Both the position numbers and the translations under genes were made by a program. 64,000 nt of DNA, from assembly GCF_026210795.1 (NCBI RefSeq), contig NC_089455.1, positions 1,488,001 to 1,552,000 on the forward strand, in the 5' to 3' direction. Position 1 is the first letter of the stretch. Every line of letters begins with the position of its first letter. The notes under the pieces were generated by a model. The model was given only the letters and a program-made list of their open reading frames with translations, did no database searches and was not told where the DNA came from. Shown here in pieces: positions 1 through 64,000 of this stretch. This DNA is from Rhizophagus irregularis (lineage: Eukaryota > Glomeromycota > Glomeromycetes > Glomerales > Glomeraceae).

Positions 1-2769
1 TCTCATGAATAGAAAATGCTGCAGTTCCTCCCTTTCTGCTGTGATTGCTAAACTTCCTACAGCTTTTTTTGGTACAAGAAGATGGAGAGATTCATCTAGA
101 AGGCCAGATGTCCATTTACATGATAAGTGATAATCCACCAAAGTGTTTTTAAGAACAATTTTCATTAATTCGGGTTCTATTTGTCGGTTACTATTAGGAT
201 ATGATCCTAAATAACAGGAATTTTTTTAATAAAGGTACTAAAGACAATTGAAAGACACTGAAGTAAATTTACCTATATATCCATTAAGTCTTTCAAACGG
301 GAAAAGCCAAAAACTATATATAGGACCATAATCACGACAGCAATCAGGGATATGAAGTGCGAGATGTATATTGCTTGTTATAAATTCTGGTCCATATGTA
401 TATTCTATAAGGTAGGCCATATCTTTTAACCTCTCTTGCGCCTCCTTCAAATCATCATCTGTAATAAATCTTGCTACTAAAAGATTACAAGCTCGAACAA
501 AATGCCCTAAGATCTTTCTATCATTATCATCTAGCATATCCCATAATATAGATGTAGAATAAATCATAATAAAGGTCTTCCATTGATCAGCAGTTAAGTT
601 AGAAAACCCATCATTTCCGATTGCAATCTTTGGAGGAATTCTACCAATGTCAGAAGGTAAATCAATATTATCCATTCTGTTTTGTGCTACACGAAGTTGT
701 TCCATAGTTAATTTTTTTTGGTTTACAAAAATGGATTTGATTATCCATTTTGCAACACCGAGAAAAAGACAATGCATAGGATCCACTACAGCAAATCGTA
801 TAGGATCCATGTATGGTAGGCGAAGCACTTCAGTCCATCTTATACCATGTACTTTAAAATGTGCTTCTCTGGAGGACTTTGAGTTACATTGCAACCATTC
901 ATGAGCATATTGTCTATGTAATAAAAGATCTGCAGGCTTTGTTACCCATTCATTATAGTCTTGCATTCCTCCGTAATGAGTTTTTCTAAATTCCTCGCTA
1001 TAAGTGGTACGTTTATCACACCTATAGCATTTCATTACTGCAGATCCATGACCAAATAACTTTCGTGTAGCTGGAGTATCAGATGATCCAACAATTAACG
1101 CAACTTTTATTTCTAAACCATTGGAAAATTGGTGAGTTTTTGGTACTTTCCACCCCTTCCAAAGTTCTAATAACTCATCTACAATAGGAGCTAGATAATG
1201 ATTAATGCGTTCCAACCCTGCCTCTTTTGGTCCTGGTAAGAAACCCAAATATATAATATTTTCGGGCTTATTCCTTTCTGACCTTGGAAGATTGCAAATA
1301 GACGCATAAATAGCGCCAGTACTATGCTGCGTGTAGGAGAATGGTTGGAACCAATCAAGATTAAGGAGAAGACCTAGATGGGTTGTGGCAGTCTCTGTTG
1401 TAAAAAAGGTACTACCATCAAATGGAAAATTTTTCCATACCTTACCATCGTAAATATCTGAATAGATATTATTTTCGTTTCTTTGAGTCCCTGATAATTT
1501 TAACATGTTCTCAAAATCTGGTCGTTGATATAAAATGCTCAATTGCTGACGAATGTTTGGCTTAGGATAAACCATGCGAGGTACCACAATTGTTGCATCT
1601 TTATTTTTTTTGAGAATGGAAAGTGGATTATTGCATTGGTGATTACGACTTGATATTGGATTATTTGGATACTCTTTATACGGGCAATTCATTATAGCAA
1701 CTTTTCCTTCTTCCTTATATGCAATAATATCTTTAACATTATGCAATTTATGGCAATCGGTACATGCAGCTAATTGCATTTTCGGTTGAAAAATGTTTAA
1801 CCATATTTTTGCCATATATAATGAGGTAGGAAAATTTTCAAATTGCAACTTATCAAAGCGCATAAGAATTATATGAAAAAATTTTATTAAGGATTCAAGT
1901 GCAATATCAGGCAATCGAAATCTTTGTTGAAATTTAAATAGCCATATTATAATCTCAGTATTAATAGAATCACTTAAGCTTTCCACTATAAATGCTTCTT
2001 CATTGTCATTGTCAATCTTAGGAGATGCGAAAAAATCTTCTACATCATCATTCTCCTCTCCTTCATCCACATCATCATTCTCTTCCTCATCCATATTATC
2101 TACATCATCATTCTCCTCTCCTTCATTCACATCATCATTCTCTTCCTCATCCATATTATTTACATCATCATTCTCCTCTCCCTCATCCACATCATCATTC
2201 TCTTCCTCATCCATATTATTTACATCATCATTCTCTTCCCCCTCATTTATATTATCTACATTATAATTCTCACCAAAATAATTGATTTCATCATTATTTT
2301 CATCAATTGTAGGTGCTGGAATACGAAAACATGAAGGTTTTGATGAAAATAATGTTATATTTTCTTCAATATATTGGAAAGAAGGACCAGGATGGGAAGA
2401 GTCCTGATCTGGACTAGATGTACCGGAGTAATTATTTCTTTCTCGCTTTTTTGATATATTCAATTTTATTTCTGTATTTATATATGTATTATTAACAGAT
2501 GATGTTTTTTTCTTTCTTATCATGATGGTATTTTCCTGATTTTTTCTAGAATCTTTTGATCTCGATTCCCACAAACTATCATCATACGTATGTTTCTCTT
2601 GAGTGCGAGAATCAACTTCTGCACCTTTGCAACGAGCACAATTGCAAATATACAAATACTTTTTTTTGGGCTTTATTAAATCAGCCACAAAGGTTTCAGA
2701 GGTTTCAACTTTACGTTTTTTATTACTCTTTATTAATCCAGATACAGAGTTACATTTTTTATTATTCAT
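1..2769 (-). CDS. Tnp2/Plavaka-like (CACTA-type) transposase, partial
   Basis: Probable DNA transposase of the Tnp2 (CACTA/Plavaka) group, acting in the nucleus. Exon 1 runs from the ATG at 2769 to 273. A short intron with GT at 272-271 and AG at 208-207 follows. Exon 2 resumes in phase at 206 with GSYPNSNRQIEPELM and stays open to the window edge, so the 3' end is missing. The N-terminus has a cysteine cluster (CNCARCKG, about residue 43) like that of fungal Tnp2 proteins. Residues 170-255 are very acidic and encoded by a 60-bp tandem repeat. The C-terminal half carries family hallmarks: DPMHCLFLGVAKW and IHLALHIPDCCRDYGPIYSFW followed by FPFERLNGYIG. Without the splice the frame would stop just after GYIGKF. 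Family level is fairly secure; CACTA versus Plavaka is not resolved, and no terminal repeats were found. Confidence 0.8.
2041..2255. repeat. 60-bp tandem repeat coding for acidic residues
   Basis: About 3.6 copies of a 60-bp unit begin at 2041, 2101, 2161 and 2221 with only a few substitutions. Because 60 is a multiple of three the array stays in frame and encodes repeated DDVDEGEENDDVNNMDEEEN-like residues of the minus-strand transposase. Copy number is likely to vary between alleles. Confidence 0.95.
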
Positions 2770-3083
2770 TTTTATTAAAATGTATAAAATATATTTTTTA
2801 TTCTATCACTTTTAATAGTTAGTAATCAAGACGTTCAGAAACGAGCTTTTAATAATTCTTATCATACATAAGAATTGCACAAGAATTTTATGAGCGCGTT
2901 ACTTTTACCTGGTGAGAATTGCGCAAACGCGTTGCTACCTCTGAGCCGTTGATCTGCATCCTGAAATCTCTGAAATCATTATAAATTTGCACACAAACAA
3001 CTTTTCTCGCGTTCTGAAATCTCTACTTTATACGGGATTTTTTTATTTTACAAAATAACAAAAAGATTTTATACTTCGTAACA
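2770..3083. other. Divergent intergenic/promoter region
   Basis: This 314-base spacer separates the start codons of the minus-strand Tnp2-like gene and the plus-strand unknown gene, so it must hold both 5' ends. It is less AT-rich in the middle (2890-2960, several GCG/CGC words) than the neighbouring DNA. I see no recognisable binding motif or terminal repeat in it. Confidence 0.4.
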
Positions 3084-3619
3084 ATGAATAGTGATAATGT
3101 ATCATCTAGTGATGAATCATCCTCCTCCTCCTCCTCCTCCTCCTCCTCTTCTTCTTCTTCTTCCTTTTCTAAAAGTTCTTATAACACGATAAAAGCAAGT
3201 ATTTGATTATTTTATATATTATTTCTGCTTTTATCCTATTTACATTTATCTATTATTTTACAGAAAGAAGTGTTTATTTGGAGCGACTCCGAGCTAAAAG
3301 ACGTATACAGTATTAACTATGAGCTCACATGGGCTGAGCAAAAAGATAACATAGTCACCAAGTTGCTTCCACCACTTTACAAACTCGTAAATAAAAAATA
3401 TAAAGTCTCAAATAGTGATTTATTAAAGATGTTATATGGACGTTGGCGATCTCGCCATCGCGTTAGTAATATTAGAAAGCAAGGGGAAGCCCAAATAAAA
3501 CGTAACAAAAGAAGAGCAATGAAGAATTCAAGGATGCAGGATGTAAATTATTTAATTAACAGAAGCTATTAAATTTAGTTTTTTTTTTAAATTAATTATA
3601 TTGTGCTTTATAATTAACA

Positions 3620-3675
<56 letters not shown>

Positions 3676-4315
3676 AAAAAAAAAGAAGAACAAACGCGGC
3701 CAATTACCTAATACAAAACAAAGATAAGTACATTTGCCGATATCCTGAAAAGGATCTAGTTCAAATTTTAAAAGATTCAGGCTACCATTCCGAAGAATGG
3801 GAGGAAACCGACGAAGATGATGAAGATGATGAAAATGATGAAGAAGAAGTAGTCACAAAAAAAAATTCGATATATATTTATGAAAGATGGTGGAGATCTC
3901 CTGCTGTATGTATATTTTATTATTTTTTATCAAAGTATAAACACTAATTTATAGTTTAATTTCTTTATTTAAGCTTCAACGTTTATTACATAATCGTATT
4001 GATCCAACGGTAGAGTTATTAAGGAAAAAACCACCAAACTTAAAATGTAAAAGAGTTCTAGACAAAACAGAAACAGTTAGTGTGCCACCTGCCGGCGCAC
4101 CAAGCTGGTGTTTGAATAGAGAAGCACTTGAAAAATTCAACCGTTTAACCAAAAATATCCCAGTTTATGATTATGATACTGATGAAAGCATCATTCAAGA
4201 CAACAATGGTGCCGATGATGATGTTGATAATAACGTCGTAAATAACAAAAATAACAACAAAAGGAAAAAAAAGAAAAATAAATCTAAATCAAAAAATAAA
4301 AAATCAAAAAAATAA
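3084..4315 (+). CDS. Four-exon gene of unknown function, basic and acidic segments
   Basis: Not recognised. My model: exon 1 3084-3198, exon 2 3268-3542, exon 3 about 3675-3905, exon 4 3974-4315, about 320 aa. The splices use GT donors at 3199, 3543 and 3906 and AG acceptors ending at 3267, about 3674 and 3973, and they keep frame. The protein starts MNSDNVSSSDE, then a run of about 15 Ser from TCC/TCT repeats. A WSDSELKDVY segment and a strongly basic stretch (RWRSRHRVSNIRK, KRNKRRAMKNSR) follow. Next come DKYICRYPEKDL, SEEWEETDEDDEDDE, ERWWRSPA, then LQRLLHNRIDP, VPPAGAPSWCLNREAL and a Lys/Asn-rich tail. Composition suggests a nuclear, possibly nucleic-acid-binding protein (inference). It is head-to-head with the Tnp2-like gene and could be a second gene of the same transposon. 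The exon 3 start is uncertain because a poly-A tract abuts it. Confidence 0.6.
3625..3673 (+). repeat. 49-nt poly-A tract inside intron 2
   Basis: An uninterrupted run of about 49 A followed by G and a further A-rich stretch lies within the second intron of the unknown gene, right against the likely acceptor. It could be a retroposition tail or a slippage expansion. Exact length in an assembly is unreliable. Confidence 0.9.
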
Positions 4316-5291
4316 ATTTTACAATTATTACACTTTTGCCTAAATAGGTTTATCGTCAAAAATACTAATCAGACTTTAATAAAAATCAGAATTCAAACAT
4401 TTTCATTTAATTTTTTTAAAAATTGATTGATTAAATTAAAAATATCATGGTTTGATAAAGCTATAGATTACAGTTTATTTTTATTAATAAACAAGTTACG
4501 GTATTGATTACTTTATTACAGTAACAATTTAATTACGGATAAGGTATTTAATAAGATATCAAAAACTGATTAATAAAATTTTCTATATTAACATACGATA
4601 AATTAGATTAATAAGCTAAATACGATAATATTATTTTTTCAAAAAAATTAAAATGAAAATATACACAAATTTTTGTTTTTGGTATGTAAGTCAAATTAAA
4701 TTACTATATGCTTAAATCATAACTCATAACCCAAAGTTGAGGATTAACCGGGTACCTTGCTTTAGATTCAGCGACACTTCCCAAGTCAGATGAGGTGCCA
4801 CAGGTACGCTTTAAGAAAACTCGCTATGATAATAAGGATAAGTATATTCGAAAATACCAGATATGAATAAACATAGGATACGATGAATAATCTCAAATAG
4901 AAAAATAAAAAATAAAAAAATAAAATAAAATAAAATAAAAATATAAAAAATAAAATAAAATAAAAAAAATATTTTCAATTAGACAAAGCATCCTCGTTCC
5001 TTCCTGGAATTCTCATTTGACTAAATTATTATTGTTTGTAATTTGATCCATTTGAATCCACCATAAATTGCCAGACAGGGCGAACCCTTATTAGACAATT
5101 ATAGCTTCATCACCAAATGGCTGCGATGTGTTTAATGATATGGCAACCTGTTTAATTCATTTTTAAATGAGCAAACGTGGCCATAAAACTCATTAAAAAG
5201 GTAGGCTACAGAGTGCAATGCAACCTACCTAACCTAACAAGTAGGTCTAAGGGTTAGGGAATAAAATACACCCTAAACCCATGCAGTTGGT
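4316..5291. other. Intergenic, with one short coding-like remnant
   Basis: AT-rich spacer with A/TAAAA low-complexity sequence at 4905-4970. One stretch, 4741-4866 plus strand, reads as a 41-codon open segment with non-random composition (LDSATLPKSDEVPQVRFKKT, then RYDNKDKYIRKYQI and a stop). It has no start codon and may be an exon relic. 5215-5285 holds short CCTAACC/GGTTAGG words that are too few to be telomeric. Confidence 0.4.
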
Positions 5292-5555
5292 ATGGAAATA
5301 AAAGTTTACAAACGGAAGTTTCAGACTGTGCCTGACGACAAAATGGGTGAGGTGCAATCAGGACTTTTTCCTCTAATCCAGCCCGGAATTATAGAGGCAA
5401 CATTGTTATCGTACAAAGCACATCGACGAAAACGTCTCTCAAAGAAATTAATCAATAAAGAGTATACTTGGGCAATAGCCGATCTTCATCGTCACCCTAT
5501 AAACTCCAAAAGGACAGGGATCAGCGCAGGCATTTTGGCTTACGTATCTCTTTAA
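5292..5555 (+). CDS. Small ORF, 87 aa, unknown
   Basis: Complete ATG-to-stop reading frame of 87 residues, basic in the middle (YKAHRRKRLSKKLINK). Its base composition is less AT-biased than its surroundings, which is the only reason to list it. No domain, signal peptide or membrane segment is visible and no splice extension was found. It may be a fragment of a decayed gene. Confidence 0.3.
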   Translation: MEIKVYKRKFQTVPDDKMGEVQSGLFPLIQPGIIEATLLSYKAHRRKRLSKKLINKEYTWAIADLHRHPINSKRTGISAGILAYVSL

Positions 5556-6310
5556 AGATTAATTAAATTGAAAGATAGGATCCAAATTCAATATGACTGA
5601 ATCGATCGCCTCCGGTTATCAAACTTCCATCAGAAGTGATCGCTAGAATCAAAGATACCAATAATCACCCTTATCAGTAACGATCGAACTAAAGATGTTA
5701 GAGAAATAAAATCCGTCATTTATATGGAATTAGTTTGTATTACAATTTTATTACGATTTGGGTAAAAAAAATATCTCCTTAAAATTTATTTTTTTTCAGG
5801 TATCCTGGCTATATGGAAAGATTCCTAATATGGTAATAGTACAATACACCTTATACGCCATTTTGCAAATTCAGTGTAATAGTTTACAAAGAAAAAAAGG
5901 GGAACGTATTTATTTTTTTGCCATGAGAAATTTAATTACAATAAGTGGATTTCAGAAAATCGCGGTAATTTGAATAATTTGTATATGCTTTTGATAACGG
6001 GTTTGAAGTTTAGGTATTCTCTGGCCGCACTCTTGTATTACTATGATCACTGAGAGTTGGCTTATATAATAATCTTATCATTCAATATTTCCTAAAAAAG
6101 TAAATAAACATCATCTATTTATAAGTATTCATGATTTGGAAAAACTCCGTATGAAGTTGTGAAGATAAATGATACTTGGATCAAGCACTCCATAGCAATT
6201 ATCTTTTTTCGTACACTGTATTACATTTTTACAAAGTACAAAGCGTACAAAGCCAATACCAAATAGACAGAAATCAGTAGCTGTTTTCTATACTACGATA
6301 ATATTAAATA
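5556..6310. other. Non-coding AT-rich stretch
   Basis: I see no supportable gene, repeat or RNA here. A 71-codon open frame at 5758-5973 is low complexity, without domain or context support. Confidence 0.5.
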
Positions 6311-6569
6311 AACACACAAATTTTTTTAAAGATCGTACAAATATCGGTGACCGATATATATTAGATAACGGATCGGTGACTAATAGTTTGGATATCGGAC
6401 ACTTGGTAATTTACATTTTTTTAACCATATTTGAAATTTGCGCATTATGTGACAAATCGGGTACCCGATATGTTGTTAATATGTAAAAATGCCCGATATG
6501 TACCTAATTAGTCACCGATATATAGGTACCCGATATGTGTGAGATAGATCGTTTTTTGACCTGTGTGTA
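6311..6569. repeat. Degenerate MITE with ATCGGGTACCCGAT words
   Basis: The ends form an imperfect inverted repeat: ACACACAAATTTTTTTAAA... on the left and, reading inward from the right, ACACACAGGTCAAAAAACGA. The interior repeats palindromic words around ATCGG(G)TACCCGATATGT. Both the GGTCAAAAAMC terminus and the internal words recur in the MITE at 24316-24660, so this looks like an older, diverged relative. Confidence 0.55.
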
Positions 6570-7040
6570 GAACTGGTCTTAACCATGGTCTTTAGGATCG
6601 TTGACCATTTTTACTCTTGCTCCTCTCCAACAAGTTTCATATCTGGTCAGTATTTGAATAGCCTCATTATAAATTAGGTTTCTCATATTAAATATCACGA
6701 AAATTTTAAAAATTTTTTAATTTTTCAATACACATGCATAAAAAGCAGCTGATCTTAAAAGCTAAGACCATTTATGTTAACTCTACATATTCAAAGATTT
6801 TTTATTCGAAATGGACTACTGTAGCTTTCTACAGGCAGCTTTTTTTCTTACCAATTTATAATATAAAAAATAATATATCGTATCATACATCTTAATCATT
6901 AATGTATGTAAAGCTTTTAAAAACTTTATTATGCATTTTTAAACACATTTTTCTGCAAAAATTTGTCCTTTTGATATAGCTTCTTTAGAGAAAGGACTTT
7001 CTTTTTAAGATGATCTAAAATTAAAGGTATTAACATTTTT
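6570..7040. other. Non-coding AT-rich stretch
   Basis: No gene seen. The segment 6585-6615 (TCTTTAGGATCGTTGACCA) resembles, in the same orientation, the segment around 14270-14300 (TCTTTAGGACCATTGACCA). The meaning of this pair is unclear. Confidence 0.4.
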
Positions 7041-7250
7041 TTTCTCCTACTTTTCATATTATCTCCAAACACCTAAAGTAACCATTGTAATTATTTATCA
7101 AAAACATTTTTGAAAATTCTTCTTCAGCACAATCGAATTGTGCCCAAATTCGAAGTTGCACTAATCCAAGCATAAGATTTATTGGATATTGGCTTTAAGA
7201 TTTTCTCTAAGGCTTGAAGTGCCTTTGTCAGGAGTGAAATCTTTGAATCT

Positions 7251-7517
7251 TCACCAGGATTTTTGCCTACTCTTCATGTAAATAGAAATGATTCTTTCAT
7301 AAAGGAAATTTTTAACATTATCTTTTAATTCATTTCTTCTTATATCTATAGATTCGTCCATAGAAAGCATTTGGCTGGAAATATTGAGAAGTATATTAAA
7401 AGCTTCTAACAATGGTATGTTGCATAATAAGCTATTATGTATATATTGAAGGATATTAGAACCAAATTCTTTATATTTCTCAAATAATAGTAAAATTAAT
7501 GACTCCATTTTATACAT
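7251..7517 (-). pseudogene. C-terminal open piece of the P-like relic
   Basis: An 88-codon open frame that continues, beyond one stop, the upstream segment ending YIVGWIVYKLTKSDNVTKL. The frame includes MESLILLLFEKYKEFGSN and stops after MKSRQKSW. I read it as part of the transposase C-terminus, not as an independent gene, because the same frame carries on upstream across a single stop codon. Confidence 0.5.
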
Positions 7518-7786
7518 AAATTCTAGAAACTCTTTACCTGGAATTACATTTGTTGTTTGAGATTGGACGTCCTATTTATATACAACTTGTTTTGAGTTTA
7601 GAATTATAAGGTGAGAGTTAATGACTTCAAATTCAGGGTGTAACTTTGTTACATTATCACTTTTAGTCAGCTTATAAACAATCCATCCAACAATATAGGA
7701 AAATTTTGACGCTTCTGCCAGTTCTAAGATAATAATTTTTTCAGGTATCATATGTGAATTAGCTGAAAGATTAATTTATAAGTAGT

Positions 7787-7975
7787 GCTCCTAACAGATC
7801 GGTTCAGACTGGATTCAGCTTAAATCTGATCCGATCTGATTTTTATTTTAATAGATCTGATCTGATCTGAATCTGATCAGATCTGGTTCAATTTAACCTG
7901 AATCTGGTTCAGATCCATTTGAATCCGATTTGAATCTAATCTGAATCTGGTTCAGATCTGGTCCTTGTCCTAAAA
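7787..7975. repeat. GATCTGA word array
   Basis: A low-complexity block built from variants of GATCTGAATCTGGTTCA. It begins TAGTGCTCCTAACAGATCGG, which resembles the hAT-like terminus TAGGGCTCCGATCAG at 47972. It may be one end of an hAT-like non-autonomous element that interrupts the P-like relic. No matching inverted right end was found. Confidence 0.6.
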
Positions 7976-8412
7976 AAGGAAGGGAACGTTAATTACGTTC
8001 CTCAAGTAAAAGAAAAATAAAAATAAAAGAAATGAACTTACCATAGTTCATTTTTTTAAATCCTGGTCATTCAACTTTGTCTCACATCCAGGTTTTCTAA
8101 AAAAAAGAAAGGGAACATTAATTAGTATGTTCCCTTAAAAAAAAACAAAAAAAAGAAACAAACTTACCATAGTTCGTTCTTTTTTTTAAATCCTGGTCAT
8201 TCAGCTTCGTCTTACGTCCAGGTTTCCTAAAAAAAAAGAAAGGGAACATTAATTAGTACGTTCCTTTAAGTAAAAATAAAAAAAAAATAAAAAAAAAGAA
8301 ATGAACTTACCATAGTTTGTTCTTTTTTTTAAATCCTGGTTGTTCAGCTTCGCCTCACATCCAGGTTTCCTAAAAAAAAAAGAAAGGGAATGTTAATATT
8401 AGTATGTTCCCT
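7976..8412. repeat. Tandem repeat, about 130-145 bp x 3
   Basis: Three tandem units start near 7982, 8111 and 8242, with a partial fourth at 8386. Each contains GGGAACRTTAATTA, an A-rich stretch, GAACTTACCATAGTTC and TTTAAATCCTGGTCATTCA. The palindromic GGGAAC...GTTCCC word recurs at each junction. Copies differ mainly in A-run length and single transitions. Confidence 0.85.
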
Positions 8413-8414
8413 TC

Positions 8415-8712
8415 AGCAGATTGCAAAATTGTAAGACCATCCTATGATTTTTAATTTGAAAATTTGATATTTTGAATTTTTCAAAAAAGCAAGTTTAAAT
8501 ACCTATTTTAGTAATAACTTTAACTCCTTAAAATTAATAAAGATTTTAAAGTAATTTATTTATATTGAATCATATGATATATTTCTATTTTTATTTAAGG
8601 AGTTGAATAAACAGGTTTTTAACTTGATTTTTTACTGGTTTCTAAAAATTTCAAAATATCAAATTTTCAAATTAAAAAATCATAGGGTAGTCTTACAATT
8701 TTGCAATCAGCT
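8415..8712. mobile_element. 298-bp MITE with about 65-bp inverted ends
   Basis: Left end AGCAGATTGCAAAATTGTAA and right end, read inward on the other strand, AGCTGATTGCAAAATTGTAA continue as near-perfect inverted repeats through TTTTTAATTTGAAAATTTGA. The interior is AT-rich and non-coding. It lies in the P-like relic right after LEGLFGVI. A target-site duplication is not clear. Superfamily unassigned. Confidence 0.8.
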
Positions 8713-9704
8713 ATAAATTACACCAAAAAGTCCTTCAAGCATGTCTTGTGAAATACATTTTGATTGAACTATTGAACCTGGATATTTTTTTAAAAGATAT
8801 TCAAGCATTTCAATAAAGCTAACAATGGATAAAATTAAATCCACTCCTTAGATTCTGTTTTTTGTTTATTACCATAAATAAACCAATTATGAATTTCTTT
8901 TAAAGTATTAATACGTGGATCATCTAAAGACTGGAAATTAATTTTACTATGCATTATTTGATAATATTTTTATGAATATCTAATGAAATTCTTATAAAAA
9001 ATTAAGAAGGTTATTATATTTCATTGATTTTATTTTAAAGAATATGTACTTTTATTAAAAATTACTTACTTTTGTTTTTTCTGATATTTTTTTAAGACTT
9101 TCAATATTTGCCAATGCACCCTCAACTTTTTTTGATAATGTATGTTCAGCAAGATCAACACACATTTTGCTTCATGAAGTGAGCCATATATGACGTTTTG
9201 TAAGTTTTGTAGCTTTTGCTGTTACATGCTTATTTGTGTGTTCATATACGCCTTTTATATGTCTCCAACTAATTTCTTTTCCATTTAACATTAGGCGACA
9301 TAAAGTAGTAAAAATGGTTTTCATAGTCTGGCCGGGTCAGTTTTGTTAAGTCTTAAAAAAAATTTTTTATATTATTACTATGCTGGGTGAGAATTTTTTA
9401 AAAATTGAAAAAAAATTTCACATATAAAATTTTTGAAAAAAAAAAATTAAAAGCTGGGTTGCCGGGTTATTGATGAAATTTTTATATTATAAAAACCATA
9501 AAATCAAGTTTGTATGGCCTTATTTCCCTAGAATTTTTTTCACCTGTATAACTTTTTGATAAGTTATTTCTAAGTTTTTTAAAAACATGTGTTGGATCAC
9601 TGATCTTCTCCAGTAATTGGATTTATTGTTTTATAACTTGTTGAAAGTTTCTGGTTATCATATACAGGTTGTAAAAATTTATTAATATGATAGTTAAAAA
9701 CTTG

Positions 9705-10025
9705 CTATCCTTCATTAATTCCTTTTGCATTAGTAATTTCAACTGATAATATTGATGCAACTAGATCAAAATTAGTTATCTTTTCTAAATACCACTTATC
9801 ATCATTTGGACTTCTGAATTCACATAATTCATTAACATTCCATTCTGATTTTGAAGGCATTGGTGGATAAATAAAAGCATGATTAATGGTAATATTTGTA
9901 GAATTATTGCAGTTAAGCTTATGTACAGTAAATTGTGTTTTTTCAAAATTGCTATTTACAATTTCTGCTGCATAAAAAGATTTCTTATCTTTATACCTAT
10001 ACATTCTAATTTTGTAGCAAGACTG
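9705..10025 (-). pseudogene. Tudor-like-looking module inside the P-like relic
   Basis: A roughly 100-codon open segment (MYRYKDKKSFYAAEIVNSNF ... ELCEFRSPNDDKWYLEKI) sits between the VGYLDFENE piece and the SDPTHVFKKLRNNL piece of the transposase. A splice acceptor at about 10030 could join it to the upstream exon. Its pattern of aromatic and charged residues (ARCxxDxKWYxAxI-like) recalls Tudor/Agenet folds, but this is a weak impression only. It may be a lineage-specific insertion in the transposase or a piece of an unrelated gene. Confidence 0.4.
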
Positions 10026-12081
10026 AAAATTAATGTATTTAAATTGTATGCTTTCATATTATTAATTCCATAATAAGATATAGGAAAAGAAAATTATGTG
10101 TTACTGAGTGTCAGATAATTTGATGAACTTGAGTTTATTAGGTGTAGACAAATTAGGTAACGAATTCATTTTATGTTGACATTGTATAGCAAATGCTTCA
10201 TAGTCCTGTATTTCATTTTCAAAATCCAAATAACCAACATAACAATTTTTACATTGATTCTATAAAAGACCTATTAAATTAATCAATATATTATTTTTTT
10301 TTTCATTTATTGTGTTATGAAAAAAAAAATTACCCTTTTGAATTTTAATCCCCCCTCATAAAGCTTCATCCGTAATTATCTCCAATTCTTTTCCGCTTAA
10401 AATCAACTTTTTCGCCTCTTTAAAAGAATTATGTGAAAAAAATCCTACTCAACCATATCTTCAAATTTTATTAACAGTTAAATTTGCTAATATTTGATCA
10501 GCAATTTTATCTTGCCACCCTGAACATTGTTCATTTTTATTTATATAATACTTAAATATAGAAACTGATGGTAAACGAACAGGATGGACATGCTTATTAT
10601 CACTTTGCCGATTATTTGCCAATCATATATATATTGATTATCACGTTTATTTTGAAGCTCCAAGCAAAATCATATTTGCTAGAAAAATTGTACTAATTAT
10701 TTTATTTGGTAGTTTAAAATACCCAAAATATACTATAAAATTATTGTGGCAAAAAAAGATAAAGTTAGCTTTGAGCCAAAATTTTTAATAATTATAGTAT
10801 TAGCCAATCATATGCCGATCATCTGCTAATTTGACTTTGAAGCTTCGGGCGAAGCCACAGATATTTGGGTGAAACTTGAAACTTTTATAGTATATTATTT
10901 AGGTATTTAAGAATCCATGGCTAAAATAAACATGAATAATTTTTGAAGTTATCATTAAATACATACTTGCAATTATTGTAAGATTAATATAAGGCCAAAA
11001 TCTTCATGAACTATTTTATGAATTAATTTATTAATAGTATATAAATAAAGTAAATAAAATCAAAATTTTATACATTATTATGTAGAATTTGTAAAAAAAA
11101 TAAACTCAATGGTATTTTTTTGTGACAATATTGGACAAATGATCAACAAAATGATCGGTAATATCGTGATAATATGAGGATATCTGCCCTGTTTGGTAAA
11201 CGCATAATCTTTTTTCTGATTTGCTATATACAGATATAGCCTAACATAAAAATCTATAGCATAAAAAAATTTTTTTATTTGTAAATTTCAAATAAATTAC
11301 TTAAATTTTTAATTTAATTCTTACATCAGATAATATCTTATACCATTTGGCTTTTTTGAAAAATAGGATGTAGATTTGAAATATCTTCTTTTTTATTAGT
11401 AATATTTTTAGCTATAACATGAAAAACATCTGCCATTTCATCTGATATCTCTACTTCTTTTAATTCTATTTATTTCTGCAAATATTTTTCCATATTTAAG
11501 ATTGTTTCACATTGCATTTTAATAAATTTTTGTTGTTTTTTAATTTTTTTTATAAGTATATCTTTAAATGCATGTACAATTTTTGTAAAATTTGTGGTTA
11601 ACAATCTTTGGCAAATTTATTGCATTGTTTTTTGTAATTTTTCATAATTTTCACAAACATTTTTATTTTTCACTATAAACATACAGTCTATACACCAATA
11701 TACCTTGTCTGGTTATCCTTATTTCTCCAAAAAAGCAAAGGGAGTATGTTTTTTACTATCATTTTGTTTATTGTTAACCAGTTGAATTCCTCTAGCACGT
11801 ATTACATCTTCATAACCTTAAATTTAAAAATATTTAATAAAAAAAACAAATTTTTATATAAAAAAAAAAAAATAATTTACCTTTAGTACTTTGTTTATGA
11901 CAAATTTTGAAAGAAAAAAACATATTGTATAAAATTTTCTATTTTATCAAGAGTTCTTTTCATTGCTTTATTTGAAAAAGGAAGATGTATTTCTTGCAAT
12001 ATTTGATCAAGAATATACCTTTAGTTATAATCATTAGTTTCTTTTCTGATTTCATACCTCTTTCAAAAAAATTGAATTCAA

Positions 12082-12221
12082 AACTTTCATTTATTTCTTG
12101 TACTGCCATTCCAGAAAATTTTCCTCCTAGTAATATTTCATTTTGAATTAGAACTTTCATTTATTTCTTGTATTGCCATTCCAGAAAATTTTCCTCCTGG
12201 TAATATTTCATTTTGAATTAG
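12082..12221. repeat. 70-bp tandem duplication
   Basis: Two adjacent 70-base copies (12082-12151 and 12152-12221) differ at about two positions. On the minus strand they encode LIQNEILLGGKFSGMAVQEI of the P-like relic twice. The near identity of the copies shows the duplication is younger than much of the relic's decay. Confidence 0.9.
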
Positions 12222-13286
12222 TAAAAGAATATCTTTGATATTTGCAGGATTAATGCAATTGGTAAATTGGCAGGATTTGGCTCTAAGAATATTGTTGATT
12301 TATTTCCTTTAAATAATCCTTGTTTTTTCAAAAAGACTCATATTTGTAATCATTCTTAATACTATATACATAAGCTTTTTTTTCTTTTGTATCAAATATT
12401 AATACACTTTTAAAGTATTATCTAATATTGGAAAAAAATAAACCCTTTTTTCTGTGAGATCAGGTCATATATACACAAATTCTTGTAATGCTTCAGTTCT
12501 TTTTCGCTTCTTTGTTGGTAAAGAATTACTAATATCCTTTAGAGTATGTTTTTTTTGACTTTATTTATTAACATGAAAAGTATAAAAATATTAGTTAAAA
12601 GCTATTAATAACACTATTTCCTTTTGAAATTCACCATTTTTCAAATATACTTGTCAAATTAAAAGGAATATATTTCGCTGATCAAGTTTTTCTAAAGAAC
12701 TTGAAGTCAAATTGTAACAAAACTTACACGGTAGATAAATATACAGTGGTATTATTTTTTTGTACATGATTGTCTAATGCAATTTTGCTTTTTATTCAAT
12801 TAAAGTAACGATATACACTGATGATCTTATAATTTTATATATAATTTATAGTAACTTCAGTTCTGATGATCACTGATCAGTCTGTATAACATTTGAATTG
12901 TCCCCCCCATTTATTTATCTATCCCCTAGATAATACACACTTTTGATTTTCATTTATCCTTTCAGAAAGTTTCAGGTATTACAGTTTAATCAACAGGGTC
13001 ATTTCTGTATCAGGTAGTATTGAAGGCATATCAACTACTGGGTTTAATATTTGTAATCCTGAAATAATCTCACCTTCATTATTATCATACTTATCATCTA
13101 GTGACTCATCATCATCACTATTATCGATAGAACCTATATTACCAAAGAATTAGGACAAAAATTCATCCCAAAATCTAAATGATTAAAGATGGTCCATAGT
13201 TTTATTTAGTCCATCTTGATCCAGTCCAAGCTGGTTTCAGTTTTTGTAGGATTGATTGCAGTCTTAATTAAATCCACAGTTCTAAT

Positions 13287-13530
13287 TAAGGTTGCTTGTC
13301 TAAACCTCTTCAAAATCTTACAATTAGTTTCGTCAAAATTTTACTATAGATTTATTATAGTTTCGGCAGAGTTTCGGCAGTTTTAGCATTTATAATAAAT
13401 TTTGGCAGTTTCGCCTTTCTCCAAAGTTTCGCCAGTTTTTTAATATAACTTTAATATAGTTTTGGCAGAATTTCACTTTTTGGTGAAACGCCATTTTGCC
13501 TAAACCCCTAGATTTTGGCAAGCAACCTTA
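13287..13530. mobile_element. 244-bp hAT-like MITE, copy 1
   Basis: Termini TAAGGTTGCTTG and CAAGCAACCTTA are inverted. Flanks are GTTCTAAT (13279-13286) and ATTCTAAT (13531-13538), an 8-bp duplication with one mismatch. The interior repeats TTTCGGCAGA-like words. A second copy of exactly the same length lies at 51320-51563. Terminal layout and 8-bp duplication fit the hAT superfamily. Confidence 0.85.
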
Positions 13531-13538
13531 ATTCTAAT

Positions 13539-14370
13539 AAAGATCAATCACTGCAATTGGTTAAATATGATCATGTGACATCACACAAGTCCAAAAAAAA
13601 AATTTTGTTTGCTTCCAAAATGGAAAATAGTTATACAAAAATCCAAAAAAAAATATTTTTGTAATGATCATTTAATTTTAGCTGGAATTATCATAAATTT
13701 TAAAATTTATGAAAGACCAATAGAAGACCACATCTTACACGGTCTATAGTGACTGTCACCTATAAACCACACTAATATTATGTGACTTCAAATTTTTATA
13801 AATTGTAAATTGAATAGTAAAAAGAAAAAATTAAACCGATAAAATGATAGAACAACATGTACTGAACATTTCTAAGATTATTATTATTATATTGGTTATC
13901 TTACATACGAAGTATATAATAACATATATATATATATATCAGGTTATTTAATAAGAATTTTAATTAATATTATGGGTTAAAGTTAGATAATTTTAATAAG
14001 TAGCCATAATAAAAACATAAAATTTTGGACTAGTTTTTATGTAATTTTTATGGATTTTACAAAAATTCCATGGAAATCCACAAGAATTCCATGTAATATA
14101 GCAAAAAAAATTTTGCCGCTCACGCGGCAATTATTAAATTTTAGCAAAGTACTTTAAAAATAAGTTACACAATATAAATAAATAAAATTTTAAATTTCAG
14201 ACTATTATTAATATTGTTATTTATAGGTGACGACCACCATAGTTTTTTTACATGTAAGACCAGAGATAACTATAATCTTTAGGACCATTGACCATCTTTA
14301 TGAATAATACATATAAAGCTATAGAATATATTAGCGAAAAGATAGTTAGTTGTATATTTGTCGGTTGAGC
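13539..14370. other. Non-coding AT-rich stretch
   Basis: No gene seen. It holds a (TA)n run near 13924-13938, repeated ATTCCATG words at 14065-14095 and a small hairpin TTGCCGCTCACGCGGCAA at 14113-14130. Confidence 0.5.
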
Positions 14371-14595
14371 TTACTGAGTGAAGTTCTTAGGGTTGACAGC
14401 ATCACCAAACATTTCTATCAGTAATTGGGCTTTATCCTTAGCTACTGATGGGTTTTTTTCAAATAAGTTCTTGAGAAAACCATTCTCTATAAATAAACCT
14501 ATATGTAAAGTAATAGTATGAAAATAGACAACACTAAATTCAGAAACAAATTCTAAAGCTGATTTAGTTAATATTCTTTTTATTTTCTTGTTCAT
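14371..14595 (-). CDS. Small ORF, 74 aa, unknown
   Basis: Complete ATG-to-stop frame (MNKKIKRILTKSALEFVSEF ... NPKNFTQ). Codon and residue composition look protein-like (KDKAQLLIEMFGDAVN), unlike most short frames here. There is no recognisable domain, and no splice extension was established. It could be a small gene or a relic exon; the flanks are AT-rich and featureless. Confidence 0.4.
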   Translation of the reverse strand: MNKKIKRILTKSALEFVSEFSVVYFHTITLHIGLFIENGFLKNLFEKNPSVAKDKAQLLIEMFGDAVNPKNFTQ

Positions 14596-14966
14596 TTTAT
14601 TTGCATGTAATAAAATGAAATGGAAATGTTGATTCTATAACTGGATTTCCAATTTATGGACTTTAAAAAAGAAATGACAATTCATGGTATCATCACCTTT
14701 AACCTTTAATAATAGTAGATTGACAACCTAGAGTACTGTGTTCAAAGGGTTTTTATGATAAAGATAATAAAGAGTATATTTTAAACAAATTTTATTATAT
14801 GATTGTATAACTATAGTTATATTATTAATATTGATATACATTTTGTAATAAGAATAAACTGTATGTCTGTATTAATACATATATTAAAACTATATTAATA
14901 TGTATATTAATAAAATTATATCATACAATAATGTTAACACTTTACCACTATATATATTAATATATA
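14596..14966. other. Non-coding AT-rich stretch
   Basis: Upstream flank of the 74-aa frame followed by TATTAATATAT low-complexity sequence. No gene or RNA recognised. Confidence 0.5.
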
Positions 14967-15842
14967 CACCCACCTGCCAAAAGTATCCAGACACCTCTAA
15001 AAAATGACCATTAAATCACACGACATCCAGTGATCAGAATTTAACAATTTATGATTCATTGGATTCATCTAATTGGGACGCATCTAACCGCAGTATTTTC
15101 AAGTCTGTAAGTTCAATAGATCAGAAGTTATTGCTGAATGTCTAAAAATAGTAAAATGCAAATAACTTTTGATCCATCAATTCTAGAGATATGAAAATAA
15201 TAGATACCATGTATCTTAACAAGACAATTCTAATGAATCATATTTCATCTTTCCAAGTTCAATAGAGAAGTAAACGTTTTGAAATTTGTATATGTCAAAT
15301 TTTTAAAAGTGAATAATGAATTATTTGCATTTTACTGTTGAGAATAACATCTGATCCATCAAATTTAGAGGCATAAAAACACTGCAATTAGATGCATCTC
15401 AATAATATGAATTTATTGAATCATAAATAATTAAATCTGTTCACTGATTATTGAAATAATGTGATTTAACTTTATGAAGTAATTCATTTTTTATCTTTAA
15501 AACTTTAGCAAATACAAATTTCACAACATTTTCATCCCTATTAAACTTAGAATGATGAAATATGATTCATTAGATTTATCTCGTTAAGATATATGGTATT
15601 TATTATTTTCATATCTCTAGAATTGATGGATCAAAAGTTATTTGCATTTTACTATTTTTAGACATTCAGCAATAACTTCTGATCTATTGAACTTACAGAC
15701 TTGAAAATACTGCGGTTAGATGCGTCTCAATTAGACGAATCCAATGAATCATAAATCGTTAAATTCTGATCACTGGACGTTGAAATAATGTGATTTAATG
15801 GTCATTTTTTATAAGCGTCCAGATACTTTTAGCAGGTGGGTG
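14967..15842. mobile_element. 876-bp Tc1/mariner-type palindromic MITE
   Basis: A long inverted repeat with arms of roughly 370 bp. The left end CACCCACCTGCCAAAAGTAT mirrors the right end (read inward CACCCACCTGCTAAAAGTAT). TA dinucleotides flank both ends (14965-14966 and 15843-15844). The CCAAAAGTATCCAG part of the terminus is shared with the Tc1-like element at 49701-51034, so a related transposase may have mobilised it. No coding capacity. Confidence 0.9.
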
Positions 15843-15980
15843 TATATTGAAATAATAATAAAATTATATTGATAAGCTTGTTACAATATATATTAAATTT
15901 AATATTATAATTATAATGTTTAAATATTTGTTAAATAATAATAGTAGACATATTATTAAAAATATAAAATATAGTTATAA

Positions 15981-16108
15981 CGAGAGATGATTATGACTCA
16001 AATTGAACTGAATTGACCCAGTTCAAGTTCAGTTTACATCTTAAGTAAACTGAGTTATAATTCAGTTTAAAGTTCAATTCAGTAAACTGAACTGAACTGA
16101 TTTATTTA
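15981..16108. repeat. Left part of an outer GTTCAG-repeat element
   Basis: Starts CGAGAGATGATTATG next to TTATAA (15975-15980). The mirror terminus CATAATCATCTCTAA ends at 34450 and is followed by TTATAA. The interior consists of variants of AACTGAATTGA/GTTCAGTTCA. I read 15981-34450 as one non-autonomous element split by the LINE/MITE nest. Confidence is moderate because the terminal match is short and the TSD is AT-only. Confidence 0.55.
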
Positions 16109-16109
16109 C

Positions 16110-16124
16110 ACTGGTCAAAAACCA
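16110..16124 (-). other. LINE target motif, left 3' junction
   Basis: TGGTTTTTGACCAGT on the minus strand, directly after the 3' end (GTTTGCC) of the left LINE. It shares the C variant (GACC) with the motif at this LINE's 5' end, as expected of a target-site duplication. The sequence CACTGGTCAAAAACCA with TTA outside (16106-16108) also matches the MITE terminus. Confidence 0.75.
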
Positions 16125-16382
16125 GGCAAACGTGGCATAGTAGCCTTTATCTTTATTAAATTTATTCGAACTTTACAATTTACAAAAAAATAAAAAGAAA
16201 ATATAAAAATAAAACTAACTAAAAACAAAGCTATATAGTCTCCTAAGAAAAAATAAAGTAAAAAAAAATTAATCTAAAAAAGAAAAATCGCATTACACTA
16301 AATTTCCCCAGATCTTCCCCCTTGATATATTCCAACCAAAGTAGAAGCAACTATGCTAACAAAATAACGAATAGCGCGCCCA

Positions 16383-19300
16383 CTATAAAAATCGACACTC
16401 CATCCTGCAAAAGCTGTTATTAAGTAGCACCGTTAGACGACCCATAAAACCCGAAAAATGATTAAACCAAGGCAAACCGTATTTCATCGAGTTCTTCAAC
16501 CAATCGGTTCCGGAGTCACGTAAATCGTGTAGGGTCGGAGGTGGTAAAGATGAGTAAGGTATGTACGATGACAATAGCAAATTAGAAGGCTTCGGAGTAG
16601 TTTTCAACTTATAAGTAATATTCATCGCGTTTTCCCATCTACTTTTCTCATAAGAACGCGGATTCCAAATTCGTTTTCTGAATTTTTGGACAAAATTATT
16701 ATGAATAGCAGCGATAACCTTAAGCGCAGAGATTCTTGGAATAGACAAATCGACTAAAATGTCAATAAAAAGTGTAGGTAAACAACCACGGACGAGGGCG
16801 TAAGAGGACCAATTTGTAGAAGAAAAGGACCAGCATGAAAGAGAAGTGAGTTTAGCAATAAAGGGAGTAGGATCAATATCAGCCAATTTTCCAGCTTCTT
16901 GAATTTTAGAAATCAAATGATTTTGATAAGATTGGAGAATTTGTTGCATAGGTAGACGACGTTTTTTGCACATAAAAAGGTGCATCAGGTCTTCCATGCG
17001 ATCGATACAAGAACGGCAAGTTAATTCGTCCATGTATAAGTCTGGTCGAGTCCGCTTAAGCTTTTCCAATGTAGGTAAGTCGTCCAAGAAAAGTTTGAAT
17101 TTAAAGGTTAAGTGTCTTGAAGCATGCTCAAGAGTAAAAGATGCATCATGAGAAGGCTTGAAATTCAAGGTAAACCAAGTAAGTTCCCAGTCGACAATAT
17201 ATTCTATATTAGATAATAATAAAGAAATAAAGTGAAATCGTGATAATTTTAACAAATCACGCATTAACTGCGTTTGATAATACTGTTTAAGAAGGTGTCG
17301 TGGATTAGATTCACAAACGGCGTCATTGTCGTAAGTCAAGACGAAATCATGGGCAGAGGCAAAGTCCATTCCAGAAATCAAAATACTGGATGATGCGGTA
17401 TGGGCAGTATTGGCCAGGGAGTCAGCAAAATCGTTCAAATAATTGCCAGAATGAGCTTTAACTTTAACAGGAAGAACTGTCAAATTCTTGGTAAGGATAG
17501 TTCGTTCAATAATGGCCCAAAGCTCAAAATTTGTTGTTTTGTAGTAAAGACGGCTATTTGAGTAGACATAGGAAGAGCAACTTCGAAGGCCATCAATGGC
17601 AGTTTGCGAGTCAGTATAAATAGTAACTTCTGAGTCGCGAGGAGAAATGGTTAAAACTGCGTAAATAGCGGCAGCTTCAGCACGAGAAGAAGAAGGATTA
17701 TCTCGAATGATGCCATGTGCATAAGTAGCAATGGAATTAGGAAAACCAGCATCAGGTACGATTTGCATCCAAGACCAGCCCATAGAAACATTAGGAGTGC
17801 CTAGATTAATAAGAGACCCATCAGTGAAAAAGATATAACGTGAGTCTGAAGACACAACCAACGGCGAATTTGCAAAAACAGCAGCAGCTGAGGATTCAAT
17901 AGTGATAAGAGGAGCGGAAACTTCAACAAAATCATCAGGAGGAGAGTCAAAATCAAAATCCAATCGACTGTAATAAAGACGGACACCATCTTCGATATCA
18001 GCCCAGGTAAAGGGAGAGGATACTGCAGAAGTATTACGTCTAATGCGCTCATTGATGGTGGGCAGAATAAGCGAATGTTGTAGAGAAACCGTAGGCGTAC
18101 AAAGGGTTAAATCAGCATTCCGTTTTTTGGAAGGAGGCAAAGGAGTATGAGCAGCACAACCAGGGCAAGGAGAGAGTCTAATGAGATCACCAGGCGAAGA
18201 TTCACAATCAGGAGAGACCCAGTGAACAATAGAGCAAGTACCACGACTTGCTTGAACTAAAAGTTGTTTGCCAAAGATGGGAGAACCGTAGTCGTCTAAC
18301 GTGACAATCCAATTTTTCGTAGTGGTAAGAGAGGACAGGCAAGGAGTCAATTCATAAAATGAAGAGTCAATCGTAGGCGTAGTAATGAACTGGCTCAGCA
18401 AACGATTGTTGGTGTCAGGAATGGTAGTAGCTTGCTGGATATCTTTATACCAATAAGGGATACAGCCAGGGCCACGTCGTCCAACCAAATTGTCATAGTA
18501 GGCTTTCCAAGAAATTAAATGAGTCCCTTGGGGAGTAACAAGCTGAGATAGATAAAACAAATGCCGTTTTCGCAAAATAGGGAAATAGGCTTTAAACGCT
18601 TTAGGTGTCATGCATTCAAATAAGGGAACGCGTCCACCCATCAAAGTCAGGTTCGGAAGCTTCGAAAGTTGAGTATGAAGCAAACGAAAGGGAGTAGAGG
18701 ATAAGAGAGCAATAGTGCATGCGATATAATCTTTCTTAAAAGAAAAAAGAGAAGACCATATAGACCAATCCTTAATTAAAAGGGGAGAAATAGGAATTAA
18801 AAAATTATATTGAATCAAACTCAATCTATAAATAAAAAGAGATTGAATAAAAGAAAAGGAAGAATTAGCCATTAAAAATAAATTAGTAATATGACATTGT
18901 CGTTGATGAGCAAATAAATTTATCAAGCCCAAGGCTTGAGATAAAAATAAAATGGGATTTGGTAAAGAGCGAGAAAAATTTGCTTTGTGCTTTACAACAG
19001 ATCGTATACTTCTCGTTATTAGGTGGCAGTCAGATTCAGACAAGTGAGTAACTTGCATCCGGTATTCAAGTTTCGGTATAAGGACAGCATTATGTAAATA
19101 AACAACTTGTTTGGATGAGAGCTTTGCAGGGCGGATGGTTGCAGCGAAGGAGCAGCATTCACGTTTGAGTTGTTTCTTGACAAAATCCCGGGAGCTTTTA
19201 ATGTTAAACCAAACACCTAAAAAACGAAAAGAAGTTGTCATAGAAATTGGGGTAATGGTAATGGAAGGAACACTATTTAATGAGGATAAATCTAAATTAA

Positions 19301-22010
19301 AAGTAATAGGAGATAAAGTGGAATTCGAAGTCAAAGGCAACGAATTAGTAATTAACACATATTTGTTATGATTGGCAGAAGTGTTATTAATTTGATAGAA
19401 TTCTTCTGTAATGGATAACATAAATTCCATGCCAGTCTTCGACGAGGAAATAAGAGTAGAGTCATCCATAAATACTAAATTATTAATCTTCAAATCGGAA
19501 GAAGGATTGGGAGAATCAATTAAGGATGGTGTAGAAAGAACATAAGGGTCCATCATTTCATGCTTCAAGACAGTAAGCAAGGGATCAATATAAATAACCC
19601 ATAAGAGAGGAGAAATAACTTCGCCTTGGTCAATACCAATGCGAACCCTATAAGCAGGCGTGGATCCATGAGCAGTGAAAACGCTATTAATGCGTTTTGT
19701 GAAAAGGGAAAGAATAAACTTAATAGCAGAAGCTGGAAGACGTATTCGTTCTAAAGCGAAACGTAACATTGTCAAATCAACCGAGTCAAAAGCTTTAGAA
19801 ATGTCTTGAGAGAGAATCCAAAGTGGGTTTTTGTTAACATCAGCATCATGGATAATAGATTCTAGAGTAATAATAGGGTCGCGGCAAGAACCACCAGGAA
19901 GACCAGCGAAGTTACCACCTTTAAGAACATCATGTGTAGCCATAATAGTAGAAAGGCGATTATAAAAGAGTTTGACAAGAGATTTTCTAATCACTTCAAG
20001 TAAAGTAATAGGACGAGTATTTTTCAATTGACATTTCCATTCGTGAGGTTTGGGAATGGGAAAAACCATTGCCTGTCGCCATAAGTCAGGAATATCAGCT
20101 TTGGAAAGGCAAGCTTGAATTAAAATAAGGAGTAGAGCCGAGGAACAAGATCCAAGGTGTTTGAGCATTTCATAAGTGATCATGGAAGGACCTGAGGCTT
20201 TACCGTTAGGAGTAGCAGAAACGGTGGTTAACCATTCGTCAAGGGTAGGGGGATTCATCAAAGAATCATAGATGGAGGAGGGCACATCATCCATAGGTTG
20301 GTAAACAGAAGACCATCTATCAGGTAATGTATCTACAGATACAGGAGGAGTGGATTTTATAGGTACAAAGTTTTGGAAATGGTTAACAACAGCATCGTCT
20401 ATATCCTTGGGAGCAGTTAATAACTGAGGGTGAGTGGGATGATCAACAAAGACACAATCCAAAGTGATACGGCGGCGGGTGCGAGAAAGCGCTGAATCAA
20501 TGAAAGAGGAAAGGTCAGTTTCAAAATTATTGTTCCTATCGTCCAAATGAGCACGAATGGAGGAATCTTGGAATTCTTTTTCTTGAAGTAAATGAAATCC
20601 CCGTAAGGATTTTGAAATATTGGATAAATCATCAAGAAGTGACTTGAAATCATCTTGTCGACATGATGAGAGAGAAGAGGGCAAAGTAGGAACGAAAGTA
20701 AATACTTTCTTATATAATTGCAAAATGTTTTGAAGTCTGATTAAATGAATAGACCACTTATGTTCATGAGCGGCAGAATAAGTTAAAGGATATTTGCGCA
20801 ATAAACGTATTGAATGCATAAGGCGATTTAAAAACCGATAATGTTGGGTTAAAATTTCCAGATCTTTAGGAACCTTAGGAGTATAATTATTGCCAACAGT
20901 GGAAGAAGGTAGTGTAGCGTTGGCAGCTTTAAGAATTCGTGATTGGAGATATTCGCACATTTGATTGATATGCCAGGAGGAAAAGGTTGAAGGTGAGACG
21001 TCACATAAAGCATCAGCTTTATCAGCAAATTCCGTCCATTGAATTTCAGTTACAGAATCAAATTTGAAGACGCGACGGGTTCGGCGCTTAAGTTGTCGAG
21101 CGCGAGCCAATTTGGTAGAGGCAAAAAGTAAAGACATATCATAGTATGTTATGACGGGGTTATGATCAGATGTGCAAACATCTTGAGCATTAAAAATGCA
21201 AGCAGTAAGAGCAAATCCTTTGAGAAGAGGGCAGGACCATACATAATCAACTTGAGTAATGTGGTCATTGCGATGAAAGGTACCTAAGGAGTCGGAAAGA
21301 TTAATAGGAGTATAGTCTTCATATCCGTGAGAGAGGAGATGAAAAAATAATCGGTGAATATGTTTTGAAGCAACTTGAGGTTGATTGAAGTAAATAGGGT
21401 AATATTTGTCTAAATGCATATTAAAATCGCCACAAACAGCATGGTAAAAGCCAGCATGTTTAGTAAGGGTAAGTTGTTGAATGAGCAAATCAATAGTATC
21501 AGTGCGCAGAACACTTTCAGCAGGGGGAGGGATATAAATAACAAATATACGCAATTTAATATTGCCTTTGAAATATAAATCAACAGAAAGTAACCGTGAA
21601 GAATGGGATTTAAAATCTTGAACATGTGAAGTAAGGGAATTTTCTATAAAAAGAGAAACACCACCAGAAGAGAGAATTTGTTTAGAAGTATCCAAATTAG
21701 AAGAGAACACAGTATAATTAGAAATACGTTTGGATAAAAACTTCATTTGTTTAGGGTGAAGATGGGTATCCACGATACCACCAAAGGAAATATGTTTTAA
21801 GGAAAAGAAAGTAGAGATTTCTTCTAATTTAGTCTGACCATACATTTTAAGGCCATTAACATTAAAGGAAGAAATATTAAATGAATTGGGAATAGGGGAA
21901 GTGTTACTGGAAGAGGAAAATAACGATTCATGCGAAAAAATTTCAGTAACATTGTCAGGGTTGGGAGGGTTTCGTACAAAGGTGTCATAATTAAAATTAT
22001 TGTCCGACAT
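16383..22010 (-). CDS. LINE-A ORF2: endonuclease / reverse transcriptase / RNase H
   Basis: 1875-aa polyprotein for target-primed reverse transcription. APE-type endonuclease at about residues 45-290 (FNVNGLKM at 49, GDFNMH at 194-199, SDHNPV near 285). RT at about 600-900: NTRPITLLEVIRK, SQDISKAFDSVD (about 737), GIDQGEVISPLLW (about 793) and FMDDS (about 846), with Phe instead of the usual Tyr/Phe-Ala before DD. RNase H at about 1385-1530 has a full catalytic set: FFTDGS (1394), SRAEAAAIYAV (1442), IYTDSQTAIDG (1463), KAHSGN and FADSLA. A CX2C...HX4C knuckle, CRSC...HLFMC, lies at about 1665-1681. The start is 50 bp after the ORF1 stop. No stop or frameshift seen, unlike the right copy. Confidence 0.93.
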   Translation of the reverse strand: MSDNNFNYDTFVRNPPNPDNVTEIFSHESLFSSSSNTSPIPNSFNISSFNVNGLKMYGQTKLEEISTFFSLKHISFGGIVDTHLHPKQMKFLSKRISNYTVFSSNLDTSKQILSSGGVSLFIENSLTSHVQDFKSHSSRLLSVDLYFKGNIKLRIFVIYIPPPAESVLRTDTIDLLIQQLTLTKHAGFYHAVCGDFNMHLDKYYPIYFNQPQVASKHIHRLFFHLLSHGYEDYTPINLSDSLGTFHRNDHITQVDYVWSCPLLKGFALTACIFNAQDVCTSDHNPVITYYDMSLLFASTKLARARQLKRRTRRVFKFDSVTEIQWTEFADKADALCDVSPSTFSSWHINQMCEYLQSRILKAANATLPSSTVGNNYTPKVPKDLEILTQHYRFLNRLMHSIRLLRKYPLTYSAAHEHKWSIHLIRLQNILQLYKKVFTFVPTLPSSLSSCRQDDFKSLLDDLSNISKSLRGFHLLQEKEFQDSSIRAHLDDRNNNFETDLSSFIDSALSRTRRRITLDCVFVDHPTHPQLLTAPKDIDDAVVNHFQNFVPIKSTPPVSVDTLPDRWSSVYQPMDDVPSSIYDSLMNPPTLDEWLTTVSATPNGKASGPSMITYEMLKHLGSCSSALLLILIQACLSKADIPDLWRQAMVFPIPKPHEWKCQLKNTRPITLLEVIRKSLVKLFYNRLSTIMATHDVLKGGNFAGLPGGSCRDPIITLESIIHDADVNKNPLWILSQDISKAFDSVDLTMLRFALERIRLPASAIKFILSLFTKRINSVFTAHGSTPAYRVRIGIDQGEVISPLLWVIYIDPLLTVLKHEMMDPYVLSTPSLIDSPNPSSDLKINNLVFMDDSTLISSSKTGMEFMLSITEEFYQINNTSANHNKYVLITNSLPLTSNSTLSPITFNLDLSSLNSVPSITITPISMTTSFRFLGVWFNIKSSRDFVKKQLKRECCSFAATIRPAKLSSKQVVYLHNAVLIPKLEYRMQVTHLSESDCHLITRSIRSVVKHKANFSRSLPNPILFLSQALGLINLFAHQRQCHITNLFLMANSSFSFIQSLFIYRLSLIQYNFLIPISPLLIKDWSIWSSLFSFKKDYIACTIALLSSTPFRLLHTQLSKLPNLTLMGGRVPLFECMTPKAFKAYFPILRKRHLFYLSQLVTPQGTHLISWKAYYDNLVGRRGPGCIPYWYKDIQQATTIPDTNNRLLSQFITTPTIDSSFYELTPCLSSLTTTKNWIVTLDDYGSPIFGKQLLVQASRGTCSIVHWVSPDCESSPGDLIRLSPCPGCAAHTPLPPSKKRNADLTLCTPTVSLQHSLILPTINERIRRNTSAVSSPFTWADIEDGVRLYYSRLDFDFDSPPDDFVEVSAPLITIESSAAAVFANSPLVVSSDSRYIFFTDGSLINLGTPNVSMGWSWMQIVPDAGFPNSIATYAHGIIRDNPSSSRAEAAAIYAVLTISPRDSEVTIYTDSQTAIDGLRSCSSYVYSNSRLYYKTTNFELWAIIERTILTKNLTVLPVKVKAHSGNYLNDFADSLANTAHTASSSILISGMDFASAHDFVLTYDNDAVCESNPRHLLKQYYQTQLMRDLLKLSRFHFISLLLSNIEYIVDWELTWFTLNFKPSHDASFTLEHASRHLTFKFKLFLDDLPTLEKLKRTRPDLYMDELTCRSCIDRMEDLMHLFMCKKRRLPMQQILQSYQNHLISKIQEAGKLADIDPTPFIAKLTSLSCWSFSSTNWSSYALVRGCLPTLFIDILVDLSIPRISALKVIAAIHNNFVQKFRKRIWNPRSYEKSRWENAMNITYKLKTTPKPSNLLLSSYIPYSSLPPPTLHDLRDSGTDWLKNSMKYGLPWFNHFSGFMGRLTVLLNNSFCRMECRFL

Positions 22011-22060
22011 TAAAACACAATGATATAAACAGTCGGGGAGTTAAAATTTGAAGAAAGAAA

Positions 22061-24184
22061 TTAATTGGAAGAAGCTGAATCAGCTTGTTCCAGGGGAGCA
22101 CCACCAAGGGAGCCAATGAATTGCTTGATATGACCAGTAAGTTGGTCCAATTTACTTTCAATAGCGACACGACTATTTTTGAGATCATTAATTTCTTCTT
22201 GTGTGGAGGAGATGGGAGTAAAAGGAGGAGCATTTGGAGAAAGGTGAGAAGAAGGAGGTGATGTGTCAGGAACAATAGTGAATGTAGGCGAAGGTCGCGT
22301 TAAAATACTTTTGGGAGGCAGCGAAGATTTAGCGGAAGACAGAATATTAAGAGGAACATGAGTAACAGGGGCATCTTCTTGCATGAGGTCCGGTTCAGGT
22401 TCATTGGGTATAGGGAGTGGATCAAGGCCAAGGTGTGATTCAATACGAGTCATCCGTTGGTCAGCAAGTTCAAGAGCGGAGATGCGTTTGTGAAAGTTAG
22501 CAACTTCACATTGTAATTCTCGTAAAAGGTTTAGAATGTTGTTAGCATCATCAGGAGATAATGCAGAGTTAGGAGTTTGTCGGGGTAAGGGACGTGCTGT
22601 AGAACGAGAGGAGGAAGAAAAGGAGACAGATCGTTCTTTACTATTATGGCGGGCACGTTGAGAAGTATTGGGAGGGGGTTTGTTATGATTACTATTATCA
22701 TTATTAGTGCGGTCATGGGAAGCATTATTGGCTCGTCCAGAATTGGAAGCAGATCGATCTTTAGATTTGGAGCGAGATCGAGAGCGAGAACGTGCATTGG
22801 CAATATTAGAATTGGAGCGAGGTTGATTAACATTGAATCGTTCTTTGAGTTTTGCAACAGGGTCACGAGTGCGGCTTCTACCTCTGGTTTGTTTGAGTGG
22901 GCAAAAATTAGGAGCACAACCTAGTTTGCCACATCTGTGACAAAGTTTATTAGTATTATCGGGAGAGGACCAGAAAAGCACTTTGCCTTGGAAACTAACA
23001 GTCTGTTCCATAGCAGCATCCATGGTTTCTTGGGAGTTGAAGGTGACATAGGCCCATCTTTTGGGTTTGTAGGAATTTAAAGAAAGAGGAACATTGACAG
23101 CTTTTGCACCAAGTTCGCGTGTAAGAGGAGCCAAGTTGATATCCTTAACATTGGGAGGAAGTTGAGTGAGGGTGGCAACGTATTGACGGCGCGCAGCCTT
23201 TTGATCCACAGTATAGAAACATGGAGTAATTCGGAGACAGGTGGAGAAACAGTAAACAGCCCATTGGTCGGTAAAATGAGCAATTGAATCGGCGTGATCA
23301 TACACAATACGGGCTTGCTGGACTTTAGCATTAGGCCTGGAGAAGAGGCGACAAGAGGTAATATTACCAAATTTTTTGAAATAGGCCATGAGGTTGTCCT
23401 TTTTGATAAAGAAAGGGATATCGGTAACTTGGATAGCCCGGAGATCTTCATTGGATCGGAGTTGGCGAGGGTCATGGGCATGAAAAATCAAGTCAGGGAA
23501 CTCAGGATGAGAGGAACCAACGCACAGATCGCGTGCTTCAGCGGTATGGAAGTGGATAACGAGGCGTTTAGCCTCACCAGAACCTGTCATACGAGCTTTT
23601 CCAGTGAATGACTCGTACGTTTCTAAGAAAAGGTTATTCACAGCCTCAATAAGGGCTTTATTGGTAGGGAATTTCTTGAGTGATTCAGGGGCAGCATTCG
23701 GCGCAGCCGCAGCCTGAAAATCATCTCTGGTTATGGCAAAGGTCACCACTGGATCTGGGGTTTGATCGCCATCAGGAGCACCATTAGTATCCAAATTGGG
23801 CGACGCGTTAGGGGGTTGTTGCAAGTCTTTGTTTGAAGGTGCATGCATGGACGCGTCCACATTTCCAGAAGACGCAACGTGACTGGGCGCAGTTGGCGCA
23901 GCAGATTTTTTCGGGGAGGAGGCCAAAGTATTTTCGCCAGAGATATTTTGTTGAGGAGAAGAGGAAGGTCCATCTACTCCAACGTCAGCCGTCTGGTCAT
24001 CGGCAACGTAGTCTTCTTCCATAGAATTTTCGGTAATCGTACGATTACGTTTCTGCTGGATAGTGTTTTCACCATCGGAGCTTGAATTATCGGAGTTGTT
24101 ATTATTTTTTCGTTCTTGACGGGAAGCTTTCCTACTGTTAGGGTTATGACTTCCACGGCCTCTCTTGGTATAGTTACCAGACAT
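22061..24184 (-). CDS. LINE-A ORF1: RNA-binding protein with RRM-like, zinc knuckle and RS segments
   Basis: 707-aa ORF1 protein, expected to bind LINE RNA in a ribonucleoprotein. It has a Ser/Asn/Pro-rich acidic N-terminus. An RRM-like fold spans about 250-310 (DIPFFIKKDNLMAYFKKFGN), with a second RRM-like segment at about 330-395 (KRWAYVTFNSQETMDAAM). A CX2CX4CX4C knuckle, CHRCGKLGCAPNFC, occupies 415-428; it has Cys where the canonical gag knuckle has His. An Arg-Ser tract (RSRSRSRSKSKDRS, about 462-476) and a heptad-like helix (about 547-585, LRELQCEVANFHKRI) follow, then a Pro/Ser-rich tail. The start ATG opens MSGNYTKRGRGSHN and matches the right copy. Frame is complete. Confidence 0.9.
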   Translation of the reverse strand: MSGNYTKRGRGSHNPNSRKASRQERKNNNNSDNSSSDGENTIQQKRNRTITENSMEEDYVADDQTADVGVDGPSSSPQQNISGENTLASSPKKSAAPTAPSHVASSGNVDASMHAPSNKDLQQPPNASPNLDTNGAPDGDQTPDPVVTFAITRDDFQAAAAPNAAPESLKKFPTNKALIEAVNNLFLETYESFTGKARMTGSGEAKRLVIHFHTAEARDLCVGSSHPEFPDLIFHAHDPRQLRSNEDLRAIQVTDIPFFIKKDNLMAYFKKFGNITSCRLFSRPNAKVQQARIVYDHADSIAHFTDQWAVYCFSTCLRITPCFYTVDQKAARRQYVATLTQLPPNVKDINLAPLTRELGAKAVNVPLSLNSYKPKRWAYVTFNSQETMDAAMEQTVSFQGKVLFWSSPDNTNKLCHRCGKLGCAPNFCPLKQTRGRSRTRDPVAKLKERFNVNQPRSNSNIANARSRSRSRSKSKDRSASNSGRANNASHDRTNNDNSNHNKPPPNTSQRARHNSKERSVSFSSSSRSTARPLPRQTPNSALSPDDANNILNLLRELQCEVANFHKRISALELADQRMTRIESHLGLDPLPIPNEPEPDLMQEDAPVTHVPLNILSSAKSSLPPKSILTRPSPTFTIVPDTSPPSSHLSPNAPPFTPISSTQEEINDLKNSRVAIESKLDQLTGHIKQFIGSLGGAPLEQADSASSN

Positions 24185-24315
24185 AGTAGAGGGCTTTGAG
24201 TTGGGAATATATAAAAAATATAAAATTTTATTAGTAGTTTGTATTATTTTTTAAAAATAATAAAAAATATTTTCGTCGGAATTTTTGTTTTTGAAAAATT
24301 CAGGAGAGAGTTACT

Positions 24316-24660
24316 ACTGGTCAAAAACCAATATATCGGGTAGCAGATATGTATCAGATATGTACCCGATATGTGTAGTATTAATGCAGAAAATCGGGTA
24401 CCCGATATGTATAAGATATATGTAAATATATATATCATATACATATCGGGTACCGATATGTATATGATATGTAAATGATATGTAGACGATATATATATTT
24501 ACACATATCTTACACATATCGGGTACCCGATATGTATATGATATATATATTTACATATATCTTATACATATCGGGTACCCGATTTTCTGCATTAATACTA
24601 CACATATCGGGTACATATCTGATACATATCTGCTACCCGATATATTGGTTTTTGACTAGT
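24316..24660. mobile_element. 345-bp palindromic MITE, host target of LINE-A
   Basis: Near-perfect inverted repeat throughout: ACTGGTCAAAAACCAATATA at the left and the mirrored TATATTGGTTTTTGACTAGT at the right. The interior is made of ATCGGGTACCCGATATGT words. If the LINEs are removed, the outer junctions read TTA|CACTGGTC (16106-16108) and GACTAGTG|TTA (33805-33807), suggesting a TTA duplication as in PIF/Harbinger elements. It has no coding capacity. Its terminal 15 bp equals the motif at every LINE junction here. Confidence 0.85.
24646..24660 (+). other. LINE target motif at the MITE right terminus
   Basis: TGGTTTTTGACTAGT, the inner right end of the palindromic MITE, followed at once by element B. 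The same 15 bp recurs at 25598-25612 and 33789-33803 in the same orientation, and in inverted orientation at 16110-16124 and 24316-24330 (with C for T). Confidence 0.85.
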
Positions 24661-25597
24661 GCAGGCCGGACTGGTATTTCTTGGAAGGAGCTCCTGACCA
24701 ACGTATTTCTTACTAGTTGATGTTGTTAACTGGGGAGTTAGTCTTCTAAAATAAGGAGACGGAGTTGAGGTGTATGTTTGGTGAATTTTACTCAGGTTTT
24801 TCTCATTGCACTTTGAGTTTTCCTGAGGTTTATGTCTTTATTTTTTGCTTTTTGTTTTTCTTGGTCGCTTTTTTCGGTGTAACCTTATTTTCTTTGGGGG
24901 TGGGGGGATACTGGAAAATTTGATCGTCATGGTGGCTTGGTGTTACAATTTTCAAAATCGATCATCATTGGGGTGATAAGGGGGGTGACAGGTTGGGTAC
25001 CACAGTTTTTGTAGTATACCGATCAAGGTGGTCACATGATGGACTATCATTGGATTGACTTATCTAGGTAGATCTTAGGTCGATGGATTGTTCTCAATGT
25101 GGTGGGTGTCCTCTGTTTGGGATCGTTCGAAATGAGGTGGGTGTCCCTTCGGGGATTGCACGACACTAAAAAGTTCCCCATCAGCTGGACTGCACGACAC
25201 TAAAAAGTTCCCGGAGGTCTTTGTAAAATAGGTTTGTTATCCATAGTATGTAGTCAAATAGGGGAAATTGAATTTTATGTATTTCTGATAGTGCTAATGG
25301 TAGCTCGGAGGTTCTTTACCGATTCTAGGAGTGGGTACGGCGCTGGATGGGTTACGTATAGCATAGTCGACTTTACTCATTTTGAAATAGATTTGGGGGG
25401 AGTAGCCGTAGTTATTTATACAGAGAGGGTGGGATTTTATAATCTTAGCTTTTCTTTTTATTTGCAATTTCGGAAGATTATTTGTTCTTTGTTTTCTATT
25501 AGTTCTGCACTTGTTGCGGTACTTTATAGTTCACTCTGTGTTCTCTAAAGTCACTTCGGCATTAATTAATAAAATTCAAGCTCAAGCTATGTTTGCC
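24661..25597 (+). mobile_element. 0.94-kb element sharing the LINE-A 3' end
   Basis: A less AT-rich, G/T-skewed segment lying between two copies of the target motif. It ends AATAAAATTC...GCTATGTTTGCC directly before TGGTTTTTGACTAGT, parallel to the LINE-A end (AATAAAG...CTATGCCATGTTTGCC). It holds two copies of GCACGACACTAAAAAGTTCC (about 25166 and 25186). A 104-codon hydrophobic open frame (25234-25548) has no domain and I do not call it a gene. It is most likely a non-autonomous or 5'-truncated relative using the same 3' signal. Confidence 0.6.
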
Positions 25598-25612
25598 TGG
25601 TTTTTGACTAGT
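25598..25612 (+). other. LINE target motif, right 5' junction
   Basis: TGGTTTTTGACTAGT directly before the right LINE's 5' end (AACTCTCTCC). It carries the T variant, as does the 3' copy at 33789-33803. The match extends leftward through ATGTTTGCC because element B ends with the same tail. Confidence 0.8.
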
Positions 25613-25740
25613 AACTCTCTCCTGAATTTTTCAAAAACGAAAATTCCGACGAAAATATTTTTTTATTATTTTTAAAAAAATAATACAAGCTACTAATAAA
25701 ATTTTATATTTTATATATTCCCAACTCAAAGCCCTCTACT

Positions 25741-27863
25741 ATGTCTGGTAACTATGCCAAGAGAGGCCGTGGAAGTCATAACCCTAATAGTAGGAAAGCT
25801 TCCCGTCAAGAACGAAAAAATAATAACTCTGATAACTCGAGCTCCGATGGTGAAAACACTGTCCAGCAGAAACGTAATCGTACGATTACCGAAAACTCTA
25901 TGGAAGAAGACTACGTTGCCGATGATCAGACGGCTGACGTTGGAGTAGATGGACTTTCCTCTTCTCCTCAACAAAATTTCTCTGGCGAAAATACTTTGAC
26001 CTCCTCCCTGAAAAAATCTGCTGCGCCAACTGCGCCCAGTCACGTCGCGTCTTCTGGAAATGTGGACGTGTCCATGCATGCACCTTTAAACAAAGACTTG
26101 CAACAACCCCCTAACGCGTCACCCAATTTGGATACCAATGGTGCTCCAGATGACGATTGAACTCCAGATCCAGTGGTGACCCTCGCCATAACCAGAGATG
26201 ATTTTCAGGCTGCGGCTGCGCCGAATGCTGCCCCTGAATCTCTTAAGAAATTCCCTACCAACAAAGCCCTTATTGAAGCTGTTAATAACCTTTTTTTAGA
26301 AACTTACGAGTCGTTTACTGGAAAAGCGCGTATGACTGGCTCTGGGGAAGCCAAACGCCTCGTTATCCACTTCCATACCGCTGAAGCACGCGATTTGTGC
26401 GTTGGTTCCACTCATCCTGAGTTCCCTGACTTAATCTTTCATGCACATGACCCTCGCCAACTCCGATCCAATGAAGATCTCCGGGCTATCCAAGTTACCG
26501 ATATCCCTTTCTTCATTAAAAAAGACAACCTCATGGCTTATTTTAAAAAATTTGGTAATATCACCTCTTGCCGCCTTTTCTCCAGGCCTAATGCCAAAGT
26601 TCAGCAAGCCCGCATTGTGTATGATCACGCCGATTCAATCGCTCGTTTTACCGACCAATGGGCTGTGTACTGTTTCTCCACCTGCCTCAGAATCACTCCA
26701 TGTTCTTATACTGTGGATCAAAAGGCTGCACGCCGTCAATACGTTGCCACCCTTACCCAACTTCCCCCCAATGTTAAGGATATCAATTTGGCTCCCTTAC
26801 TCGTAGCCTTGGCGCTAAAGCTGTCAATGTACCGCTTTCTCTAAACTCTTACAAGCCCAAAAGATGGGCTTATGTCACTTTCAATTCCCAAGAAACCATG
26901 GATGCTGCTATGGAACAAACTATCAGCTTCCAAGGAAAGGTACTTTTCTGGTCCTCCTCAGATAATACCAATAAACTTTGTCACAGATGTGGCAAATTAG
27001 GTTGCGCTCCAAATTTTTGCCCACTAAAACAAACCAGAGGTAGAAGTCGCACTCGCGACCCCGTAGCAAAACTCAAAGAACGATTTAATGTCAATCAACC
27101 TCGCCGCCCCAATTCTAATGCTGCTAATACACGTTCTCGCTCCCGATCTCGCTCAAAATCCAAAGATCGACCTACTCATGATTCTGGACGTGCTAATAAT
27201 AATAACAGTTCTCATGACCGCAATAATAATGTTAATAATCATAACATACATAATCCCAATACCTCCCAACGTGCCCGGCATAATAGTAAAGAACGATCGG
27301 TCTCTTTTTCTTCCTCTTCTCGTTCTACCGCTCGTCCCTTGCCCCGACAAACTCCTAATTCTGCATTATCTTCTGATGATGCTAACAATATTTTAAACCT
27401 CTTACGTGAATTGCAATGTGAAGTTGCTAATTTTCACAAACGCATTTCCGCTCTTGAACTTGCTGACCAACGGATGACTCGTATTGAATCACACCTTGGC
27501 CTTGATCCGCTTTCTAGTCCTAATGAATCTGACTTGGATCTCATGCAAGAGGATGCCCCTGTATCCCATGTTCCACTTAACATTCAGCCTTCCACTACAT
27601 CTCCCTTACCTCCCAGAAGTATTTTATCGCGACCTCTGCCTCCTACTATTCTTGTTCCCAACACGTCGCTTCCCCCTTCTCACCTCTCCCCCAACGCTCC
27701 TCCTTTTACCCCTATCTCCTCCACGCAAGAAGAAATTAACGATCTCAAAAATAGTAGAGTCGTTATTGAAAGTAAATTGGACCAACTTACTGGTCATATC
27801 AAACAATTCATTAGCTCCATTGGTGGTGCTCCCCTGGAACAAGCTGATTCAGCTTCTGTTTAA
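25741..27863 (+). pseudogene. LINE-A right ORF1, disrupted
   Basis: Counterpart of the 707-aa ORF1. It starts MSGNYAKRGRGSHN and is interrupted by TGA at 26158-26160 (where the left copy reads DQTPDP) and by a frameshift near 26800, inside the second RRM-like segment (left copy APLTRELGAKAV). The distal frame from 26898 keeps the knuckle CHRCGKLGCAPNFC, the RS tract and the helix, and ends at 27863 like the left copy. An RNA-binding protein cannot be made in one piece. Confidence 0.9.
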
Positions 27864-27913
27864 ATTTCTTCTTCAAATCTTATCTCCCCGACTATTTTTA
27901 TCATTGTGTTTTA

Positions 27914-30900
27914 ATGTCGGACAATAATTTTAATTATGACACCTTTGTACGAAACCCTCCCAACCCCGATAATGTTACTGAACTTTTTACACATGAATCA
28001 TTATTTTCTTCTCCTAGTAACACTTCTCCTATCCCCAATTCATTTAATATTTCCTCCTTTAATGTCAATGGCCTTAAAATGCATGGTCAGACTAAATTAG
28101 AAGAGATTTCTACCTTCTTTTCTCTAAAACATATTTCCTTTGGCGGTATTGTTGATACTCATATCCACCCTAAACAAATGAAGTTTTTATCCAAACGACT
28201 TTCTAATTATACTGTGTTTTCTTCGAATTTGGATACTTCTAAACAAATTCTTTCTTCTGGTGGTGTTTCCCTATTTATAGAAAATTCTCTTGCATCACAT
28301 GTACAAGATTTTAAATCCCATTCTTCACGACTGCTTTCTGTTGATTTATATTTCAAAGGCAATGTTAAATTGCGTATATTTGTTATTTATATCCCTCCCC
28401 CTGCTGAAAGTGTTCTGCGCACTGACACTATTGATTTGCTTATTCAACAACTTATCCTTACTAAACAAGCTGGTTTTTATCATGCTGTTTGTGGCGATTT
28501 TAACATGCATTTAGATAAATATTATCCTATTTATTTTAATCAACCCCAAATTGCTTCAAAACATATACACCGATTACTTTTCATCTCCTTTCTCACGGTT
28601 ATGAAGATTTTACACCCATTAATCTTTCCGACTCTTTAGGTACCTTTCATCGCAATGACCACATTACTTGTGTTGATTATGTATGGTCCTGCCCTCTTCT
28701 CAAAGGATTTGCTCTTACTGCTTGTATTTTTAATGCTCAAGACATCTGCACATCTGATCACAACCCTGTCATCACATATTATGATATGTCTTTACTTTTT
28801 GCCTCTACCAAATTGGCTCGCGCTCGTCAACTTAAGCGCCAAACCCGTCGCGTTTTCAAATTTGATTCTGTAACTGATACTCAATGGACGGAATTTGCTG
28901 ACAAAGCTGATGCCTTATGTGATGTTTCACCATCAATTTTTTCCTCCTGGCATATCAATCAGATGTGCGAATATCTTCAATCGCGAATCCTTAAATCCGC
29001 CAACGCTACTTTACCCTCTTCTACTGTTGGCAATAATTATACTCCTAAGGTTCCTAAAGATCTGGAAATTTTAATTCAAAATTATCGGTTTTTAAATCGC
29101 CTAAGGCATTCGATACGTCTATTGCGCAAATATCTTTTAACTTATTCTGCTGCTCATGAACATAAGTGGTCTATACATTTGCATCGACTTCAAAACATTC
29201 TTCAATTATATAAGAAAGTTTTTACTTTCATTCCTACTCTGCCCTTTTCTCTTTCATCATGTCGACAAGATAATTTCAAGACACTTCTTAATGATTTATC
29301 CAATATTTCAAAATCCTTACGGGGATTTCATTTACTTCAAGAAAAAGAATTCCAAGACTCCTCCATCCGTGCTCACTTGGATGATAGAAATAATAATTTT
29401 GAAACTGACCTTTCCTCCTTTATTGATTCAGCGCTTTCTCGCACCCGTCGCCATATCACTTTGGACCGTATCTTCATTGACCATCCTTCTCAACCTCAGT
29501 TGTTAACTGCTCCTAAGGACATAGATGATGCTGTTGTTAACCATTTCCAAAACTTTGTACCTATAAAGTCCAATCCTCCTGTATCTATTGATACACTACC
29601 TGATAGATGGTCTTCTGCCTATCAACCTATGGATGATGTGTCCTCCTCCATCTATGATTCTTTAATGAATCCCCCTACCCTTGATGAATGGTTATCCACC
29701 GTTTCTTCTACTCCTAACGGTAAAGCCTCTGGTCCTTCCATGATTACCTATGAAATGCTCAAACATCTCGGATCTCGTACCTCGGCTTTACTCCTCATTT
29801 TGATTCAATCATGCCTTTCCAAAACTGATATTCCTGATTTATGGCGACAAGCAATGGTTTTTCCTATCCCCAAACCTCACGAATGGAAGTGTCAATTAAA
29901 AAATACTCGCCCTATTACCCTACTCGAAGTGATTAGGAAATCTCTTGTCAAACTTTTTTATAATCGCCTTTCTACCATCATGGCTTCACATGATGTCCTT
30001 AAAGGTGGTAACTTCGCTGGTCTTCCTGGAGGTTCTGCCGCGACCCTATTATTACTTTAGAATCTATTATCCATGATGCTGATATCAACAAAAATCCGCT
30101 TTGGATTCTTTCCCAAGATATTTCTAAAGCTTTTGATTCAGTTGATCTAACGATGTTACGTTTCGCTTTAGAACGTATACGTCTTCCAGCCTCCGCTGTT
30201 AAGTTCATCCTTTCACTTTTTATGAAACGCATTAATCGCGTTCTCACTGCTCATGGATCTACGCCTGCCTATAGGGTTCGCATTGGTATTGACCAAGGCG
30301 AAGTTATCTCTCCTCTTTTATGGGTTATTTATATTGATCCTTTACTTACTGTTTTAAAGAATGAGATGATGGACCCTTATGTTCTTTCTACACCGTCTTT
30401 AATTGATTCTTCAAGTCCTTCTCTTGATTTGAAGATTAATAATTTAGTATTTATGGATGACTCTACTCTTATTTCCTCGTCAAAAGCTGGCATGGAATTT
30501 ATGCTATCCATTACTGAAGAATTTTATCAGATCAATAACACTTCCGCCAATCATAACAAATATGTGTTAATTACTAATTCGTTGCCTTTGACTTCGAATT
30601 CCGTTATATCCCCTATTACTTTTAATTTGGATTTATCCTCTTTAAATAGTGTTCCTTCCATTATTATTACCCCAATTTCCATGACAACTTCTTTTCATTT
30701 TTTAGGTGTCTGGTTCAACATTAAAAGCTCCCGGGATTTTGTCAAAAAGCAACTCAAACGTGAATGCTGCTTATTCGCTGCGACTATTCGCCCCGCAAAG
30801 CTCTCTTCCAAACAAGTTGTGTATTTACACAATGCCATCCTTATACCGAAACTTGAATACCAGATGAAAGTTACTCACTTATCTGAATCTGATTGTCACC

Positions 30901-33533
30901 TAATAACGAGAAGTATACGATCTGTTGTAAAACATAAAGCAAACTTTTCTCGTTCTTTACCCAATTCCATTTTATTTTTGTCTCATGCCTTGGGCTTGAT
31001 TAATTTGTTTGCTCATCAACGACAATGTCATATTACTAATTTATTTTTAATGGCTAATTCTTCTTCTGTTTTTATTCAATCTCTTTTTATTTATAGATTG
31101 AGTTTAATTCAATATAATTTTTTGATTCCTATTTCTCCCCTTTTAATTAAAGACTGGTCTATATGGTCTTCTCTATTTTCTTTTAAGAAAGATTATATCG
31201 CATGCACTATTGCTCTCTTGTCTTCTACTCCTTTTCGTTTGCTTCACACTCAACTATCGAAGCTTCCGAATTTGTCCTTGTTAGATGGACGCGTTCCTTT
31301 ATTTGAATGCATGACGCCTAAAGCCTTTAAAGCCTATTTTTCCATCCTGCGTAAACGACAACTGTTTTATTTATCTCAGCTTGTTACTCCCCAAGGAACT
31401 CATTTAATTTCCTGGAAGGCTTACTATGACAATTTGGTTGGACGACGTGGCCCTGGCCGTATCCCTTATTGGTACAAAGATATTCAACAAGCTACCACTA
31501 TTCCTGACTCTAATAATCGTTTGCTAGATCAGTTTAATTTTATGCCTACGATTGACTCTTCCTTTTACGATTTGACTCCTTGTTTATTTTCTCCTCCTAC
31601 TACAAAAAATTGGATTGTCACGTTGGACGATTATGGTTCTCCCTTTTTTGGCAAACAACTTCTAGTCCAAGCTAGTCGTGGTACTTGTTCTATTGTTCAC
31701 TGGATTTCTCCTGATTGTGAATCCTCACCTGGTGATCTCATCAGACTTTCCCCTTGTCCTGGTTGTGCTGCTCACATTCCTCTGCCTCCTTCCAAAAAAC
31801 GGAATGCTGATTTAACCCTTTGTACACCTACGGTTTCTCTACAACATTCGCTTATTCTGCCCACTACCAACGAGCGGATTAAACGTACTACTTCTGAAGT
31901 GACTTCCCCTTTCACTTGGGCTGATATAGAAGATGGTGTCCGTCTTTATTATAGTAGATTGGAATTTGACATTGATTCTTCTCCAGCAAATACCACTGTA
32001 GCTTCCGTTTCTCCTGTTACTATTGAATCATCGGCTACTGCTGTTTTTGCTAACTCCCCGTTGGTCATTTCTCCAGACTCGCGTTACATCTTTTTCACTG
32101 ATGGGTCTCTTATTAATTTAGGCACTCCCAATGTTTCTATGGGCTGGTCTTGGATGCAAATAGTCCCGGATGCAGGCTTTCCCAACTCCATCGCCACCTA
32201 TGCTCACGGTCTTATTCGTGATAACCCTTCTTCTTCTTGAGCTGAAGCTGCTGCTATTTACGCTGTTTTAACTATCTCTCCTCGCGACTCTGAAGTTACT
32301 ATTTATACTGACTCACAAACTGCCATTGATGGTCTTCGAAGTTGTTTTTCCTCTATCTACTCAAATAGTCGTTTGTACTATAAAACCACAAATTTTGAAC
32401 TTTGGGCTATTATCGAGCGAACCATCTTCTCTAAAAATTTGACTGTCCTTCCCGTCAAAGTTAAAGCTCATTCTGGCAATTATTTAAACGATTTTGCTGA
32501 TTCCTTGGCCAATACCGCCCATACCGCGTCATCCAGTATTTTGATCTCTGGAATGGACCTGGCCTCTGCCCATGATTTTGTCTTAATTTATGACAATGAT
32601 GTTGTCTGTGAATCTAATCCGCGACACCTTCTAAAACAATACTATCAAACGCAGTTAATGCGCGATTTGTTAAACTTAACGCGTTTTCACTTTATTTCTT
32701 TATTATCAACTAATATAGATTATATTGTTGACTGGGAACTTACTTGGTTCACTCTAAATTTCAAGCCCTCCCATGACGCGTCCTTTACTCCTGAGCACGC
32801 TTCAAGACACCTAACCTTTAAATTCATACTTTTCTTGGATGATTTGCCTACATTGGAAAAGCTTAAACGGACCCGACCAGACTTATACATGGACGAATTA
32901 ACTTGCCGTTCTTGTATTGACCGCATGGAAGACCTGATGCACCTTTTAGCGCAAAAGCGACGTCTGCCTATGCAACAAATTCTCCAATTTTATCAAAATC
33001 ATTTGATTTCCAAACTTGAAGCGAGCAATTTGGCTGATATTGATCCTTCTCCATTCATAGCTAAACTTACTTCTCTTTCATGCTGGTCCTTTTCATCTAC
33101 AAATTGGTCCTCCTTTGCCCTTATCCGTGGTTGCTTACCCAAACTCTTCATCGACTTATTTGTTGATCTATCCATTCCAAGAACTTCTGCGATTAAAGTT
33201 ATCGCTGCTATTCATAACAATTTTGTCCAGAAATTCAGAAGAAGAATCTGGAATCCACGTTCTTATGAAAAAAGTAGATGGGAAAACGCGATGAACATTA
33301 CCTATAAGTTGAAAACTACTCCAAAGCCATCTAATCTGTCATTGTCGACGTACATACCTTACTCATCTTTACCACCTCCGACCCTACACGTTTCACGTGA
33401 CTCCGGAACCGATTGGTTGAAGAACTCGATGAAATATGGTTTGCCATGGTTTAATCACTTTTCGGGTTTTATGGGTCGTCTAACGGCGCTACTTAATAAC
33501 AGCTTTTGCAGGATGGAGTGTCGATTTTTATAG
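27914..33533 (+). pseudogene. LINE-A right ORF2, disrupted
   Basis: Counterpart of the 1875-aa ORF2. It opens at 27914 (MSDNNFNYDTFV) through the endonuclease. It frameshifts near 28580 (left copy HRLFFHLLSHGYED), resumes at about 28640-30050, and frameshifts again near 30040 after GLPGGS. It resumes through the RT (DQGEVISPLLW, FMDDS) to a TGA at 32238-32240 inside the RNase H motif SSRAEAA. It then runs to 33533. A small in-frame deletion alters the C-terminal knuckle (HLLAQKRR versus HLFMCKKRR), removing its last Cys. Most domains are still recognisable, so inactivation is fairly recent. Confidence 0.92.
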
Positions 33534-33788
33534 TGGGCGCGCTATTTGTTATTTTGTTAGCATAGTTGCTTCTACTTTGGTTGGAATATATCAAGGGGGA
33601 AGATCTGGGGAAATTTAGTGTAATGCGATTTTTCTTTTTTAGATTAATTTTTACTTTATTTTTTCTTAGGAGACTATATAGCTTTGTTTTTAGTTAGTTT
33701 TATTTTTATATCTTTCTTTTTATTTTTTGTAAATTGTATAAGTTCGAATAATTTTAATAAAGATAAAGGCTACTATGCCATGTTTGCC

Positions 33789-33803
33789 TGGTTTTTGACT
33801 AGT
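33789..33803 (+). other. LINE target motif, right 3' junction
   Basis: TGGTTTTTGACTAGT directly after the right LINE's GTTTGCC end, then G and TTA (33805-33807). The final G plus TTA matches the outer boundary expected for the MITE terminus. Confidence 0.75.
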
Positions 33804-34450
33804 GTTAAAAGTTTGATTTGAGCAAATTGAATAAAATACTATTGAATATTCATATTATTGGATTATATAATAAATTAAAATTTATAATTTTAATCAAAAT
33901 CATAATAAAAAATATGCCAATTATATTATTTTTTCAATTAGAATATTAAATACAAGAATTTTAATGTTGTATACAAATGTGAAAACTTTTTTTATATATA
34001 AATATAAAAACTTTTAATTTTGTACAGTATAACAGTAATTTTGTATGATTTCAATTTTAATAAAGTTCTGATTAGATACACTTTAAACAAAAAAAAAAAT
34101 AATTTTATATAGTATATCATATAAACATAAATATTAATTGCTGTGAAATTAATTTTAGTGATTTATCTTTTAAAGAGATGGTATAGTGATATTACATAAT
34201 CATTAAATACAATTCAATAGTATAACTAAGAATAATATCAAATTTATAAATAAAGGAAGTATTAAATTATATAAGTAATTTAAGTTATTTGATAAAAATT
34301 TTTATTTACTTATAATTTTGGTTCAGTTCAATTCAAACTGAGTCAACTTGAACAAACTGAACTATGGTTCAATGGTTCAGTTCAGAGTATAAGCAAACTG
34401 AACAATAAGTCAGTTCAAACCATGGTCTACTGAACCATAATCATCTCTAA
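33804..34450. repeat. Right part of the outer GTTCAG-repeat element; otherwise AT-rich
   Basis: 33810-34310 is AT-rich and non-coding. 34320-34440 is an array of GTTCAGTTCA/TGAACTGAAC variants ending CATAATCATCTCTAA at 34450. It mirrors the terminus at 15981 and is followed by TTATAA. See the left part. Confidence 0.55.
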
Positions 34451-34835
34451 TTATAATAAGGTTATTATATAATTGTCAAAAAAACTAATATTGTTAGTAA
34501 AGTAATATATTATAATATAAGCTTCATATACTGTAATTAATTCTGATAGCAAGTATATTAATACATTAGCTTTTACTTTTTTCTTAATAATAGAATAATA
34601 AACACTTATTTTATTAATACAATAAATTATTTATTTGATTTTACAATATATATATAAGTAAAAAATTTTAATATACAATTTAAATATTTAAATTTAATAA
34701 ATTGATAAATCATTTTATTATTTTGAACAGTAGTGATCAAATGATTTAATTTTAAATATGAAACTTCAAAAACAGAATACCATGAATAATATAGGAATAT
34801 ATATAAATTCAAAAAATTTAAATAAAATTCATAAT

Positions 34836-37800
34836 TTACATTTTTAGAAGATTATTGATAGTATTTTCCAAATCTCCGTTAAACTTTTTTAAAAGCTCAA
34901 GATTTTTTTCTTTATTATGAAAGCCCTGATATTTAAATTGATGTTAAATGACTTGAAATCTAACATAACAAACATAAATTAATTAAAAAACACATACCAT
35001 GTCATTCAAGTGTGTTAATTTTTCTTGATACTCTTCTGGAATTTCTCCACTTAATTCAGGCTCGTCAGTAACAAGTTGCGATGTCGCAGCATTTTCAACG
35101 GTTAAAATATCAACAGGTGATGAGCTTTGGACATTTTCAATCGAAGGTAATTGTGCATCATTCCTAGTTTTATCTTCATTTGAATCTTGGCTTATAATAT
35201 ACGGTTGTACACTTCTTCCACGTTGCATATCATTATCCGACTCCTTTTCTACAACAATAAAATCTTGAGATGAATCTATGCTAGAAGTAATCGAAGAAAT
35301 ATCGTCAGAATCTTCATCTGAATCATCAAAATCAGGTTGACTTTCAGTTTCAGATATGATTTCTGATTTTTTGTTATATGCCGCTAATTGATCATGTAAA
35401 GAATCATCTTCATTTTGAAGTTTTCCAATTTCTAAAGATGCAAAGGTGGTTACTGGAGCTGAGGTATCCTTGGTTCTAAACGAAACAGACTGTTGATCAT
35501 AATTCAACACGGGGAAGATCATTGAAGATGAAGACATGCTAGATGATTGATCGTCAACTTCTACCGTAATATCACACCAGACTTTGTGTCCAAATCGATT
35601 ACCATCACTGTCTGTCAATCGCCAAAATCTTTATAATGTTAAAATTAAATATTAATATGTAAGTTGATGAATTATTGGTCTATTAGGGGATAATTAATAT
35701 TATACTAACGAAACGTATTTCCCGGATTCGGAAGGCGCTTGGAGGTCAGCGGAAATACAAACAGTCTTACCAACTTCAACAGAACCAACAAGGATCTTTG
35801 GTTCCTCACCAGATTTAATTAATGCATCGTTGAACATGCGCTGTCCACCAACATAATGTAAAACTGTACTTTCAGGCCACTAACATTTAAAAATATAAAT
35901 ATTATTATTAATATTAATGTATAATATAATTTAATAAAAATTATCATAACCACTTACAGCGATACTGCCGTTATTAGACATTTTCCAGATCTTTAAAAAT
36001 TGAGCCTGTGGTACAAGTACTGTACCATCTGGTACGTTTACATCTTCAATAAAACGTGAATTTAACATCGAAGCATCAAAAGCTTTTCCTGATGGATTCT
36101 TTGAAATTGTTTCTGCTACGGGTGTTTTAAGGGATAAAGGAGTGAAGTAGTTATTGGAATCGGTATGACTCGTATTAACATTTGAAACAGATGGAGAAGG
36201 CGTAGAAGACATTTCGGGAAGTGGAACTTGTTTGGAACATAAAGATGACACAGATGAACTATCGTTTTGCGATTTAGGTTTTGTAGATGACTCAAGCGAA
36301 GTGGTCGAAGTGATAAGCAACTGATCGTAGAGGTCAATTGGCGCTCTACTAACAACAGGATCACTATACAATATACATAATTCAGTAATGATTTAATAAT
36401 AAATTAATGATGTGAATAACAATTAATTACCTAGTTGCTCTGACAATTGAAATTGGCGATTTTTGACTGGTAGATTGAGTGGCAAAAGTTGCAGAAGAGA
36501 GCCTAGCTTCAGCTATACTGTTATTTGTAGTAGATTCCATTTCTTTCGAAATTGATTTTTGTCCGCATTCTTTTGATCTGCAGATTTTGACATCTGCACG
36601 CGAATAAAATAACGGAAGTAAAGGGGTAGTTGATGATATTGGAGACGGAACAGGTCTCTTGAACTTGATAAAAACATGATTAGGATCATGTTTTTTAAGA
36701 GGAGACGCTTCACAATTTCCACAAAGATCAAAATCAGGACAATTTCCGCACTATTCAATAATTTTTTTTTTAAAAAAAAAGTGTGTTTGAATTAACGCTA
36801 TAAATAAATCACATTATATTAATAAAACAACCTGTACCTTAAATCTAACACCAGTGATTGATTTATGACAACCATCACATCTAATTCCAGGATGAAAAGA
36901 AGCGTCTAAAAAAATTAGATTTAAACAAAATATGATGTTAAATTTATTCCCAAAGTCCACAAAGTTATAGTAGTAATAATAAATACCCGGAATTTTGATT
37001 TCAGGTTCACCAGGTCTATGGATAGGTACAAATGTGTGATTGGGATGCTGGGTTGGTGCAAGCGCTAAAATTGATTTGAGCGTAAATAAATAATTATCTT
37101 AACTTTAATGATAAATAAATGTCCTAAATTTACATACAAATGCAATTATTACACAGGTCAAAATCTGGGCAATTAATACACTTATGACGTATTCCAAAGA
37201 TAACTGATTCACAGTAGTCACAAGTAGCAGAATGCAAATTTTCTGGACCTAATTTAATATTAGGTGATGATGAAATATGGCGTGAGTAAAATATCTTATC
37301 TTGTATTATAGGAAATTCAAAAAAATATGTTGATAACACTTACGGGGAGTATGATTGGAAGTTCTTGGATATGGGATAGGTTGGAACGCATGCTTATTCG
37401 AATGACGATGAATACTTGGTGATTTAGATTTACAAACTTGACATAAATCATAATTTAAACAAGATGTACACTTCCATCTCATTCCACGGATAATATTTTT
37501 ACAGCAATCACACATTACACCATGATGCACAACAGGTTCTGTAAGAAATTATAAAAGATGTAAATAATATATAAATAATTTTGGTCATTTTAATATATAT
37601 ATATATATTATAAGGTGACTTATCATACCTGAAGAAGCTGGAATATCTGTAACTTTAGGAATTTGTCGCGTCTCAGATGAAGAACTGGTAATTGAATCAT
37701 TACTTTTAACATTGTGAGAATTGCCACCATTATTTGATTGATGTGGTTGAGACACGTTAAGATTCTTATTTGACAAATCCCGTTCTATGGTGTTGCTCAA

Positions 37801-38614
37801 CTGGGTTACGAAAGCTTGTACCATATCCTGGAGATTTTTGATTCCTGTATTTAATACTCTTTCGAAAGCATATTCTTCAGGATTGGCGTATTCATTATTT
37901 GTACCAAATTCAGATGATGATTGAGATTTATCGATTTGTGGCGCAGCATCAGAGCCTTTTCATAGAATTTCATAGAGAATGCAAAAATGTCAAGCTTTTT
38001 TTATAGTTAGTAAAAACATTAAAATATTTTAAACAATTACCTGCTACAATATTTTTATCATTTAAGTTTTCGCTAGGGTCTTGTCGATTGGAAACTTGAG
38101 TGTCCATTCTTTCCAAGCTTAACCTAATCACAACTCTAGCATTGTTTTTGCCTAAATTTAAAGCATGGTCAATGGCATCTTTGAGTTCTTTATCATTATC
38201 GATACAAATAGCATCCTCATCTTCATCAGTGTATCGAATTATAAAATTATCCAATTTAAAAAGAGCTGAAAGCTAAGAATTTTAAAAAATAAATTGGAAA
38301 AAAAAATGGTAAATATTTTTCCGCAGCAAAATTAATAATACTTTCATGTCAAAATTTTACTTAAAGAATCAAAGCTTATTAACGTTATGCATATCATGCT
38401 TTGATAGTAAAGAAATCGCTTAGATTATTACTCAGGATACTATATTGAGTCTAACTTTTCACTTTCAGATATCAAAAAAAATATAAGCATGTAAAATCAA
38501 TACCTTAGCATATAAAGAAGAATACGTTAGGTCTGAATTTTTGAAATTTAGCTTTCGAAGCACAGTAGGATCTGAAGTACAGGAGACCTTAAAGTTTATT
38601 TGAAATGATTCCAT
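34836..38614 (-). CDS. nbr1-like: NBR1-like selective autophagy receptor (PB1-ZZ3-FW-UBA)
   Basis: Twelve exons fit phase exactly: 38614-38504, 38272-38041, 37955-37629, 37538-37344, 37248-37138, 37064-36987, 36905-36838, 36750-36431, 36363-35958, 35879-35710, 35628-34998, 34925-34836; 912 aa. PB1 domain at 1-105, with acidic OPCA motif YTDEDEDAICIDNDKEL. Three ZZ fingers: about 230-275 (CDCCKNIIRGMRWKC), 295-350 (CDYC...CINCPDFDLC) and 358-405 (CDGC...CGNCPDFDLC). FW/NBR1 domain at about 580-700 (DVNVPDGTVL, WKMSNNGSIAWPE, SGKYVSFWRLTD, GHKVWCDITV). Candidate LIR/AIM at 796-799 (SSQDFIVVEKE) in an acidic, Ser-rich linker. C-terminal UBA at about 878-912 (LNDMGFHNKEKNLELLKKFN). In known NBR1 proteins PB1 oligomerises, UBA binds ubiquitin and LIR binds Atg8. 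The last intron has to be removed to create the MGF of the UBA. This is the only clear cellular gene here. No promoter motif seen. Confidence 0.93.
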
Positions 38615-39179
38615 TATAGAGTTCTTATTTCACAGTTAAAAACGTATTATTAAGGAATCAAGGAAAATATATTAAAAATAAAAGGTAAGAAACAAAGAAA
38701 TAAAAAAGAAAGCTTTGCGTCAAGCGGCAATTTTTTATTTATATATTCTCATACAAACAAGATTACACAAGTAAAAGGAAAACAAATTACAATAAGAAAA
38801 ATTCCCATTTTATATAACAAATTATACTGCGGCAATTGCGCGTTAGATTGCGTAACTTTTTCTTTTTTTGATCATAATGATCAAAGTCCCCACATTTTTT
38901 TCTTATTACTAATCTGCTCGATGATTCGATAATCTGCTCGTTAAAAAAGTTTTTTCTTTCTAAATTACTGGCCTGTTTGATAATGATTCAACTAGATCAA
39001 GTTTTTAACTAATTCATCTTTTAACTAATTCATCCTGCGAAAGGTCTATTCAACTTGTAGTTTAATACAGTTTTGTATATTATTAAAGCACGTCTGAAAT
39101 ATGTGTCAGGTTGACCCCTGATCGCGTGATACGTCCAATCAGATCATCGTGTCGCACTGATAAACATCCTAAAAATTTA
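38615..39179. other. Upstream region of the NBR1-like gene
   Basis: AT-rich, no gene. It contains two close copies of ATCTGCTCG (38920-38940) and two of TAACTAATTCATC near 39008-39030. It presumably includes the NBR1-like promoter, but I recognise no element. Confidence 0.4.
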
Positions 39180-39545
39180 AAAGAAATATACAAGCATGGT
39201 TAACCAGTATCGTAAATCTAACCTAATGTTTTTGCCAAAGTATATTTTTTGCTCTCATACTATCTTGTCCAAGTAAATAAATTTGTACTATCTAATTCTC
39301 TATATGTATTACAATATTCCACAAATGTTACACCATACTTCTTCAAAGACGAAACGATTTCTTGCACATATAATGAAGGAATAACGCATCTATGAATGTA
39401 AATGACATTTTTCTAAATAATCAATTTCCCAAATCTCGATTTGATTAATTAATATATTGTCAAATACATAAACATTGTCAAGTTGGAAATATTTATCGTA
39501 TCTTCAATGTTTATTTATAATTTTTGCTAATAAACGAAACAAATA
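39180..39545 (-). pseudogene. Unidentified coding remnant
   Basis: Two overlapping frames read like one protein broken by a single-base change. The first is RYDKYFQLDNVYVFDNILIN...QIEIWEIDYLEK (about 39535-39418). It is followed, after the A-run at about 39418, by NVIYIHRCVIPSLYVQEIVS...KKYGVTFVEYCNTYRELDST...FTWTR. Then come TAG and YESKKYTLAKTLG before further stops. Composition and continuity are convincing; the family is not recognised. The stops at 39268 and about 39221 are both of a type made by C-to-T change. Confidence 0.5.
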
Positions 39546-40334
39546 ATTAAAAACGCAAGTATTATTTCTTTTAAGCATTATAGAGTAAATACAGTATTGT
39601 CTGAAAAAAGAAATATTAGATATTTATTATTAGGAGAGTGAAAAAGTTGTAAAGTACAAAATTTCTTTGATAAAAAGGATATAGCGAACCCTCTGTTCCA
39701 GGAGGTTTAGTCCGGTATAGAGTGGAAATAAACGGTGTCAACTTAAGGTTACACAGACTGATCAATAAACCACCAGAACTTAAAATCTGTTACACATTCG
39801 AAGTTTTTTTTATCAAAATTGAATCACTGGTTGCTTCGTTCTTAATTTTATATGTTTTTGCTACTTTTATATTAGACTTTTTTTTGAGATTCCAATAAAA
39901 AGTTATAAAATATTTTTGCTTATTAAAATTTTTGAAAAATACAGAAAAGAAGCTAATGAAAAAAAATGCATAATTCAGATCTTTCACTTTAAACATTAGG
40001 GTATTGTTACCGATTAATATGTGTAGCATTTGAGTTGGCCAGGCAAATTTGTAAAGCTGGACAGAATTATAATTTTAACAAAAAATTACTAATAATTCTG
40101 GCCAGTACTATAAATTTGACCTGATTGTGCCACGAAATAAGTGTTTTTATTATATATTGAATAAATATGTATATTAGTTATGTATATTTTATCTGTATAC
40201 AATTTACAATTTTATGAATATATATATTCTTTTATAAAAGAAAATAATGTTTTATTAAATTTTTTGTTAATAAAGCTCAGTTGATGAACCAACTATACTA
40301 TTAAAAAACATCATTTTTTTTATCTAACCATTTA
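39546..40334. other. Non-coding AT-rich stretch
   Basis: No supportable gene. Open frames here (for example 39790-40029 minus) are lysine/phenylalanine-rich low-complexity readings without domain or context. Confidence 0.5.
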
Positions 40335-40771
40335 TTGCCGTTTTCAGAAATGTTGACAATCTGAAATTTTGACCATTTTATACCGAACACACCAAACACA
40401 CCGTGAACACATACAAAAAATTATGCAAACTTGAAGTATTCATGCATAACTTTATATAAAAACTATTTTTGTCACTTTTTAGATATGAATAAAATTGAAA
40501 ATATGAAAATTTGTACCGAACACACACCGAACACACCGAACATTGGCAAATACAAGCAAATACAAGTGAATACATATATGCAAATAATATAATTTTTATA
40601 CATTTTTTTTTGCACACTACCTAAAAATATATTACTAAAGTTTTAATTTTGCTTTTTTTAAAGGAAAATTTGTTTTTTTTTAATTTTAATTGCTGTGTTC
40701 GGTGTGTGTTCGGTGTGTTCGATTTATAGAAATGATCGACATTCTAATGTCAACATTTCTGAAAACGGCAA
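40335..40771. mobile_element. 437-bp TA-flanked MITE with CCGAACACA words
   Basis: Inverted ends TTGCCGTTTTCAGAAATGTT / AACATTTCTGAAAACGGCAA, with TA on both sides (40333-40334, 40772-40773). Inside are clustered ACCGAACACACC words on one arm and GGTGTGTTCGGT words on the other. Non-coding. The TA duplication suggests Tc1/mariner-type mobilisation. Confidence 0.88.
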
Positions 40772-41039
40772 TAATTTCAGAAATTTATCTTTTTGACTAT
40801 CTAAATGTGATTCTTTAATTAATTTATTAAACAATATTCAGTAAAAAAAAAATTAGATTACAGTCAACTCTCTTTATAGTCACACATTTGGGACAGTCCA
40901 TATTTGGTGATTATAAAGAGATGTGACTATATAAAAAATTTCTTATATTTGTATATCATAATTCCGGCCAAAAATTAACATAATTTTAGAAATTTAATTA
41001 TACTTAAAACTTTATTGTATCGTAACTTCGCCAATATTA

Positions 41040-41430
41040 ATCGTAGAGAGATGATCTTACCGCCATTCGATTCGTCTTGATGAGACGGTTCTAATGGTAT
41101 AAAATACGTCGAAATCCAATCACTAGATTAATTTCCGAAATTAAAAAAATATTAATGGTTATTGTGTAATAACTCTGCCAATATTGATCCTAGAAAGACG
41201 ATCTTACTACCATTCGATTCGTCTTGATGAGACGAATCTAATGGTATAAGATACATCGAAATCCAATCACTAGATCAATTTCCGAAATTAAAAAATATTA
41301 AATAGTTTTTAAGTAATAACTCCGTCAATATTGATCACAGAGAGATGAGCTTACCACCATTCGATTCGTCTCGATGAGGCGATTCCAACGAGCTATAAAT
41401 CGTCTTTTTACAATCACTAGGTACCGAGAA
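41040..41430. repeat. Tandem repeat, about 125 bp x 3
   Basis: Three diverged units contain CCATTCGATTCGTCTTGATG followed by AGACG and AATCCAATCACTAGAT. A partial fourth copy follows the GC-rich array at 44268-44340, which suggests the array was inserted into, or expanded within, this repeat. Confidence 0.85.
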
Positions 41431-41540
41431 ATCTAGCAAAATGTTAAATGGTGCAGTAAACGTAAATCAAGAAATATTATAATGCCGACGTTTAACATTT
41501 TGTTGAATAACTCGTCAGCCAGTGATCGGAAAAGGATAAA

Positions 41541-44267
41541 ACTGCGGACGCTACAACCAATAGCGTGAAGGTACAGGGATTAGTGTAGTTGGACTGCATC
41601 ATGGTGAATTAGTGTGTACGGTTAGGCCGCACATTTCAAGCCAAGGGGTCGTAGTTGTCCTTAACGTTCCCTATGAGGCCATTGGTATGTGCGCAGTCCT
41701 GTCCTTGAGGTCACTACTATACCTTGGGGGGGACTTCCTGTCCAGGTGGTCACTCTACGATACCACTTGGGGTCAGTAATGGCTAGATGGTCGTCCTAGA
41801 TGGTAAAGCTGAGGGTGCAATGTCTTAGTGGTAGTTTGACCTTCCGGTAGGTCTTAGACCAACCAAAGTGTTCGTGCGCAGAACAGGTAGCATGGCTATA
41901 GGGTTCGATTCCCTACTCCTTGGGTCCTGGTTGGTGATCCCTGGTGGTTGATACCCGCCATAAGGGGTGATCCTGGACAGATGCTATACTTATATGCAGT
42001 GGTCGCTACAGTATACCACTTGGGGTAAACAACTGTACTATCGGTACTAGGTAATCGCGGGCTGTAGTGGCCTTTGAGTGAGACTTAGTACCTAAAATGG
42101 TGGTATGGAAGGGTACTAGATGGTTGATGTTACCTGTCAAAAGTCCTCCATGAAAGTAGATGCTCTGCAAAGGTCATAAAATAAATTGAGTATTAGTATC
42201 GTACAATGGGTATAGGATGAGTAGGCGGCGTGTACCTAGCTTCAGATCAGCCTAAAATGGCCCGATGGGGGATGTCTTCTATAGTGGTGCTGTTACCTGA
42301 GGAATTAAGTCTCGGTTTAATGGTTGCCCATTGAAGATGATAGGACACGACCGAGATTAGTACCGTAAGAGGCATGGGTGGTACGGCGTAAACACTTGCA
42401 AAGGAAAAGGATAAAACTAGCCGTTGGCATGTGCGCAGTCCTGTCTGAGGGGTCACTACTATACCTTGGGGGGACTTCCGTCTGGGTGGTCACTTCTATG
42501 ATACCGCTTGGGGTCGATAATGGCTAGATGGTCGTCCATAGATGGTAAAGCTGAGGGTGCAATGTCTTAGTGGTAGTTAGACCTTCTGTTGGGGTCAGAC
42601 CAACCAAGGTGTTCGTGCACAGTAACAGGTAGCATGGCTATGGGGGCTTCGATTCCTACTCCGGGTCATGTTACGATCCCCGGGCGGTTGATACCCACCA
42701 TAAGGGGTGATCCTGGACAGATGCCTGCTACTTCCTGTCTGAGTGGTCACTATAAAGTATACCACTTGGGGTAAACAACTGTACTATCGGTACTAGGTAA
42801 TCGCGGGCTGTAGTGGCCTTTGAGTGAGGACTTAGTACCTAAAATGGTGGTATGGAAGGGTGCTTAGATGGTTGATGTTACCTGTCGAAAGTCCTCCATG
42901 AAAGTAGATGCTCTCTAAAGGTCGTTAAATAAATTGAGTATCAGTATCATACAATGGGTATAGGATGAGTAGGCGGCGTGTACCTAGCTTCAGATCAGCC
43001 TAAAATGGCCCGATGGGGGATGTCTTATAGTGGTGCTGTTACCGAGGAATTAAGTGCTCGGTATAATGGTTGCCCGTTGAAGATGATAGGACACAGACCC
43101 GAGGTTAGTCTCGTAAGAGGCAATGGGTGGTCTGGCCGTAAACACTTGCAAAGGAAAAGGATAAAACTAGGGTTGGTCACCCTATCTCGGTGGTTAGTCG
43201 CTGAGACCCTCATTAAGCTGCAGGTCGCATGGTGAGGTCGCAGGTTCGATTCCTATAACCACGGAAATAAAAAGAATTTTACTGCGGACGCTACAACCAA
43301 TAGCGTGAAGGTACAGGGATTAGTGTAGTTGGACTGCATTATGGTGAATTAGTGTGTACGGTTAGGCCGCACATTTCAACTAAGGGTCATGGTGTCCTTC
43401 TAACGTTCCCTATGAGGCCATTGGCATGTGCGCAGTCCTGTCCTTGGGGGTCACTACTATACCTTGGGAGGGACTTCCTGTCCGGGTGGTCACTCTACGA
43501 TACCGCTTGGGGTCAGTAATGGCTAGATGGTCGTCCTAGATGGTAAAGCTGAGGGTGCAATGTCTTAGTGGTAGTTAGACCTTCTGTTAGGTCTTAGACC
43601 AACCAAGGTGTTCGTGCACAGAACAGTAGATTACATGCTACGGTCGATTCCCTACTTCTTGGGTCCTGGTTGGTGATCCCCTGGTGGTTGATACCCACCA
43701 TAAGGGGTGATCCTGGACAGATGCCTGCTACTTGCAATCGAGTGGTCACTACGAAAGTATACCAAGCTTTTAGGGTAAAGCAACTGTACTATCGGTGCTA
43801 GGTAATCGCGGGCTGTAGTGGCCTTTGAGTGAGACTTAGTACCTAAAATGGTGGTATGGAAGGGTACTAGATGGTTGATGTTACCTGTCGAAAGTCCATC
43901 CATGAAAGTAGATGCTCTCTAAAGGTCGTTAAATAAATTGAGTATCGGTATCGTACAATGGGTATAGGATGAGTAGGCGGCGTGTCGACTCGATCAGACA
44001 AATGGCCCGATGGGGGATGTCTTCATAGTGGTGCTGTTACACGAGGAATTAAGTACTCGGTTTAATGGTTGCATTGAAGATGATAGGACACGACCGAGAT
44101 TAGTCATAAGAGGCAATGGGTGGTCTGGCCGTAAACACTTGCAAAGGAAAAGGATAAAACTTGGTTGCCCTTGCGTTAAGATGATAGGACGCAGGCCGAG
44201 ATTAGTCGCCAGAGGCAGGGTGGGTGGCGTAAATGGCGTAAACATTGCAAAGGAAAAGGATAAAACT
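41541..44267 (+). repeat. GC-rich array of about 0.9-kb tRNA-like repeat units
   Basis: Three near-identical large units plus a short partial one: A 41541-42420; B 42421-43164, lacking its first 130 bp; C 43165-44160; end-fragment 44161-44267. Units start ACTGCGGACGCTACAACCAA and end TTGCAAAGGAAAAGGATAAA. Each holds stretches like Pol III internal promoters, for example CTTAGTGGTAG (A-box-like) and, in unit A, GGTTCGATTCC at 41902-41912 (B-box). G+C content is far above the surroundings. There is no convincing protein frame. It resembles a tRNA-derived SINE or satellite; no family recognised. Confidence 0.7.
43168..43262 (+). repeat. tRNA-derived head of unit C
   Basis: GGTTGGTCACCC at the start can partly pair with ATAACCAC at the end. 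CGGTGGTTAGTCG is A-box-like and GGTTCGATTCC (43243-43253) is a perfect B-box. It is too long and too poorly paired to be a working tRNA gene. The head of the copy at 44599 is homologous. Confidence 0.55.
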
Positions 44268-44598
44268 ACCACCATTCGATTCGTCTCGGTGAGACGATTC
44301 TAACAAGCTATGATACATCTTTGTACGATTATTAGATGCCAAGTTATTTAATATATTCTTTATATAACTGCGATTATAAACGGTTCTTTTTAATATAAGA
44401 TTTTTGAGGATAGGTGTGATAGTGACTATAGATAGATTGTGACTATATAGGATAGATTTTAATAATAAAGTGTTTTGAACATTCAACTGGTGTGACTATA
44501 TAGTAGAATGTGACTATAACGGGAGTGACTATAGAGGGAGTTGACTGTATAAATAAAAGATAAAGTCGTAAGACTGTTTGCACAGTAGAAAAATGAAA

Positions 44599-45201
44599 CT
44601 AGGGTTGGTTACCCTAGTGCAGTCGTTAAGGTGGTGGCATTCCTCATATAGCCTGAGTATGGTAAAATCGTAGGTTCGATTCTTATGACCACAAAAATAA
44701 AAAGAATTTTACTGTAGATGCTACAACCAATAGCATGAAGGTACAGGGATTAGTGTAGTTGGACTGCATTATAGTGAATTAGTGTATACAGTTAGGCTGC
44801 ACATTTTAACAAAGGGTTATAGTATCCTTCTAATATTCTCTATGAGGCCATTGGCATATATGCAGTTCTGTCCTTAAGGTCATTACTATATCTTAAGGGA
44901 CTTCCTATCCAGGTAATCACTCTACGATACCACTTAGGGTCAGTAATGGTTAGATGATCATTCTAGATGGTAAAGTTGAGAATGCAATGTCTTAGTGGTA
45001 GTTTGTGACCTTTGTTAGATAAGTCGTCAGCCAAGGTGTTTGTGCACAGAACAGGTAGCATAATTATGAGGTTCGATTCTCTACTCTTTGGATTCTAATT
45101 GGTGATCTCTGGTGGTTGATATCCACCTTAAGGGGTGATCCTGGATACTAGCCTACTACTTTCTGTCTGAATGGTCACTACAACTTATACCACTTGGGAT
45201 G
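44599..45201 (+). repeat. Diverged fourth unit of the tRNA-like family
   Basis: A copy outside the pogo-like element, with tRNA-like head at 44599-44692 (TAGTGCAGTCGTTAAGG, then GGTTCGATTC at 44673). The body is homologous to units A-C but rich in C-to-T and G-to-A changes: CATTGGCATATATGCAG versus CATTGGCATGTGCGCAG. It ends near TATACCACTTGGG. Confidence 0.75.
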
Positions 45202-45745
45202 TAGGTATAATATATATGGAGAAACCAACATTTTTCATAATGGTACTAACTTTCGAATTTTTCTTTTTTCCATTTACTAACTTTAGAGCATAATTTCACC
45301 ACTTTAGTCAAATGAAATTGACTTTTTAAATTAATTGAAAATTGTTCAGCAAGGTCAAACCTACTTGTATATTAATTTTTATGAGTGTAGATATAATAAA
45401 TATGAAGAAATCTACATTTTTCATAACGGTACTAACTTTCAAATTTTTTTTTCTGTTTATTAACTTCAGCACATAATTTTACCACTTTAGTTAAATGAAA
45501 TCGACTTTCTAACTTAATTGAAAATTGTTCAGCAAAGTCGAAACTACTTATATATTAATTTTTATGGATATAGATATAATATATATGGAGAAATCTACGT
45601 TTTTCATCATGATACTAACTTTCGAATTTTTTTTTTTTCCATTTACTAACTTTAGAGCATAATTTCACCACTTTAGTCAAATGAAATTTACTTTCTTTAT
45701 TAATTGAAAGTTGTTTAGCAGTATAAAATCTACTTAATATTTGTA
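45202..45745. repeat. Tandem repeat, about 184 bp x 3
   Basis: Three diverged AT-rich units start near 45200, 45384 and 45567. Each contains TAGATATAATATATATGGAG, TACTAACTTTCGAATTTTT and CACTTTAGTCAAATGAAAT. Non-coding. Confidence 0.88.
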
Positions 45746-46114
45746 GGATTTATCCATTTTTTATAATAATACTAACTTATAAATTATTGTATAATATATT
45801 ATTATATTTAAACTATATATTTTATATAAATATTTTTATTAATAAAATTATTATTTTTTTCAAAACAAAACAATTTAAATTTTAATAAATTATGTAATAT
45901 AGGTGAACTTTACCTTGGGTGAATTTAACTACTGGTGAGTGTTAAAATCACTCTTTAATAAAAATTAAAAATAAAAAAAAATAGAATGTTGAAAATATTC
46001 TAATAAATTTTTAAAAATAATCATTCTGTATTTGATAGTATGTACATACAGCTTTTTTAATAAAGAAAGAATCATACATGCATGTTATTTATAATGTGTA
46101 GTGATTAAAAATTT
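45746..46114. other. Non-coding AT-rich stretch
   Basis: Very AT-rich, no gene or clear repeat beyond short AAAATAAA runs. Confidence 0.5.
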
Positions 46115-46795
46115 TTTTAGTTAAAATTATACAGGAGTATTCAAGAGATAATATAGATACACAAGAATTAAAAAGTAAAATTAATGGGCTTGGTATGTGG
46201 GAAATTGGATGCTCATATGATTTTACATTTTTAATGAAGAATCAAGTCAATTGTCAGTTAATAGAATTTTTAAGGTACTTTAAAATAACTGAAGAAAAAT
46301 TGTTATATAAAGTGCTGAAGCAAATAACCGGAAGAGTTTTATTAGAATTCAAAGTGCTTATTTGGAAACCAAGGAACGAGTTACAAATAAAGGAAGAAAA
46401 GCGATGCAGTATTAGCAGTAAAGATAAAAAAGCTAAGTCACATAGTAAACGCACTGAAATAGGTGTCAAAGATGTTGACTGTAATATATTAGAAAGTAAT
46501 TGGAATAAATGGAATAATTTGGCATTCCATCGTGGTGGTCATTGGGTAAATTTTTAGGTAGATCATGACAGTCACCTTTGAATTTGAGGTCGCATCCTGG
46601 TTTTTAACAATGATATGATCGTTTAGGTGACAGGTCGACTTGTTCTTTATGAAAAGTAGTCGTGTTTCATAATGCTTAATTCTTATATATATTTGTTTAT
46701 CTTATATTTGTAAGTTTATATATGTAAGTAAGCGTGATTATAATAAGACATAATCGCATCTATAATAAAGTTTAAAAAAAAAAATAACATTTGAA
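46115..46795 (+). mobile_element. LINE-B 3' fragment (5'-truncated copy)
   Basis: Homologous to the minus-strand LINE-B 3' region at 49620-52260. The match runs from TTTAGTTAAAATTATACAGG through the ORF2 C-terminus and 3' UTR to AATAAAGTTTAAAAAAAAAAA. It lacks the three insertions present in the other copy and so records the empty sites. Poly-A-type end. Confidence 0.85.
46195..46557 (+). pseudogene. LINE-B ORF2 C-terminal fragment
   Basis: A 120-codon open frame (GTG/ATG not a real start) encoding the C-terminus of a LINE-B ORF2, ending HRGGHWVNF. The opposite-strand copy ends HRGGHWANF near 51205. It has no RT or nuclease motif and is only the tail of a truncated insertion. The homologous segment in the other copy is split by MITEs. 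Confidence 0.75.
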
Positions 46796-47489
46796 ATATT
46801 AATATAAAATATTTCAATAAAAAATTAAAAATAAAAAATAAAACATTAAAAAATATTTCAATAAATTTTTTTAAAATAATATTTAAGATATTAAAAAATA
46901 TTTTAATAAAAATTAAAATTAAAATAAAAAATAAAACATTTAGAAACACTTCAACTTACTAAAATATATTACTAGTGAAAATTTTATTTTCATATAAAAT
47001 CTTATTTTAGGATTTTTTTAAATTTTATTTGTTAATTAACTAAAAAGAAAAAAAATCATAATAATGTAATATAAAATTTCCTAAACTATTTTAATATGGT
47101 TTAGTATTTTCTTTACTGAAACTTAATAATTTAATATTGCTATGTTACTTACCAATTACTTAAATACCAACTATTAGCAGATATGAATTTTAATCTAAAT
47201 AATACAATTAAGTTATCTTGAGGACTTAATTTTTTCAATAAATAACTTTTAAATGAAAATTTATAAAAATTATAGATAGTTTAATAAATTATAAATAAGT
47301 GACCTATAAATTCCCTATAAATAGTCTAATAATTTAATAATTAGCAGCTTTTACAATACTTATAAACAACTAAATATTTATGTAATTAGACTAGCTGTTG
47401 AACTTGTTACTCCACAATGTCAGATAAACATACACATAATCAGTACGATGGTTAAATGTTATACGTAATTTTATACAGTCTTTCGGGTG
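46796..47489. other. AT-rich low-complexity stretch
   Basis: 46796-46950 is made of AAAAATAAAACATTAAAAAATATTT-like runs. The remainder is unique AT-rich DNA with no gene seen. Confidence 0.5.
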
Positions 47490-47600
47490 CACAGTATAAA
47501 TTCGTAATCTAAATGTTACGGATACACAGGTATAAATTGTAGTCTAAACGTTACAGGAACACAGATATAAATATGTAATCTAAACGTGACTGTCACACAG
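47490..47600. repeat. Tandem repeat, about 36 bp x 3
   Basis: Three units of the form CACAGRTATAAAT..GTAATCTAAACGTTACGG in tandem, with small differences. Confidence 0.75.
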
Positions 47601-48189
47601 GAAAACAATTATTATATAGTAGATTATTTTAAGTAATTTGTAGGTAGCTTTTTATTTAATTTTTAGGTAGTTTAAATATTATTACTTATCAAATAATATC
47701 AATATATTAAATAGTTAAATTATTTTATTAAAAAATAGCATAATTTATTACATTAATAAATTAATAATCAGAGAACTCTTTCCACTGATTGTATGGACCA
47801 TTTTTTAACGAAATTTCAGCAATAATATTTTTAAAAAATATATTATAAAAAATGGCTTCTACTACTAATAACTTTATTTTACAAGAACTTGGGGACTTTC
47901 TCAAGCTACTTGATAAAGAGACTTTCGCTTTCTTATTAGAACAAATGTTGCAAGTTCTTAGGACAACTAGCTAGGGCTCCGATCAGTTTCAGTATCAGAA
48001 CGGTTTTGGTATTCTGATTTACCAAACTGAACCTTTCGGTAAATTTACCAATTAGTTTTAGTAACTTCAGTTTCAGTATCGGTTTTGCGATTTACCAAAC
48101 TGATTTACCAAACTGATATTTTTGGTATCAGTTTCGGTAAATTTTACTGATCATTTCGGTAAATTTACTGAACTGATTTGCCAAATGTT

Positions 48190-49185
48190 TCGTGACGCTT
48201 GATAAAAAATGTCATGAAACGTTTTTTTGACAATTTAATAAAAATGTTGCAAAATGTTTTTATTAGTTAATTTATTTAAAAAAAACGTTTCGCAATGTTT
48301 TTTTTTTGACAATTTAATAAAAACGTTGCAAAATGTTTTTATTTATTAATTTATTTTAAAAAAAACATTTTGCAACGTTTTTTTTCATAACTTAATAGAA
48401 AACGTTGCGAAACGTTTTTTATTAGTTAATTAATTAAAAAAAAAACGGTTTGCAACGTTTTTTTTTGATAATTTAATAAAAATGTTGTGAAACATTTTTA
48501 TTTGTTAATTTATTTTAAAAAAAATGTTTCACACCATTTTTTTTTGATAATTTAATAAAAACGTTGCGAAACATTTTTATTTGTTAATTTATTTAAAAAA
48601 AAACGTTTCGCAACATTTTTTTTCATAACTTAATAGAAAATGTTGCGAAACATTTTTTATTAGTTAATTAATTAAAAAAAAATTGTTTCACAACATTTTT
48701 ATTTGTTAATTTATTTTAAAAAAAAACATTTCGCAACATTTTTTTTTGATAATTTAATAAAAATGTTGCGAAACGTTTTTATTTGTTAATATATTTAAAA
48801 AAAACATTTCACAACATTTTTTTTCAATAACTTAATAGAAAATGTTGCGAAACGTTTTTTATTAGTTAATTAATTAAAAAAAAACATTTTGCAACGTTTT
48901 TTTTTTATAATTAAATAAAAATGTTGCGAAATGTTTTTATTTGTTAATTTATTTAAAAAAAAATGTTTCACAACATTTTTTTTCAATAACTTAATAGAAA
49001 ACATTGCGAAATGTTTTTTATTAGTTAATTAATTAAAAAAAAGTTTTACAACGTTTTTTTTTGATAATTTAATAAAAACGTTGCAAAACGTTTTTATTTG
49101 TTAATTTGATTAAAAAAACGTTTCGCAACATTTTTTTTCAATAACTTAATAGAAAATGTTGCGAAACGTTTTTTATTAGTTAAGT
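48190..49185. repeat. Array of palindromic ACGTTTCGCAACGTTT units
   Basis: Roughly nine units of about 110-120 bp, each pairing AAACGTTTCGCAACGTTTTT with AAAAACGTTGCGAAACGTTT across an AT linker. Variation is mostly C/T and G/A in the CG positions. A short counterpart is at 55795-55935 at the other end of the element. Confidence 0.9.
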
Positions 49186-49212
49186 GACGATTCATTACTT
49201 AACGATAGAAAA

Positions 49213-49395
49213 TGATCAGCCAAAATGAAATGCCATGTTCTTCCAAAGTAAAGTCCATGAATAAAAAACTAATACTTTGGAAACTTTGGAAATATAAAAA
49301 TGAAGATTTTGCCTATCATTTTGAGTTATTTTCAAATAAAATAAAAAATAAAATTTGTGCGACAAAGATCGTCAAAATTACTGCATTGCGGTAAA
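49213..49395. repeat. Inner inverted segment, left
   Basis: This segment mirrors 55588-55770: both contain GAAATGCCATGTTCTTCCAA-like sequence, AAAAACTAATACTTTGG-like sequence and AAAATTTGTGCGACAAAGAT-like sequence. It defines the inner limit of the long inverted repeat. The 60-codon open frame over it is incidental. Confidence 0.85.
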
Positions 49396-49700
49396 TCACG
49401 TGACTTTTATATATAGTTTGCGTAAACTATTTTTATAGTAAAAAATGAGATAGATAACTAAGCGAAGAATCACCTTTAAAACTTTGTTCATAGGTGCAAT
49501 TTGACAAAATAAACAACTTTTGTTAATGTTAAAAAGTTGATTATTAAACTAGATTTTTTGTTATTTTTAAATTTTTATTTAGCAAAATCAGTAATAAGTT
49601 TTTGGTTTATTAAAAAATTAGAATTATTATTATTTTTTTTTTTTTAATACTTTATTATAGATGCGATCATGTCCCTATTATAATCACGCTTACTTACATA

Positions 49701-51034
49701 TACTACCCTCCCAAAAGTATCCAGTCAAATAATAAAGATTATATTTTTATTAATAATAATTAGTATTTAGTTGGCCATCTATTGTTTTTAATGCATGCTT
49801 CAATTCGACGTGGCATGCTCTTAATTAAATTAATGTAAGTTTCAGGTGGGATTCTTTCCCACTCATCTTGCAATGCTTCTTCAAGTTTACGAAAATTCTT
49901 TAAATGTGCAGATCATTTTTGAAGTCTTCGTTCAAGTTCATGCCACAAATGTTCAATAGGATTAAGATCCGGAGATTGAGAAGGCCAATCCGGAAGAATC
50001 TTAATCTTTTTCTGTACAATCCAATTTTTAACATCTCTTGCAGTATGAACTGGAGCATTGTCATCCTGAAATGCGTAACGTTGCCTGTGATGTTTTGATC
50101 GAATGAATGGCAGTAAATTTTTTTCTAAAATATCAATATAATCTAACCTATTCATTTTACCGTCTACTTTTACCAATGGTCCCAGTCCTTTTCCTGAAAA
50201 GCATCCCTACATCATAACACCACCACCACTATGTTTAACTGTAGGAGTCAAATTTTCGATATTGTATTGGGTTCCATTTTTTCGCCAAACATGACTAGGA
50301 CCATCATTTTGAAAAAGTGTAAATCTGGATTCGTCACTCCAGATGATAGTTTTCCATTATTGCACAGACCAACTTTGCCGTTCTATGCACTATGACAACC
50401 ATTTTTCACGTTGAGACTCTGTAAGAAGTGGTTTCGGTACAGCAACCTGGGAATAAATTTGCATTTGATGAAGGTTTTTACGAATAGTGTTAGCTGAAAT
50501 CTGTTTATCCTGTGAACTATGAAATTTCTGCTGAATTTCACCCAAAGAAAGTTTATTATTCTTTTTAATAATTTTCAAAAGTTTACGATGATCATTATTA
50601 TTCATGGAACATGGTCTTCCAGTTCTTTTAGTTGTTAATCCAGTGTTAAAATTTTTGTATCAGGCAATTGTGTCTGTAATGGTACTTTTTGGAATTTTTA
50701 GGACATGACTGATAGCTTCATGAGTTCTTATTCCTTTCCAGAGGCCAATAATTTGCCCACGCTCAAACTCACTCAACTCACGAGTTTTTCCCATTTTAAA
50801 ATAGCCAAGTGGCGTAGTGAACAAAAAAAGTAAAGATCATCATTGGCAAAATTGAGGCATTATTATTTGTTTTAATCGCCAAATCCAGTACATGCATCGT
50901 AATACAATAAAAATACATCTATTTTAATCTTGAGAATCAGGGGAATTGGTTTTTTTTAAAAAAAATGATAATTTATATATTCAATTTTGAGAAAATCGAA
51001 AAGAGCTTGACCGGATACTTTTTGGAGGGTAGTG
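49701..51034 (-). mobile_element. Tc1/mariner-like element, 1334 bp
   Basis: Termini TACTACCCTCCCAAAAGTAT and the mirrored ATACTTTTTGGAGGGTAGTG, with TA on both sides (49699-49700, 51035-51036). The LINE-B paralogue at about 46710-46725 shows the same site with a single TA and no insertion. It contains one transposase reading frame on the minus strand. Confidence 0.93.
49760..50794 (-). pseudogene. Tc1-like transposase, about 344 codons with in-frame stops
   Basis: One unshifted frame from ATG (50794, MGKTRELSEFERGQIIGLWK) to TAA (49760). N-terminal paired-type HTH region (HEAISHVLKIPKSTITDTI; TGRPCSMNNNDHRKLL). DDE core: IIWSDESRF, then FQDDNAPVHTARD and WPSQSPDLNPIEHLWHEL. By my count 35 residues separate the second D and the E, so DD35E rather than the classic DD34E. 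Five in-frame stops interrupt it (for example after ITDTIA, after EKWLS at 50390-50392, between GGGVMM and GCFSG, and after RRLQK at 49913-49915), all explainable by C-to-T or G-to-A changes. Catalytic residues are still present. Confidence 0.9.
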
Positions 51035-51319
51035 TATATAAACTTACAAAATATAAGATAAACAAATACATATAAGAATTAAGCATTATGAAACAAGACT
51101 ACTCTTCATAAAGAACAAGTCGACCTGTCACCTAAACGATCACATCATTGTTAAAAACCATGATGCGACCTCAAATTCAAAGGTGACTGTCATGATCGAC
51201 CTAAAAATTTGCCCAATGACCGCCTCGATGGAATGCCAAATCATTCTATTTATTCCAATTACTTTCTAACATCTTACAGCCAACATCTTTAACACCCACT
51301 TCAGTGCGTTTACTATGTG

Positions 51320-51563
51320 TAAGGTTGCTTGTCTAAATCTCTTCAAAATCCTACGATTAGTTTCGTTAAAATTTTACTATAGATTTATTATAGTTTCAGC
51401 AGAGTTTCAGCAGTTTCGGCATTTATAATAAGTTTTGGCAGTTTCGCCTTTCTCCAAAGTTTCACCAGTTTTTTAATATAACTTTAATATAGTTTTGGCA
51501 GAATTTCGCTTTTCGGCGAAATGCCATCTTGCCTAAACCCCTAGGTTTCGGCAAGCAACCTTA
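51320..51563. mobile_element. 244-bp hAT-like MITE, copy 2
   Basis: Termini TAAGGTTGCTTG / CAAGCAACCTTA and perfect 8-bp duplication ACTATGTG (51312-51319 and 51564-51571). The LINE-B paralogue near 46438-46455 has the uninterrupted site (CACATAGT once, opposite strand). Same length and about 90% identity by eye with 13287-13530. Confidence 0.93.
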
Positions 51564-51681
51564 ACTATGTGACTTAGCTTTTTTATCTTTACCGCTAATA
51601 CTGCACCGCTTTTCTTCCTTTATTTGTAACTCATTCCTTAGTTTCCAAATAAGCACTTTGAATTCTAATAAAACTCTCCCA

Positions 51682-52059
51682 TAGAGTTCCAATCTGTCAT
51701 CCGATGGATGATCAATCTCTTCTCATTTATTTTTGGAAAGAGACATTTATGTTTCATAATTTATAATTTAGGAATTGCATTCGATGTAAGGTGATTAGAC
51801 TATGCATTATTTAATTAATTGAACATAAAATAAATGGGGTGAAATCTTAGTCGGATTGAAATTTTCATCCGTCGGATGATATTTTAATCCGTTCCTAATT
51901 TCTCCTCACTTTCATTTTTGAAAAAAAAGTTTATTTATTAAATTATATACTGTATTATGCTCTTAGGATATCCTTAAAAAAAAATGCTCTTTTATATTAA
52001 TTAAATGAGCGTACAACTGTCAAAATGTGATTATCCGTCAGATGACGGATTGGAACTCT
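51682..52059. mobile_element. 378-bp hAT-like MITE of a second family
   Basis: Termini AGAGTTCCAATCTGTCATC and the mirrored GATGACGGATTGGAACTCT. The 8-bp duplication ACTCTCCC lies at 51674-51681 and 52060-52067. The paralogous empty site near 46330-46345 reads AAGAGTTTTATT with no insertion. Interior repeats CCGTCGGATGA words. Non-coding. Confidence 0.9.
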
Positions 52060-55000
52060 ACTCTCCCAGTTATTTGTTTCAGTACCTTATACAACAATTT
52101 ATCTTCAGTTATTTTATAGTACCTTAATAATTCTATTAACTGACAACTGACTTGATTTTTCATTAAAAATGTAAAATCATATAAACATCCAATATCCCAC
52201 CTTTTAATTCTTGTGTATCTATATCATCTCTTGAATACTCCTGTATAATTTTAGCTAAAAAAATTTTTAATTATTTAAGTATATCTTGCACAACATTTTG
52301 AATCTTATTACATTTCCAAAAATGATCAAAGGTTTATTCTTCTATTTTACAAAAATTACATCTACAATCTTCATCATATAGATCGGGCTTACGCTTTTTT
52401 AAATTAACACAAGTTGGTAATTCATTACAACAAATTTTAATCCTAAATGATTGTAAATAATGATCCTCAAACAATGTATCATATTGATTTATGTTATTTA
52501 ACTTTAAAGATATTTTCCAATCTATGAACCTTAATAGATCTGATTGTTTATAAACTTCATTACGGTGTAGCATTAGGAATTTTTCTATAAATTGAGCGTT
52601 CTTTATTCTCTTTATCATAAGAATAGGGTTACGTTCTATAGACATATCTCTCCAACAAACTGTACCATTGTGTAATAACAATTTATCTTCTATTATTAAT
52701 ACATTTTTCTCAGCACCAGATTTAGCGAGCTTATCTGCTTCTTTATTATGATCACAATCACTATGCGCTTTAACTTTAGTTATCTTTACTTTGAGACTAT
52801 AGATACTAATTATCTTGAATAAACATGACCATAAAACCTTATAATTAACTTTTGATCTTTCTATATCTTTAATTGTCAAAAAGTTTAACTCATCAAATGT
52901 ATTAACTACCCATTGAGAATCACTATATATTTCGACATTTGCAGCTTTAGGACAGGTCATTAAACTTAATATCACTGCCATTAATTCAGCCTTATTAGAG
53001 GAAGGATTATCTGCAATTCCACAATTGAAACTTTTCTTTATAAGAGCGCTAATTACGAATGTACAACCCATCATTATTTCGTTAGTTGCTATATTTTTCA
53101 TCAACCATCTGTATAAATCTCTATATCAGTTTCTTGCGTTAAACTATTTGCAATTTCTATCAATGTATTACGATAATTACTTGGATGTATATATTTGAAC
53201 AAGCTATTCACTTTTTCAATAATACATTTATTCATAGATGTTTTTCCGTAGTATTTACATTCCGCTTGAGCTAACGCCTCGTAAATAGCCATATCTGCTA
53301 TATAATGATCATTTTGTATTGAATTTGCATTAACTTTAACACAATTCTTTATATTAATATCTGCTATACACCTTACTTTATTGTTACTTCTTTTATTTCT
53401 GATCTGATTTGTTTTCACTTCACATTCTCCACATTTTTTAAGGATTGGTAACTGTACTGATGGTGATATTTGATCATTTTCTAGGTCTTGTATCTAATAT
53501 TCTATACGAATTTTGTCCTCATTTAGATTATCTAAAACATGCCCTATTGTAGGTTTACCTATTTGATCATGAAAGGTTGTTATCCAATTTTTTGTTTTTA
53601 AATTATCAATTTTTGTATTTACATTATGTATATTATATCCTAATTGATAATCAATTTTCACTTTCTTAGATTTTAAAGGATCTTCAATAAGTTTAGTTTC
53701 TATAAACTTGAACCAACTAGGGATTCTACCCTGTGTATTTATCTTAGTCCTGTGTTTCAAATCTTTATATCTCAGAAGACGTATACCATCTGACGACATT
53801 AACTGACTAACGAAATAAACATTTTTCCCTTTCAGTCCCTTACTAATTCCATTTGAAAATATTTCTTTATGTGTACATATTTCTACTATTTGTAATAATC
53901 CCCCTTAAATCTGATTAACTTTCACACCACTTGATTTTATGGTTAATATATTGTCATATAAGAGTGCTAAAACATGAGCTAATAAACAGTGTTTTACTTG
54001 TAAGTCTTTCAGACTGATATTCCATGTTGCTAATGGAGATTTATTAGACAATAATTCACTTTGCAATTGTTTACAATCTATTTCGAAAATATCTTTCATC
54101 ATACCCTTTGATATCACTTGATTGTATAATCTACTTAACTGTCTTTGAGCTTGAATCGTATTAATATCTTTAATAGCGTAGCCCAATGATGAATGTATAA
54201 TACTATTAGAAGTAGTAAGTGGCAATGACGCTTTTTTTTTAAACATATATCTACAGGTAGAATTTAATTTTTCTGTTTGAAAATTTGTCCAGACTAACAA
54301 TTGTGCTTTATAGTCCACACGAGAAATGATCACATGATTATATATATATTTCATCTGCAAATCCGTTATTTGTTTGAAGCTAATTGTTTTATTATATCTT
54401 TTAATAATATCCTTGCACTGATTAAAAACATAATTAGTTTTTAAATCTAAATTAATCCAAACACCTAAAATTCTCACAGATTCTTTTGATGTTAATGGTT
54501 TAATCATTCTTTTTAATGATCCAAAATTAACTTCAACAATATCTTTATCTAACTTTTTGTTCGTTATCATTTCAAACTTATCATAATTTGTTTGTATATT
54601 ATTCATAATGTTGAATTCATCTGCAATTTTTAAGATCTGCTCTAACTGAGCTTTACTTTTAGTAATCCACGTGACATTATCCATGTATGACTGTGATGAT
54701 ATATTGATCCTAAGTTTTTCTTTTTGGTCTGATTGTACATTACTTTTAAAGCAATACTCAATTTCATATCCCATTTTTAATGAATTAATTTCTGCGAGCA
54801 ATGGATCATAATAAATTGTCCATAGCAGCGGTGAAATGACCTCACCTTGATCTATTCCTATGATAAACGTATATTGTTTCGTTATTCCTTTTTCTTTTAT
54901 AACACTTTTTTTACTATTCGTAAATAAGTTAATCATCAAACAAATCAAAACCTCTGGAATCTTAATTCTTTGCAATGCTAATTTAAGCATCTTAATATCT

Positions 55001-55587
55001 ACCCTGTCGTAAGCTTTAGAGAGGTCCTGAAAGTCAACCATAACTCTTTATTATTCTTCTTTGCATCTTCAATACAAGTATTAATGATTCTTAGAGGCGC
55101 CTCTGTAGATCTACCAGGTAGTCCCGCGTGATTACCTCCTTTTAATATATTACGCTCAGATAATCTTTTTGTAACAATTTTCACTAACACTTTTCTCAAA
55201 GTTTCTAGGAGTATTATTGGTCTAGTTTTTGTTAATGAGTATTTCCAATCTATTGTCTTCAGGATAGGATACAATAACGCATGTCTCCATTCTTCAGGGA
55301 TATCACCAACTTGTAAACATAAATTTGCTAATTTTAACGTGACACTTTTCATTGAAGTTCCCATATGTTTGAGCATTTTATTCGATATCTGGGAGATTCC
55401 TGGCGCTTTATTATTTGCTAGCTGTCTAATTAAAGAATTAGAATTATTCATTATGTTTTATAATTATAAATTTATTTTAATTTAAAAATATAATTATATG
55501 TCTGTTAATTAAATGGAAAATATGTATAATCTGTCATAATAAAAAGTTCACAAATTTGATGCGCAGTTTTTATATAAAATTTTAAAA

Positions 55588-55770
55588 TGCAGCAAATTTG
55601 ACGATCTCTGTTGCACAAATTTTATTTTTTATTTTATCCCAAAAATTGCACAAAATGATACGCAAAAACCTACATTTCTATATTTCCAAAGTTGTAAAGT
55701 ATTAGTTTTTTACTCATAGACTTTACTTTGAAAGAACATGGCATTCCATTTTTGCCGATCGTGCACACCC
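55588..55770. repeat. Inner inverted segment, right
   Basis: Reverse-complement partner of 49213-49395, diverged by scattered substitutions. Confidence 0.85.
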
Positions 55771-56401
55771 GTTGACTAATAGACCATCCCTTAATTTAAT
55801 TAAAAAAAAAAACATTTCGCAACATTTTTTTTCAATAATTTTATAAAAACGATGCGAAACGTTTTTATTAGTTAATTTAATTAAAAAAAATGTTTTTGCA
55901 CGTTTTTTTAATAAAAAACATTGCGAAAATGTTAAAAACTAAACTGATAATGAATCAGTAAATCAGTTCAGTTTTCGGTATTTACCAGTCGGTTTCGGTA
56001 ATTAACAATACCAATACCGATCAATTCAGTTCGGTTTCGGTTTTAATAAAAACTGTACCGAACCGAACCGATCAGTGCCCTACAACTAGCGCGACTGATA
56101 TTTATCAAACCGCCACTGACTTCAAACCTGCTATATACAAGCGTTTGAAAGGACTACAAAATACATATTCTGACGAACTCTACGAACTGGGTATACCCAA
56201 AGACAGTTTTAACACCTTCCTTTTTTTTGCTATTAATTTCAAAGACGCGTATACATGCCTTCTCTATAAGATGGTAAAAGATTACATGAGAAAAAAAGAA
56301 AAGACATCATGTGAGATGCAAACAATAATAAATACATCCAATAGAGTTCTAGAAATACCAGATTTTACTCCAGTGGATATGAAAATAATTGAAGAGCCTA
56401 A

Positions 56402-59400
56402 CTTAATATTGCTACCCTTAACGTACAGGGTCTAATAATAGAAAAGTGTCAATTTATATTAGACCTTTTAGAGGAAAAGCGAATTAATATATTAGGAATT
56501 TCTGAAACTTTATTAAAGAATTCTGAAGCTAAATTTATATATAAAAACATTACGAACGATTACATATCTTATTTCACGAATTTAAAAGATGAAGATCATG
56601 TTGGATCTGGGACTGGAATTATAGTATCTAGATCTTTAGACGCTCACATCTTTAATATAATGGAATACAAAGGACGAATCATAACATTAGATTTCTAATT
56701 TAAAGGGAACTTGAAAATTAGAATTGTACAATGCTATTTGCCAGCATCTTCGCATGCAATATCAATTCAAAATGATTATATGAACGAAATCAAAAGACTA
56801 TTAGATGAAGCTAAAAGGAAAAATTATGAAATAATAATGATGGGTGATTTAAATAATCACTATGATTCATTTTTAAAAAGGAAACAAAAAGGACAACAGA
56901 TAAGATCAAAACATCGGATTTTTGAATACTTAGAAAATATATTGATGTTTAACACTACAAATCTATTATTTGATATTTCTGAAACAAATTCTAGACATAC
57001 TTTTCATGGTAATGGTAATAATAAAGCCACGTCTTTAAAGATAGATTACATTTGGACGTCTCATTTTTTGGCACTTCAGTTAAATAATCAAAAGCTTTAC
57101 AGACCAAACGATATAAAAACAGACCATCTAATGATATTAAATCAGTTTTTCGCACAAGAAATTGTTGGATTAAAACAATTAGCTAAGCTCAAACAACAAA
57201 GAAGATGGAAAATGATATATGCATACGATGAAATGACAGATGAAGATTGGTTGACATATAAGAATGAAACAACAAAACTTTTTATAGATGAACCCCAACC
57301 AACAAGTAACAATATTAATGATTTAAATAAAAAATGGATAAATTTTAAGAAAAAATTAATCGAATTGACGCAACAGTCATGTGATAAAGAAAAGTCATGT
57401 GAGACATTGATTAAACAAAAAAAAATCATGTTAAATAGGAAAAAATCCAGTCATTTTAAAGATTTGAAATCTTATCAACACATGTGCTTCATTAGGAACT
57501 TCAGAAGAAAGTTACAATGAATTTCTAAATCTCAAAAGAAGGATTCCTTTAATATTAATCATATGAGTAAATCACGAGCCCTCTTCACAAAATCTGAAAG
57601 CGTTAAAAAAGTAGTGCTTAATTATAAACAAAAAACAACATTAACAAGTATAATGGATGAGGGTAAGTTAGTTTCTAGTATTCTAACAAGCAATATAACT
57701 CCAACAAATATTGTCTTATATTTTGAAAAACTCAAAAAACTTAATAATTTGTTAATAATACAATATAAAGCAGAACTTATTCAGTATAGAGATATTCAAA
57801 TGAAAGACTATATACAAGAAAGATGTGACGATTTAATGAACAATAAAAAGAAAATGATTAATTCATTTATGAATCGAGAAATAAAATCAATTGTCATTGA
57901 TCGAATAATAGTTACTGAAAATAATGATGATGTTTTAATAACAGATCCTCAATCAATTAAAAAAGAAGTTAACAATCATTTTCAACATATTGCTGGATCT
58001 ACTAATCAAGAAAAAATATTGTCTGGAATATGGATTGATCAATATTTCTCTAGAAATTATGTTGATGAAAATATTTATGATGGTCTTATAGATCATATAA
58101 CGCAAGAAGAAATTGAGTATCATATTTCCTTACTCTCGAATGGAAAGGCATCAGGTCCGTCAAGAGTATCATATGAGATGATTAAACATAGTAGTTCAGA
58201 AATGAAGACATACATTAAAGATTATTTAAATGAATGTCTAACTTTAAAGAAAATTCCAAAAGAGTGGAAAATAGCTGATTTATATCCCATACCTAAACCG
58301 AAACCTTGGGCTTGTAGATTAGTGAATACTCGACCAATCGTCCTATTAGAAACAATGAGAAAGCTTTTAGTGTCCATATTAAATAGGCAATGTAGTAAAA
58401 TTTTTAAAGAAAATAATGTGTTAAGAGGGAATCAATTTGCAGGATTAGAAGGCAATTATACCTTTGAACCAATTAGAATAATTAAAGAAATAATACAGGA
58501 TGCAATTGAAAACAAAAAAGAACTATGGATTTTAGCTCTCGATATGGCAAAAGCGTATGATAGGGTTAACATTCATATGTTAAAAAAAGCAATGGAAAGA
58601 TTGAAATTACCAAATAATTTTATTTCAATTATTTGTGATTTATTCTTAGAACGAAAAAATCAAGTTTTTACCGCAGTTGGTAAAACTAATCCTTATAATG
58701 TTTTAACAGGAATAGACCAGGGAAAGATTATTTCACCACTCCTCTGGTGTATATATTATGATCCTTTACTTTGTCAATTACAAGAAAGTCATGGTTACGA
58801 AATTACTGTGAAATATAAAAAAGATATTTATTCTGATTATATTAAAGAATCAATTATATTTCCAGGAAAGGCGTATATGGATGATACCACGTTATTGGCA
58901 AAAGATCAACTTCAGCTGGAAACAATGTTAGATATAGCAAATGAATTTTATAATTTGAATGACATTAAAATCAATAAAGACAAATCTGAATTATTATTGA
59001 AAAAAATAGACAAATCATTTAATTATTCGAATAGTTTAATGATTAGATTTGGATCAGAATACATTAATATTAAACCTAAAGTTCCTAGTGAATCTATTAG
59101 AATATTAGGTATTTGGTTCAATGTCAACGATGATAAAAATTTCATGCTTAGTCAAGCTAAATCAGAAGTTAAAAAGTTGATCAATAATATTAAACATAAA
59201 AGGATTTCTGATAAACAATTGCAATATGTATTCAACGCTCTTATTATCCCTACAATTGAGTATTGTGCTCAAGTGACAATTCTTAATGATCGAGAATGTG
59301 AATCTATTATGTCACCATTTAGACGAGCTTTCAGGAAAAAATTAAGATTCTCTTGGCAGATGCCAACAGCAATAATTAATCATAATTTGATCTATAATAT

Positions 59401-61951
59401 AAAAGATATAGCAGATAATCAACTACAAGCAAAAAGTACGAATTTCCTAATACAATTAAATGATACTGGATTATTAGGAAAATTACGACGCTCAGACTTA
59501 AACAACTACAACATAAATTTTGGATCGAAGATAATATAGTATCAGTATTTCCATTCAATAATAATTTTATAAAAAATTATTTTATAGTAAAAGAAAATAT
59601 AATAATTGGATCTTAGAAAACATCAAAATATTAAAATATAACAATATAGATATTTCCGTTAATAATAAATTAAGTATAGAAAAATATAAGATAACTGGAG
59701 GTAATATACCAGTAAGAAATATTTTAGGAACAGAAAAATTTTTTAATAATATTTATAGGATTAAAAAAGATGGAGTTATGTTTTTAGATCAGTTAATAGG
59801 AATTTCTAATTTGTATTTGATTAATTGGTGTACTTTAAAACTGAAATCCTTTAGAGAAAACACATGTAATTATATTAAACTCAAAAAGTGGTATAGAGAA
59901 TTACAAAATATTGTTACAATTGATGGAAAAACCCTTAAACCTGAATATAAAATGTCAGCTGTTTCTCATTTTAAGGGATATAATATGGCTCATAAAAATA
60001 ATCTTCCTAAAAAATTAACATTTATTGGAATTTGGAACAACAGAAATAATAATATTGAAATAGGTGTTTTAATAAAAAAATCTGGAATTGATGGACAAAA
60101 TAATTTAATAATAGGACATTTGAATGTTATTAATAACGTGGATTTTAGATCATCAGTTATTCAATTACAGAAATGTTCAAGATGTGAATTAGACAATCTA
60201 GAACAATCGAGCGAAAAAAATTACAATTGTAACATTTTAATTAATGCCAACGATAGTTTAATTATTGGTGTTTAATCCAATAGTACATATCATAGGTCAA
60301 CGCTTAACAATAATAATTTGAAAGCTATACTACAGACAAACTTGCTAGATATTACAGATCTAAATTATAATGACTTTTTGTTTAAAAATAATTGGAAAAA
60401 TTATGAATTGACAATTAATCAATCAGTAATATCAATTGACCGCTTAGTTAAAATAAACAATAATCTAATTACAAAACTGTTAGACTTTCATACGATCGAA
60501 ACCAATTACTAATAATTCAAAGACAATTACTCGAAGGTTCAACTAGAAAATTTGAAATTTACACTGATGGTTCAGTTCGTGGATTTGAGTCTCAACAATG
60601 TACAATATCTTTTGGTTTTATTATTGTTAAAAATAATATAATTTTACATAGTTTTCGTTCAGAAATTTCTTATTTCCCATCATCGAATAAAGCAGAGTTG
60701 TTAGCAGTTATTTCAGCGTTGATTGTTTTACCAAGTAATAGTGAAGTCACTATTTATACTGATTCGAATAATGTTATTACAGGATATTATGATATTATAG
60801 ACAGAAATAATTTTATTATTTTGCCAAGGAAATTTTTTAAGATTAAAACGAATAATATTTACTGGAATATTCTTCGAGAAATTATTGTTACAAATAATCT
60901 TACTTTAGATTTCATTAAAGTTAAAGGACATAGTGATGATTATTTTAATAATTACATCGATGAGTTTATTACTCATACTGACGAATTATCAAATTTAATT
61001 TTTAAGCCAAATAATCTGAATAATTTAGACTATATTCCACGATGGAATAATATTATAATAGAATGTAATTTATGTCAATTTTTGAAGAAAAAATCAATGG
61101 TACAACATTGGGAAAAATTTTTGAATTTGAATCGAAATGGTAAATATAGACACCCTCATGTTAATGTTGATTGGCATTATACATTTTTACTGCTTAATCA
61201 GGACATTGAAGATAAAGTTGAGTCAACATATTTTACATCTATGTTTTCATCAAAATGGAAAAAACAATCAGTTAACCTTTTGACGTAAGAAATTCCTACT
61301 GTAGAAAAAAGGAAATATTTAGCTCATAAAATATTTGATAATTGGAAATGTTCCTTCTGTAAACAGCATGATGAAACATTTGATCACGTATGGATGTGTG
61401 AGTCACGTGCTGATGAAATGAATACTATTATTTGTGAAGTAAAAGAATTTTTCGAAGAAACTTGTAATTCTTTATTAGTTGAAGCAAAAAAGGATCCTAT
61501 TATTGATAATGGGTTGATTAATAAAATAACATTTTGGGATCGTACTTATAGTGAAATGAAAATTACCTTTATAGATTTGATTAAAGGTATAATTTCTTGT
61601 GAGTTAGCAGCGTATACAGCCTTAATTTTCGAAAATAAAAAGTTACAAGAAAAATTTCTGGTTTTATTAAGAAATTTTATTTTTAACAAAAGTTGGAACT
61701 TTTGGATTAATAGGTGCTTGAAGCAAAAAGAAAAAGAAAGAAAATTAAAAATTAATCTCAAGAAAGTTAAAGAAAATCTTAATGAAGATAAATATATTGA
61801 TCCTAATAGAAAATTTAATCAACTTAACCTTTTTAGCGGTTTAGAAAGTTTACGATCGAATATATACTTTGGAACGAATATGCAGGGTTTTATAGTTTTA
61901 GTTAACTACGCTCTCTGCTCTTTATTACTTTTTTTAGGGGTTAGTAGTTGA
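56402..61951 (+). pseudogene. LINE-C ORF2: endonuclease / RT / RNase H, disrupted
   Basis: Endonuclease from 56408 (IATLNVQGLIIEKCQF, ILGISETLL), with a TAA at 56696-56698, then VQCYLPASSH, MGDLNNHYDS and KTDHLMI. TGA at 57518-57520. RT to 59539: NGKASGPSRVSYEMIKH, NTRPIVLLETMRKLL, LDMAKAYDRVN, GIDQGKIISPLLWC (Lys for the usual Glu/Gly) and YMDDTTLL (58873-58896). Frameshifts follow near 59530-59610, a stop at 60273 and a shift near 60500. RNase H: FEIYTDGSVRGFE, SSNKAELLAVI, IYTDSNNVITG and KVKGHSDDY. A stop at 61286-61288 precedes the C-terminal knuckle CSFCKQHDETFDHVWMC and an end at 61951. The RT core itself is uninterrupted. Confidence 0.88.
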
Positions 61952-62220
61952 ACGGAGTTCAGTTTTATTAAGGAGTTGAAATAAAAAATTAATTTTACCC
62001 TAGGAGTCAGGTTTTTAGAGCGAGGTTGATAGAACGTCTTAAATGTATGTTACTATAATAGGTCTCAAATCCAGGTCATAACTTATATAGAAACTAGTTG
62101 GTTAGTATTCGTTAGTTTAGAATCAGGTACCTGCAACTATTATTATAAAATTTTGTATATTTGTATTGTTCTTTACAAATTTAATCGCTAATAAAAAATA
62201 AAAAAATAAAAAATAAAAAG
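61952..62220 (+). other. LINE-C 3' UTR and tail
   Basis: About 270 bases from the ORF2 stop to an A-rich tail of ATAAAAA repeats. Non-coding. Confidence 0.6.
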
Positions 62221-64000
62221 ACAAATCAGCCCATTTGTGCAATTAGATAGTGCTTTAGCTTTCAAAATTATTTAAGATCATGGGCATAGGAAGTTGATTG
62301 CGTATTTTGACACTTAGGCAAGCCTGGATAAAGCACTTAATACAGATTTTAACTTTGAAAAATTTAAAGATGTTTAAACTCGATATTTTTTGCTCACCTT
62401 AAATTGGCCTAGAAATAAGCCATCAAAGAAGATGAATTCTATTCAGGAACTAAGACAAGAATTTAAATGTTTCACAAAAGGACTTAGATGGACAGAAACA
62501 GAAGAGGAAGTCTTTAGGAAAAAAAAAGCAATCTACTTCAAAAAATAAAGGCTTCGACAGCAACAACAAACTTTTAATTTTAGCTGAAATTAGAACATTG
62601 CTAAGATCACTGGCTAACTGACGGGAGGACTGGGCCAAATTGGAGTTTTAGGATGTTAGAACACTCGCCATCTAGTCTAAATTTTATTAATCTTTTTTTT
62701 ATCCTGTTATTTTTGTTTAAAATCCTTTTTTTTCGTTTGTATTACAGTAGGTTTTGTTGAATTTTCCTAGGACTGAGACTGAAAGGAGGGGCATCCCCTC
62801 TAAGAAAAGATAATTATACATTGGACTTACTCTTATAGTCCCAAATTTACCTGACAGTGTACACGTAAAGTTCTTGAGTGGTTTATTAGTTATCAAATTA
62901 GTTTAAATTTATGTTGTATTACTCGTATATGTATTGACATGAATTTAATTTTAATAAACTAATAAATATGCTGCAGCAACAAAAAAAAATAAATAAATTA
63001 AATTAATAATTATTGAAATCTAATTAAATCTATATAAAATCTATATATTAATTTAATTTTAAAGTACATTAAATTTTCAAGAAAATATTCTAATTAGATT
63101 TTTTGAAACTTAAAAGAAAAGCAAAAAAACATTAATTAAGGTTTCCATTAAAAAAGAAGAAAATTGATTTAATTTACAAAAAAACTTATTATTTTCAAAT
63201 CTCAACATTTCTAATTAGAAATATATACTTTAAGATTTAATAAATTGGTCATCTAAAAAAAGTAAAAGTAATTTTTAAAAATAAATTTGATATTTTTCAA
63301 AAAAAAAAAATAATAAAATATTAGTAATTGTTTTATTAAAAAAAATTTTTTTTAAAAAATCAAACCCAATATATCTACTTGAAATCTGAAAAATTGAAAA
63401 ATTGACTACTAAAAAAAATTGTATTTTTTTTTTTAAAAAAAAAAATTTAACATCCATCAGATTCAAAAAACTATAATGGTATAATTAGCTTAGTATAATG
63501 ACATATAATATGATTTGGATTTGACTCAGATGCAGATTGTCATGAAATTTCAGAAGATTTTCTGCAATTAAACTGAATTCAGATAATCAGCAATTGGGAA
63601 TTCAGTAGCTAACTATAACATTATTAAAAAACTGGTTATTTAAAAAAAAAAATTAATAAAAATTAATAATTATTTTGTTGAAAAAGATTTTTTTTAAAAA
63701 GAAAAACTCAATATACACCTTTCAAAATCTAAAGAACTAACTGTCTACAAAATAAAAAACAAACTATTAAAAAAAAAAAACTTTTATAATATTACATTAT
63801 ATTATATGATTAATCATCAAAATTCCATGTATCTAAAGTGAACTGAATGATTTTAAAAAAAAGAAAAGCCAATTTCATATGTTCAGATTCATCTAAAAAA
63901 GAGAAATTTTAAAACATTAATAAATATTTTGTTACTGCAAAAATATAAAAAAAAATAAAGAAACCCATCTATCAAATTCCAATATATTTAAAAAAAAGAA
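62221..64000. other. AT-rich stretch with a possible degraded retroelement tail
   Basis: 62405-62650 has a coding-like but broken plus-strand reading (MNSIQELRQEFKCFTKGLRW; later LAEIRTLLRSLAN, then stop, REDWAKLEF). It is followed by non-coding sequence and an A-rich AACAAAAAAAAATAAATAAA near 62976-62997, so 62405-62997 may be a dead retroelement or gene end. 63000-64000 is poly-A/poly-T-rich low-complexity DNA with no gene. Confidence 0.35.

What the first reader, a model, noticed from the sequence alone, without database searches (positions are those of the whole stretch)
16110..33803. LINEs that appear to insert site-specifically into the terminus of a DNA-transposon MITE
The same 15-bp motif (TGGTTTTTGACYAGT) abuts both ends of two LINE-A copies, the 3' end of element B, and forms both inverted termini of the 345-bp MITE between them. 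The variable base co-varies: C at both ends of the left LINE, T at both ends of the right LINE, as expected if each pair is one target duplication. Removing the LINEs leaves a MITE bounded by TTA. A LINE using a MITE terminus as its home would parallel, by established knowledge, Tx1L within Tx1D in Xenopus. I know of no fungal case.
Basis: partly seen in the sequence, partly recalled or inferred. Interest (0 to 1): 0.85.

Follow-up and report, generated by a model that had tools for sequence, protein, structure and literature searches.

The report
LINEs that home to DNA transposons
In this fungal genome a copy-and-paste mobile element inserts almost only into one exact 15-base site at the tip of a small cut-and-paste transposon, and two sister elements each appear to use a different mobile element as their landing site.

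Summary
LINE-A (8.2 kb; ORF1 with RRM; ORF2 with APE-like endonuclease, RT, RNase H) was read at its 40 best-scoring 5' ends and 40 best-scoring 3' ends in the window's own genome. At the 3' side 38 of 40 are followed by TGGTTTTTGACYAGT with at most 2 mismatches; none of 760 control positions has fewer than 5. At the 5' side 37 of 40 carry it by script. All 13 copies that could be paired have the same 15-mer at both ends, rare variants included. One of them lies in unrelated DNA with a different 15-bp duplication, so the motif is target, not LINE sequence. The target is the tip of a CACTA-type MITE (CACTR ends, 3-bp TSD). All 33 occupied MITE tips hold LINE-A or B pointing outward.

New: two sister LINEs (ORF2 67-68% and 56-62% identical) with nearly the same 3' end use other mobile elements. 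A2 uses TTGAYAAGGACTGAT in a Maverick-like element (15 of 16). A3 uses CRAAAGTGTGACTT in a palindromic MITE (16 of 17). Noncoding element B, sharing only the LINE 3' tail, occurs at all three targets. Verdict: a new variant of a known kind, site-specific LINEs whose homes are other mobile elements.

The parts
16106..16109 (.). left copy of the MITE's 3-bp TSD (TTA) plus the outermost C of CACTR
   Evidence: read directly
16110..16124 (-). outer copy of the 15-bp target (3' side of left LINE), variant CCAGT
16125..24315 (-). left LINE-A copy, full length; 5' end at 24315, 3' end at 16125
   Evidence: junctions; inverted-repeat partner of the right copy
16383..22010 (-). LINE-A ORF2, 1875 aa: APE-like endonuclease, RT, RNase H, C-terminal Cys/His knuckle (knuckle by eye)
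22061..24184 (-). LINE-A ORF1, 707 aa, RRM
24316..24660 (.). CACTA-type MITE; its two 15-bp tips (24316-24330 and 24646-24660) are the inner target copies
24661..25597 (+). element B, 5'-truncated copy, noncoding, inserted at the right MITE tip
25598..25612 (+). target copy between the B 3' end and the 5' end of the right LINE, variant CTAGT
25613..33788 (+). right LINE-A copy, full length, reading frames broken
33789..33803 (+). outer copy of the target (3' side of right LINE), variant CTAGT
33804..33807 (.). outermost G of the MITE terminus plus right copy of the 3-bp TSD (TTA)

Best explanation
LINE-A is a sequence-specific non-LTR retrotransposon. Its target is the 15 bp just inside the tip of a CACTA-type MITE. 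Proposed mechanism (inferred): its APE-type endonuclease nicks the strand that reads 5'-ACTRGTCAAAAACCA^ATAT; the freed 3'-OH primes reverse transcription from the LINE RNA 3' end (...GUUUGCC); the other strand is cut 15 nt away, which duplicates the 15-bp MITE tip. Shown from sequence: the duplication, its co-variation between the two ends, the fixed orientation, the empty sites, and an off-target copy that separates LINE from target. Because the duplication recreates the target, further LINEs and B elements stack into the same spot. Sister LINEs A2 and A3 do the same at other mobile elements: a Maverick-like element and a palindromic MITE with an 8-bp TSD. The noncoding element B, which shares only the 3' tail, is most likely moved by the machinery of all three (inferred).
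For: 3' junctions: 38 of 40 within 2 mismatches of the motif, controls 0 of 760 below 5. 5' junctions: 37 of 40 by script, best match within 123 bases, no control run on this side; by reading, L036 also carries it and L026 is a decayed MITE tip. BLAST puts a MITE upstream of 24, a LINE-A of 12, B of 3 and none of them of 1 (L033) of the 40 5' ends. 13 of 13 paired copies share the same 15-mer at both ends; 0 of 200,000 shuffled pairings reach this (pair L013/L061 has two motif variants on its 5' side). Copy L033/L052 in unrelated DNA has TSD TAGATCACTTTTAAC. Of 40 MITEs, 24 are occupied at a tip and 16 are empty; 33 of 33 occupied tips read outward. 20 of 40 outer 3' flanks match neither LINE-A nor B nor the MITE and are mutually unrelated; the next base is the tip's G in 18 of 19 of these with a recognisable motif. 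A2: 15 of 16, both ends of full copies L157 and L159. A3: 16 of 17, both ends of L178. B by its 3' side: 14 LINE-A target, 10 A2 target, 9 A3 target, 7 other, of 40. Endonuclease: Exo_endo_phos_2 E=3.2e-5.
Against: Only the 40 best-scoring of 72 (5') and 257 (3') candidates were scored, so copies like the window's are favoured. Six junctions are counted in both tables, seen from either side, so the 80 rows are 74 distinct junctions, and C5 arrays L005/L055 and L010/L056 look duplicated. The Exo_endo_phos_2 score (24.2) is under Pfam's curated cut-off (27.4). Specificity is not absolute: 3' exceptions are L052 and L063 (the latter keeps TGGTTTTT and runs into a truncated LINE-A), L201 for A2 and L181 for A3. 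No endonuclease activity or retrotransposition was tested.
Confidence: 0.93

Rival explanations
1. The motif is the LINE's own terminal sequence, and the MITE acquired it by chance or by capture.
For: The motif is next to 38 of the 40 LINE-A 3' ends read.
Against: It varies between copies but matches between the two ends of one copy. Copy L033/L052 lacks it and has another duplication. Sister LINEs with nearly the same 3' end are followed by different sequences. 13 of 16 empty MITEs carry it inside CACTR ends with a perfect 3-bp TSD and no LINE.
Confidence: 0.02
2. LINE and MITE were joined once and spread together, as a CACTA composite or by segmental duplication, so the association is shared ancestry and not targeting.
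For: In the window the LINE-MITE-B-LINE stretch ends in CACTR tips flanked by TTA, so it looks like one CACTA unit. Two C5 arrays share identical junctions (L005/L055 and L010/L056).
Against: 20 mutually unrelated outer 3' flanks, varied duplication letters and varied 5' AGT number, empty MITEs beside filled ones, LINEs truncated at many different points yet starting at the tip, LINEs also at LINE-A and B 3' ends (12 and 3 of 40), and separate targets in A2 and A3.
Confidence: 0.04
3. Loose preference for AT-rich or T-run sites; MITE tips are hit because they are numerous.
For: L063 has only a partial motif; one of 13 paired copies is off target.
Against: The whole 15-mer is kept, 33 of 33 occupied tips have one orientation, and the three sisters each have a distinct target.
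Confidence: 0.03
4. B is not moved by LINEs A1-A3 but by another LINE, and its target overlap is secondary.
For: 6 of 40 B copies lie at six other sites with their own 10-17 bp shared ends (L096 counted with the LINE-A target by its 5' side). B shares no long sequence with LINE-A.
Against: 33 of 40 B copies lie at the three LINE targets by their 3' side, at the same place relative to the tail; a 3-bp hairpin stands 9 nt before the end in most LINE and B tails (no control run). The one extra site tested by pattern (L101) holds a single such junction genome-wide, as expected for an off-target hit.
Confidence: 0.15

Closest known systems
Tx1L in Tx1D (Xenopus), Tx1 clade
   Same: APE-type LINE inserted at a fixed site within another transposon (details recalled; PMC8869645 passages list 'other TEs' among LINE targets and cite the Tx1L endonuclease paper, which is not held)
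   Different: LINE-A has RNase H; its target is the tip of a CACTA MITE; at least two sister specificities plus a shared noncoding passenger; fungal host
R1-clade LINEs (R1, TRAS, SART)
   Same: APE endonuclease and RNase H in one ORF2, strict target, short duplication, stacking in target arrays (partly recalled; RNase H clades and the target-specific APE clades Tx1 and R1 from PMC4640811 passages)
   Different: targets recalled there are rDNA, telomeric repeats or microsatellites, here mobile elements; clade not tested
MoTeR and CNL1, fungal non-LTR elements with target preference
   Same: fungal non-LTR elements with target preference (PMC12810828 passages)
   Different: placed there with the R2 superfamily and MoTeR is telomere-directed; LINE-A is APE-like and its target is a transposon tip
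LINE/SINE pairs sharing a 3' end
   Same: B shares the LINE 3' terminus and has no long reading frame
   Different: B is about 1.25 kb, no tRNA or Rfam match, and the shared part is only about a dozen bases

Membership tests
non-LTR retrotransposon (LINE) | reverse transcriptase, target duplication, 5'-truncated copies | tested here: met
   RVT_1 E=6.6e-21; 15-bp duplication; truncated LINE-A copies starting at MITE tips and A3 copy L177
sequence-specific LINE | independent copies at one site with identical duplications | tested here: met
APE-type LINE | N-terminal Exo_endo_phos endonuclease | tested here: inconclusive
Tx1 clade | RT phylogeny within Tx1 | not testable with these tools
   no library of reference LINE RT sequences at hand
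Tx1 clade | no RNase H domain (Tx1 is not in the RNase H list of a PMC4640811 passage) | tested here: not met
   RNase_H E=7.6e-11
R1 clade | RT phylogeny within R1 | not testable with these tools
   architecture is compatible; R. irregularis papers list LINE R1 (PMC8647823 and PMC11075540 passages)
CACTA (CMC/EnSpm) MITE | CACTR termini and 3-bp TSD of variable sequence | tested here: met
   13 of 16 empty copies perfect; L040, L128 and L146 are not
CACTA (CMC/EnSpm) MITE | autonomous partner with the same TIR and a tnp2-type transposase | not tested
   a tnp2-type frame lies at 238-2769; its TIRs were not examined
hAT (host of A3 target) | 8-bp TSD | tested here: inconclusive
   CATCTAAT exact in L191, 7 of 8 in L192 (reading); no transposase link
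Maverick/Polinton (host of A2 target) | packaging ATPase, PolB, integrase, long TIRs | tested here: inconclusive
   Pox_A32 24.4 bits over cut-off 22.8; the frame suspected to be the PolB end had no Pfam hit; integrase and TIRs not examined
SINE (element B) | tRNA, 5S or 7SL-derived head | tested here: not met
   no tRNA, no Rfam hit at gathering score
SINE (element B) | noncoding and sharing the 3' end of a partner LINE | tested here: met
   longest stop-free frame 119 codons in five copies; shared tail

The most novel reading that the evidence does not exclude
A fungal LINE lineage has radiated by switching its landing site from one mobile element to another: a CACTA MITE, a hAT-like MITE and a Maverick-like element are each the dedicated home of one subfamily, and one noncoding passenger is carried by all three. 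Because the LINE-A target is the transposon tip itself, insertion recreates the tip on the outside, so a filled MITE may remain a CACTA unit that could carry LINEs as cargo.
Probability: 0.65. Interest if true: 0.87.

Novelty: new variant of a known kind. Interest (0 to 1): 0.8.

Why it matters
The LINE targets named in the passages I read are mostly RNA genes, spliced-leader exons, telomeres and microsatellites; transposons are listed too, but with little detail there. Here sister LINEs with 56-68% identical ORF2 proteins and nearly the same RNA tail use three different mobile elements as homes. That offers a natural series for asking which residues set LINE target choice and how specificity switches. 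It may also let a LINE spread without harming genes in a repeat-rich fungus, and matched proteins and targets could serve the design of targeted insertion tools.

Tried and rejected
Rejected: motif as LINE sequence (L033/L052 and the sister targets). Not supported: a LINE family regularly using the L101 site; the pattern of a LINE/B tail plus that site occurs once genome-wide at up to 1 mismatch. Led nowhere: PDB search with the endonuclease domain, 0 matches; Rfam on two B loci and on the window, 0 matches; B against LINE-A by blastn, only short chance-level matches. Not resolved: LINE clade; autonomous CACTA partner; kind of B's six other sites (two hosts tested by copy number are repeats: L095 92 candidates; L101 588). 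The hairpin before the tail is weak: 3 bp, absent in 2 of 24 distinct tails, no control. Corrected on rechecking: the scripts recognised only LINE ends, and missed 5'-truncated LINE-A copies; BLAST recounts replace them (16 empty MITEs, not 20; 20 unrelated outer flanks, not 26). In one search two raw rows were set right by reading: L079 is a MITE lying inside a LINE-A, counted as empty, and the left hit of L138 is to another MITE; in L152 the LINE-A match starts 41 bases out.

Full report
WHAT WAS CHECKED. The 15-mer TGGTTTTTGACYAGT occurs exactly at the five places named and nowhere else exactly in the window. The two LINE-A copies are inverted relative to each other; their seven longest matching arms are 87-93% alike. 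The left copy has open ORF1 (707 aa, RRM) and ORF2 (1875 aa; RT, RNase H); the right copy is broken. The window lies in a 146.7-Mb, 32-contig genome. I take it for Rhizophagus irregularis from size and contig number (recalled) and content; no tool named it.

JUNCTIONS OF LINE-A. Searches with the LINE 5' and 3' ends each scored 40 places, of 72 and 257 candidates. All 80 junctions were read, two of each kind from the window; six of them are one junction seen from both sides, so 74 are distinct. 3' side: 24, 11 and 3 of 40 have 0, 1 and 2 mismatches to the motif; the others are L063 (5) and L052 (10). Further out in the same sequences, 760 control positions never fell below 5, and five of them had 5. 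L063 keeps TGGTTTTT and then runs into a 5'-truncated LINE-A. 5' side: 37 of 40 have at most 2 mismatches within 123 bases, no control run; L036 carries the motif but starts 12 bp late, L026 is a decayed MITE tip, L033 is elsewhere. By BLAST, upstream lies a MITE in 24, LINE-A in 12, B in 3 and none of these in 1.

TARGET, NOT LINE SEQUENCE. Of the 40 5' ends, 13 have their 3' partner among the 40 3' ends. All 13 carry the same 15-mer at both ends, including rare variants TAGTTTTTGGCCAGT, TGGTTTTTAACTAGC and TGGTTTTTAACCAGT; one pair (L013/L061) has two variants on its 5' side. Shuffled pairing gave 2.5 matches on average and never 13 in 200,000. Pair L033/L052 lies in unrelated DNA with duplication TAGATCACTTTTAAC: the LINE ends at GTTTGCC, and what follows is target.

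THE HOST MITE. 40 copies including the window's were read at both ends, the best of 506 candidates. By BLAST of the 100-base flanks, 24 have LINE-A or B at one (15) or both (9) tips, and 16 at neither; one of the 16 (L079) is itself inserted in a LINE-A. 13 of the 16 show C...G outermost bases and a perfect 3-bp duplication of varied sequence, the marks of CACTA elements. All 33 occupied tips (29 LINE-A, 4 B) read outward; none is reversed. Several LINE-A copies there are 5'-truncated at different points yet start at the tip. Of 40 outer 3' flanks, 16 are another LINE-A, 4 are B and 20 match neither; these 20 are mutually unrelated, and in 18 of 19 with a recognisable motif the next base is the tip's G. 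So the insertion sits 1 bp inside the tip and duplicates it, leaving a CACTR end outside, and a target for the next insertion.

SISTER LINES. B loci showed LINE 3' ends followed by other sequences. A2: L157 and L159 are copies with TTGATAAGGACTGAT at both ends. Of 16 3' ends read, of 40 hits, 15 have it within 2 mismatches and L201 does not; four of the 16 (L196, L198, L205, L210) are ends seen before, and several share an array. Its host region has 108 candidates and encodes a Pox_A32-type packaging ATPase beside other frames, so I call it Maverick-like, tentatively. A3: of 17 3' ends read, of 40 hits, 16 have CRAAAGTGTGACTT within 2 mismatches and L181 does not; L178 is a full copy with it at both ends. 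Its host is a palindromic repeat of about 297 bp, 617 candidates, with ends AGGACCCCGG and an 8-bp duplication CATCTAAT in L191. ORF2 identity to LINE-A is 67-68% for A2 and 56-62% over the main pieces for A3. By domain the RT is the most alike in six of the seven sister copies, and ORF1's C-terminal part the least wherever it was found; the endonuclease is 72% and 61-64%. Maverick, CMC and hAT are among the recently expanded elements of R. irregularis (PMC8647823, passages).

ELEMENT B. Of 40 copies, by the 3' side, 14 are at the LINE-A target, 10 at A2's, 9 at A3's and 7 elsewhere; one of the seven (L096) has LINE-A's target on its 5' side. The six others share 10-17 bases between their two sides; L115, L117 and L119 show no matching 5' side. 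All 7 copies with a distinct 3' tail are at A3's target, but they are one subfamily, so not independent. B has no long reading frame and no tRNA or Rfam match. LINE and B tails share a 9-nt end after a 3-bp hairpin in most of 24 distinct tails; suggestive only.

MECHANISM. Shown: one site, one orientation, 15-bp duplication, empty sites, separate sister targets. Inferred: endonuclease sets the site; target-primed reverse transcription; B moved by LINE proteins. Not shown: activity.

LITERATURE. Searches: (listings seen). Passages read: PMC11075540, PMC4640811, PMC12810828, PMC8869645, PMC3706591, PMC8647823, PMC2881922. Transposons are listed as LINE targets (PMC4640811, PMC8869645), so the kind is known; Tx1L details are recalled. 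In these searches I saw no fungal LINE that homes to a DNA transposon, and no passage on LINE target sites in R. irregularis; the library lacks most subscription papers.

Noticed in passing
window 53905-55041 (-) and 56402-59539 (+): Two further LINE-type RT stretches, about 28-29% identical to LINE-A ORF2 over their longest matches, perhaps other families of the group; their junctions were not examined.
   Followed up: partly
window 238-2769 (-): 843-aa reading frame with a tnp2-type (CACTA) transposase domain; could be tested as partner of the MITE.
   Followed up: no
L084, L086, L088 (B flanks): By eye, the A2 target lies in a short tandem repeat of roughly 52 bp in these copies, giving several target copies in a row.
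   Followed up: no
LINE-A 5' ends (L001-L038): Variable AGT repeats sit between target and LINE-A 5' end; A2 and B 5' ends have GAT repeats like the end of A2's target. This may reflect slippage or microhomology when the 5' end is joined.
   Followed up: partly
L079: The reverse nesting also occurs: a MITE with a TTT duplication lies inside a LINE-A ORF2.
   Followed up: no
L101: Host repeat with 588 candidates; the 40 scored are identical over 129-131 bases: a very young or homogenised family of unknown kind.
   Followed up: no
window 15023-15780: 304-bp inverted repeat, 91% complementary, 150-bp spacer.
   Followed up: no
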